Positions 1-64,000 of a DNA stretch of 64,000 nucleotides are shown here, piece by piece. This DNA comes from Pelagibius litoralis (lineage in GTDB: Bacteria > Pseudomonadota > Alphaproteobacteria > Kiloniellales > Kiloniellaceae): assembly GCF_011683915.1 (NCBI RefSeq), contig NZ_JAAQPH010000021.1, forward strand, positions 1 to 64,000, written 5' to 3'. Each line of letters begins with the position of its first letter. The first letter of the stretch is position 1. The notes under the pieces were generated by a model that ran no database searches, was not told the origin of the DNA, and was given only the letters and a program-made list of their open reading frames with translations. Both the position numbers and the translations under genes were made by a program.

Positions 1-147
1 ATTGCGGTGCTGAACATCTGGACCCTGCACCACCGCCAATCGATTGCCCAACTGTCGACATGGTCGGATGAACTGATAGCCTCAGCCGCCCGCGTTACCG
101 AACTGATCGGCGGGGCGGCGCCATCGATCGAGAGCTTGCGAAACTGA
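1..147 (+). CDS. Possible 3' end of a gene entering from the left edge
   Basis: An open frame (frame 1) runs from the window edge to a TGA at 145-147 and encodes about 48 residues. I do not recognise the product. It would converge with, and overlap by 66 bases, the tail of the glycerol-dehydrogenase-like gene on the other strand. That dehydrogenase tail extends about ten residues past the usual family end, so either frame could be the artefact. Only the first 81 bases are free of the opposing gene. Confidence 0.25.
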   Translation: MAVLNIWTLHHRQSIAQLSTWSDELIASAARVTELIGGAAPSIESLRN

Positions 148-1185
148 TCCATGATCGACGTCGAACGGAAGATTGTATATCGGCGACCCGTCCCGCAGGA
201 TCAGCCGGACCAGTTCGTCTAGATCGCCCTCGCCAGTCAGGTCGAGACCAATCTCGGCAAACGATCGGGGGAGTTCCACCCTGCCGTAAAAGTCTAGAAG
301 CGGCCCGATCTCGTCCTCACTGCCCTCCAAGGCAAGCTGAAACAACACGCCAAGCGCCACCCGTTCCCCGTGCTGGGCCGTGTTTTTGGCCGACAGCCGC
401 GAAATAGCCGTATCCAGCGCATGTGCTCCCGCAACGCCTGTATTCTCGAAGCCAATACCGCTCAGAAAGATATTGGCCTCAATCACCCGCTCCACCGCCG
501 GTGCAACGGCGCCTTCGGCCACGTCGGCGACAGCGGCTTCGCCGAATTCCAGGATCGTCTCAAGACATTGACGCGCGAGGGCGAGCGCGACAGGTGATAT
601 GGCCCCACCCCGAAAGTTGATCGTTCCGCTCGCGTGACAAGCCCGTGCTTCGTACCAAGTAGCAATCCCGTCTCCCATGCCCGCGATAAGCAGCGCCGCC
701 GGCGCCTTAGCGATGATATCGCTGTCCACCAACACGATGTCAGGACTCTGGTTGAAGCGCATCACACCGATGTGGACATGATCCTCGGTGTACTCGACCG
801 CGATGCTGCTGACCGGTCCGTCGGTCGATGCAATCGTCGGTACCGAGATCATGCGAACCTGCGCAGCGGCGGCCACTGCTTTACCGGTGTCAAGAGCCTT
901 GCCCCCTCCGATGGCCACGATCATTTGCGCTTCGCTACCCTGGGCAAGCCTGGTCAGACGCTCTATCTCGGGTGCGCAGCATTCGCCACCAAACGCTTCC
1001 AAGCGATAGTCAAGCCCGACCGCTTTAAGGCTGCCGACGACCCGGTCGCCGACAAGATCAATTACGAAAGGATCAGCGAGCACCAAAGCCTTCTGCCCGA
1101 GATTGGTGGCTACTTGCCCGATCCGGTCCAGTGCTCCCGGCCCCTGAATGTAGCGGGCTGGGAATCCAAGCGCGAGATCCGTCAT
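82..1185 (-). CDS. Glycerol dehydrogenase-like, metal-dependent alcohol dehydrogenase
   Basis: This 367-residue protein belongs to the iron/zinc-containing alcohol dehydrogenase family and is closest in pattern to glycerol dehydrogenase GldA. The nucleotide-binding glycine stretch GGGKALDTGK lies near residue 95. The expected metal ligands are visible: Asp in GMGDGIATW, His in GAHALD and His in AQHGER. Known family members oxidise polyols or vicinal amino alcohols with NAD+. It is the last gene of the minus-strand operon that carries a polyamine-type importer and a flavin amine oxidoreductase, so the substrate may be an amino alcohol or a hydroxylated breakdown product (inference). The length is normal for the family. 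The exact substrate cannot be read from sequence. Confidence 0.85.
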   Translation of the reverse strand: MTDLALGFPARYIQGPGALDRIGQVATNLGQKALVLADPFVIDLVGDRVVGSLKAVGLDYRLEAFGGECCAPEIERLTRLAQGSEAQMIVAIGGGKALDTGKAVAAAAQVRMISVPTIASTDGPVSSIAVEYTEDHVHIGVMRFNQSPDIVLVDSDIIAKAPAALLIAGMGDGIATWYEARACHASGTINFRGGAISPVALALARQCLETILEFGEAAVADVAEGAVAPAVERVIEANIFLSGIGFENTGVAGAHALDTAISRLSAKNTAQHGERVALGVLFQLALEGSEDEIGPLLDFYGRVELPRSFAEIGLDLTGEGDLDELVRLILRDGSPIYNLPFDVDHGSVSQALDRWRRPADQFGNAGG

Positions 1186-1214
1186 TTATGCAGCTCCATG
1201 AAAGACATTGCACG

Positions 1215-2006
1215 TTATCCTCCGATGACCGCAGTCAATCCGCCATCGACGGCTAAGATATGCCCATTGACGAAATCGGATGCGGGTGAGGCCAGAAAAA
1301 TGGCCGCCCCAACCAGATCCTGCATCTCTCCCCAACGCCCTGCCGGCGTTCGGTTGATGAGCCAGGTGTTATGTGCTTCATCCTGTGCGATGACTTCGGT
1401 GATCTCGGTAAGGAAATAGCCGGGCGCAATCCCATTCACTTGTATGCCCTTCGGTGCCAATTCATCGCACATCGACGCGGTCATTATGGCAGCGGCGCCC
1501 TTTGATCCCGAGTACGCCACAGCACCTTTCCGCCCGAGCTTGGACAGGGCGGAGCAGATGTTGATGATCTTGCCTCTCCCCCGCACCTCCATGTATGGTG
1601 CGACGGACCTTGTGACGAAGAACAGCCCGTCTACATTGGCGTTCATGACCATCCGATAGTCATCGGCCGAGATATCACCCATAGCACCGCGGCGATTGGT
1701 TCCCGCGTTGTTTACGAGGATGTCGATCGGACCGTCGTCTCGCTCGATCTGCTCGATGGCAGCCTCGACAGCAGTGTCGTCCGAAACGTCGAAGGCGCAG
1801 GACGTGTGATCGACCCCGGCCTCTTCCAGGATCCCAGCGGCCTTGCTCAGCTTGGCGGCATCTCGACCATTAAGGACGATGCGGGCTCCGGCAGCCCCCA
1901 GTCCACGCGCCAGCGACAGACCAATACCTCCACCCGAACCCGTGATGAGCGCCGTCTTCCCAGCGAGATCGAACAGGCCGACCGGGTCGGTGAACGCGCT
2001 GCTCAT
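1215..2006 (-). CDS. Short-chain dehydrogenase/reductase (SDR)
   Basis: This is a classical SDR of 263 residues. The NAD(P)-binding motif TGSGGGIG is near residue 22, NNAGTN near 98, and the catalytic YSGSK near 165 is preceded by a serine in the ICSALSK strand. The C-terminal VDGG motif is intact. The overall pattern resembles gluconate 5-dehydrogenase or 3-oxoacyl reductase type SDRs. It oxidises or reduces a secondary alcohol or ketone in the cytosol. It sits 29 bases upstream of the glycerol-dehydrogenase-like gene and 82 bases downstream of the cupin gene in the same direction, so it should act in the same catabolic route. Confidence 0.9.
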   Translation of the reverse strand: MSSAFTDPVGLFDLAGKTALITGSGGGIGLSLARGLGAAGARIVLNGRDAAKLSKAAGILEEAGVDHTSCAFDVSDDTAVEAAIEQIERDDGPIDILVNNAGTNRRGAMGDISADDYRMVMNANVDGLFFVTRSVAPYMEVRGRGKIINICSALSKLGRKGAVAYSGSKGAAAIMTASMCDELAPKGIQVNGIAPGYFLTEITEVIAQDEAHNTWLINRTPAGRWGEMQDLVGAAIFLASPASDFVNGHILAVDGGLTAVIGG

Positions 2007-2088
2007 TTTGCTTCCTTTCTAGGCCGCTTGCGATACGCTTGAGGAACGCGAAAGAGGCCTCTCGTCGTCGGCTCATCGTGGTGTACGT

Positions 2089-2454
2089 TCAAATGCCTAC
2101 CGGGTCGATCGCAATGATGACGAAGTGCTTCTTCACGTAGTCTGCGACGTGCCAGACCGGCTCCAAGCCATTGTCCATCACGAAGCCGTCTCCGACCCTC
2201 ACGGTGATCCGCTCGCCAACACCAGTCTCAATTTCGGCCTCACCCTCCAGAATGTGACAGAACTCGATCTGATCTTTCATCGGCCCGCGAAAGCTACCCG
2301 CAGTGCTCTCCCAGACGCCGGACCGGACCTGGCCGCCGTCGCCGATAAAGTGAGGCCAAGCGATGTGTTTCGGCGTGCCGGCCACCGCAACATCGGTCGT
2401 ATCTTTCTCGACCGGGTCGGTCGCGCAATCGGTGAACTTGGTGAGAGTGGTCAT
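2089..2454 (-). CDS. Small cupin-domain protein
   Basis: This 121-residue single-domain cupin has the pattern of the cupin_3 (DUF861) group, which includes EutQ-like and ureidoglycine-aminohydrolase-like proteins. The motif GVWESTAGSF precedes the strand EFCHILEGEAEIET, and VRVGDGFVMDNG follows, as in the two conserved cupin boxes. Such proteins often bind a small organic acid or metal and appear in amine and ethanolamine catabolic operons. Here it lies between the ABC binding-protein gene and the SDR gene. An enzymatic role or a ligand-sensing role are both possible; the sequence does not decide. Confidence 0.82.
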   Translation of the reverse strand: MTTLTKFTDCATDPVEKDTTDVAVAGTPKHIAWPHFIGDGGQVRSGVWESTAGSFRGPMKDQIEFCHILEGEAEIETGVGERITVRVGDGFVMDNGLEPVWHVADYVKKHFVIIAIDPVGI

Positions 2455-2488
2455 GGTGTGCCTGTCGGTTGGAATTCAAAAAGTACGC

Positions 2489-2509
2489 CGGGCCGGATTT
2501 TCCGGCCCG
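2489..2509 (-). terminator. Stem-loop after the binding-protein gene
   Basis: A perfect 9-bp inverted repeat (CGGGCCGGA / TCCGGCCCG) with a 3-base loop lies between the binding-protein stop (2530) and the cupin start (2454). Read on the minus strand it is followed a few bases later by a run of five T. It could partially terminate transcription or protect the 3' end of the abundant binding-protein message. Confidence 0.5.
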
Positions 2510-2529
2510 ACCGTGTGCCCTGCCCCTCA

Positions 2530-3561
2530 CTACTCGAGAAGCTGCGTCATCAGCTGCGCTTCCAGATCACTGGCGGCTGCCGTACAGGTCGCTAGAGGCA
2601 CGACGCGGATACCGTCAGGCACGATCAGTTCGGGCGCTGCCAGGAGGTCTTCCCGCATGAACTCTCGAGACGCCGGAACACCGTTCGAGTAGCCTGCGTG
2701 GTTGCTCAGCATGGCTGCATGTTCCGGCTGGAGAATGTAGTTGATGAATTCCTGCGCATTTTCATAATTCTGCGCGCCTTTCGGGATTGCTACAACGTCG
2801 ATCCAGCTCGCAACACCTTCCTTGGGGTAAATGTACTCCAGTTCCGGCTTTTGCTCGCGTCCGCGTACGATCTGCCCACTGTAGTTGCTTGCTGCGATGA
2901 GCTCGCCCGAGACCAGCTGCTCGCGCATCGCGCCACCGCCGCCGTAAACTTTCACATGCGGCTTCTGCGCCAGTAGCACTTCAAGAACGCGCTGCATCTC
3001 AGACGGATCTTCACTGCAGAACGGGACACCCAAGTAAAGCTGCGCTAGCGAGATCAGGTCAGAGGCGCCCTTGAACATGCCAATTTTGCCTTGCAGGGCT
3101 CCCGGCGGGGTGAACAAGGTTTCGTAGCTGTCGACCGGCTCGTTATAGACGGTCCGGTCGACGGCGAAGGCCGTTGTACCCCACTGCCACGGCACTCCGT
3201 AATCGCCCTCCGGGTTCCAGTCCGCTGTCAAGTACTGCGGATCGAGATTTTCGATGTTCTCCATGTCCTTCAGGCCGATAGGCTGAATCAGCCCTTCGGC
3301 CGCGTGAACCGGGATGAAGCTGTGCGCCGTCACGATGATGTCGTAGCTGCCACCACCCGCTTGCAGCTTGGACAGCAGCACCTCGTTGGTGTCGTAGGTA
3401 TCGATCGTTACGTCGATTCCAGTCTCCGCTTCGAACTTCTTAACCAGATCGGGCGGGGTGTAGCCAGCCCAGTTGTAGATATTCAGCTGACCCTCCGCAT
3501 ACGCAGCTCCAGCCACAGTGAGACAAGTCGTGAGCGCTAGAATTCCGTAGATCGATTTCAT
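2530..3561 (-). CDS. Polyamine-type ABC transporter periplasmic binding protein (PotD/PotF-like)
   Basis: This 343-residue protein starts with a Sec signal peptide ending near AYA-EG (about residue 22). The mature start LNIYNWAGYTPPDLVKKFE is the hallmark of spermidine/putrescine-binding proteins. YDIIVTAHSF and the later VPWQWGTTAFAVD match the two-lobed PotD/PotF fold. It delivers substrate to the two permeases encoded just upstream. The family binds putrescine, spermidine or related amines; aromatic binding residues are present, but specificity cannot be assigned. The gene is 41 bases downstream of the second permease gene and is followed by a strong stem-loop. Confidence 0.92.
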   Translation of the reverse strand: MKSIYGILALTTCLTVAGAAYAEGQLNIYNWAGYTPPDLVKKFEAETGIDVTIDTYDTNEVLLSKLQAGGGSYDIIVTAHSFIPVHAAEGLIQPIGLKDMENIENLDPQYLTADWNPEGDYGVPWQWGTTAFAVDRTVYNEPVDSYETLFTPPGALQGKIGMFKGASDLISLAQLYLGVPFCSEDPSEMQRVLEVLLAQKPHVKVYGGGGAMREQLVSGELIAASNYSGQIVRGREQKPELEYIYPKEGVASWIDVVAIPKGAQNYENAQEFINYILQPEHAAMLSNHAGYSNGVPASREFMREDLLAAPELIVPDGIRVVPLATCTAAASDLEAQLMTQLLE

Positions 3562-3602
3562 TGATGACCTCCTTGTTGGAAACTTTTTTTATTGAGGCGC
3601 CG

Positions 3603-4427
3603 TCAGTCCTTGGCACCCGTACTACCTGCAATCCGACCACCAGTCAGAACGTAGGCGCATGTCAGCAATACCAGAGACAGCAGTAGGACTCCGGTAGAGA
3701 CTGCATTCAATTCCGGTGTGATCTGGGTCTTGACGAGACCGTAGATGTACAGTGGGAGCGTCGTCCCTCCTGCACCGGCCACCATCAGCGTGATGATGAA
3801 ATTGTCGAACGATACGATGAAGGCGAGCATCGCGCCGGACACCACGCCAGGGGCCAGCAGCGGAAGCGTTATTAGCCGGAAAGCCCTCGGGCGGCTGGCG
3901 TAAAGATCGTAGGCCGCCTCGCTCAAACGATGATCGAGGCTGCGAAGCCGGGCGACAATGGGCAAGAGCGCGAACGGGACGCAGAAAACCGTGTGCGCGA
4001 TCATCACGTTCCCAAGCCCCAGGTCGATGCCGACCGACGTGAAGAACACTAGCGTTGCGATCGCGATCACGATCTCGGGCACAACCAGCGGCAACGACAT
4101 CAAACCGGTCGCGGTCGAAGCGGCGCGCTTCGACACTCCTTGACCGGTCAACACAACGGCCGCAGGCAGCGCAATAAGGACAGCACCGATCGTCGCGACA
4201 ACCGCCACAAGAAGGGTGTTCACAACTGCCTTCTGCAGATCCGTGTTGCCGATCGCCTCGGCATACCATTTGAAACTAAAGGTCTCCCACACACTGATCG
4301 AGACCGACGAATTGAACGAGAATGCGATCAGCACCATGATCGGCAGATAGAGGAAACCGAAGAAGAAGATCGTGATTACCCCGAAACCTGGGTAGCTGGT
4401 CAGTTTGCGTCTCTGCGCGCGGGCCAT
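3603..4427 (-). CDS. Polyamine-type ABC transporter permease (PotC/PotI-like)
   Basis: This inner-membrane permease has about 274 residues and six predicted membrane segments. The coupling-helix EAA-like loop is visible as EAAYDLYASRPRAFRLITLP near the middle of the protein. I chose the ATG at 4427 (MARAQRRKL) because it lies 4 bases after the stop of the upstream permease gene. A longer in-frame start at 4478 would overlap that gene by 47 bases. It forms a heterodimer with the PotB/PotH-like permease and is powered by the PotA-like ATPase encoded at 5322-6455. Confidence 0.9.
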   Translation of the reverse strand: MARAQRRKLTSYPGFGVITIFFFGFLYLPIMVLIAFSFNSSVSISVWETFSFKWYAEAIGNTDLQKAVVNTLLVAVVATIGAVLIALPAAVVLTGQGVSKRAASTATGLMSLPLVVPEIVIAIATLVFFTSVGIDLGLGNVMIAHTVFCVPFALLPIVARLRSLDHRLSEAAYDLYASRPRAFRLITLPLLAPGVVSGAMLAFIVSFDNFIITLMVAGAGGTTLPLYIYGLVKTQITPELNAVSTGVLLLSLVLLTCAYVLTGGRIAGSTGAKD

Positions 4428-4431
4428 TGGC

Positions 4432-5325
4432 TCAACCTCTCGCTCGGATCGCGCGTCGCGCCAGAATGAACATCGCAATCAGCACAGCCGCCAGAAGCAG
4501 GACCGACAGCGACGCGCCGTATGGCCAGTTGCGTGCGGTGGTGAATTGCAGGTGGATCAGGCTGCCCAGCATCAGCTTCTTGCCACCGCCCAGCAGATCG
4601 GGCGTAATGAAGGCCCCGAGGCTTGGCACGAAGACGAGGATGCTCCCGGCGATGATCCCGGGCATGGTGAGCGGGCCGATCACGTGACGCACGGTCTGAA
4701 ATCGTGTGGCAAAGAGATCGAACGACGCTTCCAACAGACCGTTGTCGAGACGCTCGACCGACGTGTAGATCGGAAGGATCATGAACGGAATGTAGACGTA
4801 GACCAGACCGACCAGGATGGCCCCGTTCGTGAACAGAAGCGTTATCGGCTCGCTGGTGATCCCGACCCACATCAGGAACTGGTTCACGAAACCGAAGTCC
4901 CGCAGGATGATGATCCAGCTCGTGGTGCGCACCAGAAGGTTTGACCAGAACGGGAACATGATCAGCAGCAACAGGATGCTCTTCGTGCGCTGCGACTGCC
5001 GAGCCACATAAAAGGCTGTCGGAAAAGCGATCAGCAGGCAGATCAGCGTTGTGAGTCCCGCAAGGACAAGCGATCGGCTCAAAATCGCTAGGAAAGATAG
5101 GTTGTAGGCAAGACTTCCGTCCAGCCGCGTCACGTATATAAGCCGCTGATAGGCATCAGTCGAGAACTCCCAGACGATGCCGCCGTACTGGCCCCGCGTC
5201 ATAAACGACATGACAACCACCAGGATAAGTGGGATCACCATGAAGGCGCCCATCATCGTGACAGCCGGAGTCAGCCCCAGTATGGTCCGGCGCCGAATTC
5301 TCTGTGCGCGCGTCGTTGTCGTCAT
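4432..5325 (-). CDS. Polyamine-type ABC transporter permease (PotB/PotH-like)
   Basis: A 297-residue inner-membrane protein with six hydrophobic segments. The first is GLTPAVTMMGAFMVIPLILV, followed by a large periplasmic loop. The coupling loop is LLEASFDLFATRFQTVRHVI, as expected for the PotB/PotH family. The ATG overlaps the last four bases of the ATPase gene, which indicates translational coupling. It is the partner of the PotC/PotI-like permease that follows. Confidence 0.9.
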   Translation of the reverse strand: MTTTTRAQRIRRRTILGLTPAVTMMGAFMVIPLILVVVMSFMTRGQYGGIVWEFSTDAYQRLIYVTRLDGSLAYNLSFLAILSRSLVLAGLTTLICLLIAFPTAFYVARQSQRTKSILLLLIMFPFWSNLLVRTTSWIIILRDFGFVNQFLMWVGITSEPITLLFTNGAILVGLVYVYIPFMILPIYTSVERLDNGLLEASFDLFATRFQTVRHVIGPLTMPGIIAGSILVFVPSLGAFITPDLLGGGKKLMLGSLIHLQFTTARNWPYGASLSVLLLAAVLIAMFILARRAIRARG

Positions 5326-6455
5326 GGCGCCAGCATCCTGAGGTGCTCCGTCGGCATCTCCAGTTTGATCGATCCCCCAACGACGACGTCGGCTAGGTCG
5401 TTCTCAGCGGCGGACAGGCGAACGCGCAGCTCTTGGGGTCGCTCGCCGCAACGAATGTGGACTGAAGCAAAAGGCCCCGTGAAGATCACGTTCTCGACCA
5501 CGGCATTAATGACATTTTTATCCGGGCCGCTGCCGTCATGGAGCCGGAAGCGCTCGGGGCGGATTGCCAGAATAGCGGCATGCGGCGGCACCGTCGCCTC
5601 CTTGGGCGCATGCATCTGACCCAACGGCGTATCGAAAACCAATGCACTTCCGTTCGCCATCGGCGTGCCGACGGTCTCGATAAAGTTCATTTCGCCGATG
5701 AAGCCCGCAACAAAACGGTTGACGGGCCTGTTATAGATCTGCTGTGGCGTCCCGACCTGTTGCAGCGTGCCGTGATCCATGACCGCGATACGGTCAGACA
5801 TGGTGAGGGCCTCTTCCTGATCATGCGTGACGAAGACGAATGTCGTATGCGACTCCTGCTGGATCCGCTTCATCTCGATTTGCATCTCCTTGCGGAGCTT
5901 CAGATCGAGCGCCGACAACGGCTCGTCCAATAGCAAAACGCGGGGATGCGGCGCCAGTGCGCGTGCTAGCGCGATACGCTGCTGCTGCCCCCCGGACAGC
6001 TGCGATGGCTTGCGCGCGGCCATCTGCGGCAGCCGTACGAGCTCCAGAATTTCCAATGCCGTTGCATCGTACTCCGACCTCGGCCGCCCGAGCATGCGAA
6101 GACCGAAGCCTACGTTATCCTTGATCGTCATATGCGGGAACAACGCGTAGCTCTGGAAGACCGTATTGACCGGTCGCTTGTTGGCAGGGTCGGATGTGAT
6201 ATCCGTCCCGTCAAGCGTCACCCGACCCTCGTTCGGCGTCTCGAACCCGGCGAGAATTCGCAGAAGCGTCGTCTTCCCGCAGCCAGACGGGCCCAGCAGA
6301 GTAAAGAACTCGTTCGCCCCAACATCGAGCGAGACGTCGTCAAGGGCTCGGAATGTCCCGCCATCGTCCGTCGGGTATTCCTTCACGATGTGGGAGAACT
6401 TGATCTGCGGATCGGAGGAGTCCGCCTCTCGCGGTCTGTCGCGTGTCGTCATCAT
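5322..6455 (-). CDS. Polyamine-type ABC transporter ATPase (PotA/PotG-like)
   Basis: A 377-residue ABC ATPase. Walker A is GPSGCGKT (residues 55-62), the signature is LSGGQQQR, Walker B is LLLDEPLSALD, and the switch His lies in VFVTHDQEEA. The C-terminal third is a TOBE-type regulatory domain typical of PotA and other CUT1/polyamine ATPases. It energises the two permeases downstream. Its start overlaps the end of the flavin oxidoreductase gene by 4 bases, so the whole set from 7762 leftward looks like one transcript. Confidence 0.92.
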   Translation of the reverse strand: MMTTRDRPREADSSDPQIKFSHIVKEYPTDDGGTFRALDDVSLDVGANEFFTLLGPSGCGKTTLLRILAGFETPNEGRVTLDGTDITSDPANKRPVNTVFQSYALFPHMTIKDNVGFGLRMLGRPRSEYDATALEILELVRLPQMAARKPSQLSGGQQQRIALARALAPHPRVLLLDEPLSALDLKLRKEMQIEMKRIQQESHTTFVFVTHDQEEALTMSDRIAVMDHGTLQQVGTPQQIYNRPVNRFVAGFIGEMNFIETVGTPMANGSALVFDTPLGQMHAPKEATVPPHAAILAIRPERFRLHDGSGPDKNVINAVVENVIFTGPFASVHIRCGERPQELRVRLSAAENDLADVVVGGSIKLEMPTEHLRMLAP

Positions 6456-7762
6456 TTCCCCCGATCCCTCAACTTGTCGAATTTGTCCTTGCAGGTCATG
6501 GCTGGCGCGGCAAACGGGATGAACGTCTTGACGACGCCATGAAGCGGGATCGGCTTGATCGGAGTGACCGGAAACGGAAGGTCCTCGTCATTCCGCCCAA
6601 GCACCTTGCTTACCAAAGAGCGTCCCATGACGGACGTCATCGCAATCCCTCGCCCACTGAAACCCAATGCCGCGAGAACCCCAGGCTCCGGGGCATGCAG
6701 ATGCGGGATCATCTCCGGCGTCACCGCGATCCGCCCGGCCCAGGTCCGCTCGATTCCGATGTCCCTCAACTGCGGGAAAACAGTGTGCAGACCTTCCTGA
6801 AGCCGTCTCTTCCCCCCAAGCGTTCCAACCTTGTCCGCGCTGCCGATACATCCGAAGATCAACCGGCCGTCCCGATCGTATCGCGCGAAGTAGATCGCCA
6901 AACGTGTGTCCGAAATCGTCACCTGCCCCGGCAATACCGAGGTCTGCAATTCCGGCGACAACGGCGCGGTGGCCAAGGCGATACTGACCATCGGGTAGAA
7001 TGTACGCTGCAGTCCCGGCCAGAGCCCATTGGAGTATGCGTTCGTCGTCAATACCACCGTATCGGAAGTCACTGAGCCCTCGGGCGTGGCGATGACCCAC
7101 TTTCGGCCTTGCCGCTCCATTCGCGTGACCGGACTGTCGCGAAAGATCCTCGCACCTCTCTTCTGTGCTGCCCGCGCAAAGCCGCGTGTCAGTGACAGTG
7201 GCTGGACGTGTCCGCCTGACCTGTGGAGCAGCGCGAATTCATACTCACCTGATCCGCTCGCCGATGCGACACCGGCACCCTCGAGCATGTCGATCCTGGC
7301 GCCCGCGTCCGACCAAGCCGCGCCGAGGCGCTCCAACTTGCGTCTCGCGCTACGACAATGGGCAGCCTGCAGCCATCCCGCCTGAACGGGGTCGCAGTCG
7401 ATATCAAAGGCCCGGATATCATTGAAAAGGTCATCGGCCGCGCTCAACGTCGTGGCAACAAGCCGCTCCGCTTGCGCGCCGCCATAGCGATCGGCCAGCT
7501 GTCGCGGCGTTTCTCGCCAGATCGGATTACATTGTCCGCCACTCCTGCCGGACGCCCCCCAGCCAATGGCCTTGCTGTCCAAAAGAGCAACAGAGGTACC
7601 CTCCTCCGCGAGTCCAAGCGCGGTTCGGCATCCGGTGAGACCGCCGCCGACGATGGCGACATCGACGTTGACACTCGATCGCAGCAGTTCCGTTTCCACC
7701 GCCGCGCCTGCTGTGACGTTCCAGTGAACTTCTTCCTGAGTCTGAACCACCGACCGAAACAT
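6452..7762 (-). CDS. FAD-dependent amine oxidoreductase (DAO family, PuuB-like)
   Basis: This 436-residue protein has an FAD dinucleotide-binding motif, VAIVGGGLTGCRTALGLAEE (near residue 35), and the downstream GWGASGRSGGQCNP segment typical of gamma-glutamylputrescine oxidoreductase and sarcosine/glycine oxidases. The C-terminal GFSGRGIAMTSVMGR closes the FAD site. The first about 30 residues resemble the PuuB N-terminus. It likely oxidises an imported amine or N-modified amino acid to an aldehyde or imine. It is the first gene of the operon. The only recognisable operator-like site in front of it is the palindrome at 7775-7791. No puuA-type glutamyl ligase is present, so the classical Puu route is not complete here. 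Confidence 0.88.
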   Translation of the reverse strand: MFRSVVQTQEEVHWNVTAGAAVETELLRSSVNVDVAIVGGGLTGCRTALGLAEEGTSVALLDSKAIGWGASGRSGGQCNPIWRETPRQLADRYGGAQAERLVATTLSAADDLFNDIRAFDIDCDPVQAGWLQAAHCRSARRKLERLGAAWSDAGARIDMLEGAGVASASGSGEYEFALLHRSGGHVQPLSLTRGFARAAQKRGARIFRDSPVTRMERQGRKWVIATPEGSVTSDTVVLTTNAYSNGLWPGLQRTFYPMVSIALATAPLSPELQTSVLPGQVTISDTRLAIYFARYDRDGRLIFGCIGSADKVGTLGGKRRLQEGLHTVFPQLRDIGIERTWAGRIAVTPEMIPHLHAPEPGVLAALGFSGRGIAMTSVMGRSLVSKVLGRNDEDLPFPVTPIKPIPLHGVVKTFIPFAAPAMTCKDKFDKLRDRGK

Positions 7763-7774
7763 CCCTGCTATTTA

Positions 7775-7791
7775 GTTCCATATTACGGAAC
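7775..7791 (-). promoter_or_regulatory. Palindromic operator candidate upstream of the amine operon
   Basis: The 17-base element GTTCC-N7-GGAAC has perfect 5-bp arms and sits 12 bases before the start codon of the flavin oxidoreductase. Its outline resembles operators of IclR-type regulators, but no such regulator gene is in the window. The remaining sequence to 8050 shows no gene I can support. Confidence 0.45.
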
Positions 7792-8050
7792 ATTATTTTT
7801 ATTTAGCAAAACTAAGAGGACCTTGACCCTCCGTCAACGATTTTTTTGGCGAGATACTTGGCCAACAATGTTCCGACCCCGGCGCTACGCTTTTTCTGTG
7901 TAAGTCACGGCCTACAACATGCAGGCCGCCCGCCCGGATAAACCGCGCGACGCTGCCCATGCCGATGTCCCTCCTACTCTCGTGAGGAGACTTAAAAGAA
8001 CTCAGGCGAATCTTGGCGTACTGCATCGCCCCATAACAGGGGACTAAACA

Positions 8051-8353
8051 GTCGTTGCCAACGAGGTGAAATCCCTTGCGAATCAGGCGGCCAAGGCCAC
8101 GGAAGAGATTGGCCAGCAGGTCGAAGACATGCAGTCGGCGACCGACGGCACGGTGTCTTCTATCGAAGGAATCGCTTGTGTCATCAAACAGATCAGCGAG
8201 AATGCAAACGGCATCGCCGGCGTTCGCTAGGCGACCGAGCAGACCGGCACTTCGGCCGGCGAAGTCCTGGAGGCGGCAGTCGAACTGTCGAAGCAGTCAG
8301 AGTTGCTGCGCGGCGAGGTCGATGGTTTCCTTGCCGAACTGAGGACCGGCTGA
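8051..8353 (+). pseudogene. Remnant of a methyl-accepting chemotaxis protein (C-terminal part)
   Basis: About 100 codons encode the tail of an MCP signalling domain. VVANEVKSLANQAAKATEEI is the conserved region just after the hairpin tip. It runs on through the methylation helix to a natural stop, ending near FLAELRTG. A TAG at 8228-8230 interrupts the frame. No start codon, sensor or membrane part is present upstream. It is the last piece of a deleted chemoreceptor. Confidence 0.85.
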
Positions 8354-8434
8354 TTAGCCGAGGTGCAGCAAACCGGCATTGTCTTCTATGGGCGCTCCCC
8401 TGATTGCAAGTGGTTTTGATGATTAGCCCTCTCA

Positions 8435-10249
8435 TCAAAAGCTGTCAGCAATCGGTAAATAAACATGAAAAGTCGCTCCCTTCCCCGGCCCATCGCTTGA
8501 TGCCTCAATTCGCCCATTCATGCCGGCAAGGCAGTTAACGGACCAGTGAAGACCGAGGCCTCCATTCTTGCCGCTTCGAGTACTGTAGCCACGCTCAAAG
8601 ATCTGGCCCAAGTTGCTGTTAGAGATGCCTATCCCATTATCAGCAACTGCAATGTGCACCAAAGCACCTTCAGGTCCATCTTCCTGCCCGCAAGTAACAC
8701 GAACCTCACCCTTCTCGAGCCCGGCGGTGGCGATCGCTTCCCTTGCATTGATAAAGAGATTGCTTAGAACCTGCAGCAAAAGGATGCGGTGCGCCATAAC
8801 AGCGGGAGTCGAAGGCGGCCAGGTGATCGTCACCTTTGGTCCGTCACCCGAAGAGATCACTTGTGCCGCCTCGCGGATCAGACCCGCAAGATCAACACAG
8901 TCCATAGGCTGTTCGTAGCGGGTGAAGGTGTCGTGCTGAGTCAGCATCTCCTCGATGCGGCGATGCTGATCAACTATCTCGCTAACGTCCTCCAGCAACT
9001 GCTCGCCGTCGTCCAACACTGTGTCTTCATGACCTGCGAAAATGGTCTGCTTTTCCCTATCGGAGCTTCGTTCTTTGAGGGACTCTGTGATCCGCCATAG
9101 GCTCATATTGATCGGGTGCAGAGCATTGCGCACGTTGTGCAGGATTCCCGCTGTCGATTCGGCCTTACCGCTGTAGTAAGACTGCTCCACCAATTGCTTG
9201 CGCGTAACCGCAAGCTGCCGAATCATGGTATCGAACTCCTTTTTCAAAAGACCAATCTCGTCGCCACGGTTGATCGCTTCCATTTCCGAAAGCACACCCG
9301 TGTTGCCGATAGAAGCTACGTGCCGCGTTAACTTCTTTATCGGTGCAATGACAATCCATTGCGCAAAAATAGCGATGGTCAGCAGCACGGAAAGGGCGGT
9401 CAAGAGAAGCAAGACGAAAGCTGTCTCCTCGGCTTTGTGGCCTATCTGTGTGATGGAGCGCGAAGTAATGACCCGCACCAAAGCAACGGGCGCACCTGTG
9501 ATGTCACGCAGTAAGGTGCGGGTCGTCAAAGTGTTGTCACCGGTCTCCTCAACAGCAACATTTTCAGCTTCCTTCAGCACGATGGTCGCTTGTTGATCGG
9601 CCTCGTCCAAGCCGGGACCTGAAAGCGGGACAAGATCAAAAGCGACGCCGGTCTGAGATTTAAGTTCGTTGACTATCTTTGAAGTCAAGAGGCGACCAAG
9701 GATGAAGGTGCCGGCGGGTGGCCCCCGCCAGTCGTTGTCGAGAATCGGTGCTGCCGAAATCATCAGCAGACCAGCTTGTGTTTCGACCAAGCCGCTGAAC
9801 GGTCGGTCATCTGGCCGCAACCTCAAAACAGGATGACCGACCACAAAGCGGTCGCCGGGGAGTTCTCGCACCGCAAACTCCTCCCCCGTATCAAGGTCGA
9901 GCAGCAGGCTCCAGAGAACTGTCCCTTGCCGGTCCAAAACGTAGAGCGCGTTGACTGATAGGCCGTTCAGCGTGTCGGGATAGAGGTTTTCTGCCAAGTA
10001 GCTTGGGTCGCGGCCCAGGACAAAGTTGCGAGTGTCGTCCCAGAAAGCCCAATCCCGCGCCGAACTTTCCAGATGTTGACTTTCGCGCTGGATCGTTTCG
10101 ACGACGCGCCCTGCGTCATCTATTGCATGGTCACGCTCAAGCTCAGCGAAGCTCGGCACAAACGTCGCATTGAGAATCCAGAATATAAGTCCAGTCGACA
10201 CACCGAAAACCATCAAAACTGCCAACAGGAGCTTGAAATTAAGCTTCAT
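8435..10249 (-). CDS. Membrane sensor histidine kinase with CHASE4-type sensor
   Basis: A 604-residue kinase. Membrane segment 1 spans about residues 7-27, a CHASE4-like periplasmic sensor about 40-265 (with the typical SARDWAFWDD), and membrane segment 2 about 278-299. A HAMP linker follows at about 300-350. The phospho-acceptor His371 lies in the motif GILHNVRNALHPI. The ATPase domain shows the N box NLFINAREAI, the G1 box DNGIGI and GGLGLHWS. I chose the ATG at 10249 rather than 10294 because the hydrophobic segment then begins at once after MKLNFK. No response regulator is adjacent, so it is an orphan kinase. Confidence 0.9.
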   Translation of the reverse strand: MKLNFKLLLAVLMVFGVSTGLIFWILNATFVPSFAELERDHAIDDAGRVVETIQRESQHLESSARDWAFWDDTRNFVLGRDPSYLAENLYPDTLNGLSVNALYVLDRQGTVLWSLLLDLDTGEEFAVRELPGDRFVVGHPVLRLRPDDRPFSGLVETQAGLLMISAAPILDNDWRGPPAGTFILGRLLTSKIVNELKSQTGVAFDLVPLSGPGLDEADQQATIVLKEAENVAVEETGDNTLTTRTLLRDITGAPVALVRVITSRSITQIGHKAEETAFVLLLLTALSVLLTIAIFAQWIVIAPIKKLTRHVASIGNTGVLSEMEAINRGDEIGLLKKEFDTMIRQLAVTRKQLVEQSYYSGKAESTAGILHNVRNALHPINMSLWRITESLKERSSDREKQTIFAGHEDTVLDDGEQLLEDVSEIVDQHRRIEEMLTQHDTFTRYEQPMDCVDLAGLIREAAQVISSGDGPKVTITWPPSTPAVMAHRILLLQVLSNLFINAREAIATAGLEKGEVRVTCGQEDGPEGALVHIAVADNGIGISNSNLGQIFERGYSTRSGKNGGLGLHWSVNCLAGMNGRIEASSDGPGKGATFHVYLPIADSF

Positions 10250-10518
10250 TGCGCAAGTTCCATTTCTTGCTGACGCGCCACCTCTGCTGAACACCCGACA
10301 AGCCCAGACCGAAACAGGTCAGAACATACGGCATGTTTTGTTTATAGGCTATAATCAAGGACTATTTTCACTTGCGTAAGGACAAAAGGCGGCACAAAAA
10401 AAGCATTTGTCGCCAAAGGTAACCACTGCCTTAAAGTTGAGCCTGACATTTCGCCAACCTCTGCTAAGCAGGTCGCCAGTGACGGTCGACTGCATGCTGG
10501 TCGGAGACAGAGGATACG

Positions 10519-10731
10519 TTGCCGGAACAACGCCGGAGCGGCATTTATCCGCGGTCCGTGCAGTTCGTCAGCCGCAAATACGCGCTGGTGGAGCGTTGGC
10601 GGGAGCTCAATTTCGTTCCTTGGCAGCCTGTTATCGAGAAGGCACTGGGCCAGCAGTTCACCGGCCTCGCCCGGGGCAGCGGTATCTCGTGGGATTTCGG
10701 CCGTATGCGTAGGCTCGGTCTTGGCATGTAG
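10519..10731 (+). pseudogene. Remnant of a relaxase C-terminus (DUF3363-like)
   Basis: About 60 codons resemble the C-terminal end of plasmid relaxase/mobilisation proteins that carry DUF3363. The pattern is RKYALVERWRELNFVPWQPV followed by a glycine-rich GSGISWDFGR stretch. The N-terminal catalytic relaxase part is absent and no natural start precedes it. It implies that plasmid transfer genes once lay here. A larger open frame on the opposite strand (10342-10851) is probably its shadow. The match is from pattern memory only. Confidence 0.55.
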
Positions 10732-10914
10732 GGTAAGCGCCCACCGAGGTGGTGAAATCAGCGTTCTCTCCACATAAAGCCACGTTGATGACGAGAGTTC
10801 GTTCCGCGAGCCCAACCACGTGGCAACAAAGGTAGGGCCAACTAGGGGCACGGAAGCCGCCAGTTACCGATAGCTCTTTTGGATTGACTTGAACCATTTG
10901 ATACCAATCGCTCA

Positions 10915-10940
10915 GTTCGGCCGGTTATGTTGAAAAACTC
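10915..10940 (+). repeat. Left terminal inverted repeat of the IS1182-family element
   Basis: The repeat begins GTTCGGCCGG and ends TGTTGAAAAACTC. It pairs with 12431-12457 with three differences, including one single-base gap. Confidence 0.75.
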
Positions 10941-10992
10941 GTTTGGGTGTTGAGGGAGTTGAAGGCTGCTGATTTTTGGGCTGGTTTGCCGG

Positions 10993-12369
10993 TTATGTTG
11001 CTCCGGCGGGCTGAGGCATTGGGATCAGCTTTGCCATTTTCCTGAGGTTCTGTGCGGTGGCTGCGAGGAGGAACTCACCGTGAGCCCCACAGGGTCCTCT
11101 TAATCGTAAGCGGCCGAGACCCAAGATGCGTTTGAGGTGGGCGAACAGCATCTCGACCTTCTTGCGCTGTCGCCGCGAGGTGGCGTAGGCGTCGGTCTTG
11201 GCGATGCCGCGGGCTATGTCACGGGCGCCTTCGTGGATACTTCGCGGTACCTTTCGTGCCGGCGCATTTGGGCAGCAACGCTCCTTGAACGCACAATCTT
11301 TGCAGTCCGACTGACTTGCGCGATAGAGCCGCGTCCCTGCTTTCGTGATGCCGGTCCGTGGCGATTTGAAGTTGCGCCGATACTGCTGCAGGACCTTGCC
11401 CTGTGGACAGGTGTAGAGATCGCGCTCGGCATCAAAGGTGAAATCTTCGCGTGAGAAGGTGCCGTCGCGTCGCTTCGACTTGTCAAACACCGGTACGTGC
11501 GGTTCGATGCCGCGCTCATGGATCAACCAACCGAGCATCTCGGCAGAGCCATAGGCGGTGACGCCGGCGAGCCGCTCAGGGTAGAGATCGAAACGCTCTT
11601 CTGTCCGATCGATCATTGTCTTGGCCGCCGTGACCTCGGCCTGACGGATCGTGGTCGAGGCCTCCACATCAACGATCACGGCGTGGTCGAGGTCGATCAG
11701 GTAGTTGGTGCAATAGGCAAAGAAGGCCTGACCGCCGTGCGCGCCCGTCCAACGCACCACCGGATCGGCCGACGAAAGAAACTTCGGGGTCACCACGGTC
11801 GCGGCACCGAAGGCCGCATCGTCCAGCACGGCCAGGTACTCGTCGATCGCCCGGCTCGATAGCTCCGGCGGCAGACCCTTCGTGCCTTCGACGCCCTCCT
11901 GGCGGCTGGCATCCGCCTTGATCAAGCTGGCATCGACCGCAAAGCCCTCGCCCCCCACCAACCCCTCGGCCATGCAGCGCCGCACCACCGTCTCAAAGAC
12001 CTGCCGCAGGAGATCGCTATCGCGGAACCGCCCGTGGCGATTCTTTGAGAAGGTCGAATGGCCCGGTACTTCGCCCTCGAGGCCGAGCCGGCAGAACCAC
12101 CGATAGGCCAGGTTCAGATGAACCTCCTCGCACAGCCGACGTTCCGAGCGAATGCCATGGCAATAGCCGACAAGCAGCATCCGGATCAGCAGTTCGGGGG
12201 CGACCGACGGACGGCCTGTCGCGCTGTAGAAAGGGGCTAAGTGCTGCCGGACCGTGCTCAGGTCAACAAAACGGTTAATTGATCGCAGCATGTGATCGCC
12301 TGGCACATGCTCCTCAAGCAAAAACTCGTAGAACAATGCACCCTGATCGACCAACCGATCACCCATCAT
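10993..12369 (-). CDS. IS1182-family transposase
   Basis: A 458-residue DDE transposase with an N-terminal DUF772-type domain (VPGDHMLRSINRFVDLSTVR near residue 25) followed by an IS4/IS1182 catalytic domain. FAVDASLIKADAS carries the first catalytic Asp and DLDHAVIVDVEAS the second region. A cysteine-rich block CKDCAFKERCCP lies before the C-terminal KVEMLFAHLKRILGLGRLR, which holds the final Glu-region helix. I chose ATG 12369 (MMGDRLVDQ), which matches usual family starts. The frame is open further upstream to a GTG at 12444 inside the terminal repeat. The gene has no visible lesion. Confidence 0.92.
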   Translation of the reverse strand: MMGDRLVDQGALFYEFLLEEHVPGDHMLRSINRFVDLSTVRQHLAPFYSATGRPSVAPELLIRMLLVGYCHGIRSERRLCEEVHLNLAYRWFCRLGLEGEVPGHSTFSKNRHGRFRDSDLLRQVFETVVRRCMAEGLVGGEGFAVDASLIKADASRQEGVEGTKGLPPELSSRAIDEYLAVLDDAAFGAATVVTPKFLSSADPVVRWTGAHGGQAFFAYCTNYLIDLDHAVIVDVEASTTIRQAEVTAAKTMIDRTEERFDLYPERLAGVTAYGSAEMLGWLIHERGIEPHVPVFDKSKRRDGTFSREDFTFDAERDLYTCPQGKVLQQYRRNFKSPRTGITKAGTRLYRASQSDCKDCAFKERCCPNAPARKVPRSIHEGARDIARGIAKTDAYATSRRQRKKVEMLFAHLKRILGLGRLRLRGPCGAHGEFLLAATAQNLRKMAKLIPMPQPAGAT

Positions 12370-12430
12370 CGCAGTCACTCCAGATTCGGTTACCGCAGTG
12401 AATCCGTGAGATCGTGCCGCCGCAATAGAG

Positions 12431-12457
12431 GAGTTTTTCAACACAATCGGCCAGAAC
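12431..12457 (-). repeat. Right terminal inverted repeat of the IS1182-family element
   Basis: It reads GAGTTTTTCAACA from its inner end and finishes GGCCAGAAC. It is the partner of 10915-10940. The about 285 bases beyond it to the next gene hold no feature I can support. Confidence 0.75.
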
Positions 12458-12743
12458 CGGTCATTCGTCGGGTTTGCAGCGAATGACTGGATAGAGCCCG
12501 ATGCAGAAGTGCCAAATCTTTGCTGCGTGCGCTCGCAGAACTATTCACGCCGCGACCGCGAAAAACACCATGCCGCCGTGCAGCAGGAACAGCGGCCATT
12601 CATGCAAGTGGCAGAGAAATAGAAAAACGCAATGACTGGGTCACGGGACAAAACCGACATCCCTCGGCCCGCCGTGAATGTCAGCTTTGAGTTGTGGGTT
12701 CTCTATTTCGGCGGCTTCGACCTCATCTCACACCAGACGAATT

Positions 12744-13133
12744 CTAAACGCGGATCACCTCCCGCAAGATTTGCCAGCGACCGTCTTCCAGCACGAAGTC
12801 AATGCTCAGTGTGACGATCTGCTCGGATCCTGTGAGATTCACCTTGCGGCTGATCACGACATGACCTTCTGATTCATTGGCTTCAATCGAGTGGTACTTC
12901 GCCCAGTTGTTCGGCTCGACAGCAGCTTCCGTCGACTCCGTGACATGCTTAATAAAGCCCGACTTGTCATTGAATTGCACGGCGCCATCTGCGCCAAACA
13001 TATAGATTCGCATGTCGTCGTGGTAGATCCTCTCGAGAATATCGAATTCGCCGGCAGTGGCTGAGGCTATCAGTTCATCAAGCGCAGCTTTGACTTCGGC
13101 CGCTTGCGGGCTGTCTGATGATAGGAGTGCCAT
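12744..13133 (-). CDS. NTF2-like (SnoaL/DUF4440-type) small protein
   Basis: A 129-residue single-domain protein with the NTF2-like cone fold pattern. An N-terminal helix (VKAALDELIASATAGEFD) is followed by ILERIYHDDMRIYMFGADG and C-terminal strands HVVISRKVNLTG and TLSIDFVLEDGRWQILREV. It lacks a signal peptide. Members of this superfamily are isomerases, hydrolases or simple ligand binders. Its start overlaps the end of the exported NTF2-like gene by one base, so the two are translationally coupled and may form mixed functions with the peroxiredoxin upstream. Confidence 0.8.
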   Translation of the reverse strand: MALLSSDSPQAAEVKAALDELIASATAGEFDILERIYHDDMRIYMFGADGAVQFNDKSGFIKHVTESTEAAVEPNNWAKYHSIEANESEGHVVISRKVNLTGSEQIVTLSIDFVLEDGRWQILREVIRV

Positions 13134-13606
13134 TATTCCCCCGCCCGCGGGTATTGGTTGAACATGTCAGCAACAATCTCCCAGTTGTCTTTGGCGTCAT
13201 CGCGAACCAGCGTGAAATGATAGGTCCCCTTGAAGGCGATACCCTTACTTTCGACACTGCCTACAGCATCTCCAATCATCACGGCCTGTGTGCCGTCGTC
13301 AGAGACAAAGAGATAGTCAATCGTATGTGTAATCTCGCCATCGTTTTCGGTCAGGAATGTGAAGGTCTGACGAGGGACACCGTCGCGGCCTTTCGCGGGC
13401 GGCGTCGCAGGTGCGATCCACAATGCGTCTTCATGGTAGAGAGACATCATCCCTTCGACGTCCAATACCTCAGCATGGGCGTTGAAGGCATCATTGAAAG
13501 CGATAAGGCTGGCCCTGGTATCGGCATCGATTTCTTGGGCTGAAACGGGTGCAGTTGCGATGAGGAGTGCAAAAACAGCCCCCGACAGGTTTATGTACCT
13601 GAACAT
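13133..13606 (-). CDS. Exported NTF2-like (SnoaL-type) protein
   Basis: A 157-residue protein with a clear signal peptide (about residues 1-23, ending VSAQE) and an NTF2-like domain: LIAFNDAFNAHAEVLDVEGM then MSLYHEDALWIAPA, ending KDNWEIVADMFN. It would act in the periplasm. It follows the peroxiredoxin gene by 52 bases and precedes the cytosolic NTF2-like gene. I cannot assign an activity. The arrangement suggests a stress or detoxification operon controlled by the divergent TetR regulator. Confidence 0.82.
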   Translation of the reverse strand: MFRYINLSGAVFALLIATAPVSAQEIDADTRASLIAFNDAFNAHAEVLDVEGMMSLYHEDALWIAPATPPAKGRDGVPRQTFTFLTENDGEITHTIDYLFVSDDGTQAVMIGDAVGSVESKGIAFKGTYHFTLVRDDAKDNWEIVADMFNQYPRAGE

Positions 13607-13658
13607 GATTTATCCTTTTTGTGGAGTGAGCTTTCAGCAATTCAAACAGGTGGTGTGA

Positions 13659-14192
13659 TCAGACGTACGTGCCGTTGGCCGGGTAATCCCCGGTCATCGA
13701 ACGCATGAAGCGGATGCCGCTGAACACTGCGCCGAGATCTGGGCGCGCGAAGGGGACATTCGAGATGTCGAGCACCTTCAGATTGCCACCGGCATCGATA
13801 AGGAAGAGGCCAGGCTCGGCGAAAGGCCTTTCCGCATCCATGCCGAGCCGGGGTGAAGAGATGTAGAGGCCAAGGGCCGTCATCTGATCGACAGTCAGGT
13901 CATAGCCAACCTCGTAGGTGGGCGCGACCTCTGCCATCTGGGCCGTGGCCCGCGCCTTGCTGTCAGCGGAGACAGCGACAATCGTGACGCCAATTTCCTG
14001 CAACGGGGCCACAAGTTCATTCAGTCCGCGCAAATAGGTCGTACAAATCGGACAGTGTTTTCCGCGGTACACAACCACGAGAGTCCAATCGTCTGGTCCT
14101 TTTGTCTGGGAGAGATCGAGGTCTCCCCCGTTCAGAGCCGGTACAGAAACGTTTGGAAATGACTGTCCCGGTTCGGGTTTGGGCGTCGCCAT
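13659..14192 (-). CDS. Peroxiredoxin-like thiol-dependent reductase (AhpC/TSA)
   Basis: A 177-residue thioredoxin-fold protein of the AhpC/TSA or redoxin group. The active-site region is VYRGKHCPICTTYLRGLNEL. The CPIC pair looks like a thioredoxin-type CxxC rather than the classical peroxiredoxin PxxxT/SxxC site. The ribbon TIVAVSADSKARA and the loop PGLFLIDAGGNLK are typical. It probably reduces peroxides or protein disulfides in the cytosol. Its promoter is divergent from the TetR gene and overlaps an inverted repeat at 14225-14269. Confidence 0.88.
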   Translation of the reverse strand: MATPKPEPGQSFPNVSVPALNGGDLDLSQTKGPDDWTLVVVYRGKHCPICTTYLRGLNELVAPLQEIGVTIVAVSADSKARATAQMAEVAPTYEVGYDLTVDQMTALGLYISSPRLGMDAERPFAEPGLFLIDAGGNLKVLDISNVPFARPDLGAVFSGIRFMRSMTGDYPANGTYV

Positions 14193-14224
14193 GTTGAGGC
14201 TTCCACTTTTGTAATGATCGTTCT

Positions 14225-14269
14225 ATATATCTCTTATGCCGACTCAAAAGAGAGGGTCAAGAGATATAT
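14225..14269. promoter_or_regulatory. Inverted-repeat operator between peroxiredoxin and TetR genes
   Basis: Perfect 11-bp arms, ATATATCTCTT (14225-14235) and AAGAGATATAT (14259-14269), are separated by 23 bases. The right arm runs into the TetR start codon at 14268. This position suits autorepression and control of the divergent operon by the TetR protein. Confidence 0.55.
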
Positions 14270-14876
14270 GTCGAACGTTACAAAAAAAATAGGACGCCCC
14301 AGAACCTTCGACCAGGACGAGGCGCTTCTGGCGGCCATGAATGCCTTTTGGACGAAGGGGTATGACGGCACTTCCATGCGTGATCTCACGACGGCAATGG
14401 GGATTAGTGGACCGAGCCTTTACTCAGCATTCGGGGACAAACGTGAGCTCTACCTGCAAACGATCGACCGATATGCCGATGTGAATGCCTGTGCCCCAAT
14501 CGTTGCATTTGAAAGCGAACCAGACATTGAAAATGCCGTGAGGGACTTTCTGACAGCGGTCATTACCTACTCCACCATGTCTCACGGCGGTGCAAAGGGC
14601 TGCTTTCTCGCCTCATGTGTCTCGACCACCATTGGCGAAGTTGAAGGCGTAGCTGAGCGTATGGAAAAGGCGATCACGGATACAGATGATCGGCTCGCTG
14701 TTCGTTTTGAGAAGGAGAAGCAGGTCGGTTGTCTACGCGCAGACTTTCCCTCGAAAGACCGGGCCAGACTGCTTTTCGACATGCGGCAGGGTTATGTGTT
14801 TCGCGGCCGCGCAGGTTGGTCGGCGGAGGCGCTGCTGGTAGACATTGATGATCGGGTCAGGATGGTTTTGTCCTAG
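14268..14876 (+). CDS. TetR/AcrR-family transcriptional repressor
   Basis: A 202-residue regulator. Residues about 8-55 form the TetR DNA-binding domain: GRPRTFDQDEALLAAMNAFW, then the helix-turn-helix GTSMRDLTTAMGISGPSLYS and FGDKRELY. The start at 14268 was chosen because MSNVTKKIGRPR is the usual beginning of this subfamily, with AGAGAGGG about ten bases upstream. An upstream ATG-like start (14214) would add 18 unlikely residues. A single Cys-containing helix, SHGGAKGCFLASC, is a possible redox-sensitive spot. It probably controls the divergent peroxiredoxin/NTF2-like genes. Confidence 0.9.
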   Translation: MSNVTKKIGRPRTFDQDEALLAAMNAFWTKGYDGTSMRDLTTAMGISGPSLYSAFGDKRELYLQTIDRYADVNACAPIVAFESEPDIENAVRDFLTAVITYSTMSHGGAKGCFLASCVSTTIGEVEGVAERMEKAITDTDDRLAVRFEKEKQVGCLRADFPSKDRARLLFDMRQGYVFRGRAGWSAEALLVDIDDRVRMVLS

Positions 14877-15092
14877 AAGGATAGTGACCACTAGAGATAA
14901 TGCTTGATCCGTGTAGCCAGACATTCGTGCTTTCTGCAACATGGGACGATTTGGGCTCGAAGCGGCCGGCTGCAGCGCAGCGGTATTGTGCTGCAAACCA
15001 GCTCCGCGACCCGTCATTTGCGTCCCCTGTAAAATATTACGGTCAACACTGTGTCGACGCATGGGCCGGGAGGGGTGGATGGAGGTAATCTC

Positions 15093-15667
15093 ATGCCCAA
15101 AATCCAACTCCCCACCGTCAAACCAAAGCGCCGGCCATGGAACAAGGGACCGCTGATCGGCCAGAAACGCCCGTTACTCCTGAAACAGGTTTGGGCCATT
15201 CGCGCCCGGCTCGAACTCGCTGGCAACCTTCGGGACTTCGCGCTATTTAACCTTGCGACCGACAGCAAATTGCGGGACTGCGATCTGGTCCGTTTGAAGG
15301 TTGCCGACCTAGTTTCCGATGACAGAGTTCGTGAGCGTGTCTCGGTCATCCAGAGCAAGACCAGTCGACCGGTGCAGTTCGAAGTCTCTGAAAGCACGCG
15401 CGATTCAATTTGGAATTGGGTGTACAGCCCGGAAATGCTCGGCTGTGCGTTTCTGTTTCCCAGCCGTTTCCATGACAGGCCGCATGTATCGACAAGGCAG
15501 TATGCGCGGCTCGCTCGGGACTGGGTTTCGGCGATTGATCTCGATCCGAGCGGTTACGGCACGCGGTTCAGCTTCTGCTCGGCCATACCATGGTCGATAG
15601 CACGGTGCGGTATATCGGTGTCGAACTTGAAGACGCTTTGAGCATCGCAGAGAAGATCGACATTTAA
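15093..15667 (+). pseudogene. Tyrosine recombinase (integrase) with the catalytic box deleted
   Basis: The N-terminal two thirds is intact (MPKIQLPTVKPKRRPWNKGP to DLDPSGYGT near 15560) and carries the first catalytic Arg region (DSKLRDCDLVRLKV). Directly after YGT the frame jumps. The following bases encode AVQLLLGHTMVDSTVRYIGV in the +2 frame, ending ALSIAEKIDI at a TAA at 15665. The segment between, which normally holds the second Arg box (HSMRRTKA type), is missing, about 20 codons. The tail with the catalytic His (GHT) and Tyr (RYIG) remains out of frame. The recombinase is therefore inactive. Confidence 0.85.
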
Positions 15668-16013
15668 CAGTTGGGCGAACGGTTCCAGCCGTACGCCTTC
15701 CAAAACCGGTCGTGCATTGAGACCCCGCTAAAGACGGCAGAGAGCCCAAATCGCATGATGCTGCGGGATGTACAAATGGCCAAACCTCGCACAAAGCTGC
15801 CGTAGACCAAATGCAGGACGGACCAAACCCGCTAGTCATTGCAATCAAGATCGCCGCGGTGCAGCTTTCCCAGAAACGGACGTTGAGCGTCACCTTAGCT
15901 TGAGATGCTACGGATGACTGAAGTGCGAGATGAAGCCGCCCTTCGACCCTCTGAATTGAAGAGAAGGTTTCTTTTGTCGTCAGACCGACTTTTTCGGATC
16001 AACAGCTTTGAGT
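15668..16013. other. Intergenic stretch with no gene recognised
   Basis: About 345 bases lie between the integrase remnant and proC. Open frames here are short and show no family pattern. It may hold further integrase-associated debris. Confidence 0.5.
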
Positions 16014-16859
16014 TCAAAAATTGGAGAGTGAAATCGACCGTTGTCTTGCCGCGTCCAATGTTTGCCAGACTAAGCGTTCCAGCACGTTTTCCTTGCCCAA
16101 TACAGCCAATCCCGCTGCAGTCGTGCCGTTGGGGCTTGTGACGGTCTCTCTCAGAAGGCCAGGATCGGGGCAATTCTCCAACAGCCTGCCTGCAGCCGAC
16201 ACGGTTGCGATAGCGAGAGACCGTGCCGTCGTGTCGTCCAACCCCTGTTCGATCCCTGCCATGATCATCGCCTCGCACATCGCAAACACGTATGCCGGCC
16301 CACTGCCGGAGAGCGCTGTCACAGCATGAAGCTGGTCTTCGCTTTCGAGCCATGAAAACGTCCCAATTGCCTGGAAGAGTAGTTCGACATGCACGCGCCC
16401 ATCTGGCTTGGTTGAGGCGTCGGCAAAACCTGCGCTGACCGAATATCCGACGCTCGCCCCGATATTTGGCATGACACGCACCGTTGACAGATTACCATGG
16501 AGGTGTTGCTGGATATCCGCGATGCCAACACCTGCCGCCACCGAGATGACGACCGCGTTAAGGGCGGTCGGCTTTGGCATCGCTTGCAATGCAGCGGCGA
16601 TGATCCGCGGCTTCGTCGCCAGTACGATCACATCCGCCGCAAGATCATCAGGCAGATCCTGAGCGGAGGCGTAGTGGACCAGCGACCCGGGATTTGCCAA
16701 CCTCTTTCGCAGCGCGGCAACAGCATCGCATACGCCAGGATCTACGACATGAAACTCATGGCTGGGTCGCAATTCGCGGAGCCACCCCACCAGCATGGCA
16801 TGGCCCATCCGACCCGCCCCGATCAGAACGACACGGGTCACCCTTGGGTCACGCATCAA
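16014..16859 (-). CDS. proC: Pyrroline-5-carboxylate reductase-like protein
   Basis: A 281-residue protein with an NAD(P)-binding N-terminus (VLIGAGRMGHAMLVGWLREL), the central VVISVAAGVGIADIQ, and the ProC signature ALSGSGPAYVFAMCEAM around residue 170. ETVTSPNGTTAAGLAVL completes the P5C-binding part. It catalyses reduction of 1-pyrroline-5-carboxylate to proline, or the reverse-type reaction on a related cyclic imine. It overlaps the upstream flavin oxidoreductase gene by 4 bases. That coupling suggests a catabolic role on cyclic imino acids rather than housekeeping proline synthesis (inference). Confidence 0.9.
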   Translation of the reverse strand: MMRDPRVTRVVLIGAGRMGHAMLVGWLRELRPSHEFHVVDPGVCDAVAALRKRLANPGSLVHYASAQDLPDDLAADVIVLATKPRIIAAALQAMPKPTALNAVVISVAAGVGIADIQQHLHGNLSTVRVMPNIGASVGYSVSAGFADASTKPDGRVHVELLFQAIGTFSWLESEDQLHAVTALSGSGPAYVFAMCEAMIMAGIEQGLDDTTARSLAIATVSAAGRLLENCPDPGLLRETVTSPNGTTAAGLAVLGKENVLERLVWQTLDAARQRSISLSNF

Positions 16860-18223
16860 AGTACTCCTTTCGCACTTTCGCGCAGCGACCGCATCAACGC
16901 GGTGTTTTCGTAGCGAGCCAATGAAAATTCCGTCCCATAGGAAGGTCGTTGCGCATCAGCGACCCAGGCCGCACAAAGCTCGCCGCCCGCACAGGCGGCC
17001 ATCGTGCCAAAGCCTGACATGGCACAAATCATGAAAGCCCCTTCCAGACACATGGGGCCAATCAAAGGCCAATTTTCTTCGGTCATGGTGTACCAGCCGC
17101 CATAGTGGTGCATGTTCCGTGGCAGCTGGCCATAGTAATCCTTAAGGCCGGGGTTGAGACGTGCGGCCCCGCGTAAGACGATCTCCGGGAAATTGTCCTC
17201 CAGCGGCGGCTCCCACGTCGCGGTGGCCGGTTTTTCGTTGAATGCCCAGCCAAGCTTGATCCAGCTTCCATTGTCCCCGCCATCGGGGCGGCAATGGATA
17301 GCGCCTGGCATGTCCTCGGCCAGCCAGCGAAAGTCGGGCTCAGCCATCAGCATCTCGCGCTCTTCGTCGGTCCAGTCGATCTGTTGGCCGTCGAGATCGA
17401 TCGAGAAGGGCATGTTCCGTGGAATGACCTTCTCCCTGTCCTCAAACGCGATCTTCTGCTGGAACGTGTTGTAGATCGGCAAATCGACGCCCAGCATGTC
17501 GGCGATCCGGCCCGCGAACGGGCCCGCGGCGTTCACGATCCTATCGGCCTTGATGTGGCGGATGCCGCCTTTGCCGGAGAGTTCCAGCTTGTAGCCGTCG
17601 CCCTGCGCAATGTTCTCGACGGCCCCGGTGACCCTTTCGACTCCGGTTCCTTTGAGAGCCTCGAGCATATGCATGCCAAGCTGCTGCCCGCTGATGCCGC
17701 CGCCGCGACGGATATGGATGACGGTCTGAACGTCATGCGCATAGGATGGAAAGGCTTCGCGGATCAGTCGCTGAGCCTGCAGGATATCAACCCCTATAGG
17801 CGCGGTTTCCCAGTCTGGTGCCAGCGCAGGCTCGTACCCTCCGGCGTCTGCGCCCGTGTGATAACGGATAAGCGTGTCGGCGCTGCGGCCCAAGCCGTAA
17901 TGCAATTGCTGCACGAAATCATCGATTTCGGTCCGCCGGGTCACGAGCGAATAGCCGCGGCGGTTCATATTGATGCGGTTGCCGCTCTCACGCGCGACAT
18001 CTTCGAGCAAATCGATCGTGCGGTTGGTGAAAGCGACCATGGTCGGGTGCGGCCACCAGTTGCGGTAGTTTTCGCCCGACTGTGCCGAGGTGAAGGCCAT
18101 CGGCGCGTCCCGATCGATCAAGGCAATGCGTGTGATTCCGTGATTTTTGTTCAGGTAATAGGCCGTTGCGATCCCGACGATCCCGGCGCCGATCACTGCA
18201 ACTTCATAACTGGTCGTCGTCAT
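16856..18223 (-). CDS. FAD-dependent amino-acid oxidoreductase (DAO family)
   Basis: A 455-residue flavoprotein with the N-terminal motif VAVIGAGIVGIATAYYLNKN and a segment AQSGENYRNWWPHP typical of sarcosine oxidase beta or N-methyl-amino-acid oxidases. AADRIVNAAGPFAGRIA-like residues near position 230 and MSGFGTMAACAGGEL near the end complete the FAD fold. Likely substrates are N-methylated or cyclic amino acids. It is the first gene of a leftward pair with proC, which would reduce the imine released by this enzyme. The promoter region contains a 10-bp inverted repeat shared with the divergent TRAP operon. Confidence 0.88.
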   Translation of the reverse strand: MTTTSYEVAVIGAGIVGIATAYYLNKNHGITRIALIDRDAPMAFTSAQSGENYRNWWPHPTMVAFTNRTIDLLEDVARESGNRINMNRRGYSLVTRRTEIDDFVQQLHYGLGRSADTLIRYHTGADAGGYEPALAPDWETAPIGVDILQAQRLIREAFPSYAHDVQTVIHIRRGGGISGQQLGMHMLEALKGTGVERVTGAVENIAQGDGYKLELSGKGGIRHIKADRIVNAAGPFAGRIADMLGVDLPIYNTFQQKIAFEDREKVIPRNMPFSIDLDGQQIDWTDEEREMLMAEPDFRWLAEDMPGAIHCRPDGGDNGSWIKLGWAFNEKPATATWEPPLEDNFPEIVLRGAARLNPGLKDYYGQLPRNMHHYGGWYTMTEENWPLIGPMCLEGAFMICAMSGFGTMAACAGGELCAAWVADAQRPSYGTEFSLARYENTALMRSLRESAKGVL

Positions 18224-18289
18224 TCTTTTCCATCTCTACACGCCTGCCATTTGACCTTTCCGCTCCTCACAGGAGGAAGCAAGAAATCA

Positions 18290-18324
18290 AATCGTATTCG
18301 ATCTTGACAAATATGAATACGATT
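18290..18324. promoter_or_regulatory. Inverted-repeat operator in the divergent promoter
   Basis: Perfect 10-bp arms, AATCGTATTC (18290-18299) and GAATACGATT (18315-18324), have centres 25 bases apart. A TTGACA box (18304-18309) lies between them. A GntR-type regulator encoded in the locus is the natural candidate to bind here. Confidence 0.6.
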
Positions 18325-18398
18325 AACAAGACTTAAGCCGCACTCAAATGGCTGCATGACAGCCTGATCAGAGTCTTGAACCAACCTGGGAGACCGAC

Positions 18399-19379
18399 AT
18401 GAAAACCAAATTACTCTTGGCACTGGCCACAGGGGCAGCCATCGCGTTGGCGTCCGGTGCGGCAGCGCAGGACCGCAAGTTCGTCAATATCGGAACCGCC
18501 GGAATCGGCGGCGGGTACTATCCAACGGGTGGGTTCATCTGCAACGTTCTGAACAAAAGCCGCGAAGCTCAGGGCCACAACATCCGCTGCACCGTGGAAT
18601 CGACAGGTGGTTCGGTCGCCAACCTGCGGTCGATCCAGGCTGGTGAACTGGACGTAGCGATTGCGCAAGCGGACTGGCAGTATCACTCCTACCGCGGCTC
18701 CTCGAAATTCGAAGACGTCGGCGCGAACGAAGACCTGCGTTTCCTTTTCTCCCTGCACATCGACACGGCTCACCTGGTTGCGCGCGCTGACGCGGGCGCT
18801 ACGAGCTTCGACGATCTGGAAGGCAAGATCGTTAACATCGGCAACGCGGGATCGGGCACCGAGGCCACGATGAATTTCGCCCTGTCGCGCTACGACACGG
18901 ACGCGGAAAGCTACTTTGGCCAGGCCACCCGCCTGACGTCCCGCGAACAGGCGCAGGCGCTTTGCGATGGCAAGATCGATGCGTTCTTCTACACCACCGG
19001 TGTCACCGCGTCCTCCATCACCGAGGCCACAAACACCTGCGATGCAACGGTACTGAACTGGAACGACGAGACCATCGACGCGATGATCGAGGAGTTTCCC
19101 TATTACGGCAAATCGATCATCCCCAACGGCACCTATCGCGGTCAGACCGAAGAACTGACGACCTGGGGCCTGCCTGCGACGCTGGTTGCTTCTGCCAGCG
19201 CCGATGAAGAGGTGGTCTACAACATGGTCAAGGCCGTGTTCGATAATTTCGAAGACTTCACGGCGCAGTCGACGCTCTATGTCGCGATCACGCGCGAAGG
19301 CGCGGTCGTGAACGGCCGGTCTGTTCCCGTGCACCCCGGAGCGGAGCGGTACTTCAAGGAAGTCGGTCTGATGGAATAA
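18399..19379 (+). CDS. TAXI-family TRAP transporter substrate-binding protein
   Basis: A 326-residue periplasmic protein with a signal peptide cut near GAAAQD (about residue 24). The mature start FVNIGTAGIGGGYYPTGGFI is the defining pattern of the TAXI (TRAP-associated extracytoplasmic immunogenic) family. CTVESTGGSVANLRSI and DVAIAQADWQYHSY follow. It captures the substrate for the fused membrane protein encoded next. Known TAXI ligands include glutamate, glutamine and other dicarboxylate-like acids. The ATG is preceded by GGGAGACC. Confidence 0.92.
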   Translation: MKTKLLLALATGAAIALASGAAAQDRKFVNIGTAGIGGGYYPTGGFICNVLNKSREAQGHNIRCTVESTGGSVANLRSIQAGELDVAIAQADWQYHSYRGSSKFEDVGANEDLRFLFSLHIDTAHLVARADAGATSFDDLEGKIVNIGNAGSGTEATMNFALSRYDTDAESYFGQATRLTSREQAQALCDGKIDAFFYTTGVTASSITEATNTCDATVLNWNDETIDAMIEEFPYYGKSIIPNGTYRGQTEELTTWGLPATLVASASADEEVVYNMVKAVFDNFEDFTAQSTLYVAITREGAVVNGRSVPVHPGAERYFKEVGLME

Positions 19380-19396
19380 CGGCAAAAGCCAAAGAG

Positions 19397-19420
19397 CGGG
19401 CGCGACATGTTTCGCGCCCG
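19397..19420 (+). terminator. Strong stem-loop between TRAP binding-protein and permease genes
   Basis: A perfect 9-bp stem (CGGGCGCGA / TCGCGCCCG) with a 6-base loop is followed by TTT. It lies between stop 19379 and start 19446 and probably lowers permease expression relative to the binding protein. Confidence 0.6.
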
Positions 19421-19445
19421 TTTCCACTTTTCCAAGGGGGCGCAC

Positions 19446-22043
19446 ATGACCGAGAAAACGCATCAGGAAGAGCTCGAAGATCTTATCGCCGAAAATGATA
19501 CTGGCACGCGCGACCCTTCCGGTCTTGCCCGCAAAGTCATCCTTGGCGTGGCCCTACTTTGGCCGCTCTACCAGCTTTACATGGCGTCCCCGCTTCCCTT
19601 CACCACGGGGATCGGCCTGATTGACGACAGCCAGCAACGGGCCATCCACTTGGCATTCGCGCTATTCCTCGGGTTCCTGACTTTTCCCGCATTCCTGAAT
19701 TCGCCGCGCAGCCGCATCCCGACACTGGATTGGATTCTGGCCATCGTCGCTGCGGGGTGTTCGCTCTATATTCTGATTTTCTACCGGGATGTCGTGAACA
19801 ACGCCGGCGGCGTCCGCACCCCGGTCGAGACCGCCGTCTCGATCATCGGTATTCTGCTGGTGCTCGAGATCACCCGCCGCGTCCTAGGCATATCACTGGT
19901 CATCGTGTCTGCGGTGTTCACGGCCTATGTTTTCATTGGACCAATGTTGCCCGACCTGATGTCGCACCGCGGGTTTTCGCTGAACCGCTACGTCGATCAC
20001 ATGTGGCTGACGACCGAAGGCGTCTTTGGCCTGCCCTTAGGGGTTTCAAACAGCTTTATCTTTCTTTTCGTCCTCTTTGGCTCATTGCTCGACAAAGGCG
20101 GCGCAGGCAACTTCTTCATCAAACTGTCCTTTTCGATGTTGGGTCATCTGCGGGGCGGCCCTGCCAAGGCCGCCGTAGTGTCGTCTGGCCTTACGGGTCT
20201 GATCTCCGGCTCCGCCATCGCCAACGTGGTGACGACAGGCACCTTCACAATCCCCCTGATGAAGCGCATCGGCTTCACCGGGGAGAAGGCCGCCGCCATT
20301 GAGGTCTCCTCCTCCATCAACGGCCAGATAATGCCACCCGTTATGGGGGCCGCAGCTTTCCTCATGACAGAGTTCGTGGGCATCACCTATTTCGAGGTGG
20401 TCGTGCACGCCTTCGTGCCCGCCATCGTCAGCTATATCGGCCTGTTCTACATCGTGCATCTTGAGGCGGTGAAGGCCAATATGCCCGTTCTCGCAAAAGT
20501 GCAAGAAAGCACGCTGTTGCAAGCCTTGGGCCGCTTCCTCTTTGGCTTTGGCGCGGTCGCTCTGGTTGCGGGCATTGTCTATGCAATGGCGACAGGGCTC
20601 GGCGTTGTCGCAGGCCCGCTCGCGACACCCATTGCAGGTGTTCTGATGATCGCGCTTTATATCTGGCTGCTCAAGATCGCGGCCGGATACCCTGAGCTTG
20701 AGATCGACGACCCCAACGCTCCCCTGATCGAAATCCCGAAACTGAAGCCCACCTTGATGGCCGGTTTGCACTTCGCCCTGCCCATTGGCGTGCTGATCTG
20801 GTGCCTGATGATCCAGCGCCTGTCGCCGGGTCTGGCCGTGTCCTGGGCCATAGTTGTGATGGTAGCGATCATGCTGACGCAGAAACCCATCCTGACCTAT
20901 TTTCGCAAAACCAAATCCTCGGGCTTCGCGCCTGAATTCAAGGAAGGGCTTGCAGACCTGATCAACGGTTTCATCGCCGGGTCGCGCAACATGGTCGGAA
21001 TTGCGGTCGCGATGGGGGCTGCCGGAATCATTGTCGGGGCCGTGTCCCTGACCGGACTTGGCCTCCTGATGACCGAGATCATCAATGCGGTCTCGGGCGG
21101 CAACATCATGATCATGCTGCTCTTCACGGCCATCATGTGCGTGGTTCTGGGCATGGGCCTGCCGACAACGGCAAATTACATTGTTGTAGCCAGCGTCATG
21201 GCGCAGCCACTGGTGACCCTCGCCGCACAAAACGGCCTCGTCATTCCGCTATTTGCTGTCCACCTCTTCGTCTTCTACTTCGGCCTCATGTCGGGGACGA
21301 CCCCGCCTGTGGCCGTGGACAGCTTCGCGGGTGCCGCCGTGGCGCGTTCAGATCCAATGAAGACATCGGTACAGGCGTTCTATTACTCCCTCAGAACCGC
21401 GATCCTGCCTTTCATCTTCGTTTTCAATCCCGAGCTTCTGTTGATCGGTGTCGAAAGCTATTGGAGCGCGGCGCTGGTGATCATCTCATCCACGATTGCG
21501 ATGTGCGTCTTTGGAGCCGCGACCCAAGGGTACTTCATGACGAAGAACTGGAAGATCGAAAGCGCTCTGCTTGTTGTCATCGCTTTGTCCTTGCTCAGAC
21601 CGGGGTTCTGGCTCGATCGCATTCAGCCGCCGTTTGAAGCTGTTCCGCCCTCCTCTATTTACACGGTTGCAGAGACTGCCGCGAAAGACGCGCAGATCCA
21701 GATGTTTATGACCGGCGAGAATTTCAGCGGCGATGTCGTTGAACGCCGCGTGGCCATCCCGCTGGGCGAGGTGGGCAGCCCCGGCGCTGACCGTCTTTTG
21801 GAAGCTACCGGCATGACCATGCGCATCGAAGGGGACGATGTGTTTGTCGACAACGTCGATTTCAACAGCCCGGCGCAAAAATGGGGGATCGACTTCGACT
21901 GGCAAATCCTTGAGCTCAGCGAACCAAAGAAGCGCATGGCAAAGGAATGGTTCTACATTCCGGCCTATGGCGCGCTGATCCTGTTGATCCTGTTCCAACT
22001 GGCCCGGCGCCGCAATGCGCAAGGAGAGCCCGCCAATGTATGA
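19446..22043 (+). CDS. TRAP transporter fused 4TM/12TM permease
   Basis: An 865-residue membrane protein that fuses the small (DctQ-like) and large (DctM-like) TRAP subunits, as is normal for TAXI systems. The large domain includes GSLLDKGGAGNFFIKLSFSM and GLTGLISGSAIANVVTTGTF, the substrate/Na+ scaffold region, and later MGLPTTANYIVVASVMAQP. A hydrophilic C-terminal extension of about 110 residues (roughly 740-850) ends in one last membrane helix. The ATG at 19446 was selected because AAGGGGG stands 6-12 bases upstream. An earlier frame opening at 19407 runs through the preceding hairpin. Confidence 0.92.
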   Translation: MTEKTHQEELEDLIAENDTGTRDPSGLARKVILGVALLWPLYQLYMASPLPFTTGIGLIDDSQQRAIHLAFALFLGFLTFPAFLNSPRSRIPTLDWILAIVAAGCSLYILIFYRDVVNNAGGVRTPVETAVSIIGILLVLEITRRVLGISLVIVSAVFTAYVFIGPMLPDLMSHRGFSLNRYVDHMWLTTEGVFGLPLGVSNSFIFLFVLFGSLLDKGGAGNFFIKLSFSMLGHLRGGPAKAAVVSSGLTGLISGSAIANVVTTGTFTIPLMKRIGFTGEKAAAIEVSSSINGQIMPPVMGAAAFLMTEFVGITYFEVVVHAFVPAIVSYIGLFYIVHLEAVKANMPVLAKVQESTLLQALGRFLFGFGAVALVAGIVYAMATGLGVVAGPLATPIAGVLMIALYIWLLKIAAGYPELEIDDPNAPLIEIPKLKPTLMAGLHFALPIGVLIWCLMIQRLSPGLAVSWAIVVMVAIMLTQKPILTYFRKTKSSGFAPEFKEGLADLINGFIAGSRNMVGIAVAMGAAGIIVGAVSLTGLGLLMTEIINAVSGGNIMIMLLFTAIMCVVLGMGLPTTANYIVVASVMAQPLVTLAAQNGLVIPLFAVHLFVFYFGLMSGTTPPVAVDSFAGAAVARSDPMKTSVQAFYYSLRTAILPFIFVFNPELLLIGVESYWSAALVIISSTIAMCVFGAATQGYFMTKNWKIESALLVVIALSLLRPGFWLDRIQPPFEAVPPSSIYTVAETAAKDAQIQMFMTGENFSGDVVERRVAIPLGEVGSPGADRLLEATGMTMRIEGDDVFVDNVDFNSPAQKWGIDFDWQILELSEPKKRMAKEWFYIPAYGALILLILFQLARRRNAQGEPANV

Positions 22044-22461
22044 ACACATCCTTGTCCCCGTCGATATCGAGCAGATGGAGACCAGCGAAAAGGCCGTGCG
22101 AACGGCAGTTCGCATCGCGCAGGACTATGAGGCCACATTGCACTTTCTGACCGTTGTGGCCCCGCTTGGGTCTTTTGCATCGACATTTTTTCCAGACGGG
22201 TTCTCGAAAGAAGTCTCAAAGGCGGCACGGGAGAAGCTTCACGCTTTCACCCACAGCAGGAATCTTGATGGCCTCAAAGTACAGCACGTCGTGGCGCATG
22301 GTGCGATCTACGACCAGATCCTTTCCATCGCGGGCAAGGTGAATGCCGATTTGGTTGTGATGGCGTCGCATCGTCCCGAGTTGAGCGACTACCTTTTAGG
22401 CCCAAATGCCGCGCGTGTCGTTAGGCACGCAAACTGCTCAGTCATGGTGGTGCGCGAGTGA
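22036..22461 (+). CDS. Universal stress protein (UspA family)
   Basis: A 141-residue single-domain Usp protein beginning MYEHILVPVD. The C-terminal nucleotide-loop region is ADLVVMASHRPELSDYLLGP and ends NCSVMVVRE. The glycine-rich ATP loop is changed from the usual GxRGxxG to a HRP form, so ATP binding is uncertain. The gene overlaps the end of the TRAP permease by 8 bases. Usp proteins are often encoded directly after TRAP permeases; a role in modulating the transporter is known for TeaD and is inferred here. Confidence 0.9.
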   Translation: MYEHILVPVDIEQMETSEKAVRTAVRIAQDYEATLHFLTVVAPLGSFASTFFPDGFSKEVSKAAREKLHAFTHSRNLDGLKVQHVVAHGAIYDQILSIAGKVNADLVVMASHRPELSDYLLGPNAARVVRHANCSVMVVRE

Positions 22462-22649
22462 GACACCATCCCCCACCATTCTCCCTGCCTGGCTTTGCAA
22501 GCGCGCGAGGTCTGGCCACTGCCGGTGGGCGTAGCACAGCGCGCTCACCGGGCTCTCTTTCGAACATGCATCTCGCCATGAATACTCGCTTTGAAGAATG
22601 GCAAACCGTCCGGTTAGCAGTTAGTTTTGGGTGAAAGCGAGACCGTTCG

Positions 22650-23321
22650 ATGGAGCATGAGCAGCCCGTGAAACCTGATCAGGCCGTATTCTCCGCCTCC
22701 CAGCCCATCTACGAGGCGCTGCGGAACGATATCCTGTCAGGAAAGCTGTCAGGCGGCGTACCGCTGCGGCAGGATGAAATCGCCAGGAATCACGGCGTGA
22801 GCAAGATGCCTGTGCGTGAGGCGCTCATGAAGCTCGAAGCCGAAGGGTATGTTCTTTTCCGGAAAAACAAGGGCGCGACGGTGCGGGAAATTTCGGTCAC
22901 CGAGTTGCTCAATTTGATGGATATCCGGGTCGCCTTGGAATGCAAGGCGCTGGAAATGGCGATTCCGAACCAGATCCAGTCCGACTTTGATGAAATCGCC
23001 AAAATTCTCGGTGACTATAGCCAGAGTTGCACGACCGCACATTGGAGCGAGATGAACCAGAAATTCCATTACATGCTCTATGAACCTTGCGGTAACGCGC
23101 AGCTACTTGAGATGATCACGGATATTCAACGCCGCATCGGGCCGGTGACCAGGGTTGTGGTGACCGAGGCATCTGGGTTTGAACGCCCCAACAAGGAGCA
23201 TCAGGATATCCTGCAGGCCTGCAAACAAGGCGACGTCGAACGCGGTGTCGCGCTGCTTCAGGCACACATTATCACCACGAAGAAAGAGGCCGCCGCGCGA
23301 CTGCGACGTAACGCGTTCTGA
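22650..23321 (+). CDS. GntR-family transcriptional regulator (FCD type), first of two
   Basis: A 223-residue regulator with an N-terminal winged helix. IYEALRNDILSGKLSGGVPL is followed by the recognition region EIARNHGVSKMPVREALMKL and the wing GYVLFRKNKGATV. An all-helical FCD ligand domain follows (about 85-215), with metal-ligand-type residues in DIRVALECKAL and HYMLYEPCGN. FCD regulators usually sense organic or amino acids and repress nearby transport genes. It lies between the TRAP and ABC operons and could act on the repeats at 18290-18324 or 23431-23484. Confidence 0.9.
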   Translation: MEHEQPVKPDQAVFSASQPIYEALRNDILSGKLSGGVPLRQDEIARNHGVSKMPVREALMKLEAEGYVLFRKNKGATVREISVTELLNLMDIRVALECKALEMAIPNQIQSDFDEIAKILGDYSQSCTTAHWSEMNQKFHYMLYEPCGNAQLLEMITDIQRRIGPVTRVVVTEASGFERPNKEHQDILQACKQGDVERGVALLQAHIITTKKEAAARLRRNAF

Positions 23322-23430
23322 CAGCGATCGGCATTCTTGCTGATCCTGAACTCAATTCCTCCGCAAATTGTCACTTCGACAAGGCTATTCGCCTTGCGAC
23401 CGGCAAAGGGTCTCGAAAAATAAATTGCCA

Positions 23431-23484
23431 TTTTGCATACTAATTGTCGACAAATATCGTTTTTGCACGCAAACTGTCGACAAA
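23431..23484. promoter_or_regulatory. Tandem operator: two direct repeats 30 bases apart
   Basis: Two 24-base copies start at 23431 and 23461 and match at 20 of 24 positions. Each starts TTTTGCA and contains TGTCGACAAA; the first includes the palindrome TTGTCGACAA (23444-23453). The spacing is about three helical turns. They lie just before the second GntR gene and its downstream catabolic operon. A looser copy (AATTGTC..CGACAA) occurs near 23365-23380. Confidence 0.6.
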
Positions 23485-23502
23485 ATTAAGCAGGAGTACC
23501 CT

Positions 23503-24240
23503 GTGGTGGAGTTCAAGTTCCAGCGCGGCTCGGCAACGAACGAAATCTGCGAGGCTGTCAGACGCGAAATCCTGACGCTCGAAATGGAGCCAGGCGCACC
23601 GCTCGACGAAACGACACTCTCCCGACGGTTTAACGTCTCACGCTCGCCAATTCGCGAAGTGCTCAGTCGATTGGCAGCCGAAGGTCTGGTGGAAACGCTG
23701 CCCAATCGCGGGGCCATCGTCGCCCCTATCGATCTCGTAAATTTTTCAAGCTTCATCGAGGCGTTAGACCTGCAACAGCGGTACGCGACGCGTCTGGCCG
23801 CGCGCCACCGAACCGCCGCCGACTTGGTTTGGCTCAAGGAACTGGCTGGGGACTACAGCACAGCGGTAAAGAACCGCGACCGCTTCGGGATCCTTCAATC
23901 CAACTATGATTTTCACAAAGCGATCGGAGAAGTCGGCCGCAATCCCTATGTTTCGCGGCACTACGGCCAGCTGCTGTCCGAAGCGCGCCGGTTCTTGCAT
24001 ATCCACATCAGATTCCTGGAGGCGACGAGTGATGAGAACAAACTCGCCGATCAGCATGACGATTTCATCGAGGCGATCGAAGCCCAGGATGTCATGGCCG
24101 CCGACAGGGTCGCGCACGAACACACCTTCCAATTCCACGACCGTTTTCTGAAAGCACTGCGATACGAGGCCGATGCGGATTTCTCCATCGAAGTCGCTGC
24201 AGGCCTTGGGTCCCGCAAAAAGAAGCCGGTCGTCGCGTGA
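23503..24240 (+). CDS. GntR-family transcriptional regulator (FCD type), second of two
   Basis: A 245-residue regulator. The winged-helix part reads NEICEAVRREILTLEMEPGA then TLSRRFNVSRSPIREVLSRL and GLVETLPNRGAIVAP. The FCD domain contains NYDFHKAIGEVGRNPY. I chose the GTG at 23503 because CAGGAG precedes it by 6 bases; the frame is open upstream to 23368 but that part overlaps the operator repeats. A second GTG follows at once (23506). The stop overlaps the start of the enolase gene, so the regulator is cotranslated with the pathway it probably controls. Confidence 0.85.
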   Translation: MVEFKFQRGSATNEICEAVRREILTLEMEPGAPLDETTLSRRFNVSRSPIREVLSRLAAEGLVETLPNRGAIVAPIDLVNFSSFIEALDLQQRYATRLAARHRTAADLVWLKELAGDYSTAVKNRDRFGILQSNYDFHKAIGEVGRNPYVSRHYGQLLSEARRFLHIHIRFLEATSDENKLADQHDDFIEAIEAQDVMAADRVAHEHTFQFHDRFLKALRYEADADFSIEVAAGLGSRKKKPVVA

Positions 24241-25382
24241 GCTTTGTCGCCAACATCCGTGTGCACACGCACTGCAACGACCTGAGCGGCAAATTCTGGA
24301 ATCCGGCAATCCGATGGACGAAGAAATACGTCGTTTTTGTCGAGGTCGAAGATGGTGCAGGACGCATCGGGCTTGGGGAATGCTGGTGCTTCGACACCGC
24401 GCCCGACACGCTTTGCGCCTATCTCAAAACAGAAGTGATACCAGCCTTCCTGGGTCGGGAGCTGTCCTCCCTCGAAGAAATTTTGACGACCCTTTGGACA
24501 AGGGCGACGCTGACCGCACGACACGGGCTTTTGGCTTCGGCAATGTCGGGGCTCGACATCGCGATGCATGACTTACGGGCCCAATCCCAACAGCGACCGA
24601 TCTGGCGTTCCATGAACGACACGGCGGCGGGGCACGTACGGCTCTATGCAAGCGGCGGTCTTTATGGACAAGGTAAGGGATTGCCCGAGCTGGCGCGCGA
24701 GGTCGCTGGCATGTCCCAAGCCGGCTTCTCGATCGTGAAAATGAAGATCGGCGGGCTCGATTTCGAGGCAGACCTCGAGCGGGTGCGACAGGCCCTGGAT
24801 GTCTTGCCTTCGACGTCACGGCTAATCATTGACGCCGTCTACAGCCTGACACCTGTTGAGGCCTTGCGCTTCTTCGAGGCTCTTCCGACGGAGCGGATCG
24901 AGGCATTTCAGTCACCGTTACCGGCAGAGGACATCGCGGGTATGGCTCGGCTCGTCCGGGCGGGTGTGCCGGTCATGGCGACGGAAGCCGAGTACCGCCG
25001 GGAAGTCCACGCACGGCTAGTCGAGGAACGTGCCGTCTCTTTCCTGCAAACCGCGCCCATCGCCTGCGGCGGGTTCGGCCGCCTGACGGAATTGGCCGAC
25101 TTGGTCCGGGAAACGGAGATCCGGCTTTCGCTGGAGGTCTCATCGACCGCGGTCGCCCTGATGGCAGCCTGCCATTTCGCTGCCGCCGACGAAACGGTGG
25201 CGCATGTCGAATATCACCATTTGCATCAGGTGTTTTTCGACCGCCTGCCATGGTCCGGCACCGAATTCGGGTCGCAAATGCCGCTCCCCGATCGGCCGGG
25301 GCTTGGCATCTCGTTGCCGCAAGACGGGACCGAATTCGCCTTCGAACTTTCAAACTCACCCGAAGAAGATGCGGTCGCCTAA
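24237..25382 (+). CDS. Enolase-superfamily enzyme (mandelate racemase/muconate lactonizing type)
   Basis: A 381-residue protein with the N-terminal capping domain and a C-terminal barrel. The second-strand motif is KMK (Lys168, Lys170 in VKMKIGG). Probable Mg2+ ligands are Asp199, Glu222 and Glu250. On the later strands I see no obvious Lys or His general base. The sixth strand reads FLQTAPIACGG and the seventh LSLEVSSTA, so this is not a standard muconate-lactonizing or mandelate-racemase set. The start is a GTG overlapping the upstream regulator. Context (amino-acid importer, cyclodeaminase-family reductase, aminotransferase) suggests an epimerase or dehydratase acting on an amino or imino acid, for example a hydroxyproline or betaine derivative (inference). 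Confidence 0.85.
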   Translation: MSFVANIRVHTHCNDLSGKFWNPAIRWTKKYVVFVEVEDGAGRIGLGECWCFDTAPDTLCAYLKTEVIPAFLGRELSSLEEILTTLWTRATLTARHGLLASAMSGLDIAMHDLRAQSQQRPIWRSMNDTAAGHVRLYASGGLYGQGKGLPELAREVAGMSQAGFSIVKMKIGGLDFEADLERVRQALDVLPSTSRLIIDAVYSLTPVEALRFFEALPTERIEAFQSPLPAEDIAGMARLVRAGVPVMATEAEYRREVHARLVEERAVSFLQTAPIACGGFGRLTELADLVRETEIRLSLEVSSTAVALMAACHFAAADETVAHVEYHHLHQVFFDRLPWSGTEFGSQMPLPDRPGLGISLPQDGTEFAFELSNSPEEDAVA

Positions 25383-25411
25383 ATGAAATACGAAAACCAA
25401 CGGAGAACGAT

Positions 25412-26446
25412 ATGACTTCAAAAATCGGAAGAATGATCGCAGCGACTGCGGTCGTCCTTACGGGTGCGACCGGGGCGATGGCGCAGGACGAAGGTGTACT
25501 GGGCGCGATCAAGGATCGGGACAGCCTGCTCTGCACGGGACACAATGGCTCCTACCTCGGCTTTGCAGAAGTGGACGCGCAGGGCGCATGGCAAGGCTTC
25601 GACATCGAGATGTGCAAGGCGCTCGCGACCGCAATCACCGGCAGCCCGGACAAATTGCAGATCATCCCGGTCAGCTGGGCACAGCGCTTCCCGGCCATTC
25701 AGTCGGGCGATATCGACGTGATCATCAAGGTGACCGGCTGGACCATGACGCGCGACACGGAGTTGGGTCTGCAGTACTCGCGCCCGTATTTCGTCGGCCC
25801 GTTCTATACCATGACGCGCAAGGAGCTAGGCGCGAGTTCCATCGAAGACCTCGCAGGTGGTGTGTTCTGCGCACAAGCGGGCACCACCGTCGAGCGTATC
25901 CTCGTCGATTACATGGATTCCCGCGGCCTTGAATACGAAGTCCTCGCCTTCGAGAAGCCGGAGGAGCTGCGGGGTGCGATCTACAACGAACGCTGCGATG
26001 CGGTGCCGGGCTTCGGTCCGTTCCTGTCCGCCACGCGCGTCGAAGCTCCGGATCCGGATGCCTTCATCATCCTCGAAGACGTGATGGCGCTCGAACCCGA
26101 AGGCATCGTTGTGCGCGAAGGCGAAGAGGCGCTGCTGGACGTGATCAACTGGATGGTTTCGGTCCTGCTGCTGGCCGAGCAAGAGGGCATCACGCAGGCC
26201 AATGTCGACGACATGCGGGCCAATCCGCCCTCGGCGACCATCGAGCGGATGTTGGGTGTGACACCCGGCGTCGGCGATCGCCTGGGGTTGTCCAACGATT
26301 GGGCCTACAACATGATCAAAGCCGTAGGAAACTATGGCGAGATCTATGACCGCACGGTCGGCGACGGCTCTCGCTATCAGCTGCCACGCGGATTGAACAA
26401 TCTGTGGAACAATGGCGGCGTGCTCTACCCGCTGGTGCTCGACTGA
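25412..26446 (+). CDS. Amino-acid ABC transporter binding protein (AapJ/BztA-like)
   Basis: A 344-residue periplasmic protein with a signal peptide ending near GAMAQD (about residue 25). CTGHNGSYLGFAEVDAQGAW and QGFDIEMCKALATAI identify the general L-amino-acid family of AapJ/BztA; GVFCAQAGTTVERIL is the later lobe motif. ATG 25412 has GGAG seven bases upstream and gives a proper signal peptide. A longer frame that opens at 25250 lies inside the enolase gene and is not used. It feeds the two permeases encoded after the hairpin at 26458. Confidence 0.92.
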   Translation: MTSKIGRMIAATAVVLTGATGAMAQDEGVLGAIKDRDSLLCTGHNGSYLGFAEVDAQGAWQGFDIEMCKALATAITGSPDKLQIIPVSWAQRFPAIQSGDIDVIIKVTGWTMTRDTELGLQYSRPYFVGPFYTMTRKELGASSIEDLAGGVFCAQAGTTVERILVDYMDSRGLEYEVLAFEKPEELRGAIYNERCDAVPGFGPFLSATRVEAPDPDAFIILEDVMALEPEGIVVREGEEALLDVINWMVSVLLLAEQEGITQANVDDMRANPPSATIERMLGVTPGVGDRLGLSNDWAYNMIKAVGNYGEIYDRTVGDGSRYQLPRGLNNLWNNGGVLYPLVLD

Positions 26447-26457
26447 CTTGAAGCACC

Positions 26458-26480
26458 GGGGCGCTCTACAGGGGCGCCCC
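26458..26480 (+). terminator. Stem-loop between binding-protein and permease genes
   Basis: A perfect 7-bp stem (GGGGCGC / GCGCCCC) with a 9-base loop lies 12 bases after the binding-protein stop. It has the position expected of an attenuator that favours binding-protein expression. Confidence 0.5.
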
Positions 26481-26504
26481 TCTCCAATTTGAAGGGGCTA
26501 GATA

Positions 26505-27641
26505 ATGTCGGCGCTCATTCGGTCACGCTCGTTCCGTCGCGGCGCATTCCAGATCGGCTTTCTCGCGCTTCTGATCGCGTTGATCGTGGCAGCGGCGCTG
26601 GTCGGTCGTGCGAACATCCTGTCGCAGGGCATGGCCACAGGCTTCGGCTTTCTCGAACAGACGACGGGCTGGACGGTAGGCTTTTCGGTCATCGACGTCG
26701 GCCCCCGGTCGACTTATGCCCACATGCTCTTCGTCGGTATTCTCAATACACTCGCAGTCGGTCTGCTCACCCTTGTTCTTGCAAGTCTGCTTGGGCTTGT
26801 GCTTGCCCTGATGCGCGTGTCGACGAACACGCCGATGCAGATTGTGGGCGGCACCTATATCGAACTGTTCCGCAATGTGCCGCTGATCCTGCAGGTACTG
26901 TTCTGGTACGCGCTGCTAACACACACGCCAAGCCCCCGCAACGCCATCAGCTTCGTAGATGTGGCCTTTTTCTCCAACCGAGGGCTGACATTGCCTGTGC
27001 CCGCACTGAGCGGCCTGGATGTGCTGATCCTTGTGGCGGGCCTGGTCGTCCTTGCGTTCGCGTTTCGCGGACTCAGCAAAAGTTTCGACCTTCGCCAGCG
27101 CATACTCGGCGCCATCGCGGCTTTCGCGGCCCTGTTTCTGGTACTGCTATTGACCGGCCGCGCCCCCGAAATGCCGCTGATCTCGGTTCCGGCACTCAAG
27201 GGGCTTCGGTTTGACGGTGGTTTCACTCTGAAACCCGAATTCACCGCCCTTCTGATCGGACTTGTCCTGTTCGGGGCCTCTTATATCGGTGAGATTACTC
27301 GCGGCGGGCTTTTGTCGGTCGACAAAGGCAAGCTGGAGGCCGGCGCGGCGCTTGGGTTCAACTCGTCACAGATCAATCGCTTCATTCGCATCCCCCTGGC
27401 ATTCCGCGCGATGCTGCCTGCGCTGGCCAACCAGTACGTCTGGCTGATGAAAGGAACGACCGTCGGTATCGTGATCGGGTATCCCGATTACTTTGCGGTC
27501 GTGTCCACTTCGATCAATCAAAGCGGTCAGACGCTTGAGCTTCTGGCCCTTCTGATGATCGGCTTCGTCATCATCAACTATTCCATCGGCTTCGCGATGA
27601 ACGTCCTCAACGATCGTTTGAAACTCAAGGGACGGAGCTGA
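26505..27641 (+). CDS. Amino-acid ABC transporter permease (AapQ/BztB-like)
   Basis: A 378-residue inner-membrane permease of the long AapQ/BztB type. It begins with a membrane segment at about residues 12-30. The EAA-type coupling loop is EAGAALGFNSSQINRFIRIP near residue 285, preceded by SYIGEITRGGLLSV. TYIELFRNVPLILQVLFWYA is the conserved polar-amino-acid permease motif. It pairs with the AapM/BztC-like protein that starts 3 bases later. Confidence 0.92.
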   Translation: MSALIRSRSFRRGAFQIGFLALLIALIVAAALVGRANILSQGMATGFGFLEQTTGWTVGFSVIDVGPRSTYAHMLFVGILNTLAVGLLTLVLASLLGLVLALMRVSTNTPMQIVGGTYIELFRNVPLILQVLFWYALLTHTPSPRNAISFVDVAFFSNRGLTLPVPALSGLDVLILVAGLVVLAFAFRGLSKSFDLRQRILGAIAAFAALFLVLLLTGRAPEMPLISVPALKGLRFDGGFTLKPEFTALLIGLVLFGASYIGEITRGGLLSVDKGKLEAGAALGFNSSQINRFIRIPLAFRAMLPALANQYVWLMKGTTVGIVIGYPDYFAVVSTSINQSGQTLELLALLMIGFVIINYSIGFAMNVLNDRLKLKGRS

Positions 27642-27644
27642 CCG

Positions 27645-28727
27645 ATGGTTGCAGAGACCCTTCCACCGCCCATAGCGCAGTCCGGCATTGGCCATTGGTT
27701 CAAGAAACATTTCTTTTCGACCTGGCTCGACGGCGTTCTGTCACTGATTTTCCTTGCGCTGATCATCTGGGTTGTCAGCGCCGTCTGGACCTGGGGCCTG
27801 CGCCACGCGATCTGGACGGTCGAAAACCGCGAGGCCTGTGGCCACGGCTCGGGGGCCTGCTGGGCCGTCATCCAGGACCGTCACCGGTTGATCCTGTTCG
27901 GGCTGTATCCTTACGAGGAACACTGGCGCTCCACCCTCGCATGTCTTGCGGTCATTGCAACTATGGTCCTGTCATGTGTGCCGCTGTTCTGGACAGTCTG
28001 GCGATTGCCGATCCTTTGGCTTGTCGGCTTTGGGACATTCGTCCTTTTGATGCGGGGTGGTTTCGCTGGCATGCCGCTTGTGACAACCGAACAATGGGGC
28101 GGGCTGTCACTGACCATTTTCATCTTCTCGGCGGTCTTTGTCCTTGGCACGCCTCTGGCCGTGATCCTTGCCTTCGCGCGGCGCTCAAGCCTGCCCGTGA
28201 TCGCGAAAACGACGGGACTGTTCATCGACATCTTCCGCTCCCTGCCGTTGCTGACGATCCTTTTTGCCGCCGCCGTCGTCGTGCCGCTCGTACTGCCCGA
28301 CTGGCTGCAGGGCGACAAGCTTGGCCGCGTTATCATTGGCTTCGCGCTTTTCTTCGCGGCCTACCAGGCCGAGATCATCCGCGCGGGATTGCAGTCGATC
28401 CCCGACGGGCAGGTTGAGGCGGCCGTGTCGTTGAACATGCCGTTCTGGTCTCAGGTCGTGGACATCCAACTGCCTCAGGCGTTCCGCAACACCCTGCCCT
28501 CGACGATCAATCAGGCGGTGATCACCTTCAAGGAAACGTCCATCGTCACGATCATCGGCTTTTTCGAGGTCATGGCCTCGGGCAACGCCGTGGTCGGCAC
28601 CGGCGAATGGGGCCAGCAATATGTCGAGGTCTACCTTTTCCTCGCCTTCATCTATTTCGTCTTCGTCTTCGGCCTGTCCCGCTATGGGGCCTGGCTTGAA
28701 ACGCGCATGAGGGTCGGTCATGGCTGA
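27645..28727 (+). CDS. Amino-acid ABC transporter permease (AapM/BztC-like)
   Basis: A 360-residue permease with the long N-terminal extension seen in AapM/BztC proteins. The conserved core reads GLFIDIFRSLPLLTILFAAA and the coupling loop EAAVSLNMPFWSQVVDIQLP. AYQAEIIRAGLQSIPDGQVE precedes it. The gene overlaps the ATPase start by 8 bases. Confidence 0.92.
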   Translation: MVAETLPPPIAQSGIGHWFKKHFFSTWLDGVLSLIFLALIIWVVSAVWTWGLRHAIWTVENREACGHGSGACWAVIQDRHRLILFGLYPYEEHWRSTLACLAVIATMVLSCVPLFWTVWRLPILWLVGFGTFVLLMRGGFAGMPLVTTEQWGGLSLTIFIFSAVFVLGTPLAVILAFARRSSLPVIAKTTGLFIDIFRSLPLLTILFAAAVVVPLVLPDWLQGDKLGRVIIGFALFFAAYQAEIIRAGLQSIPDGQVEAAVSLNMPFWSQVVDIQLPQAFRNTLPSTINQAVITFKETSIVTIIGFFEVMASGNAVVGTGEWGQQYVEVYLFLAFIYFVFVFGLSRYGAWLETRMRVGHG

Positions 28728-29457
28728 ACACGCGATCTCCTTCGAGAAGCTCAACAAGTACTATGGCGATCATCACGCCTTGCGGGACGTGACGCTGGAT
28801 GTCGATCACGGCGAGACGCTGGTGATCTGTGGGCCCTCCGGCAGCGGAAAATCCACTCTGATCCGCTGCGTCAACGGGCTGGAAGCCTATGCCGATGGTG
28901 CGCTCTCGGTTCTGGGGCACAGTGTGGGCGATGACGAACGGGAATTGGAAGCCGTGCGCAAACGCGTCGGCATGGTGTTCCAAAGCTTTAACCTGTTTCC
29001 GCATCTGACGGTTCTGGAAAACTGCGTCTTGCCGCAGGTGCGCGGGATCAAACGCAGCCGGACGGAGGCAACGCAGATCGCGATGGGTCAGCTTGGGCGG
29101 GTGCGCGTGGCCGAGCATGCCCACAAGTTCCCTGACCAAATTTCAGGCGGGCAGAAACAGCGCGTGGCACTGGCGCGATCCCTCAGCCTCGATCCTGACA
29201 TCATGCTTTTCGATGAGCCGACATCGGCACTCGATCCGGAAATGATTTCCGAGGTGCTCGACGTGATGCAGGAACTCACCCGCGGCAACATGACGATCAT
29301 CTGCGTGACCCACGAAATGGGGTTCGCCCGCGCCGTCGCCGACAAGGTCATCCTAATGGTCGACGGTGCGATCGTGGAACAAGGCGACCCGGAACAGATG
29401 TTCACAGTGCCAAAGCACCCCATCACGCAGGATTTCATGAAGGCCGTCGCATCGTGA
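28720..29457 (+). CDS. Amino-acid ABC transporter ATPase (AapP/BztD-like)
   Basis: A 245-residue ABC ATPase. Walker A is GPSGSGKST (near residue 40), the Q-loop VFQSFNLFPHLTVLEN, the signature ISGGQKQRVALARSL, Walker B IMLFDEPTSALDPEM, and the switch His CVTHEMGFARAVADK. These are the canonical features of GlnQ/AapP-type amino-acid importers. It overlaps both neighbouring genes by 4-8 bases, so import and the following metabolic genes are one transcriptional unit. Confidence 0.94.
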   Translation: MAEHAISFEKLNKYYGDHHALRDVTLDVDHGETLVICGPSGSGKSTLIRCVNGLEAYADGALSVLGHSVGDDERELEAVRKRVGMVFQSFNLFPHLTVLENCVLPQVRGIKRSRTEATQIAMGQLGRVRVAEHAHKFPDQISGGQKQRVALARSLSLDPDIMLFDEPTSALDPEMISEVLDVMQELTRGNMTIICVTHEMGFARAVADKVILMVDGAIVEQGDPEQMFTVPKHPITQDFMKAVAS

Positions 29458-30392
29458 CCGCACCGCCGTTTCTGACGAAAGCCGATTTACCGGCGGCACT
29501 GGATTGGCAGCGGTATGTCGCGGCCCTTGAAGCCGGTCACAAAAGGCCACGTGCCGAGATTGCCGATGTGTTCCTGGGGCCGGCGGAACGCACGCTGCTC
29601 AGCCGCGCTGCCCGTATCAAGGGATTGGGCTTCGGGGTGAAGTCGGTAACTGTCGTGCCGGAGAACGCGGATCGGGACGTCCCGACGATCCAGGGCGCCA
29701 TGCTGGTCTTCGACGACGCGACCGGACGGCATCTCGCCACTTTGGACAGCGCCGTGGTGACGAACCTGAAAACGGTTTCGGATTCTCTTCTCGGCGCGAA
29801 GATGCTGGCCCGGCCGGACAGTCGCCGATTACTCGTTGTCGGCGCAGGCAGTGTCGCCAGAACGCTGATAGAAGCCTATCCCGCCATGTTCCCGCATCTC
29901 GACGAAATCTCGATCTGGAACCGCACCGCCACATCGGCCAAGACCTTGGCAGAGACGGTCTCCGGCGGCCCGATCACTATCCAAGCGGTCACCGATCTCG
30001 AAGTGGCCGTGCAGGAGGCCGACATCGTCGCCACCGCGACCATGGCGCGCGCGCCGGTTGTACTGGGCGATTGGCTGAGCCCGGGCACGCATCTGGATCT
30101 GATCGGTGCCTTCCGGGCAGATATGCGCAAGGTGGATGACGCCGCCCTTTTGCGCGCGCGTTTGTTTGTCGACAACCGCGACACGACGCTCGACCACATC
30201 GGAGAGTTGAAGATCCCGCTGAGCGAAGGTGTGATCGCGCCGACGGATATATTGGCGGATCTTTATGACCTCTCACATGGCAGTCCGGGACGAGCCTCGC
30301 CATCCGACATCACGATTTTCAAGAACGGCGGAGGGGCGCATCTTGACCTGATGATCGCCTTTGCCATCGTCGAGAGCAGCGGAATACACTGA
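29454..30392 (+). CDS. Ornithine cyclodeaminase/mu-crystallin family oxidoreductase
   Basis: A 312-residue NAD(P)-binding protein. Lys63 in GFGVKSVTVV matches the active-site Lys region of the family, and the nucleotide fold is LLVVGAGSVARTLIEAYPAM (about 126-145). HLDLIGAFRADMRKVDDAAL is the later conserved segment. Family members include ornithine cyclodeaminase, alanine dehydrogenase and 1-pyrroline-2-carboxylate (ketimine) reductase. The neighbouring enolase and ProC-like proteins make a cyclic-imine reductase plausible, but ornithine cyclodeamination cannot be excluded. Confidence 0.88.
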   Translation: MTAPPFLTKADLPAALDWQRYVAALEAGHKRPRAEIADVFLGPAERTLLSRAARIKGLGFGVKSVTVVPENADRDVPTIQGAMLVFDDATGRHLATLDSAVVTNLKTVSDSLLGAKMLARPDSRRLLVVGAGSVARTLIEAYPAMFPHLDEISIWNRTATSAKTLAETVSGGPITIQAVTDLEVAVQEADIVATATMARAPVVLGDWLSPGTHLDLIGAFRADMRKVDDAALLRARLFVDNRDTTLDHIGELKIPLSEGVIAPTDILADLYDLSHGSPGRASPSDITIFKNGGGAHLDLMIAFAIVESSGIH

Positions 30393-31316
30393 ATGAACCA
30401 GACCGAAAGTCACAGCACCCACGACGCCGACGACGATCCCCGCAATCGCGACATCAAGATCTACGTGAACGGAGAGCTGGTGCATCGGGACGACGCCAAG
30501 GTTTCGGTCTATGACTCCGGCTTCATGCTGGGCGACGGCATGTGGGAAGGGCTGCGCCTCTATAACGGGACATGGGCCTTCTTCGACGAACATATGGATC
30601 GATTCTTCAACTCCTGCAAATCGGTCTCACTCGATCCGGGGATGACCATGGACGAGGTGCTGGACGCGCTGAACCGGACCGCTGCCGCAAATAACATGAC
30701 CACTGATGTGCATTGCCGCCTGATGGTCACGCGCGGGGTCAAAGCAAAACCCTTCCAGCACCCAAAACTCAGCCGCTTCGGCCCGACCGTGGTCATGATC
30801 CTTGAGCACTCCAAACCCGTGGACCAGCTGCAGTCCAAGGGCATTCGTCTGGCCACCGTCCCACAGGTGCGCGGCCTGCCGATGAGCCAGAATGCGAAAT
30901 ATAACAGCCATTCGAAACTGAACTGCGTGATCGCCTGCCTGCAGGCCGAACAGGCCGGCGCGGACGAAGCGCTGATGCTGGACCCCCATGGGTTCGTGAA
31001 CACAACAAATGCCTGCAACTTCTTCATCGTGCGCCGCGGCGAGGTTTGGACCTCGACCGGGGATTACTGCATGAACGGGGTTACGCGGGCCAAGGTGATC
31101 GAGCTTTGCCGCGCGAACGACATCCCGGTCTTCGAGAAGAACTATTCCCTTTACGAGGCCTATGGCGCCGATGAGGCTTTCGTGACCGGCACATTCGGCG
31201 CGCAAACGCCGGTGGCGGAAATCGACGGCAAGCCCATCGGCACGGGCGAGCGCCTAGTGACAGAACGCGTCCGACAGCTCTACAAGGATCTCATCCACGC
31301 AACCACAGCAGGTTGA
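30393..31316 (+). CDS. Class IV aminotransferase (branched-chain/D-amino-acid type)
   Basis: A 307-residue PLP enzyme of fold type IV. VSVYDSGFMLGDGMWEGLRL is the N-terminal signature, and the PLP Lys is probably Lys175 in NSHSKLNCVIA. EALMLDPHGFVNTTNACNFF is the conserved phosphate-binding region. Such enzymes transaminate branched-chain or D-amino acids, or lyse aminodeoxychorismate. The start codon directly follows the stop of the cyclodeaminase-like gene, which ties it to the same pathway. An initial about 20-residue hydrophilic stretch is longer than usual. Confidence 0.9.
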   Translation: MNQTESHSTHDADDDPRNRDIKIYVNGELVHRDDAKVSVYDSGFMLGDGMWEGLRLYNGTWAFFDEHMDRFFNSCKSVSLDPGMTMDEVLDALNRTAAANNMTTDVHCRLMVTRGVKAKPFQHPKLSRFGPTVVMILEHSKPVDQLQSKGIRLATVPQVRGLPMSQNAKYNSHSKLNCVIACLQAEQAGADEALMLDPHGFVNTTNACNFFIVRRGEVWTSTGDYCMNGVTRAKVIELCRANDIPVFEKNYSLYEAYGADEAFVTGTFGAQTPVAEIDGKPIGTGERLVTERVRQLYKDLIHATTAG

Positions 31317-31317
31317 G

Positions 31318-32847
31318 ATGACGCAACCCAACATCCTGTTGTTCATGGTCGACCAACTGACCTCATTCGTGCTCAGCGCCTATGGGGGCAAGGTCTGCCG
31401 GACGCCGAACATCGATGCCCTAGCCGCGCGAAGCACCGTCTTCGAGAATGCCTATTGCGCATATCCCCTGTGCGCGCCGTCCCGGTTCGGCATGATGGCC
31501 GGACGGTTGCCCTCGCGCATCAGCGCTTTCGACAACGGCGCAGAATTCACCGCCTCGACGCCGACATTTGCGCATTATCTGCGAGCCGAGGGCTATTATA
31601 CCTGCATTTCCGGCAAGATGCATTTCGTCGGCCCAGACCAGTACCATGGGTTCGAAGAACGGCTGACAACGGAGATCTACCCCGCGGACATGTCGTGGAC
31701 GCCGGACGCGGACTTTCGCGATTACAACTGTGACGAAGAGCGGGCGTATACTTTCGGCGTCTCAACGATCGACACGGTGAAGGACGCAGGCCCCGTCGCC
31801 CGTTCCATGCAGATCGACTATGACGAGGACGTCATTCATCACGCCAAACGCGAGCTGTTCGCACGGGCAAGGTCGACGGACAAATGCCCTTTCATGATGA
31901 CAGTCTCGCTCACTCAGCCGCATGACCCGTACGTGACGACGCGGGATTGCTGGGACCGATACGATGATGCGGACATCGACCCACCGCGCGTTCCTCACAT
32001 TCCGGTGGACGAACGCGATCCGCACAGCCAGTCGCTCTACTACCACTACGGACAGGACAAGTCCGAACTGACCGCGCAGGACTATCGCAACGCACGGCAC
32101 GGCTATTACGGCATGATCTCCTATGTCGACGATCTCTTCGGCGAATTGATGCAGGCCCTGCGGGACAGCGGATACGCCGACAACACGGTGATCCTTTTCG
32201 CCTCGGACCACGGCGACATGATCGGCGAACGGGGGATGTGGTTCAAGAAGACGCTGTTCGACCCGGCGATCAGAGTCCCCTTGATGATCTCTCACCCAGC
32301 GATCGGGCCGAGGCGTGTGCGCGAACCGGCCTCTCTGCTAGACATCTTTCCGACGCTGCTGTCCGTTGCCGGTATTCCGAAAACCCAGATCAAGACGCGG
32401 CTGGACGGAAAAGACCTGACGCCAGCCATGCAAGGCGAACCGATCTCCGCGCCCGTGTTCATTGAGCATATCGACGGTGGGACCGCCGCGCCGCGCGTTT
32501 GCGTGCGAGACGGCGATATGAAGTTGACCGTCTCCCGCGCCTATCCTGCGCAATTGTTCGACCTTTCGTCAGATCCCTGTGAGCAAATCAATCTGGCGGG
32601 GCAAGGTCACCCGGAGGAACGCCGCCTGACGCAAGTGGTAGAAGAGACCTGGCCGCTCGATACCTTGCTGGAGGAGATCATCCAGTTGCAGGTCGACCGC
32701 AAACTGGTCGATACCGCACTGAGCACGGGGCGCGAGGAACTTTGGGATTTCACGCCACGTCCATTGACGCAGAACACGTCCTATGTCCGGCGTGGCGATG
32801 CATTTCCCGATGTCGAAAGGCGCGGATATCTCAAATCAACAAAATAG
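31318..32847 (+). CDS. betC: Choline-sulfatase-like type I sulfatase
   Basis: A 509-residue cytosolic sulfatase. The formylglycine signature is Cys52-Ala-Pro-Ser-Arg56 followed by FGMMAGRLPSRISAFDNGAE. FVGPDQYHGFEERLTTEIYP and the C-terminal WDFTPRP segment match the choline-sulfatase group. NILLFMVDQLT holds the first metal ligands. BetC hydrolyses choline-O-sulfate to choline and sulfate. It starts one base after the aminotransferase stop. The rest of the bet pathway is not in the window, so the true substrate could be another small sulfate ester. An anaerobic or FGE-type maturase must be encoded elsewhere. Confidence 0.88.
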   Translation: MTQPNILLFMVDQLTSFVLSAYGGKVCRTPNIDALAARSTVFENAYCAYPLCAPSRFGMMAGRLPSRISAFDNGAEFTASTPTFAHYLRAEGYYTCISGKMHFVGPDQYHGFEERLTTEIYPADMSWTPDADFRDYNCDEERAYTFGVSTIDTVKDAGPVARSMQIDYDEDVIHHAKRELFARARSTDKCPFMMTVSLTQPHDPYVTTRDCWDRYDDADIDPPRVPHIPVDERDPHSQSLYYHYGQDKSELTAQDYRNARHGYYGMISYVDDLFGELMQALRDSGYADNTVILFASDHGDMIGERGMWFKKTLFDPAIRVPLMISHPAIGPRRVREPASLLDIFPTLLSVAGIPKTQIKTRLDGKDLTPAMQGEPISAPVFIEHIDGGTAAPRVCVRDGDMKLTVSRAYPAQLFDLSSDPCEQINLAGQGHPEERRLTQVVEETWPLDTLLEEIIQLQVDRKLVDTALSTGREELWDFTPRPLTQNTSYVRRGDAFPDVERRGYLKSTK

Positions 32848-32955
32848 CTGTTTCGATTCGGAAACCGACGAGCAACATGCTGAAAGCCGGGGTGGGGTGG
32901 TGGTCGCGTTTCAAGTCGTCATTTACCGTGTATTGTTTGTCTTGGCTCCAACCAT

Positions 32956-33069
32956 GAGCTGACCGATGAACTTAACCATGCACGCCAGCTTAACGAACGG
33001 CCGCGCAAAACCTTGCAATATCAAACCCCGGCGGACAGGTTCGCTGAGTGTGTTGCGGCGATCAGTTGA
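32956..33069 (+). pseudogene. Remnant of an IS30-family transposase C-terminus
   Basis: The last 37 codons encode the highly conserved IS30 ending. QLNERPRKTLQYQTPADRF is followed by about ten codons and TGA at 33067. No upstream transposase part is present. Confidence 0.8.
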
Positions 33070-33601
33070 ATCCACCGTCGAAGACAGCCACTTGCGAGCA
33101 GGGACAGCCCGGGTATTTTAATATCCCGAATCAACAGCTGAAAATCTCTCAGAGAAGATGATTACAGCGCCCGACTGGCTCAACGCTTTGTTATGAAACC
33201 GGTTCTGTCAGGCACCCTGATCAAAGTATAAACGGCAACGGGCGCCAGCGTAATCGGTGACAGAGCCACGAAAGCCGTTCTCGGACAACAATTCACCGGC
33301 ACTGCCTCGTTTGGTTGTCAGCACCGTAGGTGCATAGGGTTGTCTAATTCCGGCTGTCAAGCCAGTCTCCGATCGGCGGTCCACCACCGGGGAACATGGT
33401 TGTCTACGAAGTCTGACCCGGCAGTGCCGGCCGCTCCACCATAGTGCCCTTTGGCCTTGACGCCCCTGATGTGTAACGCGCAGTCACGTCTGGAACAGTG
33501 CTGCAATCCCATGCACGAGGTCGTCCGAGCCGCGTCCCCGGATCGGGACGAACCGCTCAGAGAGTTGCCTTTCCATTCACCATACCCTTAGCTTCCTTCA
33601 A
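33070..33601. other. Gene-free stretch beside the IS110-family gene
   Basis: About 530 bases hold no supported coding frame. It lies downstream of the IS110-family transposase and could include that element's non-coding end, where IS110/IS1111 elements keep their bridge-RNA region. I cannot define the boundary. Confidence 0.4.
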
Positions 33602-34411
33602 TCAGCTCGACGCCGCTTCCGGCCACCTGAATGGCTCTCCAGTCGTCAACATCCGGTGCATCAGCACCGCCAGTTTGCGCGCCAGGGCCACACAGGCCTT
33701 CTTGTGGCTGCCGCGCCCCCAATCCTTCAGAGGATGAGAACGCCGTACGACTGTCAGCATGTTGTTGGCAGCCTCATACAACAGCGCCCTCAAGAGCCTG
33801 TCCCCCTGTTTCGGGACGCGCCCGGAATAATCCATCTCCCCCGACTGGTAACGCCGGGTCGCCAAGCCCAGATAGGCCCCGACGGTGCGCGAGCGCCTGA
33901 ATCGGCCCGCCTCCCCGATCACCGACACATAGGAAAGCGCAGTCATCGGGCCCACGCCCGGCACCGTCATCAGCCCCCTCAAGACATTCTCAAGGTCCTG
34001 CCGACGCCTGACCAGATGGCTGCGGGCCTTGACGATGCCCAGGTTCTCCTGGGCCTCCTCAGGCTTGACCACAACTTCCTGGTAAAAGCCGGTGCGCGCG
34101 ATCTCGCAGAGAAGCGCCGCATCGCCGGCATCGGTCTTCTGATGCTGAAGCCGCATCACCGCATGGGCCTGCCGGGCGTCGATTACCATCACCTCAAGCC
34201 CCCGCGCCCTCAGCCCGCGAGCCAACCATGGCGTCAGCGCCCCGGTTCCGATCACAATCCACTCCGGGCACAGGTAATGCTCCTTCAAGACCTCGAACAG
34301 CGCGCCCAGGTCGCTCGCCGCTTTGCCCGCAGCGAGCACATCTCCCGCTGCGTCCTTCACACAGAAGGCCGTTTCGTCCTTCGATACGTCGAGCCCCACA
34401 TATTCGCCCAT
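33602..34411 (-). pseudogene. IS110-family transposase with an internal deletion
   Basis: The frame is open for 269 residues, but usual family length is about 320-400. The RuvC-like N-terminus is present (MGEYVGLDVSKDE and QKTDAGDAALLCEIARTGFY), and the C-terminal transposase_20 domain is present (LMTVPGVGPMTALSYVSVIG). The linker between them is missing, because QDLENVLRG runs straight into LMTVPGVGP; roughly 60-70 residues have been lost in frame. The catalytic Glu expected in the ETG motif is Gly (IVIGTGAL, codon GGA). The enzyme should be inactive for both reasons. The serine domain (YSGRVPKQGDRLLRALLYEA) is retained. Confidence 0.8.
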
Positions 34412-34484
34412 CTCCCGGCTCCTTTCCGGTTCAGATCACTAGCCAACGCAAGACAAAGTATCCTGAAGACTCAAGCCGGAATTA

Positions 34485-34890
34485 CGCTATGTGTGACAAT
34501 CCCTTGGTGGGAATTTTCGGTCGTAACGGCTTCATTCCCGCAGCCGCACTCCCGGCCCGCTACGCGCGCGGGGACTCCATGCCCTTCCCCCGGCGCGGCC
34601 CCATACCGCCCTGCGATATCAACGCCTATCTGCAGTACTCCGACCTCTTCCAGAGTTACGCCGATCCGGTGCGCGATGCCGTTGCCGTGCTGGCCCATAC
34701 CGTCGCGGGCATTCACGCCAAGCTCGCCCTTGGGGTCATCGTCGCGCGGCGCGGCAACGCGCGGATCTACATGTACGAGGACAGCGAATGGCTGCAGGCT
34801 GCCCTGATCGATCTGGAGCGCTTGGCCAATCCTAAGCAGCGCGTCGGCAGGCTGCGTCCCTGGACCCCAGACCCTCTCGTATTGGCCTGA
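34485..34890 (+). CDS. Hypothetical protein
   Basis: A 134-residue open frame, from the ATG at 34485 to a TGA, that I do not recognise. It has a proline/arginine-rich start (MPFPRRGPIPPCDINAYLQY) and a C-terminal half with two probable helices around AVLAHTVAGIHAKLALGVIV and WLQAALIDLERLANPKQR. The frame is open further upstream into the IS110 region. Codon use looks genuine. A small helix-turn-helix-like frame follows 6 bases later, so the two may once have been an operon. It may have lost its N-terminus to the IS. Confidence 0.45.
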
Positions 34891-34896
34891 CCGCCG

Positions 34897-35041
34897 ATGC
34901 CCACCATCGCCCTCACCCGCGAAGTCGGTCTTCTGGTCCGTGCCCTGCGCAAGCGCTACGGCCTGGCCCAAGTTGACCTTGTCGGACGGATCGGCCGCTC
35001 CCAGCTTCGTCACCCTGGAGCGCCTCGCCATCGCCTTGTAG
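34897..35041 (+). pseudogene. Remnant of an XRE-type helix-turn-helix regulator
   Basis: The start MPTIALTREVGLLVRALRKR is followed by YGLAQVDLV, which looks like the beginning of an XRE domain (usually ..GLTQVDLA..). The frame then shifts. In another frame the sequence continues SFVTLERLAIAL and stops at a TAG (35039-35041). At least one frameshift and a deletion are therefore present. The end abuts the truncated epimerase on the other strand. Confidence 0.5.
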
Positions 35042-35046
35042 GTGCC

Positions 35047-35271
35047 CGCCGCATCGACATCAGTCACCAGTTCGGTGAGCGCTGCCGTCGATTCGAGCGA
35101 CCCAACGACCGGCGTCACAGCAGGCCCGAAGTCCGCCAAGCCGTCGCTACGCCGCGTCAGTGCCTTGACCCGCCAGCCGGCATCGACCAATTGCCGCAGG
35201 ATATGTCCGCCGACAAACCCCGTGGCACCGGTAAGAGCAACGCATCCTGCCACAGGCGTGGTTCCGTTCAT
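35047..35271 (-). pseudogene. Truncated NAD-dependent epimerase/dehydratase (N-terminus only)
   Basis: The first about 74 residues show an extended SDR fold. VALTGATGFVGGHILRQLVD is followed by GWRVKALTRRSDGLADFG. After VTDVDA the sequence switches into unrelated DNA, the antisense of the XRE remnant, so about 200 residues are missing. It starts 87 bases downstream of the fatty acyl-AMP ligase, in the same direction. It was probably its operon partner. Confidence 0.8.
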
Positions 35272-35358
35272 GGCCTATCGGGCTTCTCGTGGCGGCCCAA
35301 CAAGAACCCCTGTTGCAAGCCGATTCGACGGTCTACTTGGCCAGCGCGCAGTCTCAGA

Positions 35359-37143
35359 TCAATCGCCTGACTGCGCAGCAGCAGAGCCGGGAGATATTTT
35401 TTGATCGATCGGGTAGCTTATATCGAAGATTTCGCCGGCGATGTAGTCCTGGCGCACAGCCGTGCGGCTAAGCTTGCCGGAAGAGGTGAACCTCAAGGTC
35501 TTCGGCGGCACCAGGACAATACGGCAGTCGGCACCACAGGTTTTACGGACCGTCGCGGCCGCCTGCTTGCGCAGGTTTTCGCGCGCGGCCGGATCATGCA
35601 GTCGACATTGCAGCACAGCAACCATTTGCTCATCGCCGTCGGGCTCGATGACCGAGAAGCAAGCAACATCGCCGTCTCTGACGTCCTCAAGCGCCTCCAC
35701 AGCCCACTCCACGTCCTGCGGCCAGATGTTGCGGCCGTTCAGAATCACCAAGTCCTTGCGGCGACCGGTCACGATCAGGCGCCCCTCGACCATGTAGCCA
35801 AGGTCGCCGGTGTCCAGCCAGCCATCATCCGTCATCACCGCTGCGGTGGCCGCCGGGTCGTTGAAGTAGCCGTCCATAACACTCGGCCCCTTGACCACAA
35901 TTCGGCCAACGTAGCGATCCGGCAGCAGATCGTTCTTCTCGCTGCGGACCTCCACCGCATGACCGGGCAACGCGGTTCCGCAGTTCACAAAAGATCGCAC
36001 CGCCCGGTTTGATCCGCCAGGGTTGCGCTTGACCGTCGTCACGCCATCATTCGACGCGTAGTGATCCTGGTCTACACGGTCGATCTCTGTTCCCTTGTCC
36101 AAGGCTGCGAAGGTTACCGCCAAGGTCGACTCCGCCAAGCCATAACTTGGCAAAAAGGCCTTGGATGAGAACCCCGTTACGCCAAAAGTATCGGCAAAGC
36201 GCTTTAGGATCTCCGCGCGCACCATATCGCCGCCGATACCGGCAATACGCCAACGCTTGAGATCGAGATCCTTGGCCGAGCCGTTGAGTCCACGGCGGAC
36301 ACAAAGCTCGTAGCCAAAAGTCGGGCTGAAGGAAATCGTTCCGCCGTACTGCGACAACAGTTTGAGCCAGGTGAGCGGCCGCAGTGCGAAGCTCTTGGTT
36401 GACAGGTAGTCAACGGTAATCTGGCTCAACATCGGCGTGAGACAGAAACCGACCAACCCCATGTCGTGATAGAGCGGCAGCCAGGAAGTGCTGCGATCGC
36501 CGCTACGCAGTTTCAAACCGTGCTGACCGATGCCGCGCGCATTAGAGGTGATAGCCCGCTGGGAAACGAAGACACCGCGCGGCAGGCTGGTACTGCCGGA
36601 GGAGTATTGGATATAGCAAGGCTCATGCGCGGCCAAAGGCCGGAGATCACCGCCCGCGTGCGGCAGCGCATAAAAGTCCGCCGGCGTCCCGATCATCTTG
36701 AGGGTACCGGCCGCCTCGGTCAGGTAGTGGATCATCTCCGGCGGACCGACAGCGACCTCCGCCCCCGCCCTTGTAATCATGGAACGCAGACGTTCGACAT
36801 AGGCCTCGTGGCTGCCGAGATGGATCGGTAAAGGCAGGGGAACGGGAATCAGGCCGGCGTACTGGCAAGCGAAAAAGAAAATCGGGAAATCTGGAACCGT
36901 GTCGGCCACAATCGCCACCCGGGCGCCAGGCTGCAATCCTGCCTTATCGAAGCGCTGCGCAAGTACAATCGCCTGCTCTCGCAACTCTCGATAAGTTAAC
37001 GCCTGCTGGAGCTCACCTCTCGATGAGAAAAAATTGTAACCAGTCCGTCCCTTAGCTGCATAATCCAAACCTTCGACCAGAGATTCGAAATCTGACACAG
37101 CGATAGGCAAGTTCTCGTTTATGGATTCAGCGGCGTTCACCAT
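35359..37143 (-). CDS. Fatty acyl-AMP ligase (FAAL-like AMP-binding enzyme)
   Basis: A 594-residue adenylating enzyme. The P-loop-like motif is YIQYSSGSTSLPRGVFVSQR (near residue 180). SWLPLYHDMGLVGFCLTPML, PSYGLAESTLAVTFAAL and DGWLDTGDLGYMVEGRLIVT are characteristic of FAALs, as is GRRKDLVILNGRNIWPQDVE. FAALs make fatty acyl adenylates that are normally handed to an acyl carrier protein for polyketide, lipopeptide or lipid assembly. No carrier protein or synthase is nearby, and the adjacent epimerase is truncated, so the gene seems orphaned though intact. The C-terminal Lys region (SSGKLSRTAVRQ) is retained. Confidence 0.9.
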   Translation of the reverse strand: MVNAAESINENLPIAVSDFESLVEGLDYAAKGRTGYNFFSSRGELQQALTYRELREQAIVLAQRFDKAGLQPGARVAIVADTVPDFPIFFFACQYAGLIPVPLPLPIHLGSHEAYVERLRSMITRAGAEVAVGPPEMIHYLTEAAGTLKMIGTPADFYALPHAGGDLRPLAAHEPCYIQYSSGSTSLPRGVFVSQRAITSNARGIGQHGLKLRSGDRSTSWLPLYHDMGLVGFCLTPMLSQITVDYLSTKSFALRPLTWLKLLSQYGGTISFSPTFGYELCVRRGLNGSAKDLDLKRWRIAGIGGDMVRAEILKRFADTFGVTGFSSKAFLPSYGLAESTLAVTFAALDKGTEIDRVDQDHYASNDGVTTVKRNPGGSNRAVRSFVNCGTALPGHAVEVRSEKNDLLPDRYVGRIVVKGPSVMDGYFNDPAATAAVMTDDGWLDTGDLGYMVEGRLIVTGRRKDLVILNGRNIWPQDVEWAVEALEDVRDGDVACFSVIEPDGDEQMVAVLQCRLHDPAARENLRKQAAATVRKTCGADCRIVLVPPKTLRFTSSGKLSRTAVRQDYIAGEIFDISYPIDQKISPGSAAAQSGD

Positions 37144-38076
37144 ATAAAGCTCTTGTATCGGCTTATTTTTTATTTGGACAGCTGAGTTGTTTTTATTCTT
37201 CTGAACACGAACTATGAACTCTCACAAAACACTCACCACCCTGCACTACTGGCACGCACTGATACTGTGCATTTCCAGTGGGCAGAATAGGGACCACTGA
37301 GAAATTCGAGATAGTCCGGTTAGTTCGGCAAGTCCCAGCCAGATGACTGCGGCGCGCGCCTCAACCTCTCAAAAAGCAGCAGCACATGCATTTAGTCGGG
37401 TGACGCCCGTTCTTTTGAGCGTTGCTGCAAGCAGTCGCCTGCACTGCCTATAACAGGATGCCGTACTGGCGGCGAAAGTTTCAATCCTGTGACATATGAC
37501 TATAGCCTTTGAAGATCAATAACTGTTTGGACAAAGATCCACCGTAGCCTGCTGGCGCGGGGCATGCCGGTAACACTCCCAGCGGCCGGACTGTTGTGCT
37601 ATGCGCCTTGGCCTGACAAACAGAACGGCTACGGAATGGGTCTGACCCTCACGTCGGATTTTCCGATGGAATGGAGCATCTTTTCTCAGAGAAAGGTGAG
37701 TCATTAGCGTGGCCAATTCCGCGGGAGGGCCGGATCAAATCCATATCTCACCTTGACAGTCTGCACCATTCATACATCCGGACATAGTTTTTGGTAGGGA
37801 CAAGAGGGACTCGCTGAAACTGCTGGAACTTGCCCACGGTGTCTCCACTGCGCGGCGATGATGTTCCCGTTCTGTCATAGGAAAGTCTCATCAAATCTAC
37901 GTTGGATTGGGTGATACTGGCCACCGCCAACAAGGCATCCCATTGGCGATTAACATACTTATTATCCTGCAGTCATCGTCGTGTCTTGTAAGACTTGCTC
38001 TGCTGAAGGCGTCATGTCCGACGATATCGTCATAGGACACATTCCATTCAATTTTTCAGGTTCAGAGGACGGAACG
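37144..38076. other. Gene-free stretch of about 930 bases
   Basis: Only short, unconvincing frames occur between the FAAL start and the frameshifted exported-protein remnant. No IS ends, tRNA or clear promoter motifs were found. It probably holds the FAAL promoter and decayed DNA. Confidence 0.5.
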
Positions 38077-38229
38077 ATGAAAAAAACTCGCAATCTGCTT
38101 GGCAGCTTTTGTGTCAGTGTCCAGCCTGTCGGCGCAGAGTGTATCTGCTCAGGATTTCTCCATGCCGGTTGTCCAGATTGCACCTGACTTCGCTATGTCG
38201 AACCTGAACAGGGAGTTGCTGAACAGGCC
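38077..38229 (+). pseudogene. Frameshifted start of an exported protein
   Basis: ATG at 38077 is followed by seven A. Reading six A would give a typical signal peptide, MKKLAICLAAFVSVSSLSAQ then SVSAQDFSMPVVQIAP. The extra A puts the ATG into a dead frame. The remainder of the protein is replaced by an IS3 remnant at 38230. The gene cannot be identified. Confidence 0.45.
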
Positions 38230-38394
38230 GAATGCATCGACCAGGATTGGTTCCTCTCGCTGGACGATGCGCGCTCGAAATGCGAGGTTTATCGGAGAGA
38301 ATACAATGAGGAGAGGCCTCACAACGCCATCGGCAACAAGACCCCGATGGAGTTCATAAAATCCATCGGGCAACCCAGCCGCCCGATGGTCTAA
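38230..38394 (+). pseudogene. Remnant of an IS3-family OrfB C-terminus
   Basis: Fifty-four codons end at a TAA and encode the standard IS3 tail. ECIDQDWFLSLDDARSKCEV is followed by YNEERPHNAIGNKTPMEFI. The final catalytic Glu region and all upstream sequence are missing. Confidence 0.82.
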
Positions 38395-38714
38395 AGAACA
38401 GGAACTTGGGCCTCAAGCCGGTCGAACGTTGGGGGGCAAGCTCATATACACCCATACATGTCACTAACATTGGTCCAGTCACAAGGGGGAGTATGAAACC
38501 GACTCGGATACCTCACTACATTGTACGGCGGGATAATACTAGCGGTTTAAGGTTCAAGAAGAGGTCGGCCTCAAGCTGAATCCCCCATCAAAATATTTGC
38601 TGAGGATCGTCCTGACTAACTCGAAGATGCCTTTAATAAAGCAATAGCAGCCAGCCCGAATTGGCATGAGAGAATCCGTCGGGCTTTGGCAAGGATGTCT
38701 GATGCGAAGGAGCG
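38395..38714. other. Gene-free stretch with a possible protein tail
   Basis: No intact gene is seen. A 36-codon open stretch ending with TGA at 38727-38729 (EDAFNKAIAASPNWHERIRR and on) looks protein-like but matches no family I can name and lacks a start. Confidence 0.35.
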
Positions 38715-38752
38715 GTTGACCAAGCTATGAAATGCTCCAGTTATTGGTCAAC
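38715..38752 (-). terminator. Stem-loop at the end of the V-type ATPase operon
   Basis: Perfect 9-bp arms GTTGACCAA (38715-38723) and TTGGTCAAC (38744-38752) surround a 20-base loop. One arm covers the last three codons of the A-subunit gene. No T-run follows on the minus strand, so it may stabilise the mRNA end rather than terminate. Confidence 0.4.
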
Positions 38753-40612
38753 TTGCTTAGTATAGGTATCTGGGAGTCTGTCGATCTGTCGCAACAAGTC
38801 GCTGTAATCAGGCGACTCTGTTGCAGCATAATTGAAGTTCTTGAATAATCCTGTCAGCTGAGTGAAGTAGCCTCGCGCGGTCGTTTTGTCGGCGAAGTCG
38901 TAGCTGCGGGTCACAAAGTCGTAGACCTTATCGAAGGCCAGCTTTTGCCGCTCCAAGGGCACCGTGGCGTCCACCGGATCAAAGGCGTCCTGCTGCAGGT
39001 AAACCATATCCAGAAACAATGCCTTTTGCTGGGTTACGAAGTCATCCAGGGTCACACCCTCCTCGCCAGTCACCTGCATCATCTGCAGAACCGCATCACC
39101 TCGGTTCAGGAGGTCCTGCATCTCTTCCACCCGCTTGGTCCAACCCGCCGCCAGCGTTTCATCGTACCAGGGTGCGAGCTGCTCCAAATAGCGCGACCAG
39201 GAAAGAAGCGGGTCAACGGCAGGGTAAAATCGTTTGTAGGCGCGGTCCGCCGAGAGACCGAGGAAGCACTTGACGGTCGCCAGCGTCGATTGTGTGACGG
39301 GCTCATCGAAATTTCCGCCGGCCGGGGAAACCGTGCCGATCATAGTAAGACTGCCATGCGCACCGTCGTTGGTTTCGATCACACCGGCCCGCTCGTAGAC
39401 GCCCTTGATCGAGGATTGCAGATACGCCGGGAAACCCTCTTCCCCCGGGATCTCCTCCAGCCGACCAGAAGTCTCGCGCATGGCCTGCGCCCAGCGCGAG
39501 GTGGAATCCGCAATCAACAGCACGTCATAGCCCATTTGACGGTAGTATTCGCCCAGGGTGATCCCGGTAAAGATTGAGGCTTCCCGCGCCGCGACAGGCA
39601 TGGAGGAGGTATTGCAGACGATGATCGTCCGGTCCATCAGCGTTCCGCCTGTTCTGGGATCGGACATCTCGGGAAACTCATTGATCGTCTCGACCACCTC
39701 ACCGGCGCGTTCACCACAGGCCACGACGATCACGACGTCGACCGAGGAGTGACGCGAGATCAGGCCCTGCAGGACGGTCTTGCCGGCGCCGAAAGGCCCC
39801 GGGATACAGGCCATGCCGCCGCGGGCGATGGGATAGAAGGTGTCAATCAGGCGCTGGGTGGTGATTACCGGTTCGTCGGGATAGAGCCGGCGCGACAGCC
39901 CCCGCTTGAGCAGACCGGCATTGAGCGCCTTGCGCACCGGCCATTTTTGCGAAAGCGAAACGGAGCGCTCCCGCCCGGCCTTATCCTCCAACCGCGCAAC
40001 AACCTCGCGCAGGGTAAAGCTGCCTTCCTGGATCCAGGAGACGCGGAAGCTTCCCGGCCAACCGAAGGGCACCATGATCTTGTGCCGGTAACGCCCCTCC
40101 TGGACCGTCCCGACTGTATCGCCTGCGACGACTTCGGCGCCGCTTTTGACGACTGGGATGAAGGACCACTTCTTATCCTCATCCAGGGGCGCGATCTCGG
40201 CGCCGCGCGGCAGGAAGATGCCGTAGCGAGCGGCGACCTTTGGCAAGGGGGCCTGCAGTCCATCGTAGACCTGCCCCAAAAGCCCCGGCCCAAGCTCGAC
40301 GGAGAGCATCTCGCCGCTCTGTTCGACCGCATCGCCGACCGCGACACCCAGTGTGCTTTCGTAGACCTGGGCATCGGCGGTTGCGCCCTGGACACGGAGC
40401 ACTTCGGCCTTCAGGCGTTCCTGCTCACCCCGTTCATTCAGCGCGCCCGGACAGATGTAGATGACTTCGTTCTTCACCAGGTGTCCCTGCCCGCCGTCCT
40501 CGGTGGCCAGGGTTTCGATCTCGACGAGATCGTCCTGTACAGCCACCACACTGGCCGTTGGCTTTAGCGCGATTTCCGGTTTCTGCTGCGCGCCCCGTGA
40601 CTTCCCCACCAT
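38741..40612 (-). CDS. ntpA: V/A-type ATPase catalytic subunit A
   Basis: A 623-residue catalytic subunit. The P-loop is GPFGAGKTV (residues 272-280). A non-homologous bulge domain lies at about 120-210 (RHKIMVPFGWPGSFRV), and the catalytic Glu region is VVACGERAGEV, followed by the SRWAQAMRETSGRLEEIPGE stretch. It hydrolyses or makes ATP in the A3B3 head. It is the last gene of the seven-gene operon; its ATG overlaps the upstream stop by one base (TGATG). It is slightly longer than typical bacterial NtpA (about 590 residues), mostly at the N-terminus. Confidence 0.95.
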   Translation of the reverse strand: MVGKSRGAQQKPEIALKPTASVVAVQDDLVEIETLATEDGGQGHLVKNEVIYICPGALNERGEQERLKAEVLRVQGATADAQVYESTLGVAVGDAVEQSGEMLSVELGPGLLGQVYDGLQAPLPKVAARYGIFLPRGAEIAPLDEDKKWSFIPVVKSGAEVVAGDTVGTVQEGRYRHKIMVPFGWPGSFRVSWIQEGSFTLREVVARLEDKAGRERSVSLSQKWPVRKALNAGLLKRGLSRRLYPDEPVITTQRLIDTFYPIARGGMACIPGPFGAGKTVLQGLISRHSSVDVVIVVACGERAGEVVETINEFPEMSDPRTGGTLMDRTIIVCNTSSMPVAAREASIFTGITLGEYYRQMGYDVLLIADSTSRWAQAMRETSGRLEEIPGEEGFPAYLQSSIKGVYERAGVIETNDGAHGSLTMIGTVSPAGGNFDEPVTQSTLATVKCFLGLSADRAYKRFYPAVDPLLSWSRYLEQLAPWYDETLAAGWTKRVEEMQDLLNRGDAVLQMMQVTGEEGVTLDDFVTQQKALFLDMVYLQQDAFDPVDATVPLERQKLAFDKVYDFVTRSYDFADKTTARGYFTQLTGLFKNFNYAATESPDYSDLLRQIDRLPDTYTKQVDQ

Positions 40613-41322
40613 CAGATCTCACCCTCGAATGATAGTTGCGCCTCTGCACCGAGGCCTGCGGCGATCAGATCTTCGAAGCGGTGCGCCGCGGCTTCACTGT
40701 TGTAGCGGCCCCAACGCTCGACGATGCTCCAGCGCAACACGTAGATCACGACCGCCTCGAAATTAAAGGCGTGACTGCCGGAAAGGCGCTGCAACTGCTT
40801 ATTGGATTGGTCCAGTATCAGGCGTTCCAGTGCGATCGTGTCGCCCTGCTCCATCAAACGGGCAGCCTCACCCAGCCAGGGAAAGACGCGCTCGAGCCGA
40901 AAACCCGTTTCAGCCCAGTTGCGGGCGATATGCCCGGTCCAGCGTCCGAAGCCCCAGGAGTTGTTGCCCGGCGGTGGCCCCTCGCCCCGGGCCCGGTGGC
41001 GCAGTGCGGCCACGCAGGTTCGGATCTCGAGCCGGCCACGCAGGATCTCATGGAGAGTCCGGTTGCCGATCTGGGACAAAGCTGCGCGTCCGCGATCGAT
41101 GACATCCTGCTCAGAGAAGGTCATTGGAAACCGACGCCAGTCAAGGACGTCCTCGATCAGCTTCAAGGTCTCGGCATCCTCGGGCGTCAGCACACGCAGC
41201 CGTTGGTCCAGCTTCAGGCGTGACAGCGGTGGTTGCTTAGCAACGAACAACGCCTCCGGACTCGGCAGACTCGAGATCAGCATCACGTAGCTATCGGACT
41301 CACTCATAACGCCCGCATCCAT
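40612..41322 (-). CDS. DUF2764 family protein of bacterial V-type ATPase operons
   Basis: A 236-residue protein with the pattern of DUF2764, which is found only in bacterial V-type ATPase operons of the Bacteroidetes/spirochaete type. The start includes SDSYVMLISSLPSPEALF. VLDWRRFPMTFSEQDVIDRG and NKQLQRLSGSHAFNFEAVVI are conserved-looking segments. It may take the place of the stalk subunit C, which is absent from the operon (inference). Two Met codons (41322 and 41307) are possible starts; the first directly follows the E-subunit stop. Confidence 0.8.
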   Translation of the reverse strand: MDAGVMSESDSYVMLISSLPSPEALFVAKQPPLSRLKLDQRLRVLTPEDAETLKLIEDVLDWRRFPMTFSEQDVIDRGRAALSQIGNRTLHEILRGRLEIRTCVAALRHRARGEGPPPGNNSWGFGRWTGHIARNWAETGFRLERVFPWLGEAARLMEQGDTIALERLILDQSNKQLQRLSGSHAFNFEAVVIYVLRWSIVERWGRYNSEAAAHRFEDLIAAGLGAEAQLSFEGEI

Positions 41323-42021
41323 TCACTTCACGATCCCTTCCAATACCGCCCGAAAACGGGGCTGGAGGTGCTGAAGGATTAGGGCGGCAACGGCCTGATC
41401 CGTCAGATCAAGCGTAACATCCTGGTCTTTCATCCGCACTGTAATGCCCGAGCCGGTGTCATCCGACGGACCGAAAGTCACCCCTTCCCGCAGCATCTCA
41501 CCGGTCAGGCTCAGGACGAATTGCGTCAGCTGGCCCTTATCCAACTCCTGCGGATCGTTGCGCAGCTCTTCGAGACCCACAATGCTTTCCGGCAGCAGAA
41601 TCTCAAGTGGTTCATCCTCCTGCCCGGCGATCTCATCGCGCACCCGGCCTGCCACGTCCAAAATCATTCGCTCAAGCAGCGCGGGGCTCTCAAGCTGCCG
41701 GGTGACAAGGCGTTGCACGTCGGCGCTGAAGCGCTTCATCAGGACGGCTTTCATATCTAGCACCGTGTCGCGCATCGCGGTCTTGAGCGCTTCTTCTCCG
41801 GCTTTACGGTATGCCTCCGCCTTCTTACGCGCGGTCTCCCGCTGCACCTGTGCATCGGCCCTTGCCTTATCCAGAAGGAATTTCGCCTCGGCCTTCGCGT
41901 CCCCCAGGATCTGCGCGGCCTCCGCCCGCCCCGCCGCTACGCCTTCTTCACGCAACCTGCTGATAAGTGCGTCGACACCGCTCGACATAGCCTGATCCTG
42001 GAGCGCTTTGTTCGCCATCAT
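41323..42021 (-). CDS. ntpE: V/A-type ATPase peripheral-stalk subunit E
   Basis: A 232-residue protein whose N-terminal about 100 residues are a charged coiled coil (VDALISRLREEGVAAGRAEA, then ILGDAKAEAKFLLDKARADA). A globular C-terminal domain follows. This is the usual shape of subunit E, which forms the peripheral stalk linking A3B3 to subunit I. The start overlaps the proteolipid stop by 4 bases. No separate G/H stalk gene is seen. Confidence 0.85.
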   Translation of the reverse strand: MMANKALQDQAMSSGVDALISRLREEGVAAGRAEAAQILGDAKAEAKFLLDKARADAQVQRETARKKAEAYRKAGEEALKTAMRDTVLDMKAVLMKRFSADVQRLVTRQLESPALLERMILDVAGRVRDEIAGQEDEPLEILLPESIVGLEELRNDPQELDKGQLTQFVLSLTGEMLREGVTFGPSDDTGSGITVRMKDQDVTLDLTDQAVAALILQHLQPRFRAVLEGIVK

Positions 42022-42470
42022 GCTGCTCCCGGAATACCGGCGCTGACCACCAGCGCAAAGACGAAGGCGAAGACTCCAAAGCCTTCAATGATCACTGCCG
42101 GCGCCAAAGACAGCCCAAAGATTTCAGGCTTTTCCTTGGCGGCGTTGATCGCGGCGGCGCAGGCCCGGCCCTGCCAGATGCCGCAGTAGAGCAGCGCGAT
42201 ACCCGCAAAGAAGCCGACCCCGAAAAGTCCGCCCGCATTTTCCGGTGTCACCTCGCGGTTCAGGGTGAACATGATCACGATGCCATAGATCACAAAACTC
42301 GAAGGAAAGGCCGAGATGCCGATGTAGCGGCCGTAGCCGCCCTCGGTCTCGAGCATGGCACCAATGCCCGCCTGCCCGGCAATGGAACAGCCGATCGCGC
42401 CGGCGACCGTGCCGATTGCCATCGGCGAATAGATCCCGCTCCAACCCAACGCAAGGACGAGTTCGTTCAC
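42018..42470 (-). CDS. ntpK: V/A-type ATPase proteolipid (rotor ring) subunit K
   Basis: A 150-residue protein with four membrane helices in two hairpins. The start is GTG 42470, preceded by GGAGGTG and overlapping the subunit I stop; the longer frame to 42530 is not needed. The ion-binding carboxylate is Glu129 in APAVIIEGFGVF; Gln100 in GIWQGR is kept. By pattern alignment with Enterococcus hirae NtpK, Thr64 is Ser58, Gln65 is Phe59 and Leu61 is Phe55, while Tyr68 is Tyr62. The first hairpin has no carboxylate, as in duplicated V-type proteolipids. The missing Gln leaves the Na+ versus H+ choice open. Confidence 0.9.
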   Translation of the reverse strand: MNELVLALGWSGIYSPMAIGTVAGAIGCSIAGQAGIGAMLETEGGYGRYIGISAFPSSFVIYGIVIMFTLNREVTPENAGGLFGVGFFAGIALLYCGIWQGRACAAAINAAKEKPEIFGLSLAPAVIIEGFGVFAFVFALVVSAGIPGAA

Positions 42471-44263
42471 GGTTGCACCTCCTTTCGGGCGAACCTGCGG
42501 AAAGCTGTCCCCTCTTCCGGCAAGCCCCATTTGTAAAACTCGATAAAGTTCAGCCTTAGGCCGTGGACCACGCCACTCATCAGCGATAGGCCAAGATTAA
42601 GACTGTGGCCGATTGCAAGGATAAGTATGGCGGCGAGAAGACCGATACCCGGCGAGGCCTGATGAACGGATGTGGCCAGGTCGTTGAAAGTTACGGCCAA
42701 GGACGCACTGGCCAGGCCAAGCGCAAAGAGGCGCATGTAACTCAGCACATCGCCGAAAGCCCCCATCACGCCGGTGAGGCTCTTCATTCCGTCGGCCAGG
42801 CGCCAGAGATAATCACTCGGCTTACGGACCGGGCGCTCACTGCTGAACAGCAGGACGGCGAGCAGACCAATGCCGATCAGCGCCTGGCCAGCAAGAGTCC
42901 AGGAAGCGTCCGTGCCGGCCAACCAGAAAGCCAGGCCGCCGAAGATCCCGGTGATCCAGCCCAGTTTGGAAAGGGCGACCAGACTCCTGCACCGGACATA
43001 AGCCGCCATGGCATTTGCAAAGACGATATGAAGCACACCGACCACGATGGACAACTTCATCATGCTGTCAAAGTCGTTCACGCTGAGTACATGAAGTGTT
43101 CCGGGTAAGGAATCTGGCGGCGGCGTCACGCCGAAATAACTGCCGACGATCACACCATAAAGGATAGTGCAGCCGAAGAGCGACAGACCGAGAGTCCGAT
43201 AGGACCTGCTTGTCCGACTGCGCCCGAGCCGCCGCCAGAAGAGCAAAAGCCCGGCCATCAGCACCGCACCGTACCCGGCATCGGCTAGGATCATGGCAAA
43301 GAAGAGGGAGAAAAACGCGACAAGCAACAGAGTTGGATCCCAACTGCGATAGCCCGGCACCTGATAGAAAACCGCCAGATCGGCGCCGGCCGCGAGTTCG
43401 TCCGGCTGCTCAATCAGGGTCGGCGGATCGTCTTGGGCACCGGGTTCCTCAATCAGACACGCCAATCCTGCCTCCCTGACGTAGGCCTCGACCGTGGCAA
43501 GGGAGTCGACAGGCACCCAGCCCTGAACCGCAACGAGCGAATCGCCATCGCGCGTCTGCTGTTCGGCATAGCTCAATGATGCCTGGTTCTCGGCCTCCGC
43601 CAGATTGACGCTGAGCAGATAGATGTAGCGCGTCAGGGCCTGGCGCTGCGCGACCAGATCCTCCAGCTCGATTTCTGTATCCTCAAGCTGGGCCTTGAGC
43701 TCGCCCAGCGGCAATGCGCCGGTGTGAGTGCGCGGAACGGGCAGCAGATCGCCTGGTGGTTCCTCCTTTGCAATGACAACGAGGTAAACGAAGCGGTGAT
43801 CCTTGCGCAGAATCTGCCAAGGCAGTTCAACGGAATCGAGTGTGCTCAGCAGCGCTAACGGCAGGACATAAAACCATAGCCGGTAGCCAACAAGCGCCTC
43901 ATGAGGCGGAAAGACGAGGTCACCCCAGGGTTCGACGGCTGCGATGCGGTGCTCCAGAAAATCCCGGCGATCGGTGGCGTCGCGCAGTCCTTGCTTCAAC
44001 GCGAGTGCGTCCGTGATGAGGCTTCCGACATCAAACCTGGGATCACGGAGTACCTGCCTTCGTTTCTGCGGCATGTCGGAGAGAAAACGCAGAGCCTTGA
44101 AAGCCGCCTCAGCCCGCGGCGAGGCGACCTTCTCCACCTCGGCGGGACGCGGACGCAGTGGCAGAAGGTGCATGCACCCGAGATCCTGCAACCCTTCGAG
44201 CAAGCCACGCTTTTCCCTGAGCAGGCCGCAGAGCGTGATCTTTTTGAGCCGCAGAATGGTCAT
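42467..44263 (-). CDS. ntpI: V/A-type ATPase membrane subunit I
   Basis: A 598-residue protein with a soluble N-terminal half of two alpha/beta lobes and coiled coil (residues 1 to about 300). A C-terminal half of about seven or eight membrane helices begins around LLVAFFSLFFAMILADAGYG. The conserved Arg-bearing stretch needed for ion transfer should lie in the later helices around SYMRLFALGLASASLAVTFN. It forms the stator half-channels beside the K ring. It overlaps both D (4 bases) and K. Confidence 0.92.
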   Translation of the reverse strand: MTILRLKKITLCGLLREKRGLLEGLQDLGCMHLLPLRPRPAEVEKVASPRAEAAFKALRFLSDMPQKRRQVLRDPRFDVGSLITDALALKQGLRDATDRRDFLEHRIAAVEPWGDLVFPPHEALVGYRLWFYVLPLALLSTLDSVELPWQILRKDHRFVYLVVIAKEEPPGDLLPVPRTHTGALPLGELKAQLEDTEIELEDLVAQRQALTRYIYLLSVNLAEAENQASLSYAEQQTRDGDSLVAVQGWVPVDSLATVEAYVREAGLACLIEEPGAQDDPPTLIEQPDELAAGADLAVFYQVPGYRSWDPTLLLVAFFSLFFAMILADAGYGAVLMAGLLLFWRRLGRSRTSRSYRTLGLSLFGCTILYGVIVGSYFGVTPPPDSLPGTLHVLSVNDFDSMMKLSIVVGVLHIVFANAMAAYVRCRSLVALSKLGWITGIFGGLAFWLAGTDASWTLAGQALIGIGLLAVLLFSSERPVRKPSDYLWRLADGMKSLTGVMGAFGDVLSYMRLFALGLASASLAVTFNDLATSVHQASPGIGLLAAILILAIGHSLNLGLSLMSGVVHGLRLNFIEFYKWGLPEEGTAFRRFARKEVQP

Positions 44264-44865
44264 ACCGTTCCCTCCGCTGAATGCTTGCGCTTAGCGATCT
44301 TGGAACGGACCACCGCCGCCATCTCCTCGTCCGAAAGGAAAACCTTGATGCGCTTGATGTTCGCTCTGGCATTCGGGATCAGAACCTTGTCGAAAAGGTT
44401 CACGCGCTGCGTAATCGTCTTTACGGCTCCGTCGAGAAGGACCAACCGCCGCTCATCAACCTGCACACGGACTCGCAGTTCCAGGACTTCGCGCAGAGCA
44501 GCCACCACATTGTCGACCCAATGCGGCTTGGCCAGCAGAGCATAGGATTTCACTTCGACTTCGACCGCCTCAAGTCTCGGAAGATGCGTGCCCACGAGGT
44601 TCTCCGTCGCCAAACGCACGTCAGAGATGCGCACCAGGCCGGTCAGATCGACATCTTGATTGGAGAGCATGGGCAGAGAACGACCCACCTGCCTGGTTAG
44701 CGTCCCGATCTGCCCGCGCGTTTGCGAAAGAGCCCGGACCGCCTTTGCCCGTTCCGCCATCAGCTGCTGACGCTTGAGATCGAGCGACGGCAGGAAACGC
44801 TCGTAATTGCGCAGACTTTGCGACTCACGGGCCAGCGAGGATTTATTGAGCTGCAGCTTTGCCAT
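44260..44865 (-). CDS. ntpD: V/A-type ATPase central-shaft subunit D
   Basis: A 201-residue, highly helical protein with long terminal coiled-coil segments. The start is LQLNKSSLARESQSLRNYER, followed by FLPSLDLKRQQL, and the end is FDKVLIPNARANIKRIKVFL. This is the classical shape of the rotor shaft that turns inside A3B3. The usual partner subunit F is not encoded in the operon. It starts one base after the B gene ends. Confidence 0.92.
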   Translation of the reverse strand: MAKLQLNKSSLARESQSLRNYERFLPSLDLKRQQLMAERAKAVRALSQTRGQIGTLTRQVGRSLPMLSNQDVDLTGLVRISDVRLATENLVGTHLPRLEAVEVEVKSYALLAKPHWVDNVVAALREVLELRVRVQVDERRLVLLDGAVKTITQRVNLFDKVLIPNARANIKRIKVFLSDEEMAAVVRSKIAKRKHSAEGTV

Positions 44866-44866
44866 G

Positions 44867-46273
44867 TTATGCCTCCTCTGCTTCGGCTAGCTTCGCAGTA
44901 TCAACTCGTGGCAACGCCAACTCCTTCGGATAGTACTTGTCGATCAATTCCTGTTTCATGAGCAACTGCTCGGGCCGAAAACACTCGGCAAGAGTCTGCC
45001 AGCCGAGATCCAAAGCCTCCTCCAAGGGCAGAGTGAGTTCGATATCCATGAAGCGGCCGCGAAAGAGGTTTCCGAACTTCAAAAGCTGCCGGTCGAAATC
45101 GGATAGGTCGAAGGCCATGGCCTGCTTCTGCTGAGCGTCACGGGCGCCGGAATAGAAACGAATCATGGTGTTCATGATCTGACCGTGATCTTCACGGGTT
45201 ACCTTGCCGATCACGTTCTGCTTCAGCCGCGACAGCGAGCCGAAGGGATCGATGACGCCGTCATGCAGATAGAACTGCCCCTCGGTGATGTAGCCGGTGT
45301 TGTCGGGCACCGGATGGGTAATGTCGTTCCCCGGCATGGTGGTCACTGTCAGGATAGTCACCGACCCGCCCTTGGCGAAGTCGCAGGCCTTCTCGTAACG
45401 GCGGGCGAGCTGGGAATAGAGATCGCCCATGTAGCCACGGTTCGAGGGCACGCGCTCCATGGAGATGCCGACCTCTTTCAGGGCATCCGCATAAGCGGTC
45501 ATGTCAGTCAGCAGCACCAGGACGCGTTTGCCCTCCTCCACCGCGAAGCGCTCGGCCACGGCCAGCGCCATATCGGGTACCGGCAGCCGTTCGACGATCG
45601 GGTCCGAAGCCTGATTGATGAACATAACGGTGCGGGAGAACACGCCCGCGTCCTCGAAGGTTTTGCGGAAGGTATGGTAGTCGTCGAAGATCAGCCCCAG
45701 CCCCCCGAAGACAACGATATCCGCATCCGCCTGAATACCGATGCGGGCCAGGAAGGGGTTGAAGGGTTCGCCGGAAACCGAAAAGATCGGAATCTTCTGA
45801 CTCTCGACTAGACAATTGAAAACGTCGATCATCGGCACGTCCGTGCGGATCAACTTTTTCGGGACGATGCGCTCGCAGGGATTGACCGACGGCCCGCCGA
45901 TATCGACCTTAGGATCCATGGAGAGATCGGGACCGCCATCGATGGGCGCGCCGGTTCCGTCGAACACCCGCCCCAGGATGTTCGCTGAGTAGGTCGCCTG
46001 CATGGGATGGCCGAGGAACTTGACCGTGGCGTTGGTAGAGACGCCCTTGGTTCCCGTGAAGATTTGCAGAGAGACCACGTCCCGGTCGATGCCTATGACC
46101 TGGGCCAGCGACGTCTCGCCCTCCGCATCCTCCAGCCGAGCAAGATCACCCAGGCGGACAACGCTCGCTTTGCTCCTGCCGGTCTTGTTATCGCCATTTT
46201 CAGGCACCCGGACTTTCAGAATGTCGCCGACGATCTCGAGGATGCGCGAGTAGCGGACCAGATCACGAAGCAT
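44867..46273 (-). CDS. ntpB: V/A-type ATPase regulatory subunit B
   Basis: A 468-residue non-catalytic head subunit. The degenerate P-loop region reads PIFSVSGEPFNPFLARIG, and VLLTDMTAYADALKEVG, RGYMGDLYSQLARRYEKA and ITHPVPDNTGYITEGQFYLH are hallmark segments. It is the first gene of the ATPase set, with the strong ribosome site GGAGGG seven bases before the ATG. It follows the damaged carbamate kinase gene by 18 bases, so the ATPase is probably transcribed from the promoter of the arc-like module or one inside it. Confidence 0.95.
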   Translation of the reverse strand: MLRDLVRYSRILEIVGDILKVRVPENGDNKTGRSKASVVRLGDLARLEDAEGETSLAQVIGIDRDVVSLQIFTGTKGVSTNATVKFLGHPMQATYSANILGRVFDGTGAPIDGGPDLSMDPKVDIGGPSVNPCERIVPKKLIRTDVPMIDVFNCLVESQKIPIFSVSGEPFNPFLARIGIQADADIVVFGGLGLIFDDYHTFRKTFEDAGVFSRTVMFINQASDPIVERLPVPDMALAVAERFAVEEGKRVLVLLTDMTAYADALKEVGISMERVPSNRGYMGDLYSQLARRYEKACDFAKGGSVTILTVTTMPGNDITHPVPDNTGYITEGQFYLHDGVIDPFGSLSRLKQNVIGKVTREDHGQIMNTMIRFYSGARDAQQKQAMAFDLSDFDRQLLKFGNLFRGRFMDIELTLPLEEALDLGWQTLAECFRPEQLLMKQELIDKYYPKELALPRVDTAKLAEAEEA

Positions 46274-46291
46274 CGCTATCCCTCCAGGATT

Positions 46292-46951
46292 CTAATGCCA
46301 TTCAAGACCGGTTACGACGCCACTCACGGTCGTCCCGGCCGTTCCGTCGACGATGCCCTGCAGCCTACGGTTTTCATCATAGACCGTCGGGATGCCGCCC
46401 CCACCGGCGCAGATGACGATGGTGTTGCGCTCCAGTAACCAGCGGATCGGGCGGATTTCGAAGATCCGCTTGGGCATTGGCGAGGCGACGACGCGGCGCC
46501 ACTTGTCGCCGTTCGGCTCGATAGACCAGTTCTTTTCAGACGCCAGGCGCCGGGCTTCCGCTTCCTCGTAGACCGGGCCGATAAACTTGGTCGGGTCGGC
46601 GAAGGCTGGATCCGTCTGATCGACCTCGATCATTGTCAGGATGGTCGCAAAGGGTACCTCGACCGGTAACAGGTTGCCCATCTCCTGCTCGATCATGTAG
46701 CCGATCATGCCTTCGGTTTCGGCCTCCAGGACATCCAGCGGATAGACCTCCCCCGGTTTGTAGGCCGCCCCCTGCAGGGCGAGCAGGCCGACCTGCGGAC
46801 CATTGCCATGTGACACAACGAACTGGTGCTGCGCCGCGATCGGTACCATGGCTCCAGCAGCGACCCGCACATTCTCTCTCTGGTTCTCCGCGGTCATGGC
46901 CTGACCGCGGCGGAGAAGAGCATTGCCCCCAAGAGCGATGACGATCCGCAT
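46292..46951 (-). pseudogene. arcC: Carbamate kinase with an in-frame internal deletion
   Basis: The 219-residue frame starts with the intact family N-terminus, [20 protein letters not shown], then [20 protein letters not shown] and [20 protein letters not shown]. At residue about 198 the sequence jumps to [12 protein letters not shown], which looks like the usual extreme C-terminus. About 90 residues, including the second half of the ATP site, are missing. The normal length is about 310. The product should be inactive. Carbamate kinase makes ATP from carbamoyl phosphate in arginine or agmatine fermentation. It lies 18 bases before ntpB. Confidence 0.85.
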
Positions 46952-46954
46952 GGC

Positions 46955-47194
46955 TCAAGCTCCGATCGTTGAGACCAGGACGGCCTTGATAGTGTGCATG
47001 CGGTTTTCCGCCTGTTCGAACTGCACGCCGGCGGGAGATTCGAAAACCTCCTCGGTGACTTCCATCTCGGCAATGCCATGTTTCTCAAAGATCTCCTGAC
47101 CGACCTTGGTTTCGCGATTATGAAAGGCCGGCAGACAATGCATGAAACGGGTCGAGCCCTTGCTGGTCGCCACCATCAGTGCGCTGTTGACCTG
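46955..47194 (-). pseudogene. C-terminal remnant of ornithine carbamoyltransferase
   Basis: About 79 codons keep the typical OTC ending. [20 protein letters not shown] leads into [16 protein letters not shown], then [18 protein letters not shown]. The about 250 N-terminal residues, including the carbamoyl-phosphate STRT site, are gone. The piece is joined directly to the truncated YfcC-type gene. It ends 3 bases before the carbamate kinase start, which preserves the original arcB-arcC order. Confidence 0.88.
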
Positions 47195-48117
47195 ATGATG
47201 CCGCGGGCAATGCCGATCACAGGGGCAACGCCCAGCAGTTCGCGGGCGCCGTCGAAAAGGTATTGGTGAAGTCCTCCTCGCTCATGCAAGTGACCACACC
47301 GACCAGGATCGAGGCCACGATGAAGATACCGGATATCTCGGCCATCCACCAGCCACCGGACGAGACACCCCAGATCATGACCGCGAAAGCGAGGACGAAG
47401 ACCAGCAACACGGTCTTGCGGGGCAAAGTGAAATCCAACAGGTGGCTGTCTGCAACAACCTCGCGACCTTTCAGGAAGTGCGCTTCGTTGGATTCCCGCC
47501 GGTCCGCGACGATGGAGGATGCCGTCGGTAATGGGCACACCTGCCGCGTTGGCCGCGATCACTGTGGCAAAGGGATTGATGGTCGAACCCAGGGCGCCAA
47601 CGCCAGCTCCCAGCATAATAATGGCATCCCCGGTCACCGCGTCGTACCTTGCGGCGATCATCACCGGAATAATCAGGCCATAGAACGCCAGAGTTTCCTC
47701 GGCCATGCCGTAGATCGTCCCACCGGCAGCGAAGAGCGCCATAAGGATCGGAATCATCCACTTCTCCCGGCCCCTCATGCCTGTCATGGTCCGCTCGATA
47801 CCGGCATCGATGGCGTCTGTTTTGGTCACGACACCCAGGAAGCCGCCGATGATCAGTACAAAGAGTGCAACATCGATTGCCCGCGCCTCGTAACTCCCCG
47901 GATCAAAGAAACCGGCAATCGGCGCGAGTACCACGTCGGCAAAGCCCTGAGGATTGGGATCAACCTCCTTATAGGTGCCGGGTATCGGAACTTCCTTCCC
48001 CAGTGTCTCGTTCATTTCCCGGTCATATTGACCGGCCTGGACAAACCAGGTGGCAACAGCCACCGCGATGATCAAACCGAACAAGATGGTGTAGGCACTT
48101 GGAAACTTCAGTTTCAT
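47195..48117 (-). pseudogene. YfcC/ArcD-type amino-acid antiporter, broken
   Basis: The first about 200 residues are intact membrane protein (IVVATW-type first helix, then RAIDVALFVLIIGGFLGVVT and GAGVGALGSTINPFATVIAA). After PITDGIL, near 47530, about 40 residues are lost. The sequence continues in another frame with IVADRRESNEAHFLKGREVV and later [21 protein letters not shown] second shift near 47260 restores the first frame for [17 protein letters not shown]. The gene then runs into the OTC remnant. The family exchanges arginine and ornithine or related acids in arginine-deiminase operons. Confidence 0.82.
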
Positions 48118-48370
48118 AGCTTCACGTTTCCCCTGTCATAGAGTCATGAAATCGCAAGGGTTCGCTCAAATTGCAACTCTACAATTCGAAGAACCGTCGA
48201 TTATTTTGTGATATCAACGTGACCTTTCCATCGTCACGACGCGGCGCAATCGGCTGCGGTAACTTGGGCTTGCTTTGTCTCTCCGTGCGCCGGCGGTGCT
48301 CTGTGCCTCCGTCGCAATGGCCTGTGCCTGGCTTGAAACCTCTTCAAGCTGATCGACCCGACTCCTCGCT

Positions 48371-49193
48371 TTTGGGTTAGCCTGTTCCTCGAAGAAGGAG
48401 ACAGACGATGAGGCGCAGCAGGTTTTCCGAAGAATAGATTATCGGCGTCCTGAAGGAGCATCAGGCGGCCGGACGATGCTGTTGTCCACCCGCGCTCGCG
48501 CGAACTGGCCTCTGAGCGTCGCCGTTTCGGCTACCACCGTCTGTACATCCTGCTGCGGTGCGAGGGCTTCCATATCAACAGGAAAAAGGTCTGCCGGTTC
48601 TACAAGGCGGAGCGCCTCACTGTGCGCAAGCGCGGCGGGTGCAAGCGGACCCTGGGCAGTCGAGCCCCGATGGTGGTCCCGCAGGTCGCCAATCGCCGCT
48701 GGAGTCCGGACTTCGCCTCCGATGCGCTGTTGGACAGCCGGCGGTTCCGCATCCTCTGCGTGATCGATGCCTTCACCCGCGAGTGCCTGGCCACTATGGT
48801 GGATAACTCGCTCTCTGGTGTTCTCGTGGCCAGGAAGCTGGATCGGCTCTGCAGTCTACGCGGACGCCCAGACACCATTGTCTCCGACAACGGCACCGAG
48901 TTGACCTCCAACGCCATACTGAAGTGGCAGCAGGATGTTCACGTCGATTGGCACTACATCGCCCCTGGAAACCCATGCAGAACAGGTTCGTCGAATCTTT
49001 CATAGGCCGGCTGCGCGACGAGTGCCTTAATGAGCACCTGTTGACCAGCTACGGCCATGCCCGCAGGGTCATCAATACCTGGAGGAACGGCTACAACACC
49101 CACAGACCGCACCTGAGCCTCAACGGGCTCACCCCGATCCAGTTCGCAACCCGATTCGAAGCGGACCATAACCGGAACAGAGCTAACTTATGA
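48371..49193 (+). mobile_element. Degenerate IS3-family element
   Basis: The OrfA start MRRSRFSEE (48408) is followed by a TAG where the family has Gln, then IIGVLKEHQA. At about 48465 the sequence jumps into OrfB at PDDAVVHPRSRELASERRRF, losing most of OrfA and the start of OrfB. OrfB continues through VIDAFTRECLATMVDNSLSG and SDNGTELTSNAI. A one-base deletion near 48968 then shifts the frame into FVESFIGRLRDECLNEHLLT, ending at a TGA (49191-49193). The ends carry short inverted repeats (GTTAGCCTGTTCC near 48376; its imperfect complement at 49172-49186). Confidence 0.82.
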
Positions 49194-49521
49194 ATGTGGA
49201 CATTTCGGGGAGCTTGTCACTTTTAATCTGACAGTGCCGAGCAAACGCATCTATCACACCGCCGCCACCACCCAAAGCGAGGGAGACCTGCAAAAACAGA
49301 TAAAGCCAAACCACACTGAACCAAACCCAAAAACTGGGTGAATTTACTCCGGCACTTCTAGCTATTTTTAAGTCGACATTGACAATGGGCACGAACGATC
49401 CCACGTCGTCGATTGTTCTGGTCCACCCTAGTGTCCATGCAAGTGTCTCACGATTGTTGTTTTGTTGTCGCATTACGGCATTACCGTGCTGGTTAAGCAC
49501 AAAAGAAATGGAAGCAGTCTA
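49194..49521. other. Gene-free stretch before phaC
   Basis: About 330 bases hold no supported gene. It should contain the phaC operon promoter. The phaC frame is open upstream to 49462, but the added residues do not look like the family. Confidence 0.45.
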
Positions 49522-51267
49522 ATGAAGGATCCAAACGCAACTGAAGTCGCCGGTCACGCGTCACAAAGTGCTTCGGTGACCCGCAAAGCCGACCGCCCTT
49601 TGCGTCGGCATTTAGCGTCGATAACAGGCGGAAGCTCTCCGGCATCCACGCTGACGATGATCAACGACTGGGCGCTGCATCTGGCCAGTGCACCAGATTT
49701 GCAGATCACCCTGGCACAGACGTCGTATGCTCATTGGGTCGCCTGGCTGGGATTTGTTGCAAGAGGGTGTCCCGAAAGCCCGGACCAGCATCCCATTGCG
49801 GCGCAAAAGGGCGACCGGCGTTTTCAAAATGCGGCGTGGACCAAGCCACCGTATGCTGCGATGGCGCAGGGCTTCTTGCTGTTGGAAGACTTTTTCGACA
49901 AGGCCACATCAGAGGTTCCAGGGCTTGATCCGGCACATGACAGGGCGATGACCTTTCTGATGCGTCAAATGCTTGATGCTATGGCACCGTCCAACTTTCT
50001 CGCCACGAACCCCGAAGCACTGGTGCGAACCGTCGAGACGCATGGTGCAAATTTGCAAAAGGGCATTGCCGCGTTCTTGAACGACTACCAAGCGGGGTGG
50101 AAAGGCGCGACACCTGCGCGAACACAGCAGCTGGGTCTGGATGTGGCGTGCACACTGGGCAAGGTCGTATTTCGCAATCATTTGATCGAGCTGATCCAAT
50201 ACGCGCCCAAAACAGGCAAGGTACATCCCGAACCGATCCTGATCGCACCGGCATGGATCATGAAATACTACATCCTTGATTTGAGTCCGGACAACTCGCT
50301 GGTGCGTTATCTGACGTCGCAGGGCTTTACCGTCTTCATGATCTCATGGCGCAACCCGGATCCAGAGGATGCAACGTTGGGGATGGACGATTATCTCACA
50401 CAGGGCCTCTTGGCGGCGGTCGATTACATCACCACCGTAACGGGGGCCGAGCAAATCCACAGCGCCGGCTATTGCCTCGGCGGTACGCTTCTTTCGATCG
50501 CGGCAGCCGCCTTGGCCCGTGACGGTGATGAGCGGTTGGCCAGTATGACGCTTTTTGCAGCCCAAACCGATTTCACGGAGCCCGGCGAATTGAGCCTGTT
50601 TATCAATGAAAGCCAGGTATCCTTTCTTGAGGATCTCATGGACGCACAGGGCTATCTAGAGGCTAATCAGATGATGGGTGCGTTTCAGATGTTGCGGTCG
50701 AACGATCTGATCTGGTCGCGGGTGGTGCGCAGCTACCTACTGAGTGAAAATGACACACCTATGAACGATCTGATGGCCTGGAATGCCGACGGCACGCGCA
50801 TGCCTGCGCGGATGCATTCAGAGTATTTGCGGCATATGTTCCTGAACAACGACTTGGCGGCCGGTCGTTATCAGGTGGGCGGTCATGCAGTGTCACTGCG
50901 AGATATCCGTATCCCTGTTTTTGGCGTTGGGACCGAGACAGATCACATTGCCCCGTGGAAATCGGTCTTCAAGGTGCACTCGTTGGGACATGCCGATGTA
51001 ACCTTTGTCCTGACAAACGGTGGCCATAACGCGGGCGTTCTGTCCGAGCCCGGCCACAAGCATCGCCATTTCCGCGTCCATACAACACGCGATCAGGACA
51101 ACGCCCTGTCGCCGGAGGACTGGTTGGAAACGGCAGCACTGGAAGAAGGCAGTTGGTGGCCCTCCTGGGCCGCCTGGCTTTCAAGGCATTCTGGCCCCAA
51201 GGGCGCGCCACCTAAAATGGGCCGCAAACTGGCTGACGCCCCCGGCACCTACGTCATGATGGAGTAG
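49522..51267 (+). CDS. phaC: Class I poly(3-hydroxyalkanoate) synthase
   Basis: A 581-residue alpha/beta-hydrolase-fold polymerase. The lipase-like box is GYCLGG with catalytic Cys318; Asp474 (TETDHIAPW) and His502 (TNGGHNAG) complete the triad. The N-terminal segments LAQTSYAHWVAWLGFVARGC and PIAAQKGDRRFQNAAWTKPP are typical of class I synthases. It polymerises 3-hydroxyacyl-CoA into PHA granules. The operon lacks phaA, phaB and phasin genes but has FabI, a MaoC-type hydratase/phosphotransacylase and acetate kinase, which can supply or drain acyl groups. Confidence 0.9.
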   Translation: MKDPNATEVAGHASQSASVTRKADRPLRRHLASITGGSSPASTLTMINDWALHLASAPDLQITLAQTSYAHWVAWLGFVARGCPESPDQHPIAAQKGDRRFQNAAWTKPPYAAMAQGFLLLEDFFDKATSEVPGLDPAHDRAMTFLMRQMLDAMAPSNFLATNPEALVRTVETHGANLQKGIAAFLNDYQAGWKGATPARTQQLGLDVACTLGKVVFRNHLIELIQYAPKTGKVHPEPILIAPAWIMKYYILDLSPDNSLVRYLTSQGFTVFMISWRNPDPEDATLGMDDYLTQGLLAAVDYITTVTGAEQIHSAGYCLGGTLLSIAAAALARDGDERLASMTLFAAQTDFTEPGELSLFINESQVSFLEDLMDAQGYLEANQMMGAFQMLRSNDLIWSRVVRSYLLSENDTPMNDLMAWNADGTRMPARMHSEYLRHMFLNNDLAAGRYQVGGHAVSLRDIRIPVFGVGTETDHIAPWKSVFKVHSLGHADVTFVLTNGGHNAGVLSEPGHKHRHFRVHTTRDQDNALSPEDWLETAALEEGSWWPSWAAWLSRHSGPKGAPPKMGRKLADAPGTYVMME

Positions 51268-51270
51268 ACC

Positions 51271-52044
51271 ATGATTCCCAATTCTGAGTTCTTGAAAGGC
51301 AAAAAGGGGCTGGTCGTGGGTATTGCCAATGAACACTCCATCGCAGCAGGATGCGCGCAGGTGTTTCGTGCCTCGGGTGCCGAGCTTTGCATCACCTATC
51401 AGTCAGAAAAGTCCCGCAAGTTCGTCAAACCTGTTGCCGAAGCGGTCGGTGCCGGGCTGTTTCTGCCGCTTGATGTGACGGACCTCGTCCAAACGGATCA
51501 GGTTTTTGCGGCAATCGAGGAAAAATGGGGCCAGCTGGATTTTCTGCTTCATTCTATCGCGTTTTGCCCACGCGAGGACCTGCATGGCCGAGTGGTCGAT
51601 TGTTCGCAGGAAGGCTTTGGACTGGCGATGGATATCTCGGTTCATTCGCTGATCCGGCTGGCTAAACGCGCTGAACCGCTCATGGTGGCGGGCGGTACAA
51701 TCCTGACAGTATCCTATCACGGCGCCGATAAAGTGGTTGATCACTACAACATCATGGGCCCTGTCAAGGCCGCACTTGAGGCAACCACGCGCTATCTATC
51801 CGTTGACCTGGGTCCCAGGAATATCCGCGTAAATGCGTTGTCGCCGGGGCCACTTGAGACACGCGCGGCTTCGGGCATCGACCATTTCGATGCGCTGATT
51901 GAAGACGCAAAGACACGCGCACCCCTGCATCGACTGACAACGATTGCCGAGGTCGGGTCGATGGCGGCCTGCCTTGTGTCCGACTTTGCCCGCTCCGTCA
52001 GCGGCAACACGGCCTATATTGATGGGGGCCATCATGTTATCTGA
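51271..52044 (+). CDS. fabI: Enoyl-[acyl-carrier-protein] reductase
   Basis: A 257-residue FabI. The N-terminal VVGIANEHSIAAGCAQVF is the family NADH site. The active-site residues are Tyr149 (SYHG), Tyr159 and Lys166 in HYNIMGPVKAALEA (YNIMGPVK), with LSPGPLETRAASGI as the substrate loop. FabI reduces trans-2-enoyl thioesters. In this operon it may act on acyl-CoA or ACP intermediates next to the MaoC hydratase rather than serve bulk fatty acid synthesis (inference). It starts 3 bases after phaC and overlaps the next gene by 11 bases. Confidence 0.93.
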   Translation: MIPNSEFLKGKKGLVVGIANEHSIAAGCAQVFRASGAELCITYQSEKSRKFVKPVAEAVGAGLFLPLDVTDLVQTDQVFAAIEEKWGQLDFLLHSIAFCPREDLHGRVVDCSQEGFGLAMDISVHSLIRLAKRAEPLMVAGGTILTVSYHGADKVVDHYNIMGPVKAALEATTRYLSVDLGPRNIRVNALSPGPLETRAASGIDHFDALIEDAKTRAPLHRLTTIAEVGSMAACLVSDFARSVSGNTAYIDGGHHVI

Positions 52045-53443
52045 ACATGACACGCAGATGGGGTTCATCGAAAACCGTCCTTTTGACGAGATCAAGGTAG
52101 GTGATTTTGCCGAACTTGTTCGGACCATCACGGCACAGGATATCGATGCGTTTGCGGTCGTTTCGGGTGATGTGAATCCCGCGCATGTGGATGCGGAATT
52201 TGCCGAAGGGGACATCTTTCACAAGGTGATTGCTCATGGCATGTGGGGCGGCGCGCTGATCTCGAACGTGCTTGGAACGCAGTTGCCCGGGCCGGGGACG
52301 ATCTATTTGGAACAATCACTGAAGTTCCTCAAGCCGGTGGGCATCGGGGATACCGTGACCGTGCGCGTGACGGTGACAAAACGGGATCCCGAGAAGAAGC
52401 GCCTAACGCTCGATTGCCTGTGTAGCAATGGCGACGGCAAACCGGTGATTGCGGGGCAAGCCCATGTAATCGCGCCGAACAAGAAAGTCCGCAGGCCCCG
52501 GATCACGATGCCCGATCTTGTCCTGCACAAGCATGGCGCAATCCATGGCCAGTTACTGGCCCGCGCCCAGACCCATCCCGCGCTGCCGGTGGCCGTTGTG
52601 CATCCCTGCAATGACATCTCGCTTGAAGCGGCAATAAATGCGCATGAGCTTGGCCTGATGGTGCCTATACTGGTGGGCCCCGAGGCTCGGATTAAGGCCG
52701 TGGCCGAACGGGCCGGGCTCGATCTTGCGGGTCTGCGGGTGGTCGACACACCACACAGCCATGCCTCGGCCGAGGAGGCCGTGAAACTGGTGCGCGATAA
52801 ACAGGCGAAGGCACTGATGAAGGGCGCCTTGCATACGGATGAATTAATGGCAGCCGTGGTGCCAAAACAAGGTGGTCTTCGCACAGAACGCCGAATGAGC
52901 CATGTTTATGTGATGGACGTGCCCACCTATCCCAAAACGCTGATCATGACGGATGCCGCTATCAATATCGCGCCGGATTTGAGCACAAAGGCCGATATCG
53001 TCCAGAACGCCATTGATCTGGCGCGCGCCGTTGGTATTGAGACACCGAAGGTAGCGCTGTTGTCAGCGGTCGAAACCATCACTCCGCGTCTGCAATCAAC
53101 GGTCGAAGCCGGAGCGCTGTGCAAAATGGCCGATAGAGGCCAGATCGCGGGTGGAGTGCTAGATGGCCCCTTGGCCTTTGACAACGCGGTTTCCATGGCC
53201 GCTGTGGCGTCCAAGGGTATCAAGTCTGACGTCGCGGGCCAGGCCGATATCCTGGTCGCCCCTGACCTTGAAGCGGGCAATATGATTGCAAAGCAACTAA
53301 TGTATCTTGCCGGCGCTGAGGCGGCGGGCATCGTTTTGGGCGCGCAGGTCCCCATCATTCTCACCAGCCGTGCTGACGGCGATAAAACACGAACCGCCTC
53401 TGCGGCGATTGCGACCCTTTATGCCGAGGCTCGCCGCGTTTGA
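52034..53443 (+). CDS. Bifunctional (R)-enoyl-CoA hydratase (MaoC)-phosphate acyltransferase
   Basis: A 469-residue fusion. Residues about 10-150 form a MaoC/hot-dog hydratase with the catalytic GDVNPAH motif (Asp46, His51). Residues about 165-469 form a phosphate acetyl/butyryltransferase (AVVHPCNDISLEAAINAHEL, then MTDAAINIAPDLSTKADIVQ). The first half hydrates enoyl-CoA to (R)-3-hydroxyacyl-CoA, the PhaC substrate. The second half converts acyl-CoA to acyl phosphate for the kinase that follows. I used the ATG at 52034; a longer frame (51944) lies inside fabI. Confidence 0.9.
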   Translation: MLSEHDTQMGFIENRPFDEIKVGDFAELVRTITAQDIDAFAVVSGDVNPAHVDAEFAEGDIFHKVIAHGMWGGALISNVLGTQLPGPGTIYLEQSLKFLKPVGIGDTVTVRVTVTKRDPEKKRLTLDCLCSNGDGKPVIAGQAHVIAPNKKVRRPRITMPDLVLHKHGAIHGQLLARAQTHPALPVAVVHPCNDISLEAAINAHELGLMVPILVGPEARIKAVAERAGLDLAGLRVVDTPHSHASAEEAVKLVRDKQAKALMKGALHTDELMAAVVPKQGGLRTERRMSHVYVMDVPTYPKTLIMTDAAINIAPDLSTKADIVQNAIDLARAVGIETPKVALLSAVETITPRLQSTVEAGALCKMADRGQIAGGVLDGPLAFDNAVSMAAVASKGIKSDVAGQADILVAPDLEAGNMIAKQLMYLAGAEAAGIVLGAQVPIILTSRADGDKTRTASAAIATLYAEARRV

Positions 53444-54603
53444 GTAGCCTTCTCACACTAAATGCTGGCTCGTCTTCTCTGAAATTTGGGCTTTACCGCG
53501 CCGCACCTGAGCCTGACTTGCTCGCCGATGGCCAGGTTGCGGGCGTTGGCAATACAGCGCAGCTGATCCTGAGGGTCGGTAACAACGCTTCGCAGACCGA
53601 AATCAGCGCAGAAACACAAGCAAGTGCTTTAGCAGAAGTAATGCGCGCTCTTGCGCCACATATGTTCGGTCTTGAAATCACAGGCGTCGGGCACCGTGTT
53701 GTGCACGGTGGCCCGGATTATGCGACCCCCATCGTTTTGACCCCAGAAGTGCAAGACGCACTGGCCTCCTTCATTCCGCTCGCACCGTTGCACCAACCGC
53801 ACAATCTGGCCGGGATCTCCGCCGCGCATCTCGCCTTTCCAGATGCGATTCAGGTCGCCTGTTTCGACACTGCCTTTCACCGTGGACACCCATGGGTCAA
53901 CGACGCCTTCGCCCTACCACGCGCACTTTATACCGAGGGCATCCGCCGCTACGGCTTTCATGGGTTAAGTTACGAATACGTAACCGGGGTGATCGCAACC
54001 GAGTTCCCCGATTTGCAAAAAGGCCGGGTGATCATCGCCCATCTGGGCAATGGAGCCTCGATGTGTGCGATCCGGGACGGCAAGAGCGTCGGGTCGACCA
54101 TGGGGTTCTCGGCGCTGGACGGGCTGCCGATGGGCACCCGCTGCGGGCAGATTGACCCGGGCGTGGTGCTTTATCTGATCGAGCAAAAAAGGATGACGCC
54201 GCATGATGTTTTTCAGCTTCTCTACAAGCAAAGCGGGCTTTTGGGGTTGTCTGATATTTCAGGCGATATGCGGGAATTGCTGGCCTCTGACCAACCCGAA
54301 GCGGCGCAGGCCATTGATTACTATGTCTTCCGTGCCCGCCGGGAGATCGGGGCCTTATCGGCTGTGCTGGGTGGCATCGACGGATTGGTGTTTTGTGGCG
54401 GCATCGGTGAAAACGCGGACGGCATTCGGCGCCGTATCGTTGATGGGTTAGATTATCTTGGCTTACGGATCAACCCGTCTTCGACCCATGGCGATCCGCG
54501 CGACATCGGCACCGGGCCGACCCGTATTCTGGTCGTCCCAACAGACGAAGAACGTGTGATCGCACGCGCGGTGAACCGGGCATTGAACCAAACCAACCGC
54601 TAA
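53440..54603 (+). CDS. ackA: Acetate/propionate-family kinase
   Basis: A 387-residue ASKHA-fold kinase. The N-terminus is SLLTLNAGSSSLKFGLYRAA (Asn8), and RRYGFHGLSYEYV and HLGNGASMCAI are the phosphate and substrate loops. LVFCGGIGENADGIRRRIVD is the adenosine region. It starts at a TTG overlapping the stop of the upstream fusion gene, which is unusual for this family. It converts acyl phosphate and ADP to the acid and ATP, or the reverse. It closes the operon. Confidence 0.92.
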   Translation: MSSLLTLNAGSSSLKFGLYRAAPEPDLLADGQVAGVGNTAQLILRVGNNASQTEISAETQASALAEVMRALAPHMFGLEITGVGHRVVHGGPDYATPIVLTPEVQDALASFIPLAPLHQPHNLAGISAAHLAFPDAIQVACFDTAFHRGHPWVNDAFALPRALYTEGIRRYGFHGLSYEYVTGVIATEFPDLQKGRVIIAHLGNGASMCAIRDGKSVGSTMGFSALDGLPMGTRCGQIDPGVVLYLIEQKRMTPHDVFQLLYKQSGLLGLSDISGDMRELLASDQPEAAQAIDYYVFRARREIGALSAVLGGIDGLVFCGGIGENADGIRRRIVDGLDYLGLRINPSSTHGDPRDIGTGPTRILVVPTDEERVIARAVNRALNQTNR

Positions 54604-54681
54604 AGGCAAAAATGACCGGAGTGCTGCGCGAAAAGAGCACGTCAAAAGAACTGACATCCAACAATTTGAAAGTTCGCAATC

Positions 54682-55320
54682 TCAGACACCCAGTTTCCGC
54701 CACTCAAGCAGTGCAGCTTCACATCTCGGTTTGAACATCTCGCGGCTGTATAGGTGACAGCCGTGATTAAAGTGGTTTAAGAGTGACGCCTGGACCGGGG
54801 CGAATTTCTGAAGGGCCTTCATACCTCGAACTTTTGCGATTGCTTTTTCTCGTCGTCGGAACAGCTGGTCCGAGTTTTCGGCACGGTTATTGAGATAGCA
54901 GGTATATTCCTGACTCGGAGCGTTACCGATCTCTTTCATTGCGGCTTTGTACGAACCAAGACGATCAGTGACGATCTCTCTCGGTCGACCACAACGCTTC
55001 ATCGTTCGTTTCAGGAATTTCAGCGCAGCCATACGGTCTCGGCGCTTGGTCACAAAGACTGCCAGCATCTCGCCTTCATGATCCACAGCGCGCCATAAAG
55101 AGAATGATCTCCGACAAATGCACCGCTTTCTGATCTCGACCGCAAAAATGGGGCCGAAGCGATTCCACCAAAACTACACCGTCTCGTGGCAGATATCGAT
55201 CCCACATTCATGAAGCAGACCTTCAACCTGCCGCAATGACGGTGGGTAACGGACATACATCATCACAGCGAGACGAACGATCTCGGGTGATGTTCTGAAA
55301 TAGCGGAATGGCTTCTTCAC
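54682..55320 (-). pseudogene. IS6-family transposase with an internal deletion
   Basis: Reading from a GTG at 55320, the frame encodes KKPFRYFRTSPEIVRLAVMM, then HECGIDICHETV followed by a TAG. It continues FWWNRFGPIFAVEIRKR. The segment that normally holds the first catalytic Asp (DEVYVK type) is missing: the sequence jumps to SLWRAVDHEGEMLAVFVTKR. The rest reads through EIVTDRLGSYKAAMKEIG to the end. It therefore has a nonsense codon and an internal deletion of about 20-30 residues. Confidence 0.85.
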
Positions 55321-55335
55321 CGATCAACGCTAGGA

Positions 55336-55766
55336 TCAGTGTAAGCGCTCGATACGGTCAAGCTCCTCGGTATCACCCCTTGCGTTGAGCAGCACGGGAT
55401 AGGCGGCGCCCGGTTCGCCGTCGTCGATGCCGAGGAGCTTGACCGTATGCTCCCAGCCGTCACCGAAGTTGTAAGGATAGTGGAGTGTTTTTGCACCGGT
55501 ATCCTCGATGACATCCAAAGCGTTGCCTTGCGCACACTGATGGGGCCGTCGGACCAGCCTGGATCGGGAATACCCCAGACCGCATCGCGGGCGCGGATCT
55601 CCCATAGATGACTATCGGTCCAGCCGAGCGCCGCCTGCAGAGTTAGATGCAGGCGATCCAGGCGGATGCCGAGGGGAATCTCGAGGCGGCGCGCCACCGA
55701 CGGCTCGACGTCGTCAAGTACCACCTTCAGCCGGGCGATGGTCTTGGCAGGTAAGAAACGCCCCAA
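55336..55766 (-). pseudogene. Plasmid pRiA4b ORF-3-like protein, frameshifted
   Basis: The first half reads IARLKVVLDDVEPSVARRLE then RLDRLHLTLQAALGWTDSHL and GISVRK-type residues in one frame. The second half appears in another frame: LDVIEDTGAKTLHYPYNFGD then GWEHTVKLLGIDDGEPGAAY. This is the hallmark of the pRiA4b ORF-3 family (IS-linked, function unknown). A frameshift near 55530 and loss of the C-terminus beside the IS6 remnant make it non-functional. Confidence 0.82.
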
Positions 55767-55782
55767 CTCCTCAGGCGATCCT

Positions 55783-55950
55783 TCAGCCGACTCCCCAGGG
55801 CGCGAAGCGCGGATCCCGCAGCCTGGTGAAAACGTGGTTCACGTCGTAGCGCCGTGCAACCTGGTTGACAGAGACGCCAGATACCCGGGTCTGGGCCCAG
55901 ACCATCCGCTTCTCGTCATCCGTCCAGAACCGCCGCTTGCGCCCCTTCAC
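55783..55950 (-). pseudogene. Remnant of an IS66-type TnpA protein
   Basis: Fifty-five codons from a GTG at 55950 encode VKGRKRRFWTDDEKRMVWAQ, then the helix-turn-helix VSVNQVARRYDVN, and HVFTRLRDPRFAP to a TGA. This matches the IS66 TnpA (transposase accessory) family start. A few codons around the ANLVFKW motif are lost. The rest of the element is absent. Confidence 0.7.
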
Positions 55951-56633
55951 CACCCCAGACTCCGATAGTGTCCATCATCCCTGATCGACACTACCCAACT
56001 CTGGCCCCACCCGTCAGAGCGGGTAGACCGGACGGACACCAAAGAAGAACCTTCAATGGTGATCACCGGCACTTATCGTCGCGGTCGCCAGGGCCACACC
56101 AGCAATAAGCTAATCGTCCTACGTTGTCTCGGCGCGGTTTCGCCGTGCTTGTGCCGGGCTATGCCTGCTGTCTTTTCTTTGTGCCAGCAAGTTTCAGGTG
56201 ACAGAAGGCCCGGCTTTTAACACCAAAACACCCGCTGGTTTTTGACCGGGCGGGCTAGCTTTCGATGATTTGGGTGCGGAGGCTCGCAACCTGCGAGACC
56301 GACATTCGCTTAGAACTCCAAACTGATTGGGGGGCAGAGGCTCGAACCCATCAACAGTTGCAAACCCGGTCGCTTCCAACTTAATTGCCGCGTTGTGCAG
56401 TTTCACTTGCCTTATAAACACAGACTAGATGTTTAGTACCGAGGTGTGATGATATGTTCTCCCGAGATTCCGTAGATGTGGTCAACTCTCGGAATCAGGG
56501 TTTAAGGACTACAGTCTGTTTTTTGAAAGAACTCCCTAACAAAATCAATGGTTGTTGTTCTTGTCATCACTGCTTTGTAACTCAAACCGCAGCAACACGC
56601 ATTCAGCCCAAGACCTATCCAGGTTGCAGGCCG
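55951..56633. other. Gene-free stretch with weak repeats
   Basis: About 680 bases hold no convincing gene. A 75-residue frame at 56194-56421 on the minus strand has no family pattern. A short inverted repeat GATTCCG / CGGAATC occurs around 56468-56501. No tRNA cloverleaf could be built. Confidence 0.4.
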
Positions 56634-58310
56634 CTATAGCATCATCAAAGTGCCCGCCACAGTGAGCAGCACGTTGGCGAAGGCGTAGGTGCCGGCGTAG
56701 CCCAGCGCGGGCATGGAGCTCTTGGCGGCCTGCTGGACCACACCGAGCGCTGGCGTCGACGTCATCGCGCCGGTCAGGGCACCGAGCAATAGCGCCGGGT
56801 TGAGTTTCAGCACGTAGGTCCCGACCAGGAATCCGGTCACCAGCGGCGCCAGCAAGACGATCATGCCACAGAGAATTATTACCGGGCCGACAGACAGTAG
56901 CGCTTCGAGCACGCCTCCGCCCGCCTGCAGTCCGATGTTGACCATGAAGAGCATCAACCCCAACTCCATGATGGCGTAGCGCGCCGCCGGTGGCACCCGC
57001 CCAAAGGTCGGGTTGTGGGAGCGCAAGTAGCCGAACAGGATGCCAGCCAGCAGAAGGCCACCAGCGCTGCCCAGGCCAACGCTTATGTTGCCGACCTTGA
57101 CCTGGATCAGCCCAATCAGGAGGCCAAGCGCAATGCCCGAGGCGAAGGTCACCAGATCAAGTTCCTGCACGTCGCGCTCGATCACGCCGAGCCACTCAGC
57201 CAGCTTGTCGATCTGCTGCGAGTCGCCGACCACGGTCAGCGTGTCGGCGCGCTGAAGCACGGTGCTATCACGCAGTGGCAGATCGATCTGGCTGCGCTGG
57301 ATGCGCGTAACGAAGCAGTTAAAATCCGGTGTCAAACGCAGTTCGCTTAAGGACCGGCCGGCCACTTCGCTACGCGTGACCACGATCTCAGCACTGGTGA
57401 TGTAGGTATCGAGCAGGTCCTTGTCCAAAATACTCGAGGTCAGGTCCGGATCGTCGCGCATCTCCGCGTGCCGTTCGGGCGCGGCCAGGATCGCTATCTT
57501 GTCGCCAGCTTCGACCGTATCGTCCATGCTCAGCTCAATGATCTTCTCGCCACGCTTGACGCGCACAGCGGTGACACGCTGGTCTTCCGTCGCCTCCAAA
57601 TGACGCCGCGTTTTACCGGCGATGCGCCCGCCTTCATTGACTTGATAGCCGCGCACCACCGGCAGGCCCTGCGGTGCCGTCTTCTTATCTTCGCTATAGC
57701 CCTTCTTGCGTGCGTAAGACTGGGCCTGGCCCGTCAGGTCGATACGTAGCAGCATGGGCATCAGCTTGACCGCCAGGATCAGCCCGACCATCCCAAAGAC
57801 ATAGGTGATGGCGTAGCCGACCGAGATGCTTTCCAGCAGCACGTCCGCCGACTCGCCCGGCGGTACGACGGCGACGCCGGTCTCCAGCACGCTCTGAGCG
57901 CCGACCAGGGTTGGGGTGCTGGTCAGCGCACCCGCCAGGATACCGGCGGCCAAGCCGTCGTCCAGGCCGAAGCCGGCGGCCAGCAGCTTGGCGGCGATGA
58001 ACGCCGAGATGGCGACCACCAGCGCCAACCCGATATAGCGCGCGCCGTCTTCCATCAGTACATTGAAAAAGCGTGGACCCGCTTGCAGACCGACCAAATA
58101 GATGAACAACGTGAAGCCGACCGTGCCCAAGAAAGGATGTGGCGCTAGATCGTAGTGGCCGAACAGCAGCGCGATCAGCAACACGCCGCCCGTCGCACCC
58201 AGTTCGAAGCCTTTGATATTGATCTTACCGATCAGGTAGCCGAGCGCGATGACCAGAAATACGGTGAGCGTGGGACTGCTGAGTAACAGGCTGTAGGGAT
58301 CGATTTCCAA
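56634..58310 (-). CDS. AspT/YidE-family antiporter with RCK_C domains
   Basis: A 558-residue membrane protein of the aspartate:alanine exchanger family. It has two homologous membrane blocks; each carries the motif GALTSTPTL (first) or GALTGAMTSTPALG (second). Between them, at about residues 205-375, lie two RCK_C/TrkA_C-type regulatory domains (VTAVRVKRGEKIIELSMDDT, then LTVVGDSQQIDKLAEWLGVI). The family exchanges dicarboxylates or amino acids; YidE and YbjL ligands are unknown. It stands alone between IS debris and an unknown exported protein. Confidence 0.88.
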   Translation of the reverse strand: MEIDPYSLLLSSPTLTVFLVIALGYLIGKINIKGFELGATGGVLLIALLFGHYDLAPHPFLGTVGFTLFIYLVGLQAGPRFFNVLMEDGARYIGLALVVAISAFIAAKLLAAGFGLDDGLAAGILAGALTSTPTLVGAQSVLETGVAVVPPGESADVLLESISVGYAITYVFGMVGLILAVKLMPMLLRIDLTGQAQSYARKKGYSEDKKTAPQGLPVVRGYQVNEGGRIAGKTRRHLEATEDQRVTAVRVKRGEKIIELSMDDTVEAGDKIAILAAPERHAEMRDDPDLTSSILDKDLLDTYITSAEIVVTRSEVAGRSLSELRLTPDFNCFVTRIQRSQIDLPLRDSTVLQRADTLTVVGDSQQIDKLAEWLGVIERDVQELDLVTFASGIALGLLIGLIQVKVGNISVGLGSAGGLLLAGILFGYLRSHNPTFGRVPPAARYAIMELGLMLFMVNIGLQAGGGVLEALLSVGPVIILCGMIVLLAPLVTGFLVGTYVLKLNPALLLGALTGAMTSTPALGVVQQAAKSSMPALGYAGTYAFANVLLTVAGTLMML

Positions 58311-58560
58311 GACGTGCTCCGCATACTGTTGGTAGCAAATGAGGCGGCGAAAGGCTCTAGCGCCGGCTCAGAAGCCCGTCCAGACCCGCGCGGTGCGAAA
58401 CTTCCCGAACCGCAGAGCACTCCAGCACTCACCGTTCGCGACCAATCGTGGAGTTCGACCGGGCATCTCAAGCCGCTCTCCTCTTGGAAAAGGCGCGACA
58501 CGTCGCTGCTGCCCGCCTCTCAGTCCTCAATCGTCTGTCGAACCCGATCAAAGTGCCTCG

Positions 58561-59556
58561 TCATGTCCCCTTCGTGCGTGACTGGCCTACCAAACGGGCC
58601 ACACCGCTGAAAAATCCAGCGATCTGTTCCGTGAATACACGGTTGACACTGAACACCAGCACTCTGTCGCCGGCGGGAAGTGCCAAATCGATCACCTGGA
58701 GCGATTCGTAGGTATGACCTACATAGAATTGGCGCTGAATAGACAGCACAAAGTCTTCGCCGACCTGGATTACCTGATGGATCAGGATAAAGGCTGGCCG
58801 ACCCTCCACAACCCGCTTTACCCAGTAAATCTTGCTGACGATGTCTGGGGCCCGACCTAGCGGGAATTCCTCAACAGCTTGGCGAAGGCCAGGAAAATAA
58901 GTTGCCAAAAAGCCCCTGGACTGTGCCTCGACGGTCCGTAGCTGCTTGGCCGGAGAGAGAGGGGCACCCCCGTGATCATAGGGCTTCATACCGTCGAGCC
59001 CCCGACCTTTGTACGCCAGATAGCGCTCAAAGAGGGTTTCGCGATAGGCAGCATTGACCAATTCAATCGTATTCGGATCGCCTACCTTGAGATCCTTTGC
59101 CACCTCCCTGATGGACGTTATCTCCGATGTTGAAAAGTTAAAGCTATCGTCTGCTTTCACGCGCAGAAGCTTATCAACTTCTTCCTTTTCGGCATCGTTA
59201 TAGACGACCCGCGCAAAATCCTCCTTTGTTCCCGTCGTAACCTCTCCCCAATCCAGAGTAGCTGCATTCAGCGGAATGTTGCTTCCATTCTGCAATGTCG
59301 CCGCAAGTTCCGAGATGGACGTCTTGTTCGGCAGAGCCACGACGGCGAGGAGTTGATCATCTCGACTTCGCTCCACATCCGCAGAGATGATCTGCCCATC
59401 GAGAATCCTCTGCTTATCGGTCTCAGAATACCCCAGGTGTTGAAACAACTCGTCAATGCTGGGCGGCATAGCAGGCGCGCCAGGAACCTCTGTCACACCT
59501 TGCAGCAGTTGAACCGCAATCACAGCGACTGCCAGCCTGAACCTTCCAGCAGACAT
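58561..59556 (-). CDS. Hypothetical exported protein
   Basis: A 331-residue protein with a signal-peptide-like start (MSAGRFRLAVAVIAVQLLQG, then a possible cut near GAPA). The mature part has no motif I recognise. It includes a helical region IDELFQHLGYSETDKQRILD and a later segment GVLVFS-like strands near LALPAGDRVLVFSVNRVFTE. A run RGLDGMKPYDHGGAPLSPAK sits mid-protein. The frame is long and uninterrupted, so it is probably a real gene. It is separated from the antiporter gene by about 250 bases. Confidence 0.7.
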   Translation of the reverse strand: MSAGRFRLAVAVIAVQLLQGVTEVPGAPAMPPSIDELFQHLGYSETDKQRILDGQIISADVERSRDDQLLAVVALPNKTSISELAATLQNGSNIPLNAATLDWGEVTTGTKEDFARVVYNDAEKEEVDKLLRVKADDSFNFSTSEITSIREVAKDLKVGDPNTIELVNAAYRETLFERYLAYKGRGLDGMKPYDHGGAPLSPAKQLRTVEAQSRGFLATYFPGLRQAVEEFPLGRAPDIVSKIYWVKRVVEGRPAFILIHQVIQVGEDFVLSIQRQFYVGHTYESLQVIDLALPAGDRVLVFSVNRVFTEQIAGFFSGVARLVGQSRTKGT

Positions 59557-59841
59557 TGTCTCCTCCTATCGAACGACCGTGGATCCAAAGGTTCGCTCAT
59601 TTTCACCAGGCTCCATGAAGGCTGTTCGCCTACGAACAACTGCGAAGCCGGCAAGAAAGCCGCCTCCCTTGGCCACTTCCGCATCCCCAAAGTGATAACT
59701 ATGCTGACATCCATTTACATCTCAAACGACCGCAGGACGTTACTTGGTCATCAGAGAGGCCAGAACCAGCAGGACACATCCATAGACAATTCACTTGTTG
59801 GAGGGCGTGGCAAAGTGGGGGCGCTATGAGGGAGAGCGGTG

Positions 59842-60224
59842 CTTCCCAAAAGCGACCGTCCGGAACTTACTTCGGCCGGGATCGTTGTGTCTGGCGGCTG
59901 CGGCGTCGGTTCGGAAGAGAGCTTTAGCTTGTTCGAAAACTGACTGACAAGTTGGGTGCTGCGGTCGGTGCCTCGCGTGCTGCTGTGGATTCTGGCTATG
60001 CTCCGAGCGACTGGCAGGTTGACCAGACGGGCAAAGTCGTCGCACCTGACCTCTACATCGCATGCGGAATCTCAGGAGCCAATCAGCACCTGGCTGGTAT
60101 GAACGATTCGAAAATTATCGTTGCGATTAACAAAGACGAAGAAGCGCCGATCTTCCAGATTGCCGATTACGGTCTCGTTGCGGACCTGTTCGATGCTGTG
60201 CCGGAGCTCACGGAGAAGCTTTGA
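59842..60224 (+). pseudogene. etfA: Remnant of electron transfer flavoprotein alpha subunit (C-terminus)
   Basis: The last about 125 residues of EtfA are recognisable. PKSDRPELTSAGIVVSGGCG then [11 protein letters not shown] is read in one frame. After one base is lost near 59938 (a TGA follows at 59941) the rest is read as [20 protein letters not shown] to [17 protein letters not shown] and [18 protein letters not shown]. The N-terminal two thirds is missing. The FAD-binding part [10 protein letters not shown] is kept, but the gene cannot function. Confidence 0.88.
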
Positions 60225-60395
60225 TCTGCGGGGTGTGATCTTTACAAAAGGAGCATTTTTCTAGTTGGAGGGCGGTCACGTAACTGGCAGGCGATGAAGT
60301 GAGGCGCACTGGATCGGTCTAGGGTCTGTATTCAATTAGGGGATTCCGGCTGATCGAAATTTATGATTCAAGTTTTCCGAGGATAGGAGGCTTGG

Positions 60396-60563
60396 ATGGC
60401 AAGGAAGCTGTTTTGGTTGAGTGACGAGGAATGGGCGCGCATTGAGCCTTATCTTCCGCGCGGGCGTCGCGTGGCGCGGTGGATATCTTTGACTACCATC
60501 TCTGAGTGCGCTTTACGCGGCCCGGATTTCTGTCTCATCTTCATTCCTTGGCGGTTACGATGA
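60396..60563 (+). pseudogene. Remnant of an IS5-family transposase N-terminus
   Basis: The start is preceded by AGGAGG and reads MARKLFWLSDEEWARIEPYL then PRGRRVAR. After about 28 codons the family pattern ends and unrelated residues run to a TGA at 60563. It is the 5' stub of an IS5-type orfA. Confidence 0.75.
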
Positions 60564-60625
60564 GCCAGAAATCCTCCTATCTGCAAAACACCCTATCTGT
60601 CCAATAGGCGCTGACGCCGCACAAC

Positions 60626-62530
60626 CTACCATCCGCATCGGCGGTCGGCGTTCTGTTCCTTCAACCAGTCCATCAACGGCTCGAAGTACTCAACCACGGC
60701 GCCGCCATCCATCTCGGGCGATCCAGTAAAGGTTTCAAGCGCTTCAGGCCAGGGTTTCTCTGCGCCCAGTTCCAACATGGCGTTGAACTTGGGGCCGACC
60801 GTGTTCTGCGCCCCGTAAATCGAGCAGCGATGCAGTGGGCCTTCCCAGCCGGCCATTTCGCAAGCGGTCTTGTGAAATTGGAACTGCAGGACATGGGCGA
60901 TGAAATAGCGCGTATAGGAAACATTGTTCGGGATGTGGTATTTACCACCGGGATCAAAGTGATCGGCTGAGCGTGCTACCGGCGGGCGAATACCCTGATA
61001 CTGGGTTCTGAGCGCCCACCAGCCGTCATTGTAGGTCTCCGGCGTCAGTTCGCCGGAAAACACCTGCCAACGCCATTTGTCCATCAACAGGCCGAACGGC
61101 ATGAAGGCGATTTTATCAAGCGCCTGATTCATCAGCAGGCCGATATCCTTGGACGCGTCCGGAACCTCTTCCAGCAAGTCGATGCTCTGCAGGTATTCCG
61201 GCGTGATCGACAGCGCAATCATGTCGCCGATCGCTTCATGAAAGCCGCCATTGGCCCCGGTCTGGAAGATCGGCGATTTCGCCTTGTAAGCGCGCTGATA
61301 GTAGTTGTGGCCAAGCTCATGATGCACGGTTTGGAAGTCGTCGGCATTGACCTTGGTGCACATCTTGATCCGGATGTCGTCCTGGCCATCAAGGTTCCAG
61401 GCCGAGGCGTGGCAGACCACTTCCCGGTCGGCCGGCTTGGTGATCAGGGAACGCTCCCAGAACGTCTCCGGCAGCGGATCAAAGCCCAGCGAAGAAAAGA
61501 ACGCCTCGCCGGTTTCGACCATCTTCCTGGCGTCATAACCCTTGTCGACCAGAAGCTCGGTCAGGTCGAAACCCGAATCCGCATCATCCGGCGCAACCAG
61601 ATCATAAATATTGCCCCAGCTTTGCGCCCACATGTTGCCGAGCAAGTCCGCCCGGATCGGTTGATCGAGAGGAACGATCTCGTCGCCGTATTTCTCATTG
61701 AGCTTGGCGCGCACATGGCATTGCAACTCGTCGTAAAGCGGCTTTACCTGCCCCCAGAGCCGATCCGTTTCAACGGCAAACTCGGCAGGTGGAAGGTCGT
61801 ACCGCGCCCGCCACATGGCGCCGACATCATCGAAGCCAAGCTCGCCCGCCCCTTCATTGGCGAGTGCCACCATGGCCGCATAGTCGGACTTCATCGAGCC
61901 GCCGTCATCGCGCGTTGCCACGGGCACGCTGCGCCACTTGGTCCAGATTTCTTGAAGACGTGCCGGGTCGCGCACCGTGCCCATCATTTCCTCAAGATCA
62001 TTACGCCCAACCTGCTTGCCACCGAGTTCGATCTTGCCGGTCGCATAGGTGGAGGCCATGCGCGTATTGATTTCTGAAAGCTCCAGTGCCGCACCGGGGC
62101 GTTCCGGCGCCGGCAGGTTGACGCCAAGCTTGATCAGTTCAATCTTGCGTCGATCCTCCGCCGGCAGATCGACATCGTTGAACCGTTTCGCCTCGTTGGC
62201 GAACTTAACGCCCATCGCCGTGTTCTCAGCCTCAACCTTCGTCACCAGCCAATCGGTATCATAGGTGATGTTGGTTGCCCGGGACCAGGCGACACGCTCG
62301 CTGTATTCGCCGAATTCGCGCCTGAACTTTTCGACGCGTTCGATGAATTCACGTGCATCCGCGGCGGTCATCATGTCATCTTCTGCGCCCTGTGGCGCTT
62401 CAGCGACTACCCCTGCTCCCTCACCGCTGTTTGAAGCGCTTTGCGATTGTCCGGCGCAGACGGCAATCAGCGCAAGAGATGAGATTGCCACGACGACGTT
62501 CAGTTTCCGCAGGTGAACTGTGTTTCTCAT
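60626..62530 (-). CDS. M2-family (ACE-like) peptidyl-dipeptidase
   Basis: A 634-residue zinc peptidase. The metal motif is H404-E405-L-G-H408 within TVHHELGHNY, and the third ligand is Glu432 in FHEAIGD. The N-terminal about 28 residues form a signal peptide, with a Cys25 that could be a lipobox (IAVC is imperfect). The overall length and layout match bacterial angiotensin-converting-enzyme homologues, which cleave C-terminal dipeptides in the periplasm. It stands alone between IS5 and integrase remnants with no obvious partner gene. Confidence 0.93.
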   Translation of the reverse strand: MRNTVHLRKLNVVVAISSLALIAVCAGQSQSASNSGEGAGVVAEAPQGAEDDMMTAADAREFIERVEKFRREFGEYSERVAWSRATNITYDTDWLVTKVEAENTAMGVKFANEAKRFNDVDLPAEDRRKIELIKLGVNLPAPERPGAALELSEINTRMASTYATGKIELGGKQVGRNDLEEMMGTVRDPARLQEIWTKWRSVPVATRDDGGSMKSDYAAMVALANEGAGELGFDDVGAMWRARYDLPPAEFAVETDRLWGQVKPLYDELQCHVRAKLNEKYGDEIVPLDQPIRADLLGNMWAQSWGNIYDLVAPDDADSGFDLTELLVDKGYDARKMVETGEAFFSSLGFDPLPETFWERSLITKPADREVVCHASAWNLDGQDDIRIKMCTKVNADDFQTVHHELGHNYYQRAYKAKSPIFQTGANGGFHEAIGDMIALSITPEYLQSIDLLEEVPDASKDIGLLMNQALDKIAFMPFGLLMDKWRWQVFSGELTPETYNDGWWALRTQYQGIRPPVARSADHFDPGGKYHIPNNVSYTRYFIAHVLQFQFHKTACEMAGWEGPLHRCSIYGAQNTVGPKFNAMLELGAEKPWPEALETFTGSPEMDGGAVVEYFEPLMDWLKEQNADRRCGW

Positions 62531-63326
62531 GCCATCTCCCGAATTGAACTAGCCCCAGCCCGATTTTCTCTGATACGACGTCGCTATGTGATTGGCTTTG
62601 ATGCCGTAGCCCATAAGGACCTGCAGACTGCCGTCCACTTGACGGCGACAGATGGCAGTTGGCCAAGTGTCTGGCGCAGCAGCATATCGAAGGCGTTGTA
62701 GATACAGCGTCGGTCGAGAGAACTCGTTGCGCTGGTTCAACTGACTGGAAGTCATTGCATTCGCAGTTCGCGTTGCCGATAGGGCAAACGAGAACTCTCT
62801 GCTCTATCTGTACTCCACCCAGCGGAACGGTGCTTGCTGCTCATGCGAGGCGCAAAGTCGTACTTCCACCGCTGGGAAGATATGCCACACGCAGCCATGC
62901 GTAACGTGTCAAAGGAATGGCTCGCAGAAGTTGAGTGCCGAATTGTTGGCCGGACATATCAGGTCGCCTCTGTCCCACCTGATGAGCTTTCAACACTGGT
63001 GGCATGATTGGACACCCTTTCTCGAACACTGGCCGTCGGCCCAACAGGAGCGGCCGAAAGCCGGACGCCTGCACGCGCGCCGACGGGGTGGATGATTGCG
63101 ATTTGTCCCTTCGATTTAACTCCTTCGGGCCGATACATAGGAGCGGCTTGGTGACCACTAGACATTTCTCGGAGGCGTTGGCGCTATGGCGCCACCGTGA
63201 TCGGGCAAGCGGCCCATGGAAACAAGGCTCCGACTGGCCGAACGATAGTGGGGCGATAGTGGTCGGCCATATGCTGAACAATCTCTGCTTACTGCGAAGG
63301 ATTTTACGCAAAAAGTAGCCCGAGAG
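62531..63326. other. Intergenic stretch of about 800 bases
   Basis: No family-recognisable gene was found. It contains the promoter side of the M2 peptidase gene and one small candidate frame (62843-63007). Larger open frames (for example 62841-63311 on the minus strand) lack any family pattern. Confidence 0.4.
62843..63007 (+). CDS. Small hypothetical protein, possibly a gene fragment
   Basis: A 54-residue frame starting MRGAKSYFHRWEDMPHAAM and ending LSTLVA. The composition looks protein-like (RNVSKEWLAEVECRIVGRTY) but I cannot match it to a family. It has no clear ribosome site. It could be the tail of a decayed regulator. Confidence 0.25.
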   Translation: MRGAKSYFHRWEDMPHAAMRNVSKEWLAEVECRIVGRTYQVASVPPDELSTLVA

Positions 63327-64000
63327 CTAGGCGGCGCGACGCTCGTAGCGATGATGCAGGCCACCGACCTGTGGGAAAGCAATGATCTTACCCGAATTAG
63401 GCGGACGAACCGAACGCGGTTCCGGACAGTCCTTCTCAAGCGATAAGTGCGTCCGGGATCGATGGTAATAGTCAACATAGGACCACAAGAGCTGTCGCAA
63501 GTGCCATTCACCGAGGACAATAATGTGATCGGTACATTCGCGCCGGATGGAGCCGATCACCCGTTCAACGTAGAGATTCTACCACGGCGATCTTGGGGCG
63601 GTGAGAACCTCTTTGATTCTCATGCCCCTAAGCCGAGAGACAAGGACGGCACCATAGGACCCCTCTCGATCTCGGATCAGATACTGTGGCGCGGTCTCCC
63701 AGGGGAAGGCTTCGCGGATTTGCTGCGCGGCCCAATTCGATGTGGGGTGCGCGGTGACGCCGAAATGCACGATGTGACGGCGCTCGTGTTGCTGAACGAT
63801 GAACACGAACAAGAGCCGGAAGGTGGCCGTCAGTACGACGAAGAAATCGACAGATGCCAGACAGCCCACATGGTTCCGAAGGAATGTCCGCCAGGTCTGC
63901 GATGGCGACTTCGGGCGCCGGGCCATATACTTCGAGACCGCGGCCTGACTGATCTCGATCCCAAGCTTGAGAAGTTCGCCATGGACGCGCGGTGCACCCC
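63327..64000 (-). pseudogene. Integrase-core (IS481-like) transposase, nonsense-interrupted, cut by the window edge
   Basis: The frame enters at the right edge with APRVHGELLKLGIEISQAAV then SKYMARRPKSPSQTWRTFLR, and the DDE core FFVVLTATFRLLFVFIVQQH. At 63579-63581 a TAG replaces the Gln of the usual SPWQN motif. The same frame continues NLYVERVIGSIRRECTDHII, then YYHRSRTHLSLEKDCPEPR and GGLHHRYERRAA to a stop at 63327. Only that amber codon is seen within the window; the start lies beyond 64000. Confidence 0.85.

Follow-up and report, generated by a model that had tools for sequence, protein, structure and literature searches.

Fermenting bacteria hydrolyse ATP obtained by substrate-level phosphorylation through an ATPase and hold in this way an ion-motive force, which is also the energetic logic proposed here; to our knowledge, no feeder of this kind has been found in one operon with its pump. 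Seven-gene V-type ATPases that include a DUF2764 protein, i.e. the gene set found in the window (the whole stretch of 64,000 nucleotides under analysis), occur in chlamydiae, spirochaetes and Bacteroidetes, and PRK02118 and PRK09621, which we take to be models of the enzyme of these groups, are among the best-scoring models for the window subunits. The gene order of the window, B-D-I-K-E-X-A, is presumably a circular permutation of the order found in those groups (E-X-A-B-D-I-K). YfcC, the antiporter met at this locus, is assumed to belong to the family of ArcE (TC 2.A.118).

In ArcE-type arc operons, as presented in the main text of a published survey (PMC5300872), arcA, arcB and arcC are accompanied by an exchanger other than ArcD, as they are in the linked loci described below; one ATP is gained per arginine and the arginine/ornithine exchange is electroneutral. 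The linked loci depart from the surveyed operons in that their arc genes run into a seven-gene rotary ATPase, and the word ATPase is absent from the main text of the survey. Furthermore, seven loci carry an additional APC-family basic amino acid antiporter (a 94-residue fragment in L053), whereas the main text of the survey places both exchanger types together in three clusters only, all from Lactobacillales. The Ntp V-type Na+-ATPase of Enterococcus hirae and the window enzyme are alike in being V-type rotary enzymes with a double-hairpin K subunit, one carboxylate and a conserved glutamine, the double hairpin with one carboxylate being the arrangement given for the E. hirae pump in the accessible part of PMC2359735; they differ in the seven-gene set with DUF2764 and in the lack of a recognised F or G subunit in the window. 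The first-pass annotation of the sequence knew of no described operon with the arc-ntp pairing, and a literature search likewise found no description of it.

Organization of the locus

On the minus strand, the window carries a seven-gene V-type ATPase operon with all frames open (38741-46273) and, directly upstream of it (46292-48117), the remnants of genes for carbamate kinase, ornithine carbamoyltransferase (OTC) and a YfcC antiporter (table 1). The ten reading frames lie at the positions and on the strand given by the first-pass annotation, which had also described the seven ATPase genes as undamaged and overlapping; the spacing runs from -64 to +1 bases, some genes merely abutting. Profiles of V-type ATP synthases match six of the seven, and the operon leaves no reading frame for an F or G subunit between its genes. 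The true start of ntpK may lie at about 42476 instead of 42530, because the first residues of the annotated frame overlap ntpI. The GC content of the locus per 2 kb (0.56-0.62) stays inside the range of the window (0.54-0.63) with no outlier, and no tRNA or Rfam hit was obtained in the window.

Table 1. Features of the window at and around the ATPase operon.
Feature	Positions	Strand	Evidence
ntpA, V-type ATPase catalytic subunit A	38741..40612	-	open frame; NF003220, 747 bits (cut-off 470)
DUF2764 protein, putative rotor-to-ring adaptor (candidate subunit C/d)	40612..41322	-	PF10962 in its family, window copy below cut-off; structure model
ntpE, peripheral stalk subunit E	41323..42021	-	open frame; NF002424, 84 bits, E 8.9e-24, below equivalog cut-off
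ntpK, double-hairpin proteolipid c/K subunit	42018..42530	-	NF007200, 162 bits, above cut-off; aligned with E. hirae NtpK
ntpI, membrane subunit I/a	42467..44263	-	open frame; NF004429, 220 bits, E 7.7e-65, below equivalog cut-off
ntpD, rotor shaft subunit D	44260..44865	-	open frame; NF002565, 202 bits, above cut-off
ntpB, regulatory subunit B	44867..46273	-	open frame; NF002555, 711 bits (cut-off 431)
arcC remnant, carbamate kinase with in-frame internal deletion	46292..46951	-	NF009008, profile 1-199 of 308; two blocks against intact copy
arcB remnant, C-terminal end of OTC	46955..47176	-	NF003286, profile 261-331 of 332
yfcC remnant with shortening and frameshift; basic amino acid antiporter of the YfcC/DcuC family	47176..48117	-	NF008611, profile 2-217 of 492; PF03606
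Fragmented transposase remnant (rve integrase core) in the yfcC-phaC interval	48476..49193	+	PF00665, PF13683
phaC-like polyhydroxyalkanoate synthase, first gene of divergent cluster	49462..51267	+	PF07167
fabI-like, presumably enoyl-ACP reductase	51271..52044	+	78% match in L148, 80% in L026
MaoC and phosphate acetyl/butyryl transferase fusion, start uncertain	51944..53443	+	PF01515, PF01575
ackA, acetate/propionate kinase	53440..54603	+	homologue of L023 ackA, itself above TIGR00016 cut-off

Damage in the antiporter, OTC and carbamate kinase genes, which had been noticed from the letters alone, is confirmed by profile coverage and by alignment to intact copies. The carbamate kinase remnant keeps residues 1-200 and about the last 20, fused in frame. 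Of OTC, approximately residues 254-333 of 333 are left, with a linked relative as reference, and of YfcC about 1-336 of 468, with residues missing and a change of frame. OTC and arcC are separated by 3 bases and arcC and ntpB by 18, as first reported, and arcA has no credible match within 46274-49300. The arginine deiminase pathway operon of the window is incomplete, with arcA absent and arcB and arcC partly deleted. Contig C33 of the genome carries a complete yfcC-arcA-arcB-arcC set, and the initial view that the feeder had been lost and the pump kept holds at the locus itself but not genome-wide. The remnant is not a recent copy of this second operon, since its arcC, OTC and yfcC pieces, 80, 66 and 73% identical to C33, are closer to the linked copy L012 (87, 82 and 86%); several linked arc copies from more distant hosts are no closer to the remnant than C33 is.

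Between the window and its relatives, dN/dS ratios, rough because synonymous divergence approaches or exceeds 1, are 0.05-0.38 for the ntp genes and 0.06-0.14 for the arc remnants; both sets appear ancestrally constrained, so the decay is recent and the ratios cannot separate kept from lost genes. Unlike in the window, they do separate a lost arcC (0.26) from a kept ntpB (0.02) in Tateyamaria (L026 and L022), and feeder decay beside a retained pump is recurrent.

Conservation of the arc-ntp linkage

Among 80 fetched relatives (the best 80 of 457 ntpB loci, 24 of them Ruegeria near-copies and seven with less than 2 kb upstream of ntpB), yfcC-arcA-arcB-arcC stands immediately upstream of ntpB and on the same strand in 11, and the same arrangement recurs in five further species of the window's order. 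The linked operon is, in total, conserved in 16 species besides the window, distributed over alpha- and gammaproteobacteria, each species being counted once where records are duplicated between collections (L008=G408, L010=G412, L012=G429, L018=G206, L073=G414). All 16 have full-length, open arcA, arcB and arcC genes and 14 an open yfcC, the L010 copy being cut by a contig end and that of L036 broken; the distance from arcC to ntpB is short, -11 to +78 bases, in eight of the 12 loci measured. When neighbour families are clustered without names and Ruegeria is excluded, arcC, yfcC, arcA and arcB are the commonest after the seven ATPase genes; an ABC-transporter family outnumbers them once Ruegeria loci are counted. 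The ancestral unit of arc and ATPase genes proposed at the outset is, with intact versions in several genera, well supported. A chance neighbourhood produced in this strain by rearrangement or mis-assembly, to which the broken remnants and the occurrence of the arrangement in one of 23 family genomes could point, has a negligible probability: it is refuted by the same order in the sixteen species, including Tateyamaria omphalii DP5N21-5, which also disposes of the case, foreseen in the first-pass annotation, of arc genes placed beside the ATPase in this strain alone.

The arc block is absent at 69 of the best 80 of 457 loci, some of them with short upstream flanks. Of 42 such genomes searched (arcA search sample of 50 genomes, chosen by us from the 80), 36 have no arcA anywhere, so the pump does not need the arc block. 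In the window's order, arcA is found in 10 of 12 genomes with ntpB, compared with 8 of the 49 that lack ntpB (Fisher p 2.3e-5), a naive value that overstates independence, because all arc-bearing loci fall within one clade of the ntpB tree (a quick tree of 52 of 74 rows, with Ruegeria thinned by our choice to 8 of 24); arcA adjoins ntpB in eight of the ten genomes carrying both. FNR/FixK-type sites with at most one mismatch occur upstream of yfcC in 3 of 13 regions, where shuffles predict 0.53, and upstream of ntpB in 3 of 24 regions that lack arc, where they predict 0.91. This is at best suggestive; with a stricter consensus no clear signal emerged over the upstream regions, and the window has no such site, its best candidate carrying 3 mismatches.

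The divergent cluster and other ATP-making neighbours

The window ackA has a 70% match in the genome of L022. Acetate kinase is also found at several other members of the pump family (genome search of 30 genomes, chosen by us from the 80), and polyphosphate kinase 2 (PPK2) at the pump loci of three cyanobacteria. A gene of about 800 codons beside fabI, considered as a phosphoketolase, proved to be DUF3141.

A mobile anaerobic-fitness island might have carried arc genes, ATPase and acetate-kinase cluster together, with co-regulation but no direct energetic partnership. It would fit such an origin that ntpB of the window's type is present in just one of eight genomes of the genus and one of 23 of the family (the window's own), that the junction contains the remains of a transposase, and that the window phaC, to which its genus offers nothing closer than paralogues of up to 54% identity, has a 69% match at the corresponding position in the distant Tateyamaria omphalii (L148), where the same divergent arrangement is seen. 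We consider mere co-transfer unlikely, however, in view of the tight same-strand spacing of arcC and ntpB, with overlaps, the retention of arc genes with the pump across several families, and the position of the arc block both upstream and downstream of the pump (L038, L044), as if re-joined.

The K and DUF2764 subunits

The c/K subunit forms a double hairpin, and its one conserved carboxylate is present in all 79 sequences aligned. At the E. hirae ligands Leu61, Thr64, Gln65, Gln110 and Glu139, the window K has Phe, Ser, Phe, Gln and Glu, and lacks Gln65 of the full sodium set; the equivalent of Gln65 is Phe or Met in all 12 arc-linked loci examined, which makes sodium less likely, and the ion pumped is probably the proton. 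Ligands can reshuffle in double-hairpin subunits, according to the accessible part of PMC2359735.

The absence of the extra polar sodium ligand from K in these 12 loci, in keeping with protons, would also suit a unit that mainly counters acid through the ammonia of arginine deiminase and ATP-driven proton expulsion, energy conservation being secondary, and it is established that arginine deiminase and the pump both raise cytoplasmic pH. Such a role appears improbable: the loci bear no mark of an acid response, and the versions with acetate kinase or PPK2 yield ATP or polyphosphate and no ammonia. Still less probable is that the V-type enzyme serves in ATP synthesis, with arc as a mere second ATP source of the same regulon. 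The V-ATPase of E. hirae, whose rotor is of the same type, does run as a synthase in vitro, making ATP under a large sodium-motive force (PMC12018189, accessible part), but the window genome already has an F1 beta gene (contig C44), and one carboxylate per double hairpin generally means few ions per ATP, which favours pumping.

The DUF2764 gene of the window gave no match at the thresholds of general profile scans; PF10962 matches 32 of the 33 family members scanned, but on the window copy it reaches only 17.7 bits against a cut-off of 24.1. The predicted model (pLDDT 87.5) finds as its best VIA-align matches V-ATPase C/d chains (Z 12.3, 11.4, 10.9 and 10.6; next row 5.6), although helical models can score Z 13-14 through arrangement alone. 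Foldseek with this model gave nothing at E 0.001, and the AC39 Pfam family matched two of the 33 members at E 0.045 or worse; the predicted resemblance to subunit C/d comes from the VIA-align matches, Foldseek alone not being significant.

Proposed function and implications

It seems fairly likely to us that the window locus is a decayed arc-ntp composite operon, the intact form of which would be an arginine-fed, ATP-driven pump charging the membrane. The whole operon, in the order yfcC-(amino acid antiporter)-arcA-arcB-arcC-ntpB-D-I-K-E-DUF2764-A and possibly read as one transcript, would encode a YfcC of the ArcE type taking arginine in and ornithine out by electroneutral exchange, ArcA and ArcB producing ornithine and carbamoyl phosphate from the arginine, and ArcC gaining one ATP from the carbamoyl phosphate. 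The order and content of the genes, together with the sequence of the c subunit, lead us to infer that this ATP powers the V-type ATPase, which would spend it on expelling ions, probably protons, and so may keep the membrane charged under oxygen-poor conditions, when respiration fails and the F1Fo enzyme is left without driving force. In the window genome, with the feeder mostly deleted and the pump retained, ATP might come from the second arc operon (C33) or from the adjoining acetate-kinase cluster. More tentatively, the pump core may have repeatedly joined and shed arginine deiminase, acetate kinase and PPK2 modules, giving modular fuel-to-ion-gradient operons, with some dead carbamate kinase frames retained only through translational coupling to ntpB.

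The long-standing puzzle addressed is why scattered bacteria equipped with an F1Fo synthase have, in addition, a second, V-type rotary ATPase. The conserved operon offers a testable answer in these lineages, namely an emergency membrane charger fed by arginine. The recurrent loss of the feeder with the pump kept indicates that the parts are separable in evolution, the occurrence of acetate kinase and polyphosphate kinase at pump loci suggests that the fuel is swappable, and the DUF2764 subunit, so far unnamed, gains a candidate identity as subunit C/d.

Conservation of the arc–ATPase linkage

The neighbourhood of arginine-fermentation (arc) and V-type ATPase (ntp) genes that the first-pass annotation had described in this strain is found beyond it. 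A scan of the window ntpB against 84,980 species genomes returned 457 relatives, of which 80 were retained with up to 10 kb per side; the ATPase gene order B-D-I-K-E-X-A (X being DUF2764) holds wherever the locus sequence suffices. In 11 of the 80 loci (L008, L010, L011, L012, L014, L018, L022, L036, L045, L049 and L053), and in five further species of the window's order, yfcC, arcA, arcB and arcC precede ntpB on its own strand. The hosts are Rhodovibrionaceae, Rhodobiaceae, Kiloniellales, Aestuariivita, Tateyamaria and Kordiimonadaceae and, among the Gammaproteobacteria, a Pseudomonadales bacterium and the Osedax symbiont Rs1; in two Ruegeria (L038 and L044) the block lies downstream of ntpA instead, L038 having yfcC in two pieces and ending inside arcA. 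When neighbours were clustered blind to gene names, with Ruegeria excluded, the commonest families after the ATPase genes were arcC (13), yfcC (12), arcA (11) and arcB (11), the first two counts including the window.

Among 61 genomes of the window's order, this ntpB occurs in 12 and arcA in 18, arcA being present in 10 of the 12 genomes with ntpB versus 8 of the 49 without it (Fisher p = 2.3e-5, which ignores relatedness and is a guide only). Eight of the ten genomes having both carry arcA and ntpB on one strand, no more than about 6 kb apart, and five of these (G407, G413, G428, G430 and G437), species outside the 80 loci, each have yfcC-arcA-arcB-arcC-ntpB; the other two are the window's own genome, with the remnant and an arcA on contig C33, and G438, with the two genes on separate contigs. 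G050 and G414 have ntpB but lack arcA, and in the class sample ntpB was found in 5 of 385 genomes. Across 16 linked species arcA, arcB and arcC are full-length and open in all, and yfcC is open in 14, the L010 copy being cut by the contig end and the L036 copy broken.

An upstream block is missing from 69 of the 80 loci (L038 and L044, with the downstream block, and L026, with a relic, are among these), and arcA was not found in 36 of the 42 no-block genomes searched; arginine is therefore, at best, one fuel among several. A quick 74-row ntpB tree places all 16 linked loci, together with the window, L026, L038 and L044, inside one 42-row group (SH-aLRT 96), where they are interspersed with 20 arc-less loci, the arc label requiring at least nine changes; a single origin with many losses and several independent joinings both fit. 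No description of an arc–V-ATPase operon was found in the parts of the openly licensed literature covered, so that its absence from print is not established.

Decay of the feeder genes

The gene list, order, strand and gaps previously read from the window were all correct. Six of its seven ATPase frames match V-type models, the seventh belonging to the DUF2764 family. The carbamate kinase has lost about 87 internal codons in frame, ornithine carbamoyltransferase (OTC) retains its last 80 residues, and YfcC is shortened and frame-changed. The simplest account would be a single deletion running from inside yfcC to inside arcB, with loss of the intervening arcA, alongside the internal deletion in arcC and lesser damage to yfcC. 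A transposase (rve) remnant, in pieces, separates the yfcC remnant from the divergent phaC cluster. Elsewhere in the window lies an AMP-binding ligase that is matched at 96% identity by a second copy on the genome's contig C15, the pair being a recent duplication.

Coordinates of the features discussed
Sequence	Position	Feature	Remark
Window	35359-37143	AMP-binding ligase
Window	38741-46273	ntpB-D-I-K-E-DUF2764-A	minus strand
Window	40612-41322	DUF2764
Window	46292-48117	arc and yfcC remnants
Window	48476-49193	transposase (rve) remnant
L008	8310-9653	porin (PF13609)	between arcC and ntpB
L088 (C33)	6991-8343	porin	after arcC
L026	9034-10011	arcC frame	overlaps ntpB by 11 bases
L023	8790-9782	PF05982 gene	scanned
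L024		PF05982 gene	by position
L056	6595-7172	PPK2	lacks first 78 residues, frameshifted, abuts ntpB
L064	11389-12204	PPK2	starts 23 bases from ntpB end
L069	1568-2383	PPK2	starts 24 bases from ntpB end
L074	1984-2799	PPK2	starts -1 bases from ntpB end

The remnant arcC, OTC and yfcC share 87, 82 and 86% identity with their L012 counterparts, 85, 82 and 85% with those of L008, and 80, 66 and 73% with the copies on C33, which carries a complete yfcC-arcA-arcB-arcC followed by a porin; the C33 arcA is in turn 95% identical to that of G019, a genome of the window's genus without ntpB. By these identities, the window genome has two arc lineages, an intact one native to its genus and a decayed one linked to the pump, and redundancy of the two sets would be a plausible reason for the decay. 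The C33 porin is 73% identical to that of L008; each gene comes directly after arcC, and the porin is likely an outer-membrane part of the arginine module.

The clearest feeder loss is in Tateyamaria, with the full block in L022 and an arcC frame alone in its close relative L026, in the genome of which arcA was not found. Between the two, arcC is 70% identical (dN/dS 0.26) versus 99% for ntpB (dN/dS 0.02). The L026 frame has lost the conserved asparagines of GGNA and HGNG, which we take to be functional motifs of carbamate kinase, and is still open over 325 codons; the window arcC deletion is likewise in frame, the frame stopping 18 bases ahead of ntpB. That two useless arcC frames stay open suggests, without proving, that arcC translation may aid that of ntpB, the L026 frame being a possible relic of translational coupling.

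Other ATP-making genes at these pumps

Of 30 genomes searched, L022, L023, L024, L026, L047 and L086 have acetate kinase on the contig of the pump genes, at a distance of up to about 20 kb. The gene is also near ntp in the window, and it stands directly upstream of yfcC in G413; L010 probably has it as well, a second contig holding a yfcC start with ackA adjoining. In Tateyamaria omphalii (L148 with L022), ackA, pta, fabI and phaC occupy one strand and yfcC, an antiporter gene, arcA, arcB, arcC and ntp the other, which is the window layout with the whole feeder. The arc, ATPase and acetate-kinase genes might travel together as cargo, with no direct energetic partnership, a reading which we consider less likely; in its favour, ntpB has a sparse and scattered distribution in the window's family (1 of 23 genomes) and no close match to the window phaC was found within its genus, an indication that the island as a whole was acquired horizontally.

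In three cyanobacterial loci (L064, L069 and L074) a polyphosphate kinase 2 (PPK2) gene lies between ntpB and ntpD, and in a fourth (L056) it is damaged; PPK2 is absent from the remaining five cyanobacterial loci. The enzyme might equally run towards polyphosphate synthesis instead of ATP formation. In two Ruegeria, a gene of the Na+-dependent bicarbonate transporter family is found directly upstream of ntpB.

A candidate arginine-fed proton pump

The reading that we favour over common cargo is an energetic partnership. The window YfcC falls in PF03606, and we take ArcE and YfcC to be one family (TC 2.A.118). The non-ArcD exchanger ArcE is described as carrying out electroneutral arginine/ornithine exchange, and the arginine deiminase pathway as yielding one ATP per arginine, in the survey PMC5300872. 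In the double-hairpin K subunit, all 79 aligned rows retain the acidic residue and the glutamine that correspond to Glu139 and Gln110; the Gln65 position is Phe or Met in all 12 arc-linked loci and Gln in 17 others. According to PMC2359735, a missing ligand predicts protons, with a caution on double hairpins, and neither Phe nor Met is among the residues named in the ligand rule there. An F1 beta gene is present elsewhere in the genome. On these grounds we favour a proton pump that is driven by ATP and has arginine as its fuel: arginine, through the exchanger and the arc pathway, would yield ATP, which the V-type ATPase would spend on pumping protons under oxygen shortage. Linkage and gene content are observed, and from there we infer transcription, direction, ion and conditions. 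A test for FNR sites in upstream regions was weak, and negative for the window.

A structure model of the window DUF2764 protein, built from 33 relatives (pLDDT 87.5), aligns best to V-ATPase subunit C/d (Thermus 6ly9, Z 12.3; yeast 8eas, 11.4; 1v9m, 10.9; 1r5z, 10.6; next row 5.6). Foldseek alone gave nothing significant for this model and helical folds can mislead, so that the predicted C/d-like fold is a strong lead, not proof. If true, DUF2764 would supply the adaptor that has been missing from V-type operons of seven genes.
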